NCBI GenBank assembly: GCA_037783545.1
Contig: JBBELK010001078.1
Coordinates: 1 to 64,000 of the forward strand
Length of the DNA stretch: 64,000 bases
Source of the DNA: Henricia sp. BOLD:AAB3569
Taxonomy: Eukaryota; Echinodermata; Asteroidea; Spinulosida; Echinasteridae
Reading direction: 5' to 3'
Shown: positions 1 through 64,000 of the stretch, piece after piece
Numbering within the stretch: the first letter of the stretch is position 1
Layout: each line of letters begins with the position of its first letter
Notes under the pieces: model-generated
What the model was told of the DNA's origin: nothing
Seen by the model: the letters and a program-made list of their open reading frames with translations, nothing else
Database searches by the model: none
Made by a program: the position numbers and the translations under genes

Positions 1-3000
1 AAAATTGACAGACTTTCGCCGGGAAATGGCAGAGAAATTTCAAAGTTTAGAAAAAACTGGGTTGAGGCTTCCTGACTGCTCTCACGCAAACCGTGGCTGT
101 CTGTACACACCTCTTTGGGGTACTCCTGAGTTGTGCGCATGCTCAGTCATTCGGACTGTCGTTAACGCACCGCAGTTTGGCTCGGCAATTTGGTCAAGTG
201 TGGTCCAAACGTCGGCAAATTTGGAGGTCGAAAAATTTTCCGACGAACTTCAAATTTTGCATGCCCTAAACTCTCTATATTGCGCACTTGTCATAAAAAA
301 TTGACAGACTTTCGCCGGGAAATGGCAGAGAAATTTCAAAGTTTAGAAAAAACTGGGTTGAGGCTTCCTGACTGCTCTCACGCAAACCGTGGCTGTCTGT
401 ACACACCTCTTTGGGGTACTCCTGAGTTGTGCGCATGCTCAGTCATTCGGACTGTCGTTAACGCACCGCAGTTTGGCTCGGCAATTTGGTCAAAGTGTGG
501 TCCAAAACGTCGGCAAATTTGGAGGTCGAAAATGTTCCGACGAACTTCAAATTGTGCATGCCCTAAACTCTCTATATTGCGCACTTGTCATAAAAAATTG
601 ACAGACTTTCGCCGGGAAATGGCAGAGAAATTTCAAAGTTTAGAAAAAAATGGGTTGAGGCTTCCTGACTGCTCTCACGCAAACCGTGGCTGTCTGTACA
701 CACCTCTTTGGGGTACTCCTGAGTTGTGCGCATGCTCAGTCATTCGGACTGTCGTTAACGCACGCAGTTTGGCTCGGCAATTTGGTCAAAGTGTGGTCCA
801 AACGTCGGCAAATTTGGAGGTCGAAAAATGTTCCGACGAACTTCAAATTTTGCATGCCCTAAACTCTCTATATTGCGCACTTGTCATAAAAAATTGACAG
901 ACTTTCGCCGGGAAATGGCAGAGAAATTTCAAAGTTTAGAAAAAACTGGGTTGAGGCTTCCTGACTGCTCTCACGCAAACCGTGGCTGTCTGTACACACC
1001 TCTTTGGGGTACTCCTGAGTTGTGCGCATGCTCAGTCATTCGGACTGTCGTTAACGCACCGCAGTTTGGCTCGGCAATTTGGTCAAAGTGTGGTCCAAAC
1101 GTCGGCAAATTTGGAGGTCGAAAAATGTTCTGACGAACTTCAAATTTTGCATGCCCTAAACTCTCTATATTGCGCACTTGTCATAAAAAATTGACAGACT
1201 TTCGCCGGGAAATGGCAGAGAAATTTCAAGTTTAGAAAAAACTGGGTTGAGGCTTCCTGACTGCTCTCACGCAAACCGTGGCTGTCTGTACACACCTCTT
1301 TGGGGTACTCCTGAGTTGTGCGCATGCTCAGTCATTCGGACTGTCGTTAACGCACCGCAGTTTGGCTCGGCAATTTGGTCAAAGTGTGGTCCAAACGTCG
1401 GCAAATTTGGAGGTCGAAAAATGTTCCGACGAACTTCAAATTTTGCATGCCCTAAACTCTCTATATTGCGCACTTGTCATAAAAAATTGACAGACTTTCG
1501 CCGGGAAATGGCAGAGAAATTTCAAAGTTTAGAAAAAACTGGGTTGAGGCTTCCTGACTGCTCTCACGCAAACCGTGGCTGTCTGTACACACCTCTTGGG
1601 GTACTCCTGAGTTGTGCGCATGCTCAATCATTCGGACTGTCGTTAACGCACCGCAGTTTGGCTCGGCAATTTGGTCAAAGTGTGGTCCAAACGTCGGCAA
1701 ATTTGGAGGTCGAAAAATGTTCCGACGAACTTCAAATTTTGCATGCCCTAAACTCTCTATATTGCGCACTTGTCATAAAAAATTGACAGACTTTCGCCGG
1801 GAAATGGCAGAGAAATTTCAAAGTTTAGAAAAAACTGGGTTGAGGCCTTCCTGACTGCTCTCACGCAAACCGTGGCTGTCTGTACACACCTCTTTGGGGT
1901 ACTCCTGAGTTGTGCGCATGCTCAGTCATTCGGACTGTCGTTAACGCACCGCAGTTTGGCTCGGCAATTTGGTCAAAGTGTGGTCCAAACGTCGGCAAAT
2001 TTGGAGGTCGAAAAATGTTCCGACGAACTTCAAATTTTGCATGCCCTAAACTCTCTATATTGCGCACTTGTCATAAAAAATGGACAGACTTTCGCCGGGA
2101 AATGGCAGAGAAATTTCAAAGTTTAGAAAAAACTGGGTTGAGGCTTCCTGACTGCTCTCACGCAAACGTGGCTGTCTGTACACACCTCTTTGGGGTACTC
2201 CTGAGTTGTGCGCATGCTCAGTCATTCGGACTGTCGTTAACGCACCGCAGTTTGGCTCGGCAATTTGGTCAAAGTGTGGTCCAAACGTCGGCAAATTTGG
2301 AGGTCGAAAAATGTTCCGACGAACTTCAAATTTGCATGCCCTAAACTCTCTATATTGCGCACTTGTCATAAAAAATTGACAGACTTTCGCCGGGAAATGG
2401 CAGAGAAATTTCAAAGTTTAGAAAAACTGGGTTGAGGCTTCCTGACTGCTCTCACGCAAACCGTGGCTGTCTGTACCACCTCTTTGGGGTACTCCTGAGT
2501 TGTGCGCATCCTCAGTCATTCGGACTGTCGTTAACGCACCGCAGTTTGGCTCGGCAATTTGGTCAAAGTGTGGTCCAAACGTCGGCAAATTTGGAGGTCG
2601 AAAAATGTTCCGACGAACTTCAAATTTTGCATGCCCTAAACCTCTATATTGCGCACTTGTCATAAAAAAATGACAGACTTTCGCCGGGAAATGGCAGAGA
2701 CATTTCAAAGTTTAGAAAAAAACTGGTTGAGGCTTCCTGACTGCTCTCACGCAAACCGTGGCTGTCTGTACACACCTCTTTGGGGTACTCCTGAGTTGTG
2801 CGCATGCTCAGTCATTCGGACTGTCGTTAACGCACCGCAGTTTGGCTCGGCAATTTGGTCAAAGTGTGGTCCAAACGTCGGCAAATTTGGAGGTCGAAAA
2901 ATGTTCCGACGAACTTCAAATTTTGCATGCCCTAAACTCTCTATATTGCGCACTTGTCATAAAAAATTGACAGACTTTCGCCGGGAAATGGCAGAGAAAT

Positions 3001-6000
3001 TTCAAAGTTTAGAAAAAACTGGGTTGAGGCTTCCTGACTGCTCTCACGCAAACCGTGGCTGTCTGTACACACCTCTTTGGGGTACTCCTGAGTTGTGCGC
3101 ATGCTCAGTCATCGGACTGTCGTTAACGCACCGCAGTTTGGCTCGGCAATTTGGTCAAAGTGTGGTCCAAAACGTCGGCAAATTTGGAGGTCGAAAAATG
3201 TTCCGACGAACTTCAAATTTTGCATGCCCTAAACTCTCTATATTGCGCACTTGTCATAAAAAATTGACAGACTTTCGCCGGGAAATGGCAGAGAAATTTC
3301 AAAGTTTAGAAAAAACTGGGTTGAGGCTTCCTGACTGCTCTCACGCAAACCGTGGCTGTCTGTACACACCTCTTTGGGGTACTCCTGAGTTGTGCGCATG
3401 CTCAATCATTCGGACTGTCGTTAACGCACCGCAGTTTGGCTCGGCAATTTGGTCAAAGTGTGGTCCAAACGTCGGCAAATTTGGAGGTCGAAAAATGTTC
3501 CGACGAACTTCAAATTTTGCATGCCTAAACTCTCTATATTGCGCACTTGTCATAAAAATTGACAGACTTTCGCCGGGAAATGGCAGAGAAATTTCAAAGT
3601 TTAGAAAAAACTGGGTTGAGGCTTCCTGACTGCTCTCACGCAAACCGTGGCTGTCTGTACACACCCTCTTTGGGGTACTCCTGAGTTGTGCGCATGCCTC
3701 AGTCATTCGGACTGTCGTTAACGCACCGCAGTTTGGCTCGGCAATTTGGTCAAAGTGTGGTCCAAACGTCGGCAAATTTGGAGGTCGAAAAATGTTCGAC
3801 GAACTTCAAATTTTGCATGCCCTAAAACTCTCTATATTGCGCACTTGTCATAAAAAAATGGACAGACTTTCGCCGGAAATGGCAGAGAAATTTCAAAGTT
3901 TAGAAAAAACTGGGTTGAGGCTTCCTGACTGCTCTCACGCAAACCGTGGCTGTCTGTACACACCTCTTTGGGGTACTCCTGAGTTGTGCGCATGCTCAGT
4001 CAGTCATTCGGACTGTCGTTAACGCACCGCAGTTTGGCTCGGCAATTTGGTCAAAGTGTGGTCCAAACGTCGGCAAATTTGGAGGTCGAAAAATGTTCCG
4101 ACGAACTTCAAATTTTGCATGCCCTAAACTCTCTATATTGCGCACTTGTCATAAAAATTGACAGACTTTCGCCGGGAAATGGCAGAGAAATTTCAAAGTT
4201 TAGAAAAAACTGGGTTGAGGCTTCCTGACTGCTCTCACGCAAACCGTGGCTGTCTGTACACACCTCTTTGGGGTACTCCTGAGTTGTGCGCATCCTCAGT
4301 CATTCGGACTGTCGTTAACGCACCGCAGTTTGGCTCGGCAATTTGGTCAAAGTGTGGTCCAAACGTCGGCAAATTTGGAGGTCGAAAAATGTTCCGACGA
4401 ACTTCAAATTTTGCATGCCCTAAACTCTCTATATTGCGCACTTGTCATAAAAAAATGACAGACTTTCGCCGGGAAATGGCAGAGACATTTCAAAGTTTAG
4501 AAAAACTGGGTTGAGGCTTCCTGACTGCTCTCACGCAAACCGTGGCTGTCTGTACACACCTCTTTGGGGTACTCCTGAGTTGTGCGCATGCTCAGTCATT
4601 CGGACTGTCGTTAACGCACCGCAGTTTGGCTCGGCAATTTGGTCAAAGTGTGGTCCAAACGTCGGCAAATTTGGAGGTCGAAAAATGTTCCGACGAACTT
4701 CAAATTTTGCATGCCCTAAACTCTCTATATTGCGCACTTGTCATAAAAAATTGACAGACTTTCGCCGAGGAAATGGCAGAGAAATTCAAAGTTTAGAAAA
4801 AACTGGGTTGAGGCTTTCCTGACTGCTCTCACGCAAACCGTGGCTGTCTGTACACACCTCTTTGGGGTACTCCTGAGTTGTGCGCATGCTCAGTCAATCG
4901 GACTGTCGTTAACGCACCGCAGTTTGGCTCGGCAATTTGGTCAAAGTGTGGTCCAAACGTCGGCAAATTTGGAGGTCGAAAAATGTTCCGACGAACTTCA
5001 AATTTTGCATGCCCTAAACTCTCTATATTGCGCACTTGTCATACAAAATTGACAGACTTTCGCCGGGAAATGGCAGAGAAATTTCAAAGTTTAGAAAAAA
5101 CTGGGTTGAGGCTTCCTGACTGCTCTCACGCAAACCGTGGCTGTCTGTACACACTTCTTTGGGGTACTCCTGAGTTGTGCGCATGCTCAGTCATTCGGAC
5201 TGTCGTTAACGCACCGCAGTTTGGCTCGGCAATTTGGTCAAGTGTGGTCAAACGTCGGCAAATTTGGAGGTCGAAAATGTTCCGACGAACTTCAAATTTT
5301 GCATGCCCTAAACTCTCTATATTGCGCATTGTCATAAAAAATTGACAGACTTTCGCCAGGAAATGGCAGATAAATTTCAAAGTTTAGAAAAAACTGGGTT
5401 GAGGCTTCCTGACTGCTCTCACGCAAACCGTGGCTGTCTGTACACACCTCTTTGGGGTACTCCTGAGTTGTGCGCATGCTCAGTCATTCGGACTGTCGTT
5501 AACGCACCGCAGTTTGGCTCGGCAATTTGGTCAAAGTGTGGTCCAAACGTCGGCAAATTTGGAGGTCGAAAAATGTTCCGACGAACTTCAAATTTTGCAT
5601 GCCCTAAACTCTCTATATTGCGCACTTGTCATAAAAAATTGACAGACTTTCGCCGGGAAATGGCAGAGAAATTTCAAAGTTAGAAAAAACTGGGTTGAGG
5701 CTTCCTGACTGCTCTCACGCAAACCGTGGCTGTCTGTACACACCTCTTTGGGGGTACTCCTGAGTTGTGCGCATGCTCAGTCATTCGGACTGTCGTTAAC
5801 GCACCGCAGTTTGGCTCGGCAATTTGTCAAAGTGTGGTCCAAACGTCGGCAAATTTGGAGGTCGAAAAATGTTCCGACGAACTTCAAATTTTGCATGCCC
5901 TAAACTCTCTATATTGCGCACTTGTCATAAAAAATTGACAGACTTTCGCCGGGAAATGGCAGAGAAATTTCAAAGTTTGAAAAAACTGGGGTTGAGGCTT

Positions 6001-8350
6001 CCTGACTGCTCTCACGCAAACCGTGGCTGTCTGTACACACCTCTTTGGGGTACTCCTGAGTTGTGCGCATGCTCAGTCATTCGGACTGTCGTTAACGCAC
6101 CGCAGTTTGGCTCGGCAATTTGGTCAAAGTGTGGTCCAAACGTCGGCAAATTTGGAGGTCGAAAAATGTTCCGACGAACTTCAAATTTTGCATGCCCTAA
6201 ACTCTCTATATTGCGCACTTGTCATAAAAAATTGACAGACTTTCGCCGGGAAATGGCAGAGAAATTTCAAAGTTTAGAAAAAAACTGGGTTGAGGCTTCC
6301 TGACTGCTCTCACGCAAACCGTGGCTGTCTGTACACACCTCTTTGGGTACTCCTGAGTTGTGCGCATGCTCAGTCATTCGGACTGTCGTTAACGCACCGC
6401 AGTTTGGCTCGGCAATTTGGTCAAAGTGTGGTCCAAACGTCGGCAAATTTGGAGGTCGAAAAATGTTCCGACGAACTTCAAATTTTGCATGCCCTAAACT
6501 CTCTATATTGCGCACTTGTCATAAAAAATTGACAGACTTTCGCCGGAAATGGCAGAGAAATTTCAAAGTTTAGAAAAAACTGGGTTGAGGCTTCCTGACT
6601 GCTCTCACGCAAACCGTGGCTGTCTGTACACACCTCTTTGGGTACTCCTGAGTTGTGCGCATGCTCGTCATTCGGACTGTCGTTAACGCACCGCAGTTTG
6701 GCTCGGCAATTTGGTCAAAGTGTGGTCCAAACGTCGGCAAATTTGGAGGTCGAAAATGTTCCGACGAACTTCAAATTTTGCATGCCCTAAACTCTCTATA
6801 TTGCGCACTTGTCATAAAAAATTGACAGACTTTCGCCGGGAAATGGCAGAGAAATTTCAAAGTTTAGAAAAAACTGGGTTGAGGCTTCCTGACTGCTCTC
6901 ACGCAAACCGTGGCTGTCTGTACACACCTCTTTGGGGTACTCCTGAGTTGTGCGCATGCTCAGTCATTCGGACTGTCGTTAACGCACCGCAGTTTGGCTC
7001 GGCAATTTGGTCAAAGTGTGGTCCAAACGTCGGCAAATTTGGAGGTCGAAAAATGTTCCGACGAACTTCAAATTTTTGCATGCCCTAAACTCTCTATATT
7101 GCGCACTTGTCATAAAAAATTGACAGACTTTCGCCGGGAAATGGCAGAGAAATTTCAAAGTTTAGAAAAAACTGGGTTGAGGCTTCCTGACTGCTCTCAC
7201 GCAAACCGTGGCTGTCTGTACACACCTCTTTGGGGTACTCCTGAGTTGTGCGCATGCTCAGTCATTCGGACTGTCGTTAACGCACCGCAGTTTGGCTCGG
7301 CAATTTGGTCAAAGTGTGGTCCAAACGTCGGCAAATTTGGAGGTCGAAAAAATGTTCCGACGAACTTCAAATTTTGCATGCCCTAACTCTCTATATTGCG
7401 CACTTGTCATACAAAATTGACAGACTTTCGCCGGGAAATGCAGAGAAATTTCAAAGTTTAGAAAAAACTGGGTTGAGGCTTCCTGACTGCTCTCACGCAA
7501 ACCGTGGCTGTCTGTACACACCTCTTTGGGGTACTCCTGATCAGTCATTCGGACTGTCGTTAACGCACCGCAGTTTGGCTCGGCAATTTGGTCAAAGTGT
7601 GGTCCAAACGTCGGCAAATTTGGAGGTCGAAAAATGTTCGACGAACTTCACATTTTGCATGCCCTAAACTCTCTATATTGCGCACCTTGTCATAAAAAAT
7701 TGACAGACTTTCGCGGGAAATGGCAGAGAAATTTCAAAGTTTAGAAAAAAACTGGGTTGAGGCTTCCTGACTGCTCTCACGCAAACCGTGGCTGTCTGTA
7801 CACACCTCTTTGGGGTACTCCTGAGTTGTGCGCATGCTCAGTCATTCGGACTGTCGTTAACGCACCGCAGTTTGGCTCGGCAATTTGGTCAAAGTGTGGT
7901 CCAAACGTCGGCAAATTTGGAGGTCGAAAAATGTTCCGACGAACTTCAAATTTTGCATGCCCTAAACTCTCTATATTGCGCACTTGTCATACAAAATTGA
8001 CAGACTTTCGCCGGGAAATGGCAGAGAAATTTCAAAGTTTAGAAAAAACTGGGTTGAGGCTTCCTGACTGCTCTCACGCAAACCGTGGCTGTCTGTACAC
8101 ACCTCTTTGGGGTACTCCTGAGTTGTGCGCATGCTCAGTCATTCGGACTGTCGTTAACGCACCGCAGTTTGGCTCGGCAATTTGGTCAAAGTGTGGTCAA
8201 ACGTCGGCAAATTTGGAGGTCGAAAAATGTTCCGACGAACTTCACATTTTGCATGCCCTAAACTCTCTATATTGCGCACTTGTCATAAAAAATTGACAGA
8301 CTTTCGCCGGGAAATGGCAGAGAAATTTCAAAGTTTAGAAAAAAACTGGG
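1..8350 (+). repeat. 297-bp satellite array, indel-rich left block
   Basis: About 28 head-to-tail copies of the satellite monomer. A typical monomer runs from the motif ttgacagactttcgcc through gtggctgtctgtacacac, catgctcagtcattcgg and aatgttccgacgaacttc to the next ttgacagac. Copies here are nearly identical by substitution but carry many 1-base gains and losses, mostly in runs of A, G or C (for example the gggg before tactcctg, or the A-run before ctggg), so spacing varies by a few bases and the open frame is often broken. A few copies have larger losses, such as a short deletion near 7540. There is no host gene here; short ORFs on both strands are shadows of the repeat. Confidence 0.97.
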
Positions 8351-11300
8351 TTGAGGCTTCCTGACTGCTCTCACGCAAACCGTGGCTGTCTGTACACACC
8401 TCTTTGGGGTACTCCTGAGTTGTGCGCATGCTCAGTCATTCGGACTGTCGTTAACGCACCGCAGTTTGGCTCGGCAATTTGGTCAAAGTGTGGTCCAAAC
8501 GTCGGCAAATTTGGAGGTCGAAAAATGTTCCGACGAACTTCAAATTTTGCATGCCCTAAACTCTCTATATTGCGCACTTGTCATAAAAAATTGACAGACT
8601 TTCGCCGGGAAATGGCAGAGAAATTTCAAAGTTTAGAAAAAACTGGGTTGAGGCTTCCTGACTGCTCTCACGCAAACCGTGGCTGTCTGTACACACCTCT
8701 TTGGGGTACTCCTGAGTTGTGCGCATGCTCAGTCATTCGGACTGTCGTTAACGCACCGCAGTTTGGCTCGGCAATTTGGTCAAAGTGTGGTCCAAACGTC
8801 GGCAAATTTGGAGGTCGAAAAATGTTCCGACGAACTTCAAATTTTGCATGCCCTAAACTCTCTATATTGCGCACTTGTCATAAAAAATTGACAGACTTTC
8901 GCCGGGAAATGGCAGAGAAATTTCAAAGTTTAGAAAAAACTGGGTTGAGGCTTCCTGACTGCTCTCACGCAAACCGTGGCTGTCTGTACACACCTCTTTG
9001 GGGTACTCCTGAGTTGTGCTCATGCTCAGTCATTCGGACTGTCGTTAACGCACCGCAGTTTGGCTCGGCAATTTGGTCAAAGTGTGGTCCAAACGTCGGC
9101 AAATTTGGAGGTCGAAAAATGTTCCGACGAACTTCAAATTTTGCATGCCCTAAACTCTCTATATTGCGCACTTGTCATAAAAAATTGACAGACTTTCGCC
9201 GGGAAATGGCAGAGACATTTCAAAGTTTAGAAAAAACTGGGTTGAGGCTTCCTGACTGCTCTCACGCAAAACCGTGGCTGTCTGTACACACCTCTTTGGG
9301 GTACTCCTGAGTTGTGCGCATGCTCAGTCATTCGGACTGTCGTTAACGCACCGCAGTTTGGCTCGGCAATTTGGTCAAAGTGTGGTCCAAACGTCGGCAA
9401 ATTTGGAGGTCGAAAAATGTTCCGACGAACTTCAAATTTTGCATGCCCTAAACTCTCTATATTGCGCACTTGTCATACAAAATTGACAGACTTTCGCCGG
9501 GAAATGGCAGAGAAATTTCAAAGTTTAGAAAAAACTGGTTGAGGCTTCCTGACTGCTCTCACGCAAACCGTGGCTGTCTGTACACACCTCTTTGGGGTAC
9601 TCCTGAGTTGTGCGCATGCTCAGTCATTCGGACTGTCGTTAACGCACCGCAGTTTGGCTCGGCAATTTGGTCAAAGTGTGGTCCAAACGTCGGCAAATTT
9701 GGAGGTCGAAAAAATGTTCCGACGAACTTCACATTTTGCATGCCCTAAACTCTCTATATTGCGCACTTGTCATAAAAAATTGACAGACTTTCGCCGGGAA
9801 ATGGCAGAGAAATTTCAAAGTTTAGAAAAAACTGGGTTGAGGCTTCCTGACTGCTCTCACGCAAACCGTGGCTGTCTGTACACACCTCTTTGGGGTACTC
9901 CTGAGTTGTGCGCATGCTCAGTCAATCGGACTGTCGTTAACGCACCGCAGTTTGGCTCGGCAATTTGGTCAAAGTGTGGTCCAAACGTCGGCAAATTTGG
10001 AGGTCGAAAAATGTTCCGACGAACTTCAAATTTTGCATGCCCTAAACTCTCTATATTGCGCACTTGTCATAAAAATTGACAGACTTTCGCCGGGAAATGG
10101 CAGAGAAATTTCAAAGTTTAGAAAAAACTGGGTTGAGGCTTCCTGACTGCTCTCACGCAAACCGTGGCTGTCTGTACACACCTCTTTGGGGGTACTCCTG
10201 AGTTGTGCGCATGCTCAGTCATTCGGACTGTCGTTAACGCACCGCAGTTTGGCTCGGCAATTTGGTCAAAGTGTGGTCCAAACGTCGGCAAATTTGGAGG
10301 TCGAAAAATGTTCCGACGAACTTCAAATTTTGCATGCCCTAAACTCTCTATATTGCGCACTTGTCATAAAAAATTGACAGACTTTCGCCGGGAAATGGCA
10401 GATAAATTTCAAAGTTTAGAAAAAACTGGGTTGAGGCTTCTGACTGCTCTCACGCAAACCGTGGCTGTCTGTACACACCTCTTTGGGGTACTCCTGAGTT
10501 GTGCGCATGCTCAGTCATTCGGACTGTCGTTAACGCACCGCAGTTTGGCTCGGCAATTTGGTCAAAGTGTGGTCCAAACGTCGGCAAATTTGGAGGTCGA
10601 AAAATGTTCCGACGAACTTTAAATTTTGCATGCCCTAAACTCTCTATATTGCGCACTTGTCATAAAAAATTGACAGACTTTCGCCGGGAAATGGCAGAGA
10701 AATTTCAAAGTTTAGAAAAAACTGGGTTGAGGCTTCCTGACTGCTCTCACGCAAACCGTGGCTGTCTGTACACACCTCTTTGGGGTACTCCTGAGTTGTG
10801 CGCATGCTCAGTCATTCGGACTGTCGTTAACGCACCGCAGTTTGGCTCGGCAATTTGGTCAAAGTGTGGTCCAAACGTCGGCAAATTTGGAGGTCGAAAA
10901 ATGTTCCGACGAACTTCAAATTTTGCATGCCCTAAACTCTCTATATTGCGCACTTGTCATAAAAATTGACAGACTTTCGCCGGGAAATGGCAGAGAAATT
11001 TCAAAGTTTAGAAAAAACTGGGTTGAGGCTTCCTGACTGCTCTCACGCAAACCGTGGCTGTCTGTACACACCTCTTTGGGGTACTCCTGAGTTGTGCGCA
11101 TGCTCAGTCATTCGGACTGTCGTTAACGCACCGCAGTTTGGCTCGGCAATTTGGTCAAAGTGTGGTCCAAACGTCGGCAAATTTGGAGGTCGAAAAAATG
11201 TTCCGACGAACTTCAAATTTTGCATGCCCTAAACTCTCTATATTGCGCACTTGTCATAAAAAATTGACAGACTTTCGCCGGGAAATGGCAGAAAAATTTC

Positions 11301-11648
11301 AAAGTTTAGAAAAAACTGGGTTGAGGCTTCCTGACTGCTCTCACGCAAACCGTGGCTGTCTGTACACACCTCTTTGGGGTACTCCTGAGTTGTGCGCATG
11401 CTCAGTCATTCGGACTGTCGTTAACGCACCGCAGTTTGGCTCGGCAATTTGGTCAAAGTGTGGTCCAAACGTCGGCAAATTTGGAGGTCGAAAAATGTTC
11501 CGACGAACTTCACATTTTGCATGCCCTAAACTCTCTATATTGCGCACTTGTCATAAAAAATTGACAGACTTTCGCCGGGAAATGGCAGAGAAATTTCAAA
11601 GTTTAGAAAAAACTGGATTGAAGCTTCCTGACTGCTCTCACGCAAACC
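8351..11648 (+). repeat. 297-bp satellite array, regular block
   Basis: About 11 monomers with few indels. One frame is open for 319 codons from 8351. Variants shared with the neighbouring SINE-bearing block (ttcacattttgc for ttcaaattttgc; ggattgaagc for gggttgaggc) appear in the last copies, so this block grades into the next. No gene, RNA or regulatory site is seen. Confidence 0.96.
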
Positions 11649-11660
11649 GTGGCTGTCTGT

Positions 11661-11930
11661 TGTTGTTGTTGTTGTATATATTTTTATGGCATCTTCGGCA
11701 ACTAAGGCCCTTTATGCCATCAACTATACGGTTTTAGCTTTAACTATACTATATTATCAACTTGAGATGACGAAGAAGGAGTTGCAGTTTTAGAAGTGGG
11801 AGGAAAACCCCCAGAGAAATGCCCCAGGGGAAAACCCACGCGGTCAAGTAGGGACTGCAAACCCAATCCACATATACGCCCCGGATTCGAACCCGGGACC
11901 CGAGAGGTGAAAGGCGAGGAAAGAACCCGT
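11661..11930 (-). mobile_element. tRNA-derived SINE (family A), copy 1
   Basis: Read on the minus strand it has a tRNA-like head with a perfect pol III B box (GGTTCGAATCC), a body with gtgggttttcccctggggc and ggttttcctcccac resembling the central domain of Deu-type SINEs, and a (CAA)n tail, which appears as tgttgttgttgttg at the left end on the plus strand. It is flanked by a 12-bp target duplication, gtggctgtctgt, at 11649-11660 and 11931-11942. The head is about 19 bp shorter than in the copy at 27335. It has no coding capacity; a LINE must have supplied the reverse transcriptase. Confidence 0.9.
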
Positions 11931-12669
11931 GTGGCTGTCTGTACACACCTCTTTGGGGTACTCCTGAGTTGTGCGCATGCTCAGTCATTCGGACTGTCGT
12001 TAACGCACCGCAGTTTGGCTCGGCAATTTGGTCAAAGTGTGTCCAAACGTCGGCAAATTTGGAGGTCGAAAAATGTTCCGACGAACTTCAAATTTTGCAT
12101 GCCCTAAACTCTCTATATTGCGCACTTGTCATAAAAAATTGACAGACTTTCGCCGGGAAATGGCAGAGAAATTTCAAAGTTTAGAAAAAAACTGGATGTC
12201 GAAAAATGTTCCGACGAACTTCAAATTTTGCATGCCCTAAACTCTCTATATTGCGCACTTGTCATAAAAAATTGACAGACTTTCGCCGGGAAATGGCAGA
12301 GAAATTTCAAAGTTTAGAAAAAAACTGGGTTGAGGCTTCCTGACTGCTCTCACGCAAACCGTGGCTGTCTGTACACACCTCTTTGGGGTACTCCTGAGTT
12401 GTGCGCATGCTCAGTCATTCGGACTGTCGTTAACGCACCGCAGTTTGGCTCGGCAATTTGGTCAAAGTGTGGTCCAAACGTCGGCAAATTTGGAGGTCGA
12501 AAAATGTTCCGACGAACTTCACATTTTGCATGCCCTAAACTCTCTATATTGCGCACTTGTCATAAAAAATTGACAGACTTTCGCCGGGAAATGGCAGAGA
12601 AATTTCAAAGTTTAGAAAAAACTGGATTGAAGCTTCCTGACTGCTCTCACGCAAACCGTGGCTGTCTGT

Positions 12670-12939
12670 TGTTGTTGTTGTTGTATATATTTTTATGGCA
12701 TCTTCGGCAACTAAGGCCCTTTATGCCATCAACTATACGGTTTTAGCTTTAACTATACTATATTATCAACTTGAGATGACGAAGAAGGAGTTGCAGTTTT
12801 AGAAGTGGGAGGAAAACCCCCAGAGAAATGCCCCAGGGGAAAACCCACGCGGTCAAGTAGGGACTGCAAACCCAATCCACATATACGCCCCGGATTCGAA
12901 CCCGGGACCCGAGAGGTGAAAGGCGAGGAAAGAACCCGT
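12670..12939 (-). mobile_element. SINE family A, copy 2 (amplified with array)
   Basis: Appears identical in length, boundaries and flanking 12-bp duplication to the copy at 11661, exactly 1009 bp downstream. It is a passenger of satellite amplification, not a new insertion. Confidence 0.9.
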
Positions 12940-14866
12940 GTGGCTGTCTGTACACACCTCTTTGGGGTACTCCTGAGTTGTGCGCATGCTCAGTCATTCG
13001 GACTGTCGTTAACGCACCGCAGTTTGGCTCGGCAATTTGGTCAAAGTGTGTCCAAACGTCGGCAAATTTGGAGGTCGAAAAATGTTCCGACGAACTTCAA
13101 ATTTTGCATGCCCTAAACTCTCTATATTGCGCACTTGTCATAAAAAATTGACAGACTTTCGCCGGGAAATGGCAGAGAAATTTCAAAGTTTAGAAAAAAA
13201 CTGGATGTCGAAAAATGTTCCGACGAACTTCAAATTTTGCATGCCCTAAACTCTCTATATTGCGCACTTGTCATAAAAAATTGACAGACTTTCGCCGGGA
13301 AATGGCAGAGAAATTTCAAAGTTTAGAAAAAACTGGGTTGAGGCTTCCTGACTGCTCTCACGCAAACCGTGGCTGTCTGTACACACCTCTTTGGGGTACT
13401 CCTGAGTTGTGCGCATGCTCAGTCAATCGGACTGTCGTTAACGCACCGCAGTTTGGCTCGGCAATTTGGTCAAAGTGTGGTCCAAACGTCGGCAAATTTG
13501 GAGGTCGAAAAATGTTCCGACGAACTTCAAATTTTGCATGCCCTAAACTCTCTATATTGCGCACTTGTCATAAAAAATTGACAGACTTTCGCCGGGAAAT
13601 GGCAGAGAAATTTCAAAGTTTAGAAAAAACTGGGTTGAGGCTTCCTGACTGCTCTCACGCAAACCGTGGCTGTCTGTACACACCTCTTTGGGGGTACTCC
13701 TGAGTTGTGCGCATGCTCAGTCATTCGGACTGTCGTTAACGCACCGCAGTTTGGCTCGGCAATTTGGTCAAAGTGTGGTCCAAACGTCGGCAAATTTGGA
13801 GGTCGAAAAATGTTCCGACGAACTTCAAATTTTGCATGCCCTAAACTCTCTATATTGCGCACTTGTCATAAAAAATTGACAGACTTTCGCCGGGAAATGG
13901 CAGAGAAATTTCAAAGTTTAGAAAAAACTGGGTTGAGGCTTCCTGACTGCTCTCACGCAAACCGTGGCTGTCTGTACACACCTCTTTGGGGTACTCCTGA
14001 GTTGTGCGCATGCTCAGTCATTCGGACTGTCGTTAACGCACCGCAGTTTGGCTCGGCAATTTGGTCAAAGTGTGGTCCAAACGTCGGCAAATTTGGAGGT
14101 CGAAAAATGTTCCGACGAACTTCAAATTTTGCATGCCCTAAACTCTCTATATTGCGCACTTGTCATAAAAAAATGACAGACTTTCGCCGGGAAATGGCAG
14201 AGAAATTTCAAAGTTTAGAGAAAACTGGGTTGAGGCTTCCTGACTGCTCTCACGCAAACCGTGGCTGTCTGTACACACCTCTTTGGGGTACTCCTGAGTT
14301 GTGCGCATGCTCAGTCATTCGGACTGTCGTTAACGCACCGCAGTTTGGCTCGGCAATTTGGTCAAAGTGTGGTCCAAACGTCGGCAAATTTGGAGGTCGA
14401 AAAATGTTCCGACGAACTTCAAATTTTGCATGCCCTAAACTCTCTATATTGCGCACTTGTCATAAAAAATTGACAGACTTTCGCCGGGAAATGGCAGAGA
14501 AATTTCAAAGTTTAGAAAAAACTGGGTTGAGGCTTCCTGACTGCTCTCACGCAAACCGTGGCTGTCTGTACACACCTCTTTGGGGTACTCCTGAGTTGTG
14601 CGCATGCTCAGTCATTCGGACTGTCGTTAACGCACCGCAGTTTGGCTCGGCAATTTGGTCAAAGTGTGGTCCAAACGTCGGCAAATTTGGAGGTCGAAAA
14701 ATGTTCCGACGAACTTCACATTTTGCATGCCCTAAACTCTCTATATTGCGCACTTGTCATAAAAAATTGACAGACTTTCGCCGGGAAATGGCAGAGAAAT
14801 TTCAAAGTTTAGAAAAAACTGGATTGAAGCTTCCTGACTGCTCTCACGCAAACCGTGGCTGTCTGT

Positions 14867-15136
14867 TGTTGTTGTTGTTGTATATATTTTTATGGCATCT
14901 TCGGCAACTAAGGCCCTTTATGCCATCAACTATACGGTTTTAGCTTTAACTATACTATATTATCAACTTGAGATGACGAAGAAGGAGTTGCAGTTTTAGA
15001 AGTGGGAGGAAAACCCCCAGAGAAATGCCCCAGGGGAAAACCCACGCGGTCAAGTAGGGACTGCAAACCCAATCCACATATACGCCCCGGATTCGAACCC
15101 GGGACCCGAGAGGTGAAAGGCGAGGAAAGAACCCGT
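14867..15136 (-). mobile_element. SINE family A, copy 3 (amplified with array)
   Basis: Same element, ends and gtggctgtctgt duplication as the copies at 11661 and 12670. It follows four more full monomers than copy 2 does. Confidence 0.9.
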
Positions 15137-16468
15137 GTGGCTGTCTGTACACACCTCTTTGGGGTACTCCTGAGTTGTGCGCATGCTCAGTCATTCGGAC
15201 TGTCGTTAACGCACCGCAGTTTGGCTCGGCAATTTGGTCAAAGTGTGTCCAAACGTCGGCAAATTTGGAGGTCGAAAAATGTTCCGACGAACTTCAAATT
15301 TTGCATGCCCTAAACTCTCTATATTGCGCACTTGTCATAAAAAATTGACAGACTTTCGCCGGGAAATGGCAGAGAAATTTCAAAGTTTAGAAAAAAACTG
15401 GATGTCGAAAAATGTTCCGACGAACTTCAAATTTTGCATGCCCTAAACTCTCTATATTGCGCACTTGTCATAAAAAATTGACAGACTTTCGCCGGGAAAT
15501 GGCAGAGAAATTTCAAAGTTTAGAAAAAACTGGGTTGAGGCTTCCTGACTGCTCTCACGCAAACCGTGGCTGTCTGTACACACCTCTTTGGGGTACTCCT
15601 GAGTTGTGCGCATGCTCAGTCATTCGGACTGTCGTTAACGCACCGCAGTTTGGCTCGGCAATTTGGTCAAAGTGTGGTCCAAACGTCGGCAAATTTGGAG
15701 GTCGAAAAATGTTCCGACGAACTTCAAATTTTGCATGCCCTAAACTCTCTATATTGCGCACTTGTCATAAAAAATTGACAGACTTTCGCCGGGAAATGGC
15801 AGAGAAATTTCAAAGTTTAGAAAAAACTGGGTTGAGGCTTCCTGACTGCTCTCACGCAAACCGTGGCTGTCTGTACACACCTCTTTGGGGTACTCCTGAG
15901 TTGTGCGCATGCTCAGTCATTCGGACTGTCGTTAACGCACCGCAGTTTGGCTCGGCAATTTGGTCAAAGTGTGGTCCAAACGTCGGCAAATTTGGAGGTC
16001 GAAAAATGTTCCGACGAACTTCAAATTTTGCATGCCCTAAACTCTCTATATTGCGCACTTGTCATAAAAAATTGACAGACTTTCGCCGGGAAATGGCAGA
16101 GAAATTTCAAAGTTTAGAAAAAACTGGGTTGAGGCTTCCTGACTGCTCTCACGCAAACCGTGGCTGTCTGTACACACCTCTTTGGGGTACTCCTGAGTTG
16201 TGCGCATGCTCAGTCATTCGGACTGTCGTTAACGCACCGCAGTTTGGCTCGGCAATTTGGTCAAAGTGTGGTCCAAACGTCGGCAAATTTGGAGGTCATA
16301 AAATGTTCCGACGAACTTCACATTTTGCATGCCCTAAACTCTCTATATTGCGCACCTGTCATAAAAAATTGACAGACTTTCGCCGGGAAATGGCAGAGAA
16401 ATTTCAAAGTTTAGAAAAAACTGGATTGAAGCTTCCTGACTGCTCTCACGCAAACCGTGGCTGTCTGT

Positions 16469-16738
16469 TGTTGTTGTTGTTGTATATATTTTTATGGCAT
16501 CTTCGGCAACTAAGGCCCTTTATGCCATCAACTATACGGTTTTAGCTTTAACTATACTATATTATCAACTTGAGATGACGAAGAAGGAGTTGCAGTTTTA
16601 GAAGTGGGAGGAAAACCCCCAGAGAAATGCCCCAGGGGAAAACCCACGCGGTCAAGTAGGGACTGCAAACCCAATCCACATATACGCCCCGGATTCGAAC
16701 CCGGGACCCGAGAGGTGAAAGGCGAGGAAAGAACCCGT
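16469..16738 (-). mobile_element. SINE family A, copy 4 (amplified with array)
   Basis: Same element, boundaries and target duplication as the three upstream copies. The preceding monomer has private changes (aggtcataaaatg and gcacctgtc), so this unit has begun to diverge from the other three. Confidence 0.9.
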
Positions 16739-17060
16739 GTGGCTGTCTGTACACACCTCTTTGGGGTACTCCTGAGTTGTGCGCATGCTCAGTCATTCGG
16801 ACTGTCGTTAACGCACCGCAGTTTGGCTCGGCAATTTGGTCAAAGTGTGTCCAAACGTCGGCAAATTTGGAGGTCGAAAAATGTTCCGACGAACTTCAAA
16901 TTTTGCATGCCCTAAACTCTCTATATTGCGCACTTGTCATAAAAAATTGACAGACTTTCGCCGGGAAATGGCAGAGAAATTTCAAAGTTTAGAAAAAAAC
17001 TGGATGTCGAAAAATGTTCCGACGAACTTCAAATTTTGCATGCCCTAAACTCTCTATATT

Positions 17061-19216
17061 GCGCACTTGTCATAAAAAATTGACAGACTTTCGCCGGGAA
17101 ATGGCAGAGAAATTTCAAAGTTTAGAAAAAACTGGGTTGAGGCTTCCTGACTGCTCTCATGCAAACCGTGGCTGTCTGTACACACCTCTTTGGGGTACTC
17201 CTGAGTTGTGCGCATGCTCAGTCATTCGGACTGTCGTTAACGCACCGCAGTTTGGCTCGGCAATTTGGTCAAAGTGTGGTCCGAACGTCGGCAAATTTGG
17301 AGGTCGAAAAATGTTCCGACGAACTTCAAATTTTGCATGCCCTAAACTCTCTATATTGCGCACTTGTCATAAAAAATTGACAGACTTTCGCCGGGAAATG
17401 GCAGAGAAATTTTAAAGTTTAGAAAAAACTGGGTTGAGGCTTCCTGACTGCTCTCACGCAAACCGTGGCTGTCTGTACACACCTCTTTGGGGTACTCCTG
17501 AGTTGTGCGCATGCTCAGTCATTCGGACTGTCGTTAACGCACCGCAGTTTGGCTCGGCAATTTGGTCAAAGTGTGGTCCAAACGTCGGCAAATTTGGAGG
17601 TCGAAAAAATGTTCCGACGAACTTCAAATTTTGCATGCCCTAAACTCTCTATATTGCGCACTTGTCATAAAAAATTGACAGACTTTCGCCAGGAAATGGC
17701 AGAGAAATTTCAAAGTTTAGAAAAAACTGGGTTGAGGCTTCCTGACTGCTCTCACGCAAACCGTGGCTGTCTGTACACACCTCTTTGGGGTACTCCTGAG
17801 TTGTGCGCATGCTCAGTCATTCGGACTGTCGTTAACGCACCGCAGTTTGGCTCGGCAATTTGGTCAAAATGTGGTCCAAACGTCGGCAAATTTGGAGGTC
17901 GAAAAATGTTCCGACGAACTTCAAATTTTGCATGCCCTAAACTCTCTATATTGCGCACTTGTCATAACAAATTGACAGACTTTCGCCGGGAAATGGCAGA
18001 GAAATTTCAAAGTTTAGAAAAAACTGGGTTGAGGCTTCCTGACTGCTCTCACGCAAACCGTGGCTGTCTGTACACACCTCTTTGGGGTACTCCTGAGTTG
18101 TGCGCATGCTCAGTCATTCGGACTGTCGTTAACGCACCGCAGTTTGGCTCGGCAATTTGGTCAAAGTGTGGTCCAAACGTCGGCAAATTTGGAGGTCGAA
18201 AAATGTTCCGACGAACTTCAAATTTTGCATGCCCTAAACTCTCTATATTGCGCACTTGTCATAACAAATTGACAGACTTTCGCCGGGAAATGGCAGAGAA
18301 ATTTCAAAGTTTAGAAAAAACTGGGTTGAGGCTTCCTGACTGCTCTCACGCAAACCGTGGCTGTCTGTACACACCTCTTTGGGGTACTCCTGAGTTGTGC
18401 GCATGCTCAGTCATTCGGACTGTCGTTAACGCACCGCAGTTTGGCTCGGCAATTTGGTCAAAGTGTGGTCCAAACGTCGGCAAATTTGGAGGTCGAAAAA
18501 TGTTCCGACGAACTTCAAATTTTGCATGCCCTAAACTCTCTATATTGCGCACTTGTCATAAAAAATTGACAGACTTTCGCCGGGAAATGGCAGAGAAATT
18601 TCAAAGTTTAGAAAAAACTGGGTTGAGGCTTCCTGACTGCTCTCACGCAAACCGTGGCTGTCTGTACACACCTCTTTGGGGTACTCCTGAGTTGTGCGCA
18701 TGCTCAGTCATTTGGACTGTCGTTAACGCACCGCAGTTTGGCTCGGCAATTTGGTCAAAGTGTGGTCCAAACGTCGGCAAATTTGGAGGTCGAAAAATGT
18801 TCCGACGAACTTCAAATTTTGCATGCCCTAAACTCTCTATATTGCGCACTTGTCATAAACAATTGACAGACTTTCGCCGGGAAATGGCAGAGAAATTTCA
18901 AAGTTTAGAAAAAACTGGGTTGAGGCTTCCTGACTGCTCTCACGCAAACCGTGGCTGTCTGTACACACCTCTTTGGGGTACTCCTGAGTTGTGCGCATGC
19001 TCAGTCATTCGGACTGTCGTTAACGCACCGCAGTTTGGCTCGGCAATTTGGTCAAAGTGTGTCCAAACGTCGGCAAATTTGGAGGTCGAAAAATGTTCCG
19101 ACGAACTTAAAATTTTGCATGCCCTAAACTCTCTATATTGCGCACTTGTCATAAAAAATTGACAGACTTTCGCCGGGAAATGGCAGAGAAATTTCAAAGT
19201 TTAGAAAAAAACTGGG
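17061..19216 (+). repeat. 297-bp satellite array, homogeneous block
   Basis: Seven monomers at a nearly exact 297-bp period with scattered point variants (ataacaaattg, gtcaaaatgtgg, ataaacaattg). One frame is open for 565 codons from 17465. No non-satellite sequence is seen. Confidence 0.96.
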
Positions 19217-22200
19217 TTGAGGCTTCCTGACTGCTCTCACGCAAAACGTGGCTGTCTGTACACACCTCTTTGGGGTACTCCTGAGTTGTGCGCATGCTCA
19301 GTCATTCGGACTGTCGTTAACGCACCGCAGTTTGGCTCGGCAATTTGGTCAAAGTGTGGTCCAAACGTCGGCAAATTTGGATGTCGAAAAATGTTCCGAC
19401 GAACTTCAAATTTTGCATGCCCTAAACTCTCTATATTGCGCACTTGTCGTAAAAAATTGACAGACTTTCGCCGGGAAATGGCAGAGAAATTTCAAAGTTT
19501 AGAAAAAACTGGGTTGAGGCTTCCTGACTGCTCTCACGCAAACCGTGGCTGGCTGTACACACCTCTTTGGGGTACTCCTGAGTTGTGCGCATGCTCAGTC
19601 ATTCGGACTGTCGTTAACGCACCGCAGTTTGGCTCGGCAATTTGGTCAAAGTGTGGTCCAAACGTCGGCAAATTTGGAGGTCGAAAAATGTTCCGACGAA
19701 CTTCAAATTTTGCATGCCCTAAACTCTCTATATTGCGCACTTGTCATAAAAAATTGACAGACTTTCGCCGGGAAATGGCAGAGAAATTTCAAAGTTTAGA
19801 AAAAACTGGGTTGAGGCTTCCTGACTGCTCTCACGCAAACCGTGGCTGTCTGTACACACCTCTTTGGGGTACTCCTGAGTTGTGCGCATGCTCAGTCATT
19901 CGGACTGTCGTTAACGCACCGCAGTTTGGCTCGGCAATTTGGTCAAAGTGTGGTCCAAACGTCGGCAAATTTGGAGGTCGAAAAATGTTCCGACGAACTT
20001 CAAATTTTGCATGCCCTAAACTCTCTATATTGCGCACTTGTCATAAAAAATTGACAGACTTTCGCCAGGAAATGGCAGAGAAATTTCAAAGTTTAGAAAA
20101 AACTGGGTTGAGGCTTCCTGACTGCTCTCACGCAAACCGTGGCTGTCTGTACACACCTCTTTGGGGTACTCCTGAGTTGTGCGCATGCTCAGTCATTCGG
20201 ACTGTCGTTAACGCACCGCAGTTTGGCTCGGCAATTTGGTCAAAATGTGGTCCAAACGTCGGCAAATTTGGAGGTCGAAAAATGTTCCGACGAACTTCAA
20301 ATTTTGCATGCCCTAAACTCTCTATATTGCGCACTTGTCATAAAAAATTGACAGACTTTCGCCGGGAAATGGCAGAGAAATTTCAAAGTTTAGAAAAAAC
20401 TGGGTTGAGGCTTCCTGACTGCTCTCACGCAAACCGTGGCTGTCTGTACACACCTCTTTGGGGTACTCCTGAGTTGTGCGCATGCTCAGTCATTCGGACT
20501 GTCGTTAACGCACCGCAGTTTGGCTCGGCAATTTGGTCAAAGTGTGGTCCAAACGTCGGCAAATTTGGAGGTCGAAAAATGTTCCGACGAACTTCAAATT
20601 TTGCATGCCCTAAACTCTCTATATTGCGCACTTGTCATAAAAAATTGACAGACTTTCGCCGGGAAATGGCAGAGAAATTTCAAAGTTTAGAAAAAACTGG
20701 GTTGAGGCTTCCTGACTGCTCTCACGCAAACCGTGGCTGTCTGTACACACCTCTTTGGGGTACTCCTGAGTTGTGCGCATGCTCAGTCATTCGGACTGTC
20801 GTTAACGCACCGCAGTTTGGCTCGGCAATTTGGTCAAAGTGTGGTCCAAACGTCGGCAAATTTGGATGTCGAAAAATGTTCCGACGAACTTCAAATTTTG
20901 CATGCCCTAAACTCTCTATATTGCGCACTTGTCGTAAAAAATTGACAGACTTTCGCCGGGAAATGGCAGAGAAATTTCAAAGTTTAGAAAAAACTGGGTT
21001 GAGGCTTCCTGACTGCTCTCACGCAAACCGTGGCTGGCTGTACACACCTCTTTGGGGTACTCCTGAGTTGTGCGCATGCTCAGTCATTCGGACTGTCGTT
21101 AACGCACCGCAGTTTGGCTCGGCAATTTGGTCAAAGTGTGGTCCAAACGTCGGCAAATTTGGAGGTCGAAAAATGTTCCGACGAACTTCAAATTTTGCAT
21201 GCCCTAAACTCTCTATATTGCGCACTTGTCATAAAAAATTGACAGACTTTCGCCGGGAAATGGCAGAGAAATTTCAAAGTTTAGAAAAAACTGGGTTGAG
21301 GCTTCCTGACTGCTCTCACGCAAACCGTGGCTGTCTGTACACACCTCTTTGGGGTACTCCTGAGTTGTGCGCATGCTCAGTCATTCGGACTGTCGTTAAC
21401 GCACCGCAGTTTGGCTCGGCAATTTGGTCAAAGTGTGGTCCAAACGTCGGCAAATTTGGAGGTCGAAAAATGTTCCGACGAACTTCAAATTTTGCATGCC
21501 CTAAACTCTCTATATTGCGCACTTGTCATAAAAAATTGACAGACTTTCGCCAGGAAATGGCAGAGAAATTTCAAAGTTTAGAAAAAACTGGGTTGAGGCT
21601 TCCTGACTGCTCTCACGCAAACCGTGGCTGTCTGTACACACCTCTTTGGGGTACTCCTGAGTTGTGCGCATGCTCAGTCATTCGGACTGTCGTTAACGCA
21701 CCGCAGTTTGGCTCGGCAATTTGGTCAAAATGTGGTCCAAACGTCGGCAAATTTGGAGGTCGAAAAATGTTCCGACGAACTTCAAATTTTGCATGCCCTA
21801 AACTCTCTATATTGCGCACTTGTCATAAAAAATTGACAGACTTTCGCCGGGAAATGGCAGAGAAATTTCAAAGTTTAGAAAAAACTGGGTTGAGGCTTCC
21901 TGACTGCTCTCACGCAAACCGTGGCTGTCTGTACACACCTCTTTGGGGTACTCCTGAGTTGTGCGCATGCTCAGTCATTCGGACTGTCGTTAACGCACCG
22001 CAGTTTGGCTCGGCAATTTGGTCAAAGTGTGGTCCAAACGTCGGCAAATTTGGAGGTCGAAAAATGTTCCGACGAACTTCAAATTTTGCATGCCCTAAAC
22101 TCTCTATATTGCGCACTTGTCATAAAAAATTGACAGACTTTCGCCGGGAAATGGCAGAGAAATTTCAAAGTTTAGAAAAAACTGGGTTGAGGCTTCCTGA

Positions 22201-24274
22201 CTGCTCTCACGCAAACCGTGGCTGTCTGTACACACCTCTTTGGGGTACTCCTGAGTTGTGCGCATGCTCAGTCATTCGGACTGTCGTTAACGCACCGCAG
22301 TTTGGCTCGGCAATTTGGTCAAAGTGTGGTCCAAACGTCGACAAATTTGGAGGTCGAAAAATGTTCCGACGAACTTCAAATTTTGCATGCCCTAAACTCT
22401 CTATATTGCGCACTTGTCATAAAAAATTGACAGACTTTCGCCGGGAAATGGCAGAGAAATTTCAAAGTTTAGAAAAAACTGGGTTGAGGCTTCCTGACTG
22501 CTCTCACGCAAACCGTGGCTGTCTGTACACACCTCTTTGGGGTACTCCTGAGTTGTGCGCATGCTCAGTCATTCGGACTGTCGTTAACGCACCGCAGTTT
22601 GGCTCGGCAATTTGGTCAAAGTGTGGTCCAAACGTCGGCAAATTTGGATGTCGAAAAATGTTCCGACGAACTTCAAATTTTGCATGCCCTAAACTCTCTA
22701 TATTGCGCACTTGTCGTAAAAAATTGACAGACTTTCGCCGGGAAATGGCAGAGAAATTTCAAAGTTTAGAAAAAACTGGGTTGAGGCTTCCTGACTGCTC
22801 TCACGCAAACCGTGGCTGGCTGTACACACCTCTTTGGGGTACTCCTGAGTTGTGCGCATGCTCAGTCATTCGGACTGTCGTTAACGCACCGCAGTTTGGC
22901 TCGGCAATTTGGTCAAAGTGTGGTCCAAACGTCGGCAAATTTGGAGGTCGAAAAATGTTCCGACGAACTTCAAATTTTGCATGCCCTAAACTCTCTATAT
23001 TGCGCACTTGTCATAAAAAATTGACAGACTTTCGCCGGGAAATGGCAGAGAAATTTCAAAGTTTAGAAAAAACTGGGTTGAGGCTTCCTGACTGCTCTCA
23101 CGCAAACCGTGGCTGTCTGTACACACCTCTTTGGGGTACTCCTGAGTTGTGCGCATGCTCAGTCATTCGGACTGTCGTTAACGCACCGCAGTTTGGCTCG
23201 GCAATTTGGTCAAAGTGTGGTCCAAACGTCGGCAAATTTGGAGGTCGAAAAATGTTCCGACGAACTTCAAATTTTGCATGCCCTAAACTCTCTATATTGC
23301 GCACTTGTCATAAAAAATTGACAGACTTTCGCCGGGAAATGGCAGAGAAATTTCAAAGTTTAGAAAAAACTGGGTTGAGGCTTCCTGACTGCTCTCACGC
23401 AAACCGTGGCTGTCTGTACACACCTCTTTGGGGTACTCCTGAGTTGTGCGCATGCTCAGTCATTCGGACTGTCGTTAACGCACCGCAGTTTGGCTCGGCA
23501 ATTTGGTCAAAGTGTGGTCCAAACGTCGGCAAATTTGGAGGTCGAAAAATGTTCCGACGAACTTCAAATTTTGCATGCCCTAAACTCTCTATATTGCGCA
23601 CTTGTCATAAACAATTGACAGACTTTCGCCGGGAAATGGCAGAGAAATTTCAAAGTTTAGAAAAAACTGGGTTGAGGCTTCCTGACTGCTCTCACGCAAA
23701 CCGTGGCTGTCTGTACACACCTCTTTGGGGTACTCCTGAGTTGTGCGCATGCTCAGTCATTCGGACTGTCGTTAACGCACCGCAGTTTGGCTCGGCAATT
23801 TGGTCAAAGTGTGGTCCAAACGTCGGCAAATTTGGAGGTCGAAAAATGTTCCGACGAACTTCAAATTTTGCATGCCCTAAACTCTCTATATTGCGCACTT
23901 GTCATAAAAAATTGACAGACTTTCGCCGGGAAATGGCAGAGAAATTTCAAAGTTTAGAAAAAACTGGGTTGAGGCTTCCTGACTGCTCTCACGCAAACCG
24001 TGGCTGTCTGTACACACCTCTTTGGGGTACTCCTGAGTTGTGCGCATGCTCAGTCATTCGGACTGTCGTTAACGCACCGCAGTTTGGCTCGGCAATTTGG
24101 TCAAAATGTGGTCCAAACGTCGGCAAATTTGGAGGTCGAAAAATGTTCCGACGAACTTCAAATTTTGCATGCCCTAAACTCTCTATATTGCGCACTTGTC
24201 ATAAAAAATTGACAGACTTTCGCCGGGAAATGGCAGAGAAATTTCAGAAAAAGTTTAGAAAAAAACTGGGTTGA
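19217..24274 (+). repeat. Higher-order repeats of 5 and 6 monomers (1485 and 1782 bp)
   Basis: An uninterrupted run of 297-bp monomers whose variants recur in fixed order. The marker ggatgtcg (for ggaggtcg) occurs at about 19381, 20866 and 22648, spacings of 1485 bp (5 monomers) and 1782 bp (6 monomers). Each is followed by cttgtcgtaaaa and then by ggctggctgtac in the next monomer; the first two sets also share gccaggaaatgg and caaaatgtgg. Absence of indels leaves a 1685-codon open frame. The marker changes are mostly nonsynonymous, and I do not call this a gene. Confidence 0.94.
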
Positions 24275-26282
24275 GGCTTCCTGACTGCTCTCACGCAAAC
24301 CGTGGCTGTCTGTACACACCTCTTTGGGGTACTCCTAAGTTGTGCGCATGCTCAGTCATTCGGACTGTCGTTAACGCACCGCAGTTTGGCTCGGCAATTT
24401 GGTCAAAGTGTGGTCCAAACGTCGGCAAATTTGGAGGTCGAAAAATGTTCCGACGAACTTCAAATTTTGCATGCCCTAAACTCTCTATATTGCGCACTTG
24501 TCATAAAAAATTGACAGACTTTCGCCGGGAAATGGCAGAGAAATTTCAAAGTTTAGAAAAAAACTGGGTTGAGGCTTCCTGACTGCTCTCACGCAAACTG
24601 TGGCTGTCTGTACACACCTCTTTGGGGTACTCCTGAGTTGTGCGCATGCTCAGTCATTCGGACTGTCGTTAACGCACCGCAGTTTGGCTCGGCAATTTGG
24701 TCATAGTGTGGTCCAAACGTCGGCAAATTTGGAGGTCGAAAAATGTTCCGACGAACTTCAACTTTTGCATGCCCTAAACTCTCTATATTGCGCACTTGTC
24801 ATACAAAATTGACAGACTTTCGCCGGGAAATGGCAGAGAAATTTCAAAGTTTAGAAAAAACTGGGTTGAGGCTTCCTGACTGCTCTCACGCAAACCGTGG
24901 CTGTCTGTACACACCTCTTTGGGGTACTCCTGAGTTTTGCGCATGCTCAGTCATTCGGACTGTCGTTAACGCACCGCAGTTTGGCTCGGCAATTTGGTCA
25001 AAATGTGGTCCAAACGTCGGCAAATTTGGAGGTCGAAAAATGTTCCGACGAACTTCAAATTTTGCATGCCCTAAACTCTCTATATTGCGCACTTGTCATA
25101 ACAAATTGACAGACTTTCGCCGGGAAATGGCAGAGAAATTTCAAAGTTTAGAAAAAACTGGGTTGAGGCTTCCTGACTGCTCTCACGCAAACCGTGGCTG
25201 TCTGTACACACCTCTTTGGGGTACTCCTGAGTTGTGCGCATGCTCAGTCATTCGGACTGTCGTTAACGCACCGCAGTTTGGCTCGGCAATTTGGTCAAAG
25301 TGTGGTCCAAACGTCGGCAAATTTGGAGGTCGAAAAATGTTCCGACGAACTTCAAATTTTGCATGCCCTAAACTCTCTATATTGCGCACTTGTCATAAAA
25401 AATTGACAGACTTTCGCCGGGAAATGGCAGAGAAATTTCAAAGTTTAGAAAAAACTGGGTTGAGGCTTCCTGACTGCTCTCACGCAAACCGTGGCTGTCT
25501 GTACACACCTCTTTGGGGTACTCCTGAGTTGTGCGCATGCTGAGTCATTCGGACTGTCGTTAACGCACCGCAGTTTGGCTCGGCAATTTGGTCATAGTGT
25601 GGTCCAAACGTCGGCAAATTTGGAGGTCGAAAAATGTTCCGACGAACTTCAAATTTTGCATGCCCTAAACTCTCTATATTGCGCACTTGTCATAAAAAAT
25701 TGACAGACTTTCGCCGGGAAATGGCAAAGAAATTTCAAAGTTTAGAAAAAAACTGGGTTGAGGCTTCCTGACTGCTCTCACGCAAACCGTGGCTGTCTGT
25801 ACACACCTCTTTGGGGTACTCCTAAGTTGTGCGCATGCTCTGTCATTCGGACTGTCGTTAACGCACCGCAGTTTGGCTCGGCAATTTCGTCAAAGTGTGG
25901 TCCAAACGTCGGCAAATTTGGAGGTCGAAAAATGTTCCGACGAACTTCAAATTTTGCATGCCCTAAATTCTCTATATTGCGCACTTGTCATAAACAATTG
26001 ACAGACTTTCGCCGGGAAATGGCAGAGAAATTTCAAAGTTTAGAAAAAAACTGGGTTAAGGCTTCCTGACTGCTCTCACGCAAACCGTGGCTGTCTGTAC
26101 ACACCTCTTTGGGGTACTCCTGAGTTGTGCGCATGCTCAGTCATTCGGACTGTCGTTAACGCACCGCAGTTTGGCTCGGCAATTTGGTCATAGTGTGGTC
26201 CAAACGTCGGCAAATTTGGAGGTCGAAAAATGTTCCGACGAACTTCAAATTTTGCATGCCCTAAACTCTCTATATTGCGCAC
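24275..26282 (+). repeat. Mixed 297/298-bp satellite subfamilies
   Basis: Monomers of two lengths alternate. The 298-bp type has one extra A before ctgggttgagg and often carries tactcctaagttg (for cctgagttg); a further variant has ggtcatagtgtgg (for ggtcaaagtgtgg). The extra base ends the open frame each time, giving repeated short ORFs. No other feature is seen. Confidence 0.93.
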
Positions 26283-27334
26283 TTGTCATACAAAATTGAC
26301 AGACTTTCGTCGGGAAATGGCAGAGAAATGTCAAAGTTTAGAAAAAAAACTGGGTTGAGGCTTCCTGACTGCTCTCACGCAAACCGTGGCTGTCTGTACA
26401 CACCTCTTTGGGGTACTCCTAAGTTGTGCGCATGCTCAGTCATTCGGACTGTCGTTAACGCACCGCAGTTTGGCTCGGCAATTTGGTCAAAGTGTGGTCC
26501 AAACGTCGGCAAATTTGGAGGTCGAAAAATGTTCCGACGAACTTCAAACTTTGCATGCCCTAAACTCTCTATATTGCGCACTTGTCATAAAAAATTGACA
26601 GACTTTCGCCGGGAAATGGCAGAGAAATTTCAAAGTTTAGAAAAAACTGGGTTGAGGCTTCCTGACTGCTCTCACGCAAACCGTGGCTGTCTGTACACAC
26701 CTCTTTGGGGTACTCCTGAGTTGTGCGCATGCTCAGTCATTCGGACTGTCGTTAACGCACCGCAGTTTGGCTCGGCAATTTGGTCAAAGTGTGGTCCAAA
26801 CGTCGGCAAATTTGGAGGTCGAAAAATGTTCCGACGAACTTCAAATTTTGCATGCCCTAAACTCTCTATATTGCGCACTTGTCATAAACAATTGACAGAC
26901 TTTCGCCGGGAAATGGCAGAGAAATTTCAAAGTTTAGAAAAAACTGGGTTGAGGCTTCCTGACTGCTCTCATGCAAACCGTGGCTGTCTGTACACACCTC
27001 TTTGGGGTACTCCTGAGTTGTGCGCATGCTCAGTCATTCGGACTGTCGTTAACGCACCGCAGTTTGGCTCGGCAATTTGGTCAAAGTGTGGTCCAAACGT
27101 CGGCAAATTTGGAGGTCGAAAAATGTTCCGACGAACTTCAAATTTTGCATGCCCTAAACTCTCTATATTGCGCACTTGTCATAAAAAATTGACAGACTTT
27201 CGCCGGGAAATGGCAGAGAAATTTCAAAGTTTAGAAAAAACTGGGTTGAGGCTTCCTGACTGCTCTCACGCAAACCGTGGCTGTCTGTACACACCTCTTT
27301 GGGGGTACTCCTGAGTTGTGCGCATGCTCAGTCA

Positions 27335-27618
27335 GGGCGGTCGGGTTGGCGTACGGGTTCTTTCCTCGCCTTTCACCTCTGGGGTCCCGGGTTCGAATCC
27401 GGGGCGTGTATGTGGATTGGGTTTGCAGTCCCTACTTGACCGCGTGGGTTTTCCCCTGGGGCATTTCTCTGGGGGTTTTCCTCCCACTTCTAAAACTGCA
27501 ACTCCTTCTTCGTCATCTCAAGTTGATAATATAGTATAGTTAAAGCTAAAACCGTATAGTTGATGGCATAAAGGGCCTTAGTTGCCGAAGATGCCATAAA
27601 ATATACAACAACAACAAC
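27335..27618 (+). mobile_element. tRNA-derived SINE (family B insertion), copy 1
   Basis: Starts with gggcggtcgggttggcg, has the perfect B box GGTTCGAATCC near 27393, the same Deu-like body as the SINE at 11661, and ends in (CAA)n. It is flanked by a duplication of the monomer sequence atgctcagtca (11-12 bp, about 27323-27334 and 27618-27629). Opposite orientation, different target site and a longer head make it an insertion independent of the four copies at 11-17 kb, although of the same family. Confidence 0.9.
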
Positions 27619-28878
27619 ATGCTCAGTCATTCGGACTGTCGTTGACGCACCGCAGTTTGGCTCGGCAATTTGGTCAAAGTGTGGTCCAAACGTCGGCAAA
27701 TTTGGAGGTCGAAAAATGTTCCGACGAACTTCAAATTTTGCATGCCCTAAACTCTCTATATTGCGCACTTGTCATAAAAAATTGACAGACTTTCGCCGGG
27801 AAATGGCAGAGAAATTTCAAAGTTTAGAAAAAACTGGGTTGAGGCTTCCTGACTGCTCTCACGCAAACCGTGGCTGTCTGTACACACCTCTTTGGGGTAC
27901 TCCTGAGTTGTGCGCATGCTCAGTCATTCGGACTGTCGTTAACGCACCGCAGTTTGGCTCGGCAATTTGGTCATAGTGTGGTCCAAACGTCGGAAAATTT
28001 GGAGGTCGAAAAATGTTCCGACGAACTTCAAATTTTGCATGCCCTAAACTCTCTATATTGCGCACTTGTCATAAAAAATTGACAGACTTTCGCCGGGAAA
28101 TGGCAAAGAAATTTCAAAGTTTAGAAAAAAACTGGGTTGAGGCTTCCTGACTGCTCTCACGCAAACCGTGGCTGTCTGTACACACCTCTTTGGGGTACTC
28201 CTAAGTTGTGCGCATGCTCAGTCATTCGGACTGTCGTTAACGCACCGCAGTTTGGCTCGGCAATTTGGTCAAAGTGTGGTCCAAACGTCGGCAAATTTGG
28301 AGGTCAAAAAATGTTCCGACGAACTTCAAATTTTGCATGCCCTAAATTCTCTATATTGCGCACTTGTCATAAAAAATTGACAGACTTTCGCCGGGAAATG
28401 GCAGAGAAATTTCAAAGTTTAGAAAAAAACTGGGTTGAGGCTTCCTGACTGCTCTCACGCAAACCGTGGCTGTCTGTACACACCTCTTTGGGGTACTCCT
28501 GAGTTGTGCGCATGCTCAGTCATTCGGACTGTCGTTAACGCACCGCAGTTTGGCTCGGCAATTTGGTCATAGTGTGGTCCAAACGTCGGCAAATTTGGAG
28601 GTCGAAAAATGTTCCGACGAACTTCAAATTTTGCATGCCCTAAACTCTCTATATTGCGCACTTGTCATACAAAATTGACAGACTTTCGTCGGGAAATGGC
28701 AGAGAAATTTCAAAGTTTAGAAAAAAAACTGGGTTGAGGCTTCCTGACTGCTCTCACGCAAACCGTGGCTGTCTGTACACACCTCTTTGGGGTACTCCTA
28801 AGTTGTGCGCATGCTCAGTCATTCGGACTGTCGTTAACGCACCGCAGTTTGGCTCGGTCGTTAACGCACCGCAGTTTG

Positions 28879-29506
28879 GGGCGGTCGGGTTGGCGTACGG
28901 GTTCTTTCCTCGCTGGCCTGTGATGACCGCTTTCCAAAGGACTACCCTTGCACATAGGTAGTTTGGAGGAGTTTTTCGCGGAATCCCGTGATGTCCTGGA
29001 ACGTTGCTCAATGATGGAGTGACCAGTACGTACGTCACGGGGAACGCCGATGCAATTTTGGAACACGATTGGATCCGAGTCTGCGGTCTTGATTCTTCCA
29101 GACCTGGACTGGTGACGATTGTGGTTTTATGAGGATGTACCTGTGGTGCTTCTCGAAGGATATGACCTGATACTCGGACACGATCGACCAAGATTGGTGA
29201 TGATTGTGATGGAGAATACTCGCCGGATAATGACCTGGATTGGCAACGACAACGAATGAGGAAATTTGGTGGATAAATGACCTGGACTGGCAACGACAAC
29301 GAATGAGGAAATTTGGCAATAACGGCGAACAATTGGTGGATAAATGACCTGGACTGGCAACGACTACGAATGAGGAAATTTGGCAATAACGGCGAACGCT
29401 TAGTGGATAAATGACCTGGACTGGCAACGACAACGCCTGAAGCACTGGTTCTATCGGTAACAACGTTGGACTGGTTAGCGTGTTTTATTCGGACGAATAA
29501 AACATT
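28879..29506 (+). mobile_element. Chimeric insert with SINE-like head, copy 1
   Basis: The first 35 bp (28879-28913) match the head of the SINE at 27335, up to ctttcctcgc. The sequence then switches to unrelated, unrecognised DNA of about 590 bp. This holds a short tandem repeat (29224-29450), then a 10-bp-arm palindrome that includes AATAAA (29482-29503). On the left, a 22-bp piece of the monomer ending in gcagtttgg is present twice (28831-28852 and 28858-28879). On the right, the insert meets ttagaaaaa and then ggcaatttgg, which are not adjacent in a normal monomer, so a rearrangement followed insertion. There is no clear target duplication. The long minus-strand ORFs across it have no recognisable domain. 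It could be a SINE-to-transcript fusion, copied by a LINE through template switching. Confidence 0.65.
29224..29450 (+). repeat. Short tandem repeat within chimeric insert, copy 1
   Basis: Four units starting with ggataaatgacctgg (first unit ggataatgacctgg) at 29224, 29271, 29338 and 29405. Units 2 and 3 are 67 bp, unit 1 is 47 bp, and the last is partial. Each contains ggcaacgac followed by gaatgaggaaatttgg, except the last. Confidence 0.85.
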
Positions 29507-32500
29507 TTAGAAAAAGGCAATTTGGTCAAAGTGTGGTCCAAACGTCGGCAAATTTGGAGGTCGAAAAATGTTCCGACGAACTTCAAACTTTGCATGCCCT
29601 AAACTCTCTATATTGCGCACTTGTCATAAAAAAATTGACAGACTTTCGCCGGGAAATGGCAGAGAAATTTCAAAGTTTAGAAAAAACTGGGTTGAGGCTT
29701 CCTGACTGCTCTCACGCAAACCGTGGCTGTCTGTACACACCTCTTTGGGGTACTCCTGAGTTGTGCGCATGCTCAGTCATTCGGACTGTCGTTAACGCAC
29801 CGCAGTTTGGCTCGGCAATTTGGTCAAAGTGTGGTCCAAACGTCGGCAAATTTGGAGGTCGAAAAATGTTCCGACGAACTTCAAATTTTGCATGCCCTAA
29901 ACTCTCTATATTGCGCACTTGTCATAAACAATTGACAGACTTTCGCCGGGAAATGGCAGAGAAATTTCAAAGTTTAGAAAAAACTGGTTTGAGGCTTCCT
30001 GACTGCTCTCACGCAAACCGTGGCTGTCTGTACACACCTCTTTGGGGTACTCCTGAGTTGTGCGCATGCTCAGTCATTCGGACTGTCGTTAACGCACCGC
30101 AGTTTGGCTCGGCAATTTGGTCAAAGTGTGGTCCAAACGTCGGCAAATTTGGAGGTCGAAAAATGTTCCGACGAACTTCAAATTTTGCATGCCCTAAACT
30201 CTCTATATTGCGCACTTGTCATAAAAAATTGACAGACTTTCGCCGGGAAATGGCAGAGAAATTTCAAAGTTTAGAAAAAACTGGGTTGAGGCTTCCTGAC
30301 TGCTCTCACGCAAACCGTGGCTGTCTGTACACACCTCTTTGGGGTACTCCTGAGTTGTGCGCATGCTCAGTCATTCGGACTGTCGTTAACGCACCGCAGT
30401 TTGGCTCGGCAATTTGGTCAAAGTGTGGTCCAAACGTCGGCAAATTTGGAGGTCGAAAAATGTTCCGACGAACTTCAAATTTTGCATGCCCTAAACTCTC
30501 TATATTGCGCACTTGTCATAAAAAATTGACAGACTTTCGCCGGGAAATGGCAGAGAAATTTCAAAGTTTAGAAAAAACTGGGTTGAGGCTTCCTGACTGC
30601 TCTCACGCAAACCGTGGCTGTCTGTACACACCTCTTTGGGGTACTCCTGAGTTGTGCGCATGCTCAGTCATTCGGACTGTCGTTAACGCACCGCAGTTTG
30701 GCTCGGCAATTTGGTCAAAGTGTGGTCCAAACGTCGGCAAATTTGGAGGTCGAAAAATGTTCCGACGAACTTCAAATTTTGCATGCCCTAAACTCTCTAT
30801 ATTGCGCACTTGTCATAAAAAATTGACAGACTTTCGCCGGGAAATGGCAGAGAAATTTCAAAGTTTAGAAAAAACTGGGTTGAGGCTTCCTGACTGCTCT
30901 CACGCAAACCGTGGCTGTCTGTACACACCTCTTTGGGGTACTCCTGAGTTGTGCGCATGCTCAGTCATTCGGACTGTCGTTAACGCACTGCAGTTTGGCT
31001 CGGCAATTTGGTCAAAGTGTGGTCCAAACGTCGGCAAATTTGGAGGTCGAAAAATGTTCCGACGAACTTCAAATTTTGCATGCCCTAAACTCTCTATATT
31101 GCGCACTTGTCATAAAAAATTGACAGACTTTCGCCGGGAAATGGCAAAGAAATTTCAAAGTTTAGAAAAAAACTGGGTTGAGGCTTCCTGACTGCTCTCA
31201 CGCAAACCGTGGCTGTCTGTACACACCTCTTTGGGGTACTCCTAAGTTGTGCGCATGCTCAGTCATTCGGACTGTCGTTAACGCACCGCAGTTTGGCTCG
31301 GCAATTTGGTCAAAGTGTGGTCCAAACGTCGGCAAATTTGGAGGTCGAAAAATGTTCCGACGAACTTCAAATTTTGCATGCCCTAAACTCTCTATATTGC
31401 GCACTTGTCATAAAAAATTGACAGACTTTCGCCGGGAAATGGCAGAGAAATTTCAAAGTTTAGAAAAAAACTGGGTTGAGGCTTCCTGACTGCTCTCACG
31501 CAAACCGTGGCTGTCTGTACACACCTCTTTGGGGTACTCCTAAGTTGTGCGCATGCTCAGTCATTCGGACTGTCGTTAACGCACCGCAGTTTGGCTCGGC
31601 AATTTGGTCAAAGTGTGGTCCAAACGTCGGCAAATTTGGAGGTCGAAAAATGTTCCGACGAACTTCAAATTTTGCATGCCCTAAACTCTCTATATTGCGC
31701 ACTTGTCATACAAAATTGACAGACTTTCGTCGGGAAATGGCAGAGAAATGTCAAAGTTTAGAAAAAAAACTGGGTTGAGGCTTCCTGACTGCTCTCACGC
31801 AAACCGTGGCTGTCTGTACACACCTCTTTGGGGTACTCCTAAGTTGTGCGCATGCTCAGTCATTCGGACTGTCGTTAACGCACCGCAGTTTGGCTCGGCA
31901 ATTTGGTCAAAGTGTGGTCCAAACGTCGGCAAATTTGGAGGTCGAAAAATGTTCCGACGAACTTCAAACTTTGCATGCCCTAAACTCTCTATATTGCGCA
32001 CTTGTCATAAAAAATTGACAGACTTTCGCCGGGAAATGGCAGAGAAATTTCAAAGTTTAGAAAAAACTGGGTTGAGGCTTCCTGACTGCTCTCACGCAAA
32101 CCGTGGCTGTCTGTACACACCTCTTTGGGGTACTCCTGAGTTGTGCGCATGCTCAGTCATTCGGACTGTCGTTAACGCACCGCAGTTTGGCTCGGCAATT
32201 TGGTCAAAGTGTGGTCCAAACGTCGGCAAATTTGGAGGTCGAAAAATGTTCCGACGAACTTCAAATTTTGCATGCCCTAAACTCTCTATATTGCGCACTT
32301 GTCATAAACAATTGACAGACTTTCGCCGGGAAATGGCAGAGAAATTTCAAAGTTTAGAAAAAACTGGGTTGAGGCTTCCTGACTGCTCTCATGCAAACCG
32401 TGGCTGTCTGTACACACCTCTTTGGGGTACTCCTGAGTTGTGCGCATGCTCAGTCATTCGGACTGTCGTTAACGCACCGCAGTTTGGCTCGGCAATTTGG

Positions 32501-32755
32501 TCAAAGTGTGGTCCAAACGTCGGCAAAAGTTGGAGGTCGAAAAATGTTCCGACGAACTTCAAATTTTGCATGCCCTAAACTCTCTATATTGCGCACTTGT
32601 CATAAAAAATTGACAGACTTTCGCCGGGAAATGGCAGAGAAATTTCAAAGTTTAGAAAAAACTGGGTTGAGGCTTCCTGACTGCTCTCACGCAAACCGTG
32701 GCTGTCTGTACACACCTCTTTGGGGGTACTCCTGAGTTGTGCGCATGCTCAGTCA

Positions 32756-33039
32756 GGGCGGTCGGGTTGGCGTACGGGTTCTTTCCTCGCCTTTCACCTC
32801 TGGGGTCCCGGGTTCGAATCCGGGGCGTGTATGTGGATTGGGTTTGCAGTCCCTACTTGACCGCGTGGGTTTTCCCCTGGGGCATTTCTCTGGGGGTTTT
32901 CCTCCCACTTCTAAAACTGCAACTCCTTCTTCGTCATCTCAAGTTGATAATATAGTATAGTTAAAGCTAAAACCGTATAGTTGATGGCATAAAGGGCCTT
33001 AGTTGCCGAAGATGCCATAAAATATACAACAACAACAAC
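32756..33039 (+). mobile_element. SINE family B insertion, copy 2 (duplicated with array)
   Basis: Same sequence, orientation and flanking atgctcagtca duplication as the SINE at 27335, exactly 5421 bp downstream. It arose by segment duplication, not by new insertion. Confidence 0.9.
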
Positions 33040-34299
33040 ATGCTCAGTCATTCGGACTGTCGTTGACGCACCGCAGTTTGGCTCGGCAATTTGGTCAAAG
33101 TGTGGTCCAAACGTCGGCAAATTTGGAGGTCGAAAAATGTTCCGACGAACTTCAAATTTTGCATGCCCTAAACTCTCTATATTGCGCACTTGTCATAAAA
33201 AATTGACAGACTTTCGCCGGGAAATGGCAGAGAAATTTCAAAGTTTAGAAAAAACTGGGTTGAGGCTTCCTGACTGCTCTCACGCAAACCGTGGCTGTCT
33301 GTACACACCTCTTTGGGGTACTCCTGAGTTGTGCGCATGCTCAGTCATTCGGACTGTCGTTAACGCACCGCAGTTTGGCTCGGCAATTTGGTCATAGTGT
33401 GGTCCAAACGTCGGAAAATTTGGAGGTCGAAAAATGTTCCGACGAACTTCAAATTTTGCATGCCCTAAACTCTCTATATTGCGCACTTGTCATAAAAAAT
33501 TGACAGACTTTCGCCGGGAAATGGCAAAGAAATTTCAAAGTTTAGAAAAAAACTGGGTTGAGGCTTCCTGACTGCTCTCACGCAAACCGTGGCTGTCTGT
33601 ACACACCTCTTTGGGGTACTCCTAAGTTGTGCGCATGCTCAGTCATTCGGACTGTCGTTAACGCACCGCAGTTTGGCTCGGCAATTTGGTCAAAGTGTGG
33701 TCCAAACGTCGGCAAATTTGGAGGTCGAAAAATGTTCCGACGAACTTCAAATTTTGCATGCCCTAAATTCTCTATATTGCGCACTTGTCATAAAAAATTG
33801 ACAGACTTTCGCCGGGAAATGGCAGAGAAATTTCAAAGTTTAGAAAAAAACTGGGTTGAGGCTTCCTGACTGCTCTCACGCAAACCGTGGCTGTCTGTAC
33901 ACACCTCTTTGGGGTACTCCTGAGTTGTGCGCATGCTCAGTCATTCGGACTGTCGTTAACGCACCGCAGTTTGGCTCGGCAATTTGGTCATAGTGTGGTC
34001 CAAACGTCGGCAAATTTGGAGGTCGAAAAATGTTCCGACGAACTTCAAATTTTGCATGCCCTAAACTCTCTATATTGCGCACTTGTCATACAAAATTGAC
34101 AGACTTTCGTCGGGAAATGGCAGAGAAATTTCAAAGTTTAGAAAAAAAACTGGGTTGAGGCTTCCTGACTGCTCTCACGCAAACCGTGGCTGTCTGTACA
34201 CACCTCTTTGGGGTACTCCTAAGTTGTGCGCATGCTCAGTCATTCGGACTGTCGTTAACGCACCGCAGTTTGGCTCGGTCGTTAACGCACCGCAGTTTG

Positions 34300-34927
34300 G
34301 GGCGGTCGGGTTGGCGTACGGGTTCTTTCCTCGCTGGCCTGTGATGACCGCTTTCCAAAGGACTACCCTTGCACATAGGTAGTTTGGAGGAGTTTTTCGC
34401 GGAATCCCGTGATGTCCTGGAACGTTGCTCAATGATGGAGTGACCAGTACGTACGTCACGGGGAACGCCGATGCAATTTTGGAACACGATTGGATCCGAG
34501 TCTGCGGTCTTGATTCTTCCAGACCTGGACTGGTGACGATTGTGGTTTTATGAGGATGTACCTGTGGTGCTTCTCGAAGGATATGACCTGATACTCGGAC
34601 ACGATCGACCAAGATTGGTGATGATTGTGATGGAGAATACTCGCCGGATAATGACCTGGATTGGCAACGACAACGAATGAGGAAATTTGGTGGATAAATG
34701 ACCTGGACTGGCAACGACAACGAATGAGGAAATTTGGCAATAACGGCGAACAATTGGTGGATAAATGACCTGGACTGGCAACGACTACGAATGAGGAAAT
34801 TTGGCAATAACGGCGAACGCTTAGTGGATAAATGACCTGGACTGGCAACGACAACGCCTGAAGCACTGGTTCTATCGGTAACAACGTTGGACTGGTTAGC
34901 GTGTTTTATTCGGACGAATAAAACATT
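34300..34927 (+). mobile_element. Chimeric insert with SINE-like head, copy 2
   Basis: Second copy of the insert at 28879, offset 5421 bp, with the same internal tandem repeat, AATAAA palindrome and junctions on both sides. The shared junction scars show that the rearrangement preceded the segment duplication. Confidence 0.65.
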
Positions 34928-36826
34928 TTAGAAAAAGGCAATTTGGTCAAAGTGTGGTCCAAACGTCGGCAAATTTGGAGGTCGAAAAATGTTCCGACGA
35001 ACTTCAAACTTTGCATGCCCTAAACTCTCTATATTGCGCACTTGTCATAAAAAAATTGACAGACTTTCGCCGGGAAATGGCAGAGAAATTTCAAAGTTTA
35101 GAAAAAACTGGGTTGAGGCTTCCTGACTGCTCTCACGCAAACCGTGGCTGTCTGTACACACCTCTTTGGGGTACTCCTGAGTTGTGCGCATGCTCAGTCA
35201 TTCGGACTGTCGTTAACGCACCGCAGTTTGGCTCGGCAATTTGGTCAAAGTGTGGTCCAAACGTCGGCAAATTTGGAGGTCGAAAAATGTTCCGACGAAC
35301 TTCAAATTTTGCATGCCCTAAACTCTCTATATTGCGCACTTGTCATAAACAATTGACAGACTTTCGCCGGGAAATGGCAGAGAAATTTCAAAGTTTAGAA
35401 AAAACTGGTTTGAGGCTTCCTGACTGCTCTCACGCAAACCGTGGCTGTCTGTACACACCTCTTTGGGGTACTCCTGAGTTGTGCGCATGCTCAGTCATTC
35501 GGACTGTCGTTAACGCACCGCAGTTTGGCTCGGCAATTTGGTCAAAGTGTGGTCCAAACGTCGGCAAATTTGGAGGTCGAAAAATGTTCCGACGAACTTC
35601 AAATTTTGCATGCCCTAAACTCTCTATATTGCGCACTTGTCATAAAAAATTGACAGACTTTCGCCGGGAAATGGCAGAGAAATTTCAAAGTTTAGAAAAA
35701 ACTGGGTTGAGGCTTCCTGACTGCTCTCACGCAAACCGTGGCTGTCTGTACACACCTCTTTGGGGTACTCCTGAGTTGTGCGCATGCTCAGTCATTCGGA
35801 CTGTCGTTAACGCACCGCAGTTTGGCTCGGCAATTTGGTCAAAGTGTGGTCCAAACGTCGGCAAATTTGGAGGTCGAAAAATGTTCCGACGAACTTCAAA
35901 TTTTGCATGCCCTAAACTCTCTATATTGCGCACTTGTCATAAAAAATTGACAGACTTTCGCCGGGAAATGGCAGAGAAATTTCAAAGTTTAGAAAAAACT
36001 GGGTTGAGGCTTCCTGACTGCTCTCACGCAAACCGTGGCTGTCTGTACACACCTCTTTGGGGTACTCCTGAGTTGTGCGCATGCTCAGTCATTCGGACTG
36101 TCGTTAACGCACTGCAGTTTGGCTCGGCAATTTGGTCAAAGTGTGGTCCAAACGTCGGCAAATTTGGAGGTCGAAAAATGTTCCGACGAACTTCAAATTT
36201 TGCATGCCCTAAACTCTCTATATTGCGCACTTGTCATAAAAAATTGACAGACTTTCGCCGGGAAATGGCAAAGAAATTTCAAAGTTTAGAAAAAAACTGG
36301 GTTGAGGCTTCCTGACTGCTCTCACGCAAACCGTGGCTGTCTGTACACACCTCTTTGGGGTACTCCTAAGTTGTGCGCATGCTCAGTCATTCGGACTGTC
36401 GTTAACGCACCGCAGTTTGGCTCGGCAATTTGGTCAAAGTGTGGTCCAAACGTCGGCAAATTTGGAGGTCGAAAAATGTTCCGACGAACTTCAAATTTTG
36501 CATGCCCTAAACTCTCTATATTGCGCACTTGTCATAAAAAATTGACAGACTTTCGCCGGGAAATGGCAGAGAAATTTCAAAGTTTAGAAAAAAACTGGGT
36601 TGAGGCTTCCTGACTGCTCTCACGCAAACCGTGGCTGTCTGTACACACCTCTTTGGGGTACTCCTAAGTTGTGCGCATGCTCAGTCATTCGGACTGTCGT
36701 TAACGCACCGCAGTTTGGCTCGGCAATTTGGTCAAAGTGTGGTCCAAACGTCGGCAAATTTGGAGGTCGAAAAATGTTCCGACGAACTTCAAATTTTGCA
36801 TGCCCTAAACTCTCTATATTGCGCAC

Positions 36827-39800
36827 TTGTCATAAAAAATTGACAGACTTTCGCCGGGAAATGGCAAAGAAATTTCAAAGTTTAGAAAAAAACTGGGTTG
36901 AGGCTTCCTGACTGCTCTCACGCAAACCGTGGCTGTCTGTACACACCTCTTTGGGGTACTCCTAAGTTGTGCGCATGCTCAGTCATTCGGACTGTCGTTA
37001 ACGCACCGCAGTTTGGCTCGGCAATTTGGTCAAAGTGTGGTCCAAACGTCGGCAAATTTGGAGGTCGAAAAATGTTCCGACGAACTTCAAATTTTGCATG
37101 CCCTAAACTCTCTATATTGCGCACTTGTCATAAAAAATTGACAGACTTTCGCCGGGAAATGGCAGAGAAATTTCAAAGTTTAGAAAAAAACTGGGTTGAG
37201 GCTTCCTGACTGCTCTCACGCAAACCGTGGCTGTCTGTACACACCTCTTTGGGGTACTCCTAAGTTGTGCGCATGCTCAGTCATTCGGACTGTCGTTAAC
37301 GCACCGCAGTTTGGCTCGGCAATTTGGTCAAAGTGTGGTCCAAACGTCGGCAAATTTGGAGGTCGAAAAATGTTCCGACGAACTTCAAATTTTGCATGCC
37401 CTAAACTCTCTATATTGCGCACTTGTCATAAAAAATTGACAGACTTTCGCCGGGAAATGGCAGAGAAATTTCAAAGTTTAGAAAAAACTGGGTTGAGGCT
37501 TCCTGACTGCTCTTACGCAAACCGTGGCTGTCTGTACACACCTCTTTGGGGTACTCCTGAGTTGTGCGCATGCTCAGTCATTCGGACTGTCGTTAACACA
37601 CCGCAGTTTGGCTTGGCTATTTGGTCAAAGTGTGGTCCAAACGTCGGCAAATTTGGAGGTCGAAAAATTTTCCGACGAACTTCAAATTTTGCATGCCCTA
37701 AACTCTCTATATTGCGCACTTGTCATAAAAAATTGACAGACTTTCGCCAGGAAATGGCAGAGAAATTTCAAAGTTTAGAAAAAACTGGGTTGAGGCTTCC
37801 TGACTGCTCTCACGCAAACCGTGGCTGTCTGTACACACCTCTTTGGGGTACTCCTGAGTTGTGCGCATGCTCAGTCATTCGGACTGTCGTTAACGCACCG
37901 CAGTTTGGCAGTCGGCAATTTGGTCAAAGTGTGGTCCAAACGTCGGCAAATTTGGAGGTCGAAAAATGTTCCGACGAACTTCAAATTTTGCATGCCCTAA
38001 ACTCTCTATATTGCGCACTTGTCATAAAAAATTGACAGACTTTCGCCGGGAAATGGCAGAGAAATTTCAAAGTTTAGAAAAAACTGGGTTGAGGCTTCCT
38101 GACTGCTCTCACGCAAACCGTGGCTGTCTGTACACACCTCTTTGGGGTACTCCTGAGTTGTGCGCATGCTCAGTCATTCGGACTGTCGTTAACGCACCGC
38201 AGTTTGGCTCGGCAATTTGGTCAAAGTGTGGTCCAAACGTCGGCAAATTTGGAGGTCGAAAAATGTTCCGACGAACTTTAAATTTTGCATGCCCTAAACT
38301 CTCTATATTGCACACTTGTCATAAAAAATTGACAGACTTTCGCCGGGAAATGGCAGAGAAATTTCAAAGTTTAGAAAAAACTGGGTTGAGGCTTCCTGAC
38401 TGCTCTCACGCAAACCGTGGCTGTCTGTACACACCTCTTTGGCGTACTCCTGAGTTGTGCGCATGCTCAGTCATTCGGACTGTCGTTAACGCACCGCAGT
38501 TTGGCTCGGCAATTTGGTCAAAGTGTGGTCCAAACGTCGGCAAATTTGGAGGTCGAAAAATGTTCCGACGAACTTCAAATTTTGCATGCCCTAAACTCTC
38601 TATATTGCGCACTTGTCATAAAAAATTGACAGACTTTCGCCGGGAAATGGCAGAGAAATTTCAAAGTTTAGAAAAAACTGGGTTGAGGCTTCCTGACTGC
38701 TCTCACGCAAACCGTGGCTGTCTGTACACACCTCTTTAGGGTACTCCTGAGTTGTGCGCATGCTCAGTCTTTCGGACTGTCGTTAACGCACCGCAGTTTG
38801 GCTCGGCAATTTGGTCAAAGTGTGGTCCAAACGTCGGCAAATTTGGAGGTCGAAAAATGTTCCGACGAACTTCAAATTTTGCATGCCCTAAACTCTCTAT
38901 ATTGCGCACTTGTCATAAAAAATTGACAGACTTTCGCCGGGAAATGGCAGAGAAATTTCAAAGTTTAGAAAAAACTGGGTTGAGGCTTCCTGACTGCTCT
39001 CACGCAAACCGTGGCTGTCTGTACACACCTCTTTGGGGTACTCCTGAGTTGTGCGCATGCTTAGTCATTCGGACTGTCGTTAACGCACCGCAGTTTGGCT
39101 CGGCAATTTGGTCAAAGTGTGGTCCAAACGTCGGCAAATTTGGAGGTCGAAAAATGTTCCGACGAACTTCAAATTTTGCATGCCCTAAACTCTCTATATT
39201 GCGCACTTGTCATACAAAATTGACAGACTTTCGCCGGGAAATGGAAGAGAAATTTCAAAGTTTAGAAAAAACTGGGTTGAGGCTTCCTGACTGCTCTCAC
39301 GCAAACCGTGGCTGTCTGTACACACCTCTTTGGGGTACTCCTGAGTTGTGCGCATGCTCAGTCATTCGGACTGTCGTTAACGCACCGCAGTTTGGCTCGG
39401 CAATTTGGTCAAAGTGTGGTCCAAACGTCGGCAAATTTGGAGGTCGAAAAATGTTCCGACGAACTTCAAATTTTGCATGCCCTAAACTCTCTATATTGCG
39501 CACTTGTCATAAAAAATTGACAGACTTTCGCCGGGAAATGGCAGAGAAATTTCAAAGTTTAGAAAAAACTGGGTTGAGGCTTCCTGACTGCTCTCACGCA
39601 AACCGTGGCTGTCTGTACACACCTCTTTGGGGTACTCCTGAGTTGTGCGCATGCTTAGTCATTCGGACTGTCGTTAACGCACCGCAGTTTGGCTCGGCAA
39701 TTTGGTCAAAGTGTGGTCCAAACGTCGGCAAATTTGGAGGTCGAAAAATGTTCCGACGAACTTCAAATTTTGCATGCCCTAAACTCTCTATATTGCGCAC

Positions 39801-41529
39801 TTGTCATACAAAATTGACAGACTTTCGCCGGGAAATGGAAGAGAAATTTCAAAGTTTAGAAAAAACTGGGTTGAGGCTTCCTGACTGCTCTCACGCAAAC
39901 CGTGGCTGTCTGTACACACCTCTTTGGGGTACTCCTGAGTTGTGCGCATGCTCAGTCATTCGGACTGTCGTTAACGCACCGCAGTTTGGCTCGGCAATTT
40001 GGTCAAAGTGTGGTCCAAACGTCGGCAAATTTGGAGGTCGAAAAATGTTCCGACGAACTTCAAATTTTGCATGCCCTAAACTCTCTATATTGCGCACTTG
40101 TCATAAAAAATTGACAGACTTTCGCCGGGAAATGGCAGAGAAATTTCAAAGTTTAGAAAAAAATGGGTTGAGGCTTCCTGACTGCACTCACGCAAACCGT
40201 GGCTGTCTGTACACACCTCTTTGGGGTACTCCTGAGTTGTGCGCATGCTCAGTCATTCGGACTGTCGTTGACGCACCGCAGTTTGGCTCGGCAATTTGGT
40301 CAAAGTGTGGTCCAAACGTCGGCAAATTTGGAGGTCGAAAAATGTTCCGACGAACTTCAAATTTTGCATGCCCTAAACTCTCTATATTGCGCACTTGTCA
40401 TAAAAAATTGACAGACTTTCGCCGGGAAATGGCAGAGAAATTTCAAAGTTTAGAAAAAACTGGGTTGAGGCTTCCTGACTGCTCTCACGCAAACCGTGGC
40501 TGTCTGTACACACCTCTTTGGGGTACTCCTGAGTTGTGCGCATGCTCAGTCATTCGGACTGTCGTTAACGCACCGCAGTTTGGCTCGGCAATTTGGTCAA
40601 AGTGTGGTCCAAACGTCGGCAAATTTGGAGGTCGAAAAATGTTCCGACGAACTTCAAATTTTGCATGCCCTAAACTCTCTATATTGCGCACTTGTCATAA
40701 AAAATTGACAGACTTTCGCAGGGAAATGGCAGAGAAATTTCAAAGTTTAGAAAAAACTGGGTTGAGGCTTCCTGACTGCTCTCACGCAAACCGTGGCTGT
40801 CTGTAAACACCTCTTTGGGGTACTCCTGAGTTGTGCGCATGCTCAGTCATTCGGACTGTCGTTAACGCACCGCAGTTTGGCTCGGCAATTTGGTCAAAGT
40901 GTGGTCCAAACGTCGGCAAATTTGGAGGTCGAAAAATGTTCCGACGAACTTCAAATTTTGCATGCCCTAAACTCTCTATATTGCGCACTTGTCATAAAAA
41001 ATTGACAGACTTTCGCCGGGAAATGGCAGAGAAATTTCAAAGTTTAGAAAAAACTGGGTTGAGGCTTCCTGACTGCTCTCACGCAAACCGTGGCTGTCTG
41101 TACACACCTCTTTGGGGTACTCCTGAGTTGTGCGCATGCTTAGTCATTCGGACTGTCGTTAACGCACCGCAGTTTGGCTCGGCAATTTGGTCAAAGTGTG
41201 GTCCAAACGTCGGCAAATTTGGAGGTCGAAAAATGTTCCGACGAACTTCAAATTTTGCATGCCCTAAACTCTCTATATTGCGCACTTGTCATACAAAATT
41301 GACAGACTTTCGCCGGGAAATGGAAGAGAAATTTCAAAGTTTAGAAAAAACTGGGTTGAGGCTTCCTGACTGCTCTCACGCAAACCGTGGCTGTCTGTAC
41401 ACACCTCTTTGGGGTACTCCTGAGTTGTGCGCATGCTCAGTCATTCGGACTGTCGTTAACGCACCGCAGTTTGGCTCGGCAATTTGGTCAAAGTGTGGTC
41501 CAAACGTCGCCAAATTTGGAGGTTGAAAA
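36827..41529 (+). repeat. Satellite array with 298-bp run and dimer higher-order repeat
   Basis: Up to about 37195 the monomers are of the 298-bp cctaagttg subfamily, with ORF starts repeating every 298 bp. From 37196 the 297-bp type returns. Between about 39000 and 40100 a dimer repeats at 594 bp: one monomer has gcatgcttagtcattc, catacaaaattg and atggaagag, the other is standard. The same marked monomer returns at 41079 and 44643. A point change (ggttgaaaaatg near 41523) ends one long open frame. Confidence 0.93.
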
Positions 41530-44500
41530 ATGTTCCGACGAACTTCAAATTTTGCATGCCCTAAACTCTCTATATTGCGCACTTGTCATAAAAAATTGAC
41601 AGACTTTCGCCGGGAAATGGCAGAGAAATTTCAAAGTTTAGAAAAAACTGGGTTGAGGCTTCCTGACTGCTCTCACGCAAACCGTGGCTGTCTGTACACA
41701 CCTCTTTGGGGTACTCCTGAGTTGTGCGCATGCTCAGTCATTCGGACTGTCGTTGACGCACCGCAGTTTGGCTCGGCAATTTGGTCAAAGTGTGGTCCAA
41801 ACGTCGGCAAATTTGGAGGTCGAAAAATGTTCCGACGAACTTCAAATGTTGCATGCCCTAAACTCTCTATATTGCGCACTTGTCATAAAAAATTGACAGA
41901 CTTTCGCCGGGAAATGGCAGAGAAATTTCAAAGTTTAGAAAAAACTGGGTTGAGGCTTCCTGACTGCTCTCACGCAAACCGTGGCTGTCTGTACACACCT
42001 CTTTGGGGTACTCCTGAGTTGTGCGCATGCTCAGTCATTCGGACTGTCGTTAACGCACCGCAGTTTGGCTCGGCAATTTGGTCAAAGTGTGGTCCAAACG
42101 TCGGCAAATTTGGAGGTCGAAAAATGTTCCGACGAACTTCAAATTTTGCATGCCCTAAACTCTCTATATTGCGCACTTGTCATAAAAAATTGACAGACTT
42201 TCGCCGGGAAATGGCAGAGAAATTTCAAAGTTTAGAAAAAACTGGGTTGAGGCTTCCTGACTGCTCTCACGCAAACCGTGGCTGTCTGTACACACCTCTT
42301 TGGGGTACTCCTGAGTTGTGCGCATGCTCAGTCATTCGGACTGTCGTTAACGCACCGCAGTTTGGCTCGGCAATTTGGTCAAAGTGTGGTCCAAACGTCG
42401 GCAAATTTGGAGGTCGAAAAATGTTCCGACGAACTTCAAATTTTGCATGCCCTAAACTCTCTATATTGCGCACTTGTCATAAAAAAATGACAGACTTTCG
42501 CCGGGAAATGGCAGAGAAATTTCAAAGTTTAGAAAAAACTGGGTTGAGGCTTCCTGACTGCTCTCACGCAAACCGTGGCTGTCTGTACACACCTCTTTGG
42601 GGTACTCCTGAGTTGTGCGCATGCTCAGTCATTCGGACTGTCGTTAACGCACCGCAGTTTGGCTCGGCAATTTGGTCAAAGTGTGGTCCAAACGTCGGCA
42701 AATTTGGAGGTCGAAAAATGTTCCGACGAACTTCAAATTTTGCATGCCCTAAACTCTCTATATTGCGCGCTTGTCATACAAAATTGACAGACTTTCGCCG
42801 GGAAATGGCAGAGAAATTTCAAAGTTTAGAAAAAACTGGGTTGAGGCTTCCTGACTGCTCGCACGCAAACCGTGGCTGTCTGTACACACCTCTTTGGGGT
42901 ACTCCTGAGTTGTGCGCATGCTCAGTCATTCGGACTGTCGTTAACGCACCGCAGTTTGGCTCGGCAATTTGGTCAAAGTGTGGTCCAAACGTCGGCAAAT
43001 TTGGAGGTCGAAAAATGTTCCGACGAACTTCAAATGTTGCATGCCCTAAACTCTCTATATTGCGCACTTGTCATAAAAAATTGACAGACTTTCGCCGGGA
43101 AATGGCAGAGAAATTTCAAAGTTTAGAAAAAACTGGCTTGAGGCTTCCTGACTGCTCTCACGCAAACCGTGGCTGTCTGTACACACCTCTTTGGGGTACT
43201 CCTGAGTTGTGCGCATGCTCAGTCATTCGGACTTTTGTTAACGCACCGCAGTTTGGCTCGGCAATTTGGTCAAAGTGTGGTCCAAACGTCGGCAAATTTG
43301 GAGGTCGAAAAATGTTCCGACGAACTTCAAATTTTGCATGCCCTAAACTCTATATATTGCGCACTTGTCATAAAAAATTGACAGACTTTCGCCGGGAAAT
43401 GGCAGAGAAATTTCAAAGTTTAGAAAAAACTGGGTTGAGGCTTCCTGACTGCTCTCACGTAAACCGTGGCTGTCTGTACACACCTCTTTGGGGTACTCCA
43501 GAGTTGTGCGCATGCTCAGTCATTCGGACTGTCGTTAACGCACCGCAGTTTGGCTCGGCAATTTGGTCAAAGTGTGGTCCAAACGTCGGCAAATTTGGAG
43601 GTCGAAAAATGTTCCGACGAACTTCAAATTTTGCATGCCCTAAACTCTCTATATTGCGCACTTGTCATAAAAAATTGACAGACTTTCGCCGGGAAATGGC
43701 AGAGAAATTTCAAAGTTTAGAAAAAACTGGGTTGAGGCTTCCTGACTGCTCTCACGCAAACCGTGGCTGTCTGTACACACCTCTTTGGGGTACTCCTGAG
43801 TTGTGCGCATGCTCAGTCATTCGGACTGTCGTTAACGCACCGCAGTTTGGCTCGGCAATTTGGTCAAAGTGTGGTCCAAACGTCGGCAAATTTGGAGGTC
43901 GAAAAATGTTCCGACGAACTTCAAATGTTGCATGCCCTAAACTCTCTATATTGCGCACTTGTCATAAAAAATTGACAGACTTTCGCCGGGAAATGGCAGA
44001 GAAATTTCAAAGTTTAGAAAAAACTGGGTTGAGGCTTCCTGACTGCTCTCACGCAAACCGTGGCTGTCTGTACACACCTCTTTGGGGTACTCCTGAGTTG
44101 TGCGCATGCTCAGTCATTCGGACTTTTGTTAACGCACCGCAGTTTGGCTCGGCAATTTGGTCAAAGTGTGGTCCAAACGTCGGCAAATTTGGAGGTCGAA
44201 AAATGTTCCGACGAACTTCAAATTTTGCATGCCCTAAACTCTATATATTGCGCACTTGTCATAAAAAATTGACAGACTTTCGCCGGGAAATGGCAGAGAA
44301 ATTTCAAAGTTTAGAAAAAACTGGGTTGAGGCTTCCTGACTGCTCTCACGCAAACCGTGGCTGTCTGTACACACCTCTTTGGGGTACTCCTGAGTTGTGC
44401 GCATGCTCAGTCATTCGGACTGTCGTTAACGCACCGCAGTTTGGCTCGGCAATTTGGTCAAAGTGTGGTCCAAACGTCGGCAAATTTGGAGGTCGAAAAA

Positions 44501-46932
44501 TGTTCCGACGAACTTCAAATTTTGCATGCCCTAAACTCTCTATATTGCGCACTTGTCATAAAAAATTGACAGACTTTCGCCGGGAAATGGCAGAGAAATT
44601 TCAAAGTTTAGAAAAAACTGGGTTGAGGCTTCCTGACTGCTCTCACGCAAACCGTGGCTGTCTGTACACACCTCTTTGGGGTACTCCTGAGTTGTGCGCA
44701 TGCTTAGTCATTCGGACTGTCGTTAACGCACCGCAGTTTGGCTCGGCAATTTGGTCAAAGTGTGGTCCAAACGTCGGCAAATTTGGAGGTCGAAAAATGT
44801 TCCGACGAACTTCAAATTTTGCATGCCCTAAACTCTCTATATTGCGCACTTGTCATACAAAATTGACAGACTTTCGCCGGGAAATGGAAGAGAAATTTCA
44901 AAGTTTAGAAAAAACTGGGTTGAGGCTTCCTGACTGCTCTCACGCAAACCGTGGCTGTCTGTACACACCTCTTTGGGGTACTCCTGAGTTGTGCGCATGC
45001 TCAGTCATTCGGACTGTCGTTAACGCACCGCAGTTTGGCTCGGCAATTTGGTCAAAGTGTGGTCCAAACGTCGGCAAATTTGGAGGTCGAAAAATGTTCC
45101 GACGAACTTCAAATTTTGCATGCCCTAAACTCTCTATATTGCGCACTTGTCATACAAAATTGACAGACTTTCGCCGGGAAATGGCAGAGAAATTTCAAAG
45201 TTTAGAAAAAACTGGGTTGAGGCTTCCTGACTGCTCTCACGCAAACCGTGGCTGTCTGTACACACCTCTTTGGGGTACTCCTGAGTTGTGCGCATGCTCA
45301 GTCATTCGGACTGTCGTTAACGCACCGCAGTTTGGCTCGGCAATTTGGTCAAAGTGTGGTCCAAACGTCGGCAAATTTGGAGGTCGAAAAATGTTCCGAC
45401 GAACTTCAAATGTTGCATGCCCTAAACTCTCTATATTGCGCACTTGTCATAAAAAATTGACAGACTTTCGCCGGGAAATGGCAGAGAAATTTCAAAGTTT
45501 AGAAAAAACTGGCTTGAGGCTTCCTGACTGCTCTCATGCAAACCGTGGCTGTCTGTACACACCTCTTTGGGGTACTCCTGAGTTGTGCGCATGCTCAGTC
45601 ATTCGGACTTTTTTTAACGCACCGCAGTTTGGCTCGGCAATTTGGTCAAAGTGTGGTCCAAACGTCGGCAAATTTGGAGGTCGAAAAATGTTCCGACGAA
45701 CTTCAAATTTTGCATGCCCTAAACTCTATATATTGCGCACTTGTCATACAAAATTGACAGACTTTCGCCGGGAAATGGCAGAGAAATTTCAAAGTTTAGA
45801 AAAAACTGGGTTGAGGCTTTCTGACTGCTCTCACGCAAACCGTGGCTGTCTGTACACACCTCTTTGGGGTACTCCTGAGTTGTGCGCATGCTCAGTCATT
45901 CGGACTGTCGTTAACGCACCGCAGTTTGGCTCGGCAATTTGGTCAAAGTGTGGTCCAAACGTCGGCAAATTTGGAGGTCGAAAAATGTTCCGACGAACTT
46001 CAAATTTTGCATGCCCTAAACTCTCTATATTGCGCACTTGTCATAACAAATTGACAGACTTTCGCCGGGAAATGGCAGAGAAATTTCAAAGTTTAGAAAA
46101 AACTGGGTTGAGGCTTCCTGACTGCTCTCACGCAAACCGTGGCTGTCTGTACACACCTCTTTGGGGTACTCCTGAGTTGTGCGCATGCTTAGTCATTCGG
46201 ACTGTCGTTAACGCACCGCAGTTTGGCTCGGCAATTTGGTCAAAGTGTGGTCCAAACGTCGGCAAATTTGGAGGTCGAAAAATGTTCCGACGAACTTCAA
46301 ATTTTGCATGCCCTAAACTCTCTATATTGCGCGCTTGTCATACAAAATTGACATACTTTCGCCGGGAAATGGCAGAGAAATTTCAAAGTTTAGAAAAAAC
46401 TGGGTTGAGGCTTCCTGACTGCTCTCACGCAAACCGTGGCTGTCTGTACACACCTCTTTGGGGTACTCCTGAGTTGTGCGCATGCTCAGTCATTCGGACT
46501 GTCGTTAACGCACCGCAGTTTGGCTCGGCAATTTGGTCAAAGTGTGGTCCAAACGTCGGCAAATTTGGAGGTCGAAAAATGTTCCGACGAACTTCAAATT
46601 TTGCATGCCCTAAACTCTATATATTGCGCACTTGTCATAAAAAATTGACAGACTTTCGCCGGGAAATGGCAGAGAAATTTCAAAGTTTAGAAAAAACTGG
46701 GTTGAGGCTTCCTGACTGCTCTCACGCAAACCGTGGCTGTCTGTACACACCTCTTTGGGGTACTCCTGAGTTGTGCGCATGCTCAGTCATTCGGACTGTC
46801 GTTAACGCACCGCAGTTTGGCTCGGCAATTTGGTCAAAGTGTGGTCCAAACGTCGGCAAATTTGGAGGTCGAAAAATGTTCCGACGAACTTCAAATTTTG
46901 CATGCCCTAAACTCTCTGTCATAAAAAATTGA
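41530..46932 (+). repeat. Satellite array with trimer higher-order repeat; longest stop-free frame
   Basis: About 18 monomers at 297 bp without indels, giving an 1800-codon open frame. Markers ttcaaatgttgc (near 43034 and 43925) and cggacttttgtt (near 43230 and 44121) recur at 891 bp, three monomers. Variants are mostly amino-acid changing (for example ctctct to ctctat, tcagtc to ttagtc). I treat the frame as a by-product of a monomer whose length is divisible by 3. Confidence 0.93.
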
Positions 46933-47212
46933 CAGACTTTCGCCGGGAAATGGCAGAGAAATTTTAAAGTTTAGAAAAAACTGGGTTGAGGCTTCCTGAC
47001 TGCTCTCACGCAAACCGTGGCTGTCTGTACACACCTCTTTGGGGTACTCCTGAGTTGTGCGCATGCTCAGTCATTCGGACTGTCGTTAACGCACCGCAGT
47101 TTGGCTCGGCAATTTGGTCAAAGTGTGGTCCAAACGTCGGCAAATTTGGAGGTCGAAAAATGTTCCGACGAACTTCAAATTTTGCATGCCCTAAACTCTC
47201 TGTCATAAAAAA
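46933..47212 (+). repeat. Shortened 284-bp monomer pair
   Basis: Two adjacent monomers lack 13 bp, so aaactctctgtcataaaa replaces the longer form (near 46914 and 47198). The period between them is 284 bp. The identical scar shows a local duplication after one deletion. Confidence 0.88.
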
Positions 47213-50200
47213 TTGACAGACTTTCGCCGGGAAATGGCAGAGAAATTTCAAAGTTTAGAAAAAACTGGGTTGAGGCTTCCTGACTGCTCTCACGCAAACC
47301 GTGGCTGTCTGTACACACCTCTTTGGGGTACTCCTGAGTTGTGCGCATGCTTAGTCATTCGGACTGTCGTTAACGCACCGCAGTTTGGCTCGGCAATTTG
47401 GTCAAAGTGTGGTCCAAACGTCGGCAAATTTGGAGGTCGAAAAATGTTCCGACGAACTTCAAATTTTGCATGCCCTAAACTCTCTATATTGCGCACTTGT
47501 CATACAAAATTGACAGACTTTCGCCGGGAAATGGCAGAGAAATTTCAAAGTTTAGAAAAAACTGGGTTGAGGCTTCCTGACTGCTCTCACGCAAACCGTG
47601 GCTGTCTGTACACACCTCTTTGGGGTACTCCTGAGTTGTGCGCATGCTCAGTCATTCGGACTGTCGTTAACGCACCGCAGTTTGGCTCGGCAATTTGGTC
47701 AAAGTGTGGTCCAAACGTCGGCAAATTTGGAGGTCGAAAAATGTTCCGACGAACTTCAAATTTTGCATGCCCTAAACTCTCTATATTGCGCACTTGTCAT
47801 AAAAAATTTACAGACTTTCGCCGGGAAATGGCAGAGAAATTTCAAAGTTTAGAAAAAACTGGCTTGAGGCTTCCTGACTGCTCTCACGCAAACCGTGGCT
47901 GTCTGTACACACCTATTTGGGGTACTCCTGAGTTGTGCGCATGCTCAGTCATTCGGACTGTCGTTAACGCACCGCAGTTTGGCTCGGCAATTTGGTCAAA
48001 GTGTGGTCCAAACGTCGGCAAATTTGGAGGTCGAAAAATGTTCCGACGAACTTCAAATTTTGCATGCCCTAAACTCTCTATATTGCGCACTTGTCATAAC
48101 AAATTGACAGACTTTCGCCGGGAAATGGCAGAGAAATTTAAAAGTTTAGAAAAAACTGGGTTGAGGCTTCCTGACTACTCTCACGCAAACCGTGGCTGTC
48201 TGTACACACCTCTTTGGGGTACTCCTGAGTTGTGCGCATGCTCAGTCATTCGGACTGTCGTTAACGCACCGCAGTTTGGCTCGGCAATTTGGTCAAAGTG
48301 TGGTCCAAACGTCGGCAAATTTGGAGGTCGAAAAATGTTCCGACGAACTTCAAATTTTGCATGCCCTAAACTCTCTATATTGCGCACTTGTCATAAAAAA
48401 TTGACAGACTTTCGCCGGGAAATGGCAGAGAAATTTCAAAGTTTAGAAAAAACTGGGTTGAGGCTTCCTGACTGCTCTCACGCAAACCGTGGCTGTCTGT
48501 ACACACCTCTTTGGGGTACTCCTGAGTTGTGCGCATGCTCAGTCATTCGGACTGTCGTTAACGCACCGCAGTTTGGCTCGGCAATTTGGTCAAAGTGTGG
48601 TCCAAACGTCGGCAAATTTGGAGGTCGAAAAATGTTCCGACGAACTTCAAATTTTGCATGCAGAGAAATTTCAAAGTTTAGAAAAAACTGGGTTGAGGCT
48701 TCCTGACTGCTCTCACGCAAACCGTGGCTGTCTGTACACACCTCTTTGGTGTACTCCTGAGTTGTGCGCATGCTCAGTCATTCGGACTGTCGTTAACGCA
48801 CCGCAGTTTGGCTCGGCAATTTGGTCAAAGTGTGGTCCAAACGTCGGCAAATTTGGAGGTCGAAAAATGTTCCGACGAACTTCAAATTTTGCATGCCCTA
48901 AACTCTCTATATTGCGCACTTGTCATAAAAAATTGACAGACTTTCGCTGGGAAATGGCAGAGAAATTTCAAAGTTTAGAAAAAACTGGGTTGAGGCTTCC
49001 TGACTGCTCTCACGCAAACCGTGGCTGTCTGTACACACCTCTTTGGGGTACTCCTGAGTTGTGCGCATGCTCAGTCATTCGGACTGTCGTTAACGCACCG
49101 CAGTTTGGCTCGGCAATTTGGTCAAAGTGTGGTCCAAACGTCGGCAAATTTGGAGGTCGAAAAATGTTCCGACGAACTTCAAATTTTGCATGCCCTAAAC
49201 TCTCTATATTGCGCACTTGTCATAAACAATTTACAGACTTTCGCCGGGAAATGGCAGAGAAATTTCAAAGTTTAGAAAAAACTGGCTTGAGGCTTCCTGA
49301 CTGCTCTCACGCAAACCGTGGCTGTCTGTACACACCTATTTGGGGTACTCCTGAGTTGTGCGCATGCTCAGTCATTCGGACTGTCGTTAACGCACCGCAG
49401 TTTGGCTCGGCAATTTGGTCAAAGTGTGGTCCAAACGTCGGCAAATTTGGAGGTCGAAAAATGTTCCGACGAACTTCAAATTTTGCATGCCCTAAACTCT
49501 CTATATTGCGCACTTGTCATAACAAATTGACAGACTTTCGCCGGGAAATGGCAGAGAAATTTAAAAGTTTAGAAAAAACTGGGTTGAGGCTTCCTGACTA
49601 CTCTCACGCAAACCGTGGCTGTCTGTACACACCTCTTTGGGGTACTCCTGAGTTGTGCGCATGCTCAGTCATTCGGACTGTCGTTAACGCACCGCAGTTT
49701 GGCTCGGCAATTTGGTCAAAGTGTGGTCCAAACGTCGGCAAATTTGGAGGTCGAAAAATGTTCCGACGAACTTCAAATTTTGCATGCCCTAAACTCTCTA
49801 TATTGCGCACTTGTCATAAAAAATTGACAGACTTTCGCCGGGAAATGGCAGAGAAATTTCAAAGTTTAGAAAAAACTGGGTTGAGGCTTCCTGACTGCTC
49901 TCACGCAAACCGTGGCTGTCTGTACACACCTCTTTGGGGTACTCCTGAGTTGTGCGCATGCTCAGTCATTCGGACTGTCGTTAACGCACCGCAGTTTGGC
50001 TCGGCAATTTGGTCAAAGTGTGGTCCAAACGTCGGCAAATTTGGAGGTCGAAAAATGTTCCGACGAACTTCAAATTTTGCATGCAGAGAAATTTCAAAGT
50101 TTAGAAAAAACTGGGTTGAGGCTTCCTGACTGCTCTCACGCAAACCGTGGCTGTCTGTACACACCTCTTTGGTGTACTCCTGAGTTGTGCGCATGCTCAG

Positions 50201-50508
50201 TCATTCGGACTGTCGTTAACGCACCGCAGTTTGGCTCGGCAATTTGGTCAAAGTGTGGTCCAAACGTCGGCAAATTTGGAGGTCGAAAAATGTTCCGACG
50301 AACTTCAAATTTTAAATGCCCTAAACTCTCTATATTGCGCACTTGTCATAAAAAATTGACAGACTTTCGCTGGGAAATGGCAGAGAAATTTCAAAGTTTA
50401 GAAAAAACTGGGTTGAGGCTTCCTGACTGCTCTCACGCAAACCGTGGCTGTCTGTACACACCTCTTTGGGGTACTCCTGAGTTGTGCGCATGCTCAGTCA
50501 TTCGGACT
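47213..50508 (+). repeat. 1423-bp pentamer higher-order repeat with a 62-bp deletion
   Basis: Two copies of a five-monomer unit, offset 1423 bp, which is 5 x 297 minus 62. The deletion joins ttttgcatg directly to cagagaaattt (near 48660 and 50083), with a 3-base microhomology possible. Shared markers include acctatttgggg, gaaatttaaaagttt and tttggtgtactcc. Confidence 0.92.
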
Positions 50509-51216
50509 GTCGGAAATGGCAGAGAAATTTCAAAGTTTAGAAAAAAACTGGGTTGAGGCTTCCTGACTGTACACACCTCTTTGGGGTACTCCTGAGTTGT
50601 GCGCATGCTTAGTCATTCGGACTGTCGTTAACGCACCGCAGTTTGGCTCGGCAATTTGGTCAAAGTGTGGTCCAAACGTCGGCAAATTTGGAGGTCGAAA
50701 AATGTTCCGACGAACTTCAAATTTTGCATGCCCTAAACTCTCTATATTGCGCACTTGTCATAAAAAATTGACAGACTTTCGCCGGGAAATGGCAGAGAAA
50801 TTTCAAAGTTTAGAAAAAAACTGGGTTGAGGCTTCCTGACTGCTCTCACGCAAACCGTGGCTGTCTGTACACACCTCTTTGGGGTACTCCTGAGTTGTGC
50901 GCATGCTCAGTCATTCGGACTGTCGTTAACGCACCGCAGTTTGGCTCGGCAATTTGGTCAAAGTGTGGTCCAAACGTCGGCAAATTTGGAGGTCGAAAAA
51001 TGTTCCGACGAACTTCAAATTTTGCATGCCCTAAACTCTCTATATTGCGCACTTGTCATAACAAATTGACAGACTTTCGCCGGAAAATGGCAGAGAAATT
51101 TCAAAGTTTAGAAAAAACTGGGTTGAGGCTTCCTGACTGCTCTCACGCAAACCGTGGCTGTCTGTACACACCTCTTTGGGGTACTCCTGAGTTGTGCGCA
51201 TGCTCAGTCATTCGGA
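50509..51216 (+). repeat. Rearranged satellite edge next to the transposon
   Basis: One monomer is broken at gactgtcgg and joined to aaatggcagag (50514). The next lacks 25 bp so that cctgact meets gtacacac (near 50570). Two ordinary monomers follow, the second interrupted by the transposon after tcattcgga. Confidence 0.9.
51208..51216. repeat. 9-bp target-site duplication, left
   Basis: TCATTCGGA, part of the satellite monomer. The same nine bases follow the right end of the element at 57867-57875, where the monomer continues as ctgtcg. Confidence 0.93.
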
Positions 51217-51331
51217 TAGTCTTGGTGCAAGACGATACTGACCGCCGCGAGAGGGCGCCATACACTTTACTATGAGGACAGGAAACCAGTCTACGTCCGT
51301 GCCTGCAGTATCGTCTTGGGACAAATCCTGA
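51217..51331 (+). repeat. Left terminal inverted repeat (115 bp)
   Basis: Exact complement of 57752-57866. Within it, gtcttg-gtg-caagac forms a small hairpin at the tip, and caagacgatactg (51228-51240) is the complement of cagtatcgtcttg (51306-51318), so each terminal repeat can fold on itself as a 91-bp stem-loop unit. Confidence 0.94.
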
Positions 51332-51658
51332 CTGTTGGTATGTGACACCATGTGACCTTTGACCTAAGCTTATACATATGCATTAAGAGGTCAATTTCAC
51401 CTGGCATAATGAGACTGCCAGTCTGGCAACATGAGACTGCCAGTCTGGCAACTTGCAAAAAAAAGGTGGGAGGGTAAAGTTCTGACGACATGGTGTGACA
51501 TGTAGTCTGTCTAGTGTCATCATGTGTACAATGTATGCGATCGATCGATCGATCGTTGTTGTGTCTTATCACGGAGGTAGGAAAAGATGTCTAGTGCAGT
51601 CTGTTGTGAACTGTGTAAACAAATAAACTGCCAAGTTATAATTAAAGTTTAAACAACC
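51332..51658. other. Noncoding left arm of the transposon with simple repeats
   Basis: Contains a perfect 22-bp tandem pair (51409-51430 and 51431-51452) that itself has a tgccag-t-ctggca hairpin, an A-run, and a (CGAT)n tract at 51538-51555. No coding exon is recognised. Confidence 0.7.
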
Positions 51659-51850
51659 ATGCCGCAAAGATGGGGCGGTGCACTCCAGTTTACTCCATGT
51701 GGCCGTGAACACGTGGACGGACGGACCTGCCCTGGATGGGAAAAAGCATTAAAATGTTGCCAAAAGATTTGCAGAACAACAATGCATTTTGGTTTATGCC
51801 AGGGGCTCTACTCCTGCCCCTGTTGTGAAGCACGTTTTTTTAAGCAATAA
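51659..51850 (+). CDS. Small Cys-rich ORF, unassigned
   Basis: Encodes 63 residues from ATG to TAA and is unusually rich in cysteine (about ten, including KCCQKIC and SCPCC near the C-terminus). An in-frame stop lies a few codons upstream, so the ORF starts at this ATG unless it is a terminal exon. No known domain is recognised; paired cysteines could bind zinc or form disulfides, but no signal peptide is visible. It lies on the strand opposite the helicase gene. It may be a chance ORF. Low confidence that it is a gene. Confidence 0.2.
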   Translation: MPQRWGGALQFTPCGREHVDGRTCPGWEKALKCCQKICRTTMHFGLCQGLYSCPCCEARFFKQ

Positions 51851-52163
51851 TTTATACTCAAACATCATTGTTTTTTCCTTACAATGACTTACATGTATTA
51901 GGCATCAATAAGTGCAAATCCAATGGAAAACCAAAGGATTTTAGTGCAGCAGGGCTTATGTGATGTCCGACTTGTAAATTCTTTCGGTCAGCGAGACCGA
52001 GAATCAACAGAGAGTAGGAAACATGGGTTGGTGCGAAAGAGCAGTTTAAGAGATGATGTTTATTAGGTTTAAACGCAGAACGTTTTCCCAGATGCACTCA
52101 CAAATTTGGATAAGAATGAAGTTGACCATAAATATTTTCGCCCATAAAATGACTGATTTTTAA
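51851..52163. other. Noncoding stretch in the transposon left arm
   Basis: AT-rich sequence between the Cys-rich ORF and the TTAA-flanked element. Minus-strand ORFs of 65-72 codons here have no recognisable domain. Nothing else is seen. Confidence 0.6.
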
Positions 52164-52523
52164 AGGAGCGTGACCAGAGTTTCTGGAAAATAGTTTTCGA
52201 TGTAACTTACCAATATTATCAAGTAACTCCCATACACACCTCCCATGTCCCAAAAACCCGAAAACATTCGCAATTTCCAGTAAAAAATTGAACAAAACTA
52301 TTGAGTATGCTTTTAGCGGATAAACGTTGATACTGGAAAATTAGTTTACAAATAATCGGTGGATTTTCGACGATATCCTCGGAAATATGCGGCCTAGAAG
52401 CGCGGGAGTTTCAGTTTCGTAATCAAAAAAAATATAACGGATGTTATGATATAAAAATCTCATGACCCATAAGGTAAGTCCCGGGGAGTTATGGGTAAAA
52501 AAAAGTGATCTGGTCACACTCCT
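52164..52523. mobile_element. 360-bp MITE flanked by TTAA
   Basis: Terminal inverted repeats start AGGAG(C/T)GTGACCAGA, about 15 bp with one mismatch, and the element is bracketed by TTAA at 52160-52163 and 52524-52527. TTAA duplications are typical of piggyBac and Kolobok elements. The element has no coding capacity. It is inserted inside the larger transposon. Confidence 0.75.
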
Positions 52524-52612
52524 TTAAGCATTAGATTTGATAGAAAAACGCAAATATTTTCTGGTCAACTCTTCTTTCCCTAGAGAGTTCCGGTGTTTTT
52601 AAGGTTTGTCTT

Positions 52613-52731
52613 CATTGGCGGATCCAGCCTCATTAAAATACAGAAATACAGGAATACAAAGAAAACGCAGGGCTATAGCCCACTGAAATCCATTCTATTC
52701 CTGTATTTGAATGAGGCTGGATCCACCACTA
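52613..52731. mobile_element. 119-bp foldback MITE
   Basis: Arms of 31 bp (52613-52643 and 52701-52731) are complementary at 27 positions and share ggatccagcctcatt. The flanks on both sides read gtctt (52608-52612, 52732-52736), a possible 5-bp target duplication. Superfamily unclear: the ends resemble CAGTGGCGGATCC-type terminal repeats common in hAT-like MITEs, but those give 8-bp duplications. Confidence 0.6.
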
Positions 52732-53300
52732 GTCTTGATGGTCTTTGTCATTAAACGCTGGAGTGTAAAGTCCTGAATAATTTGAAATTACCACTGGTAT
52801 TTCATGACGTGACCGGGTCGGCAACACTTGGAGTCAACCGCTCCCGTGACTAACATTGCCAGAACGTGTTTACCGGTACACATCCTCTGCCTCCTCTGCC
52901 TGGATGTGTGGTCGTAAATACTTTAGACTTTACATTTAACTTCCTCTTCCATTTTTTTTGTTCACTAAACACTAGGAGGTTTGCATGTAAAACGTGAATG
53001 TGAAATGGCTTGAACCCAGGTTCGAATTTTGGTCACGGCAAAAGAGTTATCTTGCCACGAAAGTCACATTTGTGGATTTTTGTTTTCGTCTGTTGTAAGG
53101 TTTCCTCAAAGTAACGACCAAGTGCTCACAGCATTCCATGTTCGCATTTTACGTGCATCTAATCATTCATATTATGTCCTTGCATCACAACCCTACTTCA
53201 TTTACATGGTGCTACATGTAGAACCATGGACAAAGGAAATCCACAGGCTCAACTGAGGGTGACAGTTGCAATAGGAGATTTTTGAGACGCATGTGGCAGT
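52732..53300. other. Noncoding stretch in the transposon left arm
   Basis: No recognisable exon, RNA or repeat. A plus-strand ORF of 75 codons at 53029 starts at a non-ATG codon and matches nothing I recognise. Confidence 0.6.
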
Positions 53301-53392
53301 AAACAAACCAGTCCTTCATTATTTACGTCACATTGGAGCTATAAAGTGTGCATGCTCAATGTGACAAACAATAGAAAAGGACCGGTTTGTTT
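53301..53392. repeat. Imperfect palindrome (about 92 bp)
   Basis: Outer arms aaacaaaccagtcctt (53301-53316) and its near-complement at 53376-53392, and inner arms gtcacattggagc (53327-53339) and gctcaatgtgac (53354-53365), form a nested stem. It may be a degenerate MITE. Confidence 0.55.
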
Positions 53393-53724
53393 GATGCCAA
53401 CATGTTTCTCAAAAGTCACCCATTCCCGAAACAACAGATATTGTGCTGAACTTGGCCCGCTGAAAATCAGCTTCATAAAGTACATGTACATAGCAATTGC
53501 AGCTACATGTACTTTGTGTAGCATGAGCGCCACCATTTTGTTTAGAAAATTTGTAGACAGCTCCGTCGTGTACTCCTTTTGCAGAAATACGTAGTTATTG
53601 AAGTGCCTTCCAACTTATTGAGATTCTGAAATAATTTATCGCAGGATGACACATATTCAGTGTCTAAAGTTCAAAGTATGTTTTTTCGTTTAAAGGCACA
53701 GGCTCGTCACCAATGCATGAGCGC
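53393..53724. other. Noncoding stretch in the transposon left arm
   Basis: Holds a smaller palindrome around agtacatgtacat and its complement (53479-53518). The tacatgta motif is frequent through the next 1.5 kb. No gene recognised. Confidence 0.55.
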
Positions 53725-53789
53725 CAAATTCGTGCCACGAAATACGCAGCTCCATGCCATGGAGCTGCGTATTTTATGGCACGAATTTG
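53725..53789. repeat. 65-bp near-perfect palindrome
   Basis: Starts caaattcgtgcc and ends ggcacgaatttg, with the centre at ccatgccatgg. Arms of about 31 bp have few mismatches and would form a stable hairpin or cruciform. Confidence 0.75.
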
Positions 53790-54755
53790 TTGAGAACCAC
53801 AGACTGTATATCTTTAAACAAACAAAACTTCATACAAAACTACATAGTTTATTTTTATACAACCAGAACAGACTTTACAGTTTTAAGTAAATAATTATAC
53901 CATGTGTTGGGGCATGGAGGTACGAAAAGTTATGGTTGGGGTTAGCACACTCGAGAAATAATGAGTTTTTTGCATTTTTAACTGTACAGTATACCGGTAC
54001 TTTAAGATTGGAATTAACAAGAAACTAATGGGGCCTACATTAAATACAATGTATTTATAAGTAAGTAAATATTGCATGTGAAAAACTTCTGGTCTTTATC
54101 ATCCTTTGCTAAGAATGAGTAAACGGGCTCAGGTGTTTCACAAAAATTCACATGTACATGTACATGGAAATACGTATTGTGCTTATGTGCTATTTACATG
54201 TAGTTGTAAATTTCATTGTATACAAGCCCATGACACTACTTGATTTCCAAAGTAAACGTTTACATTCACTGACTCATACATGTAGGTGACATTTATGCAA
54301 ATTGCAACAGGGAAAAAACATTGGCTGTCACACATGTTTAAATTTGACATTGGCAGATTGTAAATACATAGTTAAATGGTTAAAATTGTGTACAACAAAC
54401 TGGCGTACATGTAGCATGGGTAACATCATTTCAAAACGAACACTGGCTACTTGCAAGGCAGTCATGTTTTCCGTAAAAAAGTCACAATTGTTAAAATTTC
54501 TATTTAAATTACTATTAACTATCTAAAAGTGTACATGGCATTACCTTTGTATAAATCAATCACAGCAGCTAGAGCATTGTCAATGATCGTGTATGGCATG
54601 CCTCAATACATGTATTTATATGCTTCATAAAAGATTTCCCACATCTACTAAATTCACTATTAGTAAGAAACATAAATCAAATATCGCAAACTTTATACAC
54701 CTGTGAAACTTGGATCAACTACAGTACAGTACTGTAACTGTCCAATCACTCCACA
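53790..54755. other. AT-rich noncoding stretch in the transposon left arm
   Basis: Many copies of acatgta or tacatgta are scattered here. Short ORFs have no recognisable domain. No RNA gene or exon is seen. Confidence 0.55.
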
Positions 54756-54916
54756 TAGACCTTATTGCAAATAACGCTTGGGTGAGTTTTTACAAAAGCA
54801 GCAATGTATTGTGGGAAGGTTTTCGGGGCAGACTTTGCCCCGTTTTCCTTCCCACAATACAGTTGTGCTTTTGTGCAGACTTGCCCAAGGGGTATTACTA
54901 TTAGCGATAAGGTCTA
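54756..54916. mobile_element. 161-bp foldback MITE
   Basis: Begins tagaccttattgc and ends gcgataaggtcta. Inner segments cttgggtgagt / acttgcccaag and tattgtgggaagg / ccttcccacaata pair almost throughout, and gggcagactttgccc forms the loop hairpin. The whole unit folds as one long stem. It may have a TA target duplication (ca-ta at left, ta-tt at right), which cannot be proven from one copy. Confidence 0.65.
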
Positions 54917-55106
54917 TTACTCCCCATTACTCACCACCACCCCCCGCCCCCCACTACACACGGACACCATTTGTTTAAAAGTAGCATTTGTACGCTAAGA
55001 AAAAACATGCATCAAGGATTTAATAAAAATGGAAACACTTCAACCTGTTTCATGTGTTTTGTATTATGTACACAAGGTCTGAAGCAGTGGTCAGCTACTT
55101 AATAAT
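54917..55106. other. 3' flank of the helicase gene
   Basis: On the minus strand, ATTAAA occurs immediately after the stop codon and again at 55019-55024. The latter is a plausible variant polyadenylation signal about 85 bases past the stop. A C-rich tract (accaccaccccccgcccccc) lies at 54930-54950. Confidence 0.4.
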
Positions 55107-57558
55107 TTAATCACTACCAGTACTGCTAGATCCAAATTGTGGTTCAGCATACTCGCCACCCAAGGGGTCCTCGAAAGAATCTGATGCAGTGCTGTTGTCG
55201 CTTTCCAACTCTGACAATGGTCCCTTGTCTGGTGACTGGACACTTGAGTCATATATTTCAGTTTTCATGACTTGCCATACTTGTGATGCAATCTCTTTGC
55301 GTGCAAAAGCATATCGATCACAGAAGTCATCAAAAGGAAACACGATGTGACATTCATTGACTACTTCTGTTATTGTGGAGTCTGACAAGCCACAGGCAAT
55401 ACCCTCGCTTGTGTACATGTGGCTGCTGCTGTCTGCCAGTAACGTTTGTTTGTACTCCTGTAGATGTTCCTTTAATTGTGTTACCAGACTTTGTGGCACC
55501 GTCACAATTAGATATTCAGCCGATGTTGACTGTCCATGAAGCAGAGCATCTCGCATTTGCTTTTCAGCATAGGAGTGTTTACCAGAGCATTCGCTTCCAT
55601 CACAAGCACATGTCTGGGCACAAACGTCGCAACAATCATGTTTTATCATTGAGGCATCAGTGTCAGTGTCGCTTCTTGCTGGTGAAGGGAAGTTTTTCTT
55701 GATAACAAGCCGTCTGCACTCGCTTCCCTCTACAAAAGCTTTCATAGCATCGCTTGTTTTCCCACCAAGCCCACCACCACGATACTTAACAAGGAGTGCC
55801 AAACTCTGGGCTCCATCACGGCCTGCCCTCCCGCTCAACTGCATCAAGTCATCTAGATGTGATGGGTGACCTACCAATATTACTGTTTGAAGACCACACA
55901 CATCAATCCCTAGACCGAATGCAATCGTAGCAAACAAAATGCGCACCTCTCCATCTTCTCGTGAAAAACTGTCAATGATTTTTCGTTGTACGCCAGCTTC
56001 CGTATTTGTGTGGTACATTTCAAAGTAACGATGCAGCTCCTTCGGAAGAAGAAAACGGAAGAGAGAATGAAGTTCACTGACAACTCTGCGAGATTGACAG
56101 TATAGAATGATTCTCTCCATGGAACCGCCTCTCTCATTGATCCCCTGTGCCATCCATTTAAACATGGCTTCAAAGTTCTTGTCGTCAGACTTCAGAACAA
56201 CATACTTGATGTTCAAGCGTTCAGGGCTCTCCTCTATCATGCCATAATTCCGGAGTGCCAAGCTCTCAACGATCGTTTGTCTCACTTTCACAGTTGCAGT
56301 GGCTGTCAAAGCTACAACGCGGGTAGTGGGTTTCACCAAAGATCGCAAATCTCCAAGTCGACCATAGCACTTGCGGAATACTGTGCTCTCTTTTGATGAA
56401 TGACCCCTGTAAATAAAATAAAACAAAAATTAAATGTTATCGTACAAGTAAATTAAGCTCAAACTGAATTCACACGAAGACATTCATAATGGCCTGTGGG
56501 TATTCACGCTAAGACATTCATTCTTGAGTACATTGTACAATGTAACTTCAACTTGCAAGAGAAAGTGGATATATGGGAACCAGTCTATTAGTATTGGTAC
56601 ACCCGACCTTTGACGTGCATTGTGCGCAGAAAACTCCGAAAAGATTCATTGATGAATGTTTTCCTCTCAAAATGATTAATATACAACTAATGAATTGTTA
56701 TGAATGCAATGGGAGGAATATTTTCATGAGGTGAAAGATGGAATGTTACATTCAACGAGGAGAAGCCGAGTTAAATGGAACATATTCCATCTTTCACCGA
56801 AAGAAAATGATAATCATTTTTGTGTGCTAAAACAAACAAAGTGCTTTTTTTTTACACTGAAATTTTGCACAAACATAGACAACAATCTCCCCAAACTGTC
56901 GCTGGTTTCACAACTGGACCAGAAATCTCACCGTCAAACTAACATCTTGCTGTGTTCCATTTTTAATATTAAAAAATAACGTTTTAAAAATAAATATCGT
57001 CAGAAAGCATGGAAAGTTTATCATTTATTTTCAGTATCTGAACAAAGCTGTTCCCAGTGCTGGTTTAGACCTAATTTACCTACCATTTTGATACGCAGTG
57101 ACTTTCGTCAACAAAGATTCCGCAGCATCTACTTTTCACCGATTGAAGTAGCTCCTTCCCCTTAGGTCCGCAAAGGGTCTCTGGGCTGGCAAATAATATG
57201 GAATACTTGTCTGCTTGCTCAATGACACAATCTGGAATGACCGAGGTGATGTCGGCTGCCGCTACACCGAGCCGACTTACTCGTTCTAACTGGTTCACCG
57301 CCAGAGCCTTCAGCGGGAGAACCACAATGACAAGAGCATGGTCGCCGTCGTTCGTACTAGTTTTTCCCTCAGTCTCAGGCCCGTCTTGCAAAAAATCCAC
57401 AACAAATATCACGCTTTTCCCGAAACCGGTAGGTAGATTAATAAACAAATCACTGCCCTGTGCGAATTGCCGGAGAGCATTTATTTGGTGGCTTTTCAGT
57501 TCTCAAATCCTAATTTCCTGGCAGCAAAGTCAATAGCGTCGTCCACGCTAGCCGACAT
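55107..57558 (-). CDS. RecQ-family ATP-dependent DNA helicase, two exons, one frame break
   Basis: A superfamily 2 helicase expected to unwind DNA 3' to 5' with ATP. Exon 1 runs 57558-57084 and exon 2 runs 56406-55107, about 591 residues in all, close to the short RecQ proteins. Motifs in order: LKSHQINALRQF (Q-motif region, 21-32), Walker A LPTGFGKS (42-49), Ia VVLPLKALA, DExH box DESHCVSKW (151-159), motif III ALTATAT (191-197), IV IILYCQSR (258-265), V FATIAFGLGID (317-327), VI QLSGRAGRDG (348-357), then a RecQ zinc-binding-like cluster with Cys 389, 417, 418, 421, 425 and 427. No winged-helix or HRDC domain is recognised; the tail is acidic and Ser-rich. Residues after the DExH box differ from the usual GHDFRPEY. 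The start ATG (57558) reads MSASVDDAIDFAARKLGFEN, a family-like N-terminus, then one base is missing near 57499; everything after it is in the shifted frame. This may be a mutation or an assembly error. The gene lies wholly inside the transposon. Confidence 0.88.
56407..57083 (-). other. Helicase intron (677 bp, GT-AG)
   Basis: The donor is AAATG|GTAGGT and the acceptor is TTTACAG|GGGTC on the minus strand. Splicing joins TG to G and restores the Trp of SKWGH, just after the DExH box. The intron contains a palindrome: ggtgaaagatggaat (near 56732) pairs with attccatctttcacc (near 56785), probably a degenerate MITE. Confidence 0.85.
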
Positions 57559-57751
57559 TTTTTTCTGAAGCAAGTGCAGTTAGTACATGTACATTATAGC
57601 TTTCCCTGTTTGTACCGTAGATGTGCATATTAGACGTACAGGTACCAGAATGCACAGCGCTGGCTTAAACTTATGTTAATAAGCTCCACGTCATAGGTAT
57701 GCATGGCATAATGAGCAATGCGTGGAATGCGCTCGGAATTTCCCGAGCGAT
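57559..57751 (-). promoter_or_regulatory. Presumed helicase promoter region
   Basis: This 193-bp interval separates the helicase start codon from the right terminal repeat. On the minus strand it has ctataatg about 35 bases before the ATG and tgacgtgg, which resembles a CRE half, further up. A hairpin (cgctcgg-aattt-cccgagcg, about 57730-57750) abuts the terminal repeat. Promoter function is inferred from position only. Confidence 0.3.
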
Positions 57752-57866
57752 TCAGGATTTGTCCCAAGACGATACTGCAGGCACGGACGTAGACTGGTTT
57801 CCTGTCCTCATAGTAAAGTGTATGGCGCCCTCTCGCGGCGGTCAGTATCGTCTTGCACCAAGACTA
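57752..57866 (-). repeat. Right terminal inverted repeat (115 bp)
   Basis: Exact complement of 51217-51331, including the nested caagacgatactg / cagtatcgtcttg pair and the tip hairpin. Ends at agacta, followed by the duplicated TCATTCGGA. Confidence 0.94.
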
Positions 57867-57875
57867 TCATTCGGA
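57867..57875. repeat. 9-bp target-site duplication, right
   Basis: TCATTCGGA, matching 51208-51216. The interrupted satellite monomer resumes here and continues as ctgtcgttaacg. Confidence 0.93.
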
Positions 57876-60800
57876 CTGTCGTTAACGCACCGCAGTTTGG
57901 CTCGGCAATTTGGTCAAAGTGTGGTCCAAACGTCGGCAAATTTGGAGGTCGAAAATGTTCCGACGAACTTCAAATTTTGCATGCCCTAAACTCTCTATAT
58001 TGCGCACTTGTCATAAAAAATTGACAGATTTTTGCCGGAAATGGCAGAGAAATTTCAAAGTTTAGAAAAAACTGGGTTGAGGCTTCCTGACTGCTCTCAC
58101 GCCAAACCGTGGCTGTCTGTACACACCTCTTTGGGGTACTCCTGAGTTGTGCGCATGCTCAGTCATTCGGACTGTCGTTAACGCACCGCAGTTTGGCTCG
58201 GCAATTTTGGTCAAAGTGTGGTCCAAACGTCGGCAAATTTGGAGGTCGAAAATGTTCCGACGAACTTCAAATTTTGCATGCCCTAAACTCTCTATATTGC
58301 GCACTTGTCATAAACAATTGACAGACTTTCGCCGGGAAATGGCAGAGAAATTTCAAAGTTTAGAAAAAACTGGGTTGAGGCTTCCCTGACTGCTCTCACG
58401 CAAACCGTGGCCTTCTGTACACACCTCTTTGGGGTACTCCTGAGTTGTGCGCATGCTCAGTCATTCGGACTGTCGTTAACGCACCGCAGTTTGGCTGGGC
58501 AATTTGGTCAAAGTGTGGTCCAAACGTCGGCAATTTGGAGGTCGAAAAATGTTCCGACGAACTTCAAATTTTGCATGCCCTAAACTCTCTATATTGCGCA
58601 CTTGTCATAAAAAATTGACAGACTTTCGCCGGGAAATGGCAGAGAAATTTCAAAGTTTAGAAAAAAATGGTTGAGGCTTCCTGACTGCTCTCACGCAAAC
58701 CGTGGCTGTCTGTACACACCTCTTTGGGGTACTCCTGAGTTGTGCGCATGCTCAGTCATTCGGACTGTCGTTAACGCACCGCAGTTTGGCTCGGCAATTT
58801 GGTCAAAGTGTGGTCCAAAACGTCGGCAAATTTGGAGGTCGAAAAATGTTCCGACGAACTTCAAATTTTGCATGCCCTAAACTCTCTATATTGCGCACTT
58901 GTCATAAAAAATTGACAGACTTTCGCCGGAAATGGCAGAGAAATTTCAAAGTTTAGAAAAAACTGGTTGAGGCTTCCTGACTGCTCTCACGCAAACCGTG
59001 GCTGTCTGTACACACCTCTTTGGGTACTCCTGAGTTGTGCGCATGCTCAGTCATTCGGACTGTCGTTAACGCACCGCAGTTTGGCTCGGCAATTTGGTCA
59101 AAGTGTGGTCCAAACGTCGGCAAATTTGGAGGTCGAAAAATGTTCCGACGAACTTCAAATTTTGCATGCCTAAACTCTCTATATTGCGCACTTGTCATAA
59201 AAAATTGACAGACTTTCGCCGGGAAATGGCAGAGAAATTTCAAAGTTTAGAAAAAAACTGGTTGAGGCTTCCTGACTGCTCTCACGCAAACCGTGGCTGT
59301 CTGTACACACCTCTTTGGGGTACTCCTGAGTTGTGCGCATGCTCAGTCATTCGGACTGTCGTTAACGCACCGCAGTTTGGCTCGGCAATTTGGTCAAAGT
59401 GTGGTCCAAACGTCGGCAAATTTGGAGGTCGAAAAATGTTCCGACGAACTTCAAATTTTGCATGCCCTAAACTCTCTATATTGCGCACTTGTCATAAAAA
59501 ATTGACAGACTTTCGCCGGGAAATGGCGAGAGAAATTTTAAAGTTTAGAAAAAACTGGGTTGAGGCTTCCTGACTGCTCTCACGCAAACCGTGGCTGTCT
59601 GTACACACCTCTTTGGGGTACTCCTGAGTTGTGCGCATGCTCAGTCATTCGGACTGTCGTTAACGCACCGCAGTTTGGCTCGGCAATTTGGTCAAAGCGT
59701 GGTCCAAACGTCGGCAAATTTGGAGGTCGAAAATGTTTCCGACGAACTTCAAATTTTGGCAGGCCCTAAACTCTCTATATTGCGCACTTGTCATAAAAAA
59801 AATTGACAGACTTTCGCCGGGAAATGCAGAGAAATTTCAAAGTTTAGAAAAAACTGGGTTGAGGCTTCCTGACTGCTCTCACGCAAACCGTGGCTGTCTG
59901 TACACACCTCTTTGGGGTACTCCTGAGTTGTGCGCATGCTCAGTCATTCGGGACTGTCGTTAACGCACCGCAGTTTGGCTCGGCAATTTGGTCAAAGTGT
60001 GGTCCAAACGTCGGCAAATTTGGAGGTCGAAAAATGTTCCGACGAACTTCAAATTTTGCATGCCCTAAACTCTCTATATTGCGCACTTGTCATAAAAAAT
60101 TGACAGACATTCGCCGGGAAATGGCAGAGAAAATTTAAAGTTTAGAAAAAAACTGGGTTGAGCTTCCTGACTGCTCTCACGCAAACAGTGGCTGTCTGTA
60201 CACACCTCTTTGGGGTACTCCTGAGTTGTGCGCATGCTCAGTCATTCGGACTGTCGTTAACGCACCGCAGTTTGGCTCGGCAATTTGGTCAAAGTGTGGT
60301 CCAAACGTCGGCAAATTTGGAGGTCGAAAAATGTTCCGACGAACTTCAAATTTTGCATGCCCTAAACTCTCTATATTGCGCACTTTGTCATAAAAAATTG
60401 ACAGACTTTCGCCGGGAAATGGCAGAGAAATTTCAAAGTTAGAAAAAAACTGAGTTGAGGCTTTCCTGACTGCTCTCACGCAAAACCGTGGCTGTCTGTA
60501 CACACCTCTTTGGGGTACTCCTGAGTTGTGCGCATGCTCAATGCTCAGTCATTCGGACTGTCGTTAACGCACCGCAGTTTGGCTCGGCAATTTGGTCAAA
60601 GTGTGGTCCAAACGTCGGCAAATTTGGAGGTCGAAAAATGTTCCGACGAACTTCAAATTTTGCATGCCCTAAACTCTCTATATTGCGCACTTGTCATAAA
60701 AAATTGACAGACTTTCGCCGGGAAATGGCAGAGAAATTTCAAAGTTTAGAAAAAACTGGGTTGAGGCTTCCTGACTGCTCTCACGCAAACCGTGGCTGTC

Positions 60801-61269
60801 TGTACACACCTCTTTGGGGTACTCCTGAGTTGTGCGCATGCTCAGTCATTCGGACTGTCGTTAACGCACCGCAGTTTGGCTCGGCAATTTGGTCAAAGTG
60901 TGGTCCAAACGTCGGCAAATTTGGAGGTCGAAAAATGTTCCGACGAACTTCAAATTTTGCATGCCCTAAACTCTCTATATTGCGCACTTGTCATACAAAA
61001 TTGACAGACTTTCGCCGGGAAATGGCAGAGAAATTTCAAAGTTTAGAAAAAAAACTGGGTTGAGGCTTCCTGACTGCTCTCACGCAAACTGTGGCTGTCT
61101 GTACACACCTCTTTGGGGTACTCCTGAGTTGTGCGCATGCTCAGTCATTCGGACTGTCGTTAACGCACCGCAGTTTGGCTCGGCAATTTGGTCAAAGTGT
61201 GGTCCAAACGTCGGCAAATTTGGAGGTCGAAAAATGTTCCGACGAACTTCAAATTTTGCATGCCCTAAA
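57867..61269 (+). repeat. 297-bp satellite array, indel-rich block right of the transposon
   Basis: About 11 monomers, in the same orientation as the left array. Like the first 8 kb, they carry many 1-base gains and losses in homopolymers, with a few substitutions (ttctgtacac for gtctgtacac near 58413; ggcaggccc for gcatgccc near 59759). One monomer has a small tandem gain (atgctcaatgctcagtc near 60531). No gene. Confidence 0.95.
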
Positions 61270-64000
61270 CTCTCTATATTGCGCACTTGTCATACAAAAT
61301 TGACAGACTTTCGCCTGGAAATGGCAGAGAAATTTCAAAGTTTAGAAAAAAATGGGTTGAGGCTTCCTGACTGTACACACCTCTTTGGGGTACTCCTGAG
61401 TTGTGCGCATGCTTAGTCATTCGGACTGTCGTTAACGCACCGCAGTTTGGCTCGGCAATTTCGTCAAAGTGTGGTCCAAACGTCGGCAAATTTGGAGGTC
61501 GAAAAATGTTCCGACGAACTTCAAATTTTGCATGCCCTAAACTCTCTATATTGCGCACTTGTCATAAAAAATTGACAGACTTTTGCCGGGAAATGGCAGA
61601 GAAATTTCAAAGTTTAGAAAAAACTGGGTTGAGGCTTCCTGACTGCTCTCACGCAAACCGTGGCTGTCTGTACACACCTCTTTGGGGTACTCCTGAGTTG
61701 TGCGCATGCTCAGTCATTCGGACTGTCGTTAACGCACCGCAGTTTGGCTCGGCAATTTGGTCAAAGTGTGGTCCAAACGTCGGCAAATTTGGAGGTCGAA
61801 AAATGTTCCGACGAACTTCAAATTTTGCATGCCCTAAACTCTCTATATTGCGCACTTGTCATACAAAATTGACAGACTTTCGCCTGGAAATGGCAGAGAA
61901 ATTTCAAAGTTTAGAAAAAAATGGGTTGAGGCTTCCTGACTGTACACACCTCTTTGGGGTACTCCTGAGTTGTGCGCATGCTTAGTCATTCGGACTGTCG
62001 TTAACGCACCGCAGTTTGGCTCGGCAATTTCGTCAAAGTGTGGTCCAAACGTCGGCAAATTTGGAGGTCGAAAAATGTTCCGACGAACTTCAAATTTTGC
62101 ATGCCCTAAACTCTCTATATTGCGCACTTGTCATAAAAAATTGACAGACTTTTGCCGGGAAATGGCAGAGAAATTTCAAAGTTTAGAAAAAACTGGGTTG
62201 AGGCTTCCTGACTGCTCTCACGCAAACCGTGGCTGTCTGTACACACCTCTTTGGGGTACTCCTGAGTTGTGCGCATGCTCAGTCATTCGGACTGTCGTTA
62301 ACGCACCGCAGTTTGGCTCGGCAATTTGGTCAAAGTGTGGTCCAAACGTCGGCAAATTTGGAGGTCGAAAAATGTTCCAACGAACTTCAAATTTTGCATG
62401 CCCTAAACTCTCTATATTGCGCACTTGTCATAAAAAATTGACAGACTTTCGCCGGGAAATGGCAGAGAAATTTCAAAGTTTAGAAAAAACTGGGTTGAGG
62501 CTTCCTGACTGCTCTCACGCAAACCGTGGCTGTCTGTACACACCTCTTTGGGGTACTCCTGAGTTGTGCGCATGCTCAGTCATTCGGACTGTCGTTAACG
62601 CACCGCAGTTTGGCTCGGCAATTTGGTCAAAGTGTGGTCCAAACGTCGGCAAATTTGGAGGTCGAAAAATGTTCCGACGAACTTCAAATTTTGCATGCCC
62701 TAAACTCTCTATATTGCGCACTTGTCATAAAAAATTGACAGACTTTCGCCGGGAAATGGCAGAGAAATTTCAAAGTTTAGAAAAAACTGGGTTGAGGCTT
62801 CCTGACTGCTCTCACGCAAACCGTGGCTGTCTGTACACACCTCTTTGGGGTACTCCTGAGTTGTGCGCATGCTCAGTCATTCGGACAGTCGTTAACGCAC
62901 CGCAGTTTGGCTCGGCAATTTGGTCAAAGTGTGGTCCAAACGTCGGCAAATTTGGAGGTCGAAAAATGTTCCGACGAACTTCAAATTTTGCATGCCCTAA
63001 ACTCTCTATATTGCGCACTTGTCATAAAAAATTGACAGACTTTCGCCGGGAAATGGCAGAGAAATTTCAAAGTTTAGAAAAAACTGGGTTGAGGCTTCCT
63101 GACTGCTCTCACGCAAACCGTGGCTGTCTGTACACACCTCTTTGGGGTACTCCTGAGTTGTGCGCATGCTTAGTCATTCGGACTGTCGTTAACGCACCGC
63201 AGTTTGGCTCGGCAATTTGGTCAAAGTGTGGTCCAAACGTCGGCAAATTTGGAGGTCGAAAAATGTTCCGACGAACTTCAAATTTTGCATGCCCTAAACT
63301 CTCTATATTGCGCACTTGTCATAAAAAATTGACAGACTTTCGCCGGGAAATGGCAGAGAAATTTCAAAGTTTAGAAAAAACTGGGTTGAGGCTTCCTGAC
63401 TGCTCTCACGCAAACCGTGGCTGTCTGTACACACCTCTTTGGGGTACTCCTGAGTTGTGCGCATGCTCAGTCATTCGGACTGTCGTTAACGCACCGCAGT
63501 TTGGCTCGGCAATTTGGTCAAAGTGTGGTCCAAACGTCGGCAAATTTGGAGGTCGAAAAATGTTCCGACGAACTTTAAATTTTGCATGCCCTAAACTCTC
63601 TATATTGCGCACTTGTCATAAAAAATTGACAGACTTTCGCCGGGAAATGGCAGAGAAATTTCAAAGTTTAGAAAAAACTGGGTTGAGGCCTCCTGACTGC
63701 TCTCACGCAAACCGTGGCTGTCTGTACACACCTCTTTTGGGTACTCCTGAGTTGTGCGCATGCTCAGTCATTCGGACTGTCGTTAACGCACCGCAGTTTG
63801 GCTCGGCAATTTGGTCAAAGTGTGGTCCAAACGTCGGCAAATTTGGAGGTCGAAAAATGTTCCGACGAACTTCAAATTTTGCATGCCCTAAACTCTCTAT
63901 ATTGCGCACTTGTCATAAAAAATTGACAGACTTTCGCCGGGAAATGGCAGAAAAATTTCAAAGTTTAGAAAAAACTGGGTTGAGGCTTCCTGACTGCTCT
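61270..64000 (+). repeat. Satellite array with 569-bp dimer repeat, continuing past the window
   Basis: A dimer lacking 25 bp (cctgact joined to gtacacac) repeats at 569 bp near 61370 and 61940, with shared markers gcctggaaatgg, atgcttagtc, tttcgtcaaag and cttttgccggg. The remaining monomers are ordinary 297-bp copies up to the last base. Confidence 0.94.

Follow-up and report, generated by a model that had tools for sequence, protein, structure and literature searches.

A transposon that appears complete at both ends and carries a RecQ helicase as its sole recognisable gene raises the question of what kind of element it is, and which protein moved it. We address this question for an element in the window, that is, the whole stretch of 64,000 nucleotides analysed from Henricia sp. 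BOLD:AAB3569 (contig JBBELK010001078.1, positions 1 to 64,000). The element is a single insertion with exact boundaries at positions 51217 and 57866, and the window contains one copy of it. Its terminal inverted repeats (TIRs) lie at 51217-51331 (plus strand) and 57752-57866 (minus strand); each is the reverse complement of the other, with identity at 115 of 115 bp, as the preliminary description of this locus had stated, and a chance origin of these repeats can be rejected. By our own arithmetic, the absence of differences places an upper bound of about 2.6% (95%) on the divergence between the arms. Recent mobility, which had been read from the perfect repeats, is therefore supported weakly, because 0 differences in 115 bp give only this bound and because the reading frame of the helicase is broken.

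Each TIR contains a 13-bp inverted pair. In the left TIR the outer half, CAAGACGATACTG, is found at 51228-51240 on the plus strand and the inner half, CAGTATCGTCTTG, at 51306-51318 on the minus strand; in the right TIR CAAGACGATACTG is the inner copy (57765-57777, plus strand) and CAGTATCGTCTTG the outer one (57843-57855, minus strand). A pair of this length was matched in none of 2000 mononucleotide shuffles of the TIR, and the TIR folded as single-stranded DNA gives a z-score of -2.42, with 4 of 200 shuffles folding equally well. We infer that the pair CAAGACGATACTG/CAGTATCGTCTTG is a candidate binding site for a transposase. An exact search of the virus collection IMG/VR with a 19-bp stretch of the TIR gave no match.

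The element is flanked by direct copies of TCATTCGGA at 51208-51216 and 57867-57875 (both plus strand), and on the simplest reading the target site duplication is 9 bp long. Two adjoining base pairs match as well, so that TIRs of 116 bp with a 7-bp duplication (CATTCGG) or of 117 bp with a 5-bp duplication (ATTCG) fit equally, and a single copy leaves room for these shorter lengths. The surrounding DNA is a satellite with a period of 297 bp (TRF). Across the window, the 26-bp site in its uninterrupted form, CTCAGTCATTCGGACTGTCGTTAACG, is found 147 times, in all 147 cases outside the element, and when the flanks are joined into an empty site, 172 of 180 matches to the array cross the joint without a gap within 20 bases. 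None of the 180 matches is free of gaps over its whole alignment, because of gaps that lie for the most part at a distance from the joint, at position 226 of the monomer (175 occurrences). The element is therefore an insertion into the satellite, and the 9-bp duplication within a satellite monomer proposed earlier is borne out, with the two shorter readings beside it. Terminal inverted repeats and a duplication with a demonstrable empty site are the marks of a TIR DNA transposon.

The one recognisable gene, on the minus strand at 57558-55107, has two exons and encodes a RecQ-family helicase; its start codon lies about 190 bp from the TIR. Exon 1 (57084-57558, minus strand) begins with the ATG at 57558 and encodes motifs 0, I, Ia and II; a GT-AG intron of 677 bp follows (56407-57083, minus strand), and exon 2 (55107-56406, minus strand; stop codon 55107-55109) encodes motifs III-VI and the RecQ-type zinc cysteines. 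Joining the exons puts the conserved DE.HCVS.WGH motif back in frame. An SF2 core with RecQ motifs and zinc cysteines is thus present, and motifs I, Ia, II, III, IV, V and VI align with those of the human RecQs. The NCBIfam profile recQ_fam matches exon 2 at E=4.1e-36 (124.8 bits) and exon 1 at 4e-12 (45.7 bits), the exons having been matched separately and both scores lying below the curated cut-off of 219.8 bits; for exon 1 the profile DpdF is nearly tied with recQ_fam (45.5 vs 45.7 bits). Pfam Helicase_C and DEAD score above their cut-offs, and an exon with an open frame of about 430 codons is not expected by chance (about 2e-11). Many RecQ helicases, though not all, have an RQC or HRDC domain; here neither has a Pfam match at E<=10. 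The C-terminal part of exon 2 is likewise without a Pfam match, and the only PHROGs matches are weak ones, to generic DNA helicases. The AlphaFold2 model of exon 2 alone (pLDDT 36.3) is unusable.

The preliminary description of this gene is upheld by the profiles, the motifs and the intron, but it had overlooked a break at the N-terminus. The frame that starts with the ATG at 57558 runs for 20 codons to a stop at 57498-57496, whereas the helicase frame does not open until 57502 and lies in a different register. Either a frame break near 57502 disrupts the gene just ahead of the first RecQ motif, or the sequence contains an error at this point; the helicase copy is therefore probably not intact.

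The remaining 3.8 kb of the interior (51332-55106) contains several imperfect palindromes, one of which (54755-54917) is possibly a nested MITE, and no recognisable gene. In agreement with the preliminary description, which reported no DDE transposase, the six frames of this region gave no Pfam match of any kind at E<=10, and so none to a transposase, that of MULEs (Mutator-like elements) included, in a scan in which few matches weaker than about 0.1 survive the HMMER filters; two minus-strand frames across the helicase region, treated in the same way, did yield the helicase. Neither an Academ transposase nor a remnant of one was found by Pfam, which may lack any model able to detect one. A transposase of its own, the mark of an autonomous form, is thus not detected in the element; non-autonomous TIR elements, MULEs included, need none. 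The six frames of the left part contain 57-75 stops against a mean of 82.9 in mononucleotide shuffles, but this apparent trace of old coding sequence disappears with dinucleotide shuffles (mean 71.5): 98 of 500 such shuffles have a frame with as few stops, and 335 of 500 have an open stretch as long. The frames are as open as in shuffled sequence, and there is no coding signal. A codon-usage score trained on the helicase exons, and used without a shuffle control, was lower in the left part, at 0.185 at best, than across most of the exon sequence, where it rose to 0.41. Rfam reported nothing at the gathering threshold over 51000-58100, and there are no tRNAs within the window.

The helicase is 25-30% identical to the five human RecQ families (RECQ1, BLM, WRN, RECQ4 and RECQ5), which are 31-45% identical among themselves, the WRN row being a fragment. 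This argues against recent capture of such a gene, and the comparison points to an old, separate helicase lineage. A search of IMG/VR for close relatives of exon 2 returned seven stretches that fit the pattern, none of which encodes a relative. A profile search of IMG/VR yielded 46 candidate stretches, of which 15 encode a relative; in genome_contigs at least 593 of at least 596 stretches do so, of which the best 80 were kept; these 95 loci are 24-35% identical over their best segments and are therefore ordinary distant RecQs. Phage records gave 24 matches, with 28-32% identity among the 12 listed. A tree of 35 rows was calculated from the window helicase, the five human sequences (WRN as a fragment), 18 of the 80 bacterial and 11 of the 15 viral loci; not included were L005, L013, L014, L015, an E. 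coli fragment and the remaining 62 bacterial loci. The end branch of the window helicase measures 4.37; its partner in the tree is RECQ4, itself a long branch, with support of 65/62 for the pairing. Given these long branches and this support, the place of the window helicase in the tree is not fixed. The best tree contains the pairing with RECQ4, and AU tests reject none of the other families as sister (RECQ1, p 0.126; BLM, 0.182; RECQ5, 0.128; WRN, 0.357), so that the tree is compatible with an old origin of the helicase from any of the five.

How do these features compare with known systems? Host RecQs share the helicase core with the gene described here, and the zinc cysteines in the three that were aligned; the gene differs from them in its 25-30% identity, in having no Pfam match to RQC or HRDC, and in its location inside a transposon. 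AcademH, going by the title of the paper on it, is reportedly a lineage of the Academ superfamily in animals and fungi. Excerpts from the literature describe RecQ helicases in Academ transposons (PMC3627910) and, for AcademH, target duplications of 9 or 10 bp (PMC10045372); AcademH thus resembles the element in its helicase gene, in its duplication length if the 9-bp reading is taken, and in having animals among its hosts. The element differs in carrying the helicase alone, without a detected transposase, and the likeness extends to the described helicase, duplication and hosts of AcademH; 9 bp agrees with AcademH, and the readings of 7 and 5 bp fit the locus as well. KolobokH and Kolobok-1_CCri also are DNA transposons that encode a RecQ helicase, in KolobokH beside a DDD/E transposase (PMC9587614, in part). 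However, Kolobok elements duplicate TTAA and KolobokH is reported from fungi only, whereas the element has no transposase and is flanked by TCATTCGGA, CATTCGG or ATTCG, none of which is TTAA; Kolobok and KolobokH are ruled out because of the duplication sequence. The CPA element of the fungus Tolypocladium inflatum is counted among the closest systems (cited in PMC4289320, in the part available), and PMC4522978, as excerpted, deals with fungal RecQ helicase genes at subtelomeres and not with an inverted-repeat transposon.

We conclude, with a probability of roughly 70%, that the element is a non-autonomous copy of a cut-and-paste-type, helicase-carrying DNA transposon that was moved in trans. 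The likeliest family would be AcademH, an assignment that we propose tentatively from the helicase and the duplication length as described. Among the three readings that the preliminary description had left open, a relative of Academ or Mutator-like elements that carries a helicase and has lost its transposase fits best, given the reported RecQ-bearing transposons and 9-10 bp AcademH duplications. The main rival is a non-autonomous MULE, with the RecQ gene as cargo and a MULE transposase acting in trans. Long terminal repeats and duplications of 8-10 bp, typically 9 bp, are the usual signs of MULEs, and the element has repeats of 115 bp and a duplication of 9 bp in the longest of its three readings. 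The long repeats and 9-10 bp duplications of Drosophila FB4 have been put forward as grounds for classing it as a MULE (PMC8277862, in part), and excerpts from PMC3627910 describe fungal elements of MuDR-type appearance (ROr-4, PBl-3 and MCi-4) that share with the element terminal repeats, 9-bp duplications, an accessory gene and the lack of a MuDR transposase. In these elements, however, the accessory gene is Fanzor1, the hosts are fungi, and the repeats were matched to known MuDR elements. Moreover, we noticed no RecQ-bearing MULE in literature searched to limited depth, the helicase has no close similarity to a human-type gene, and the authors of PMC8277862, as excerpted, detected no Pack-MULE in their 100 animal reference genomes; we regard this explanation as unlikely.

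The retention of an intron is what genomic capture would produce, and transposons do capture gene pieces in animals (PMC8277862, in part), so one may ask whether a non-autonomous element recently took up the host's own RecQ gene in a Pack-TIR-like event. The low identity to the human families, below that among the families themselves, makes this improbable and disfavours the captured helicase of the preliminary description, in so far as a recent copy of a host repair gene is meant. Least probable is a novel type of element that relies on the helicase as its principal transposition protein: the helicase is the only recognisable gene, but no positive evidence for such a role emerged. We know of no helicase that makes strand cuts yielding a fixed short duplication, the helicase frame of this copy is broken, and the 3.8-kb stretch remains as a possible former place of a transposase. 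The RecQ of KolobokH, too, is accompanied by a DDD/E transposase in the available part of PMC9587614.

Under the non-autonomous, helicase-carrying transposon that we favour, a related full-length element at another genomic site would supply a DDD/E transposase that recognises the TIRs, perhaps by way of their 13-bp inverted pairs, cuts both ends and joins them to staggered cuts in the target. The helicase would be an accessory protein of the element family that likely unwinds or processes the ends or the gap, and the transposase part may have been lost from this copy or never have been present. A two-part system in animals, with transposase and RecQ on separate elements that share their ends and the RecQ-only element supplying a needed helicase, has a small chance of being correct.

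Helicase-bearing transposons are already in print, and a RecQ-only copy is a modest variant; with one copy and a broken frame it is a lead, not a demonstration. To our knowledge, the reason for which RecQ helicases recur in several transposon superfamilies is not settled. A young element with a helicase and ends, and without a transposase, would lend itself well to testing whether the helicase works with the ends in trans, and a RecQ-like gene in an animal genome may belong to a transposon and not to the repair machinery.

The element at 51217-57866 (6650 bp) is bounded by terminal inverted repeats (51217-51331 and 57752-57866) that are identical over 115 bp, as the preliminary description had claimed. 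The 9-bp target duplication claimed within a satellite monomer fits as well: TCATTCGGA is found as a direct repeat on either side of the element, which sits in a tandem array of 297-bp period, but repeats of 116 bp with a 7-bp duplication, or of 117 bp with one of 5 bp, are equally compatible because two adjoining base pairs match too. The insertion site occurs in uninterrupted form 147 times in the window, always outside the element (147/147), and 172 of the 180 array matches span the empty site obtained by joining the two flanks with no gap in the 20 bases on either side of the joint. No further copy of the 115-bp repeat was found in the window by blastn (E ≤ 1e-3). Within each repeat lies an inverted pair that is perfect over 13 bp, CAAGACGATACTG / CAGTATCGTCTTG; when the repeat was shuffled by mononucleotides 2000 times, this length was never reached. 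The pairs are candidate protein-binding sites. The single-stranded DNA fold of the repeat is somewhat better than those of its shuffles (z = -2.42), 4 of 200 of which are as good.

The array holds other non-satellite sequences. Six blocks of 270 or 283 bp lie at 11661-11930, 12670-12939, 14867-15136, 16469-16738, 27335-27617 and 32756-33038. The two that were read out (11661 and 27335) have a box B of the GGTTCGAATCC type and a TTG/CAA tail, and we take them to resemble a tRNA-derived SINE; Rfam returned only one sub-threshold match for the SINE-like blocks. Direct repeats of 12 bp flank all three blocks tested (11661, 12670 and 27335). Comparison of 11661 with 12670, and of 27335 with 32756, showed the blocks of each pair to be identical, as expected if amplification of the array spread them. 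Two identical copies of a 658-bp block with a 67-bp tandem repeat (28858-29515 and 34279-34936) probably form a higher-order repeat of the array, since their spacing of 5421 bp is also that of the 27335/32756 pair.

The helicase gene lies on the minus strand, with exon 1 running from an ATG at 57558 to 57084, an intron (57083-56407) that starts with GT and ends with AG, and exon 2 at 56406-55107; splicing restores the conserved DE.HCVS.WGH motif in frame. From the ATG, the N-terminal frame runs for 20 codons before it stops at 57498-57496; the frame that encodes the helicase is in a different register and open only from 57502, and the two pieces meet at the position of the first motif of RecQ proteins. 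This copy therefore contains either a frame break or a sequence error, a feature absent from the preliminary description. The joined protein matches the Pfam models DEAD (E = 8.6e-18), Helicase_C (1.5e-15) and ResIII (8.1e-07), and does not match those for RQC, HRDC or the RecQ zinc domain; an alignment with RECQ1, BLM and RECQ5 shows that the zinc-site cysteines of RecQ proteins are retained. The best NCBIfam match of both exons is recQ_fam, at 124.8 and 45.7 bits, under the curated cut-off of 219.8, and for exon 1 the 45.7 bits are nearly tied with DpdF (45.5). Chance is ruled out as the source of an exon open for about 430 codons (probability about 2e-11), which suggests that selection kept the helicase until recently. 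The roughly 160 residues past the zinc site (55110-55590, minus strand) matched no Pfam family; marine invertebrates presumably have multicopy RecQ-like genes with similar C-terminal parts, a resemblance that we treat as a lead only.

In a comparison with human proteins, the helicase is 25-30% identical to RECQ1, BLM, WRN (a fragment), RECQ4 and RECQ5, which among themselves share 31-45%. Identity to 95 viral and bacterial loci (15 viral and the best 80 of at least 593 bacterial) is 24-35% over the best segments. A tree of 35 rows places the helicase on a very long end branch without support. In AU tests, no sister pairing was rejected among the four human families tried; RECQ4, the fifth, adjoins the helicase in the best tree (65/62). 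The helicase is therefore not a recent copy of such a human-type RecQ gene, though an older origin from any of the five families is compatible with the tree.

That the helicase is the sole recognisable gene, as first described, agrees with the remaining 3.8 kb of the interior (51332-55106). Translated in six frames with stops as X, it gave no Pfam match at E ≤ 10, a scan in which the HMMER filters remove most matches above about 0.1; the identical procedure, applied to 55107-57751 in two of the three frames of its minus strand, recovered the helicase. The region resembles its dinucleotide shuffles in stop counts (98/500) and longest open stretch (335/500). It may hold a transposase that lacks a Pfam model or is spread over many short exons. 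Imperfect palindromes at 52616-52728, 53294-53399, 53725-53789, 54755-54917 and 56720-56808, the last within the helicase intron, are perhaps nested small transposons.

We consider the element to be a helicase-bearing transposon that is itself non-autonomous and is mobilised in trans (probability roughly 0.7). Non-autonomous DNA transposons ordinarily depend on a transposase that is supplied in trans and acts on common ends; here the enzyme would come from a related complete element, and its action on the ends would leave the short duplication. Kolobok is ruled out by the sequence of the duplication. Descent from AcademH, the helicase-carrying Academ lineage and reportedly the subject of a 2020 paper by Kojima, is a tentative assignment that falls a little short of even odds: a 9-bp duplication would fit, and the lineage would account for the helicase as well. 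A duplication of that length would also suit a Mutator-like element, an origin that we consider less likely. Neither candidate's transposase was found in the element, and the likeness to both is judged on the duplication and the gene content.

The helicase would be an accessory gene of the element family, a reading that rests on published transposons with RecQ: PMC3627910 counts Academ's RecQ helicase with the proteins encoded by transposons that might take part in transposition, and PMC9587614 places RecQ in KolobokH, a fungal Kolobok, and in Kolobok-1_CCri. PMC10045372 gives duplications of 9 or 10 bp in AcademH and 3 or 4 in AcademX, a difference that seems related to helicase versus nuclease, and PMC10799480 counts AcademH and KolobokH as origins of fungal helicase domains. 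The parts available of PMC4522978, on subtelomeric RecQ genes of fungi, and of PMC10294476, PMC12210899 and PMC8290104 have no bearing on the element family. In the literature searched, thinly covered for subscription papers and Repbase and partly seen as excerpts, RecQ appears in Academ, KolobokH, one red-alga Kolobok and, by title, a fungal CPA element, and no animal element with RecQ only was found. RecQ-bearing transposons themselves are thus already known, and what might be new here is the carriage of the helicase without a transposase.
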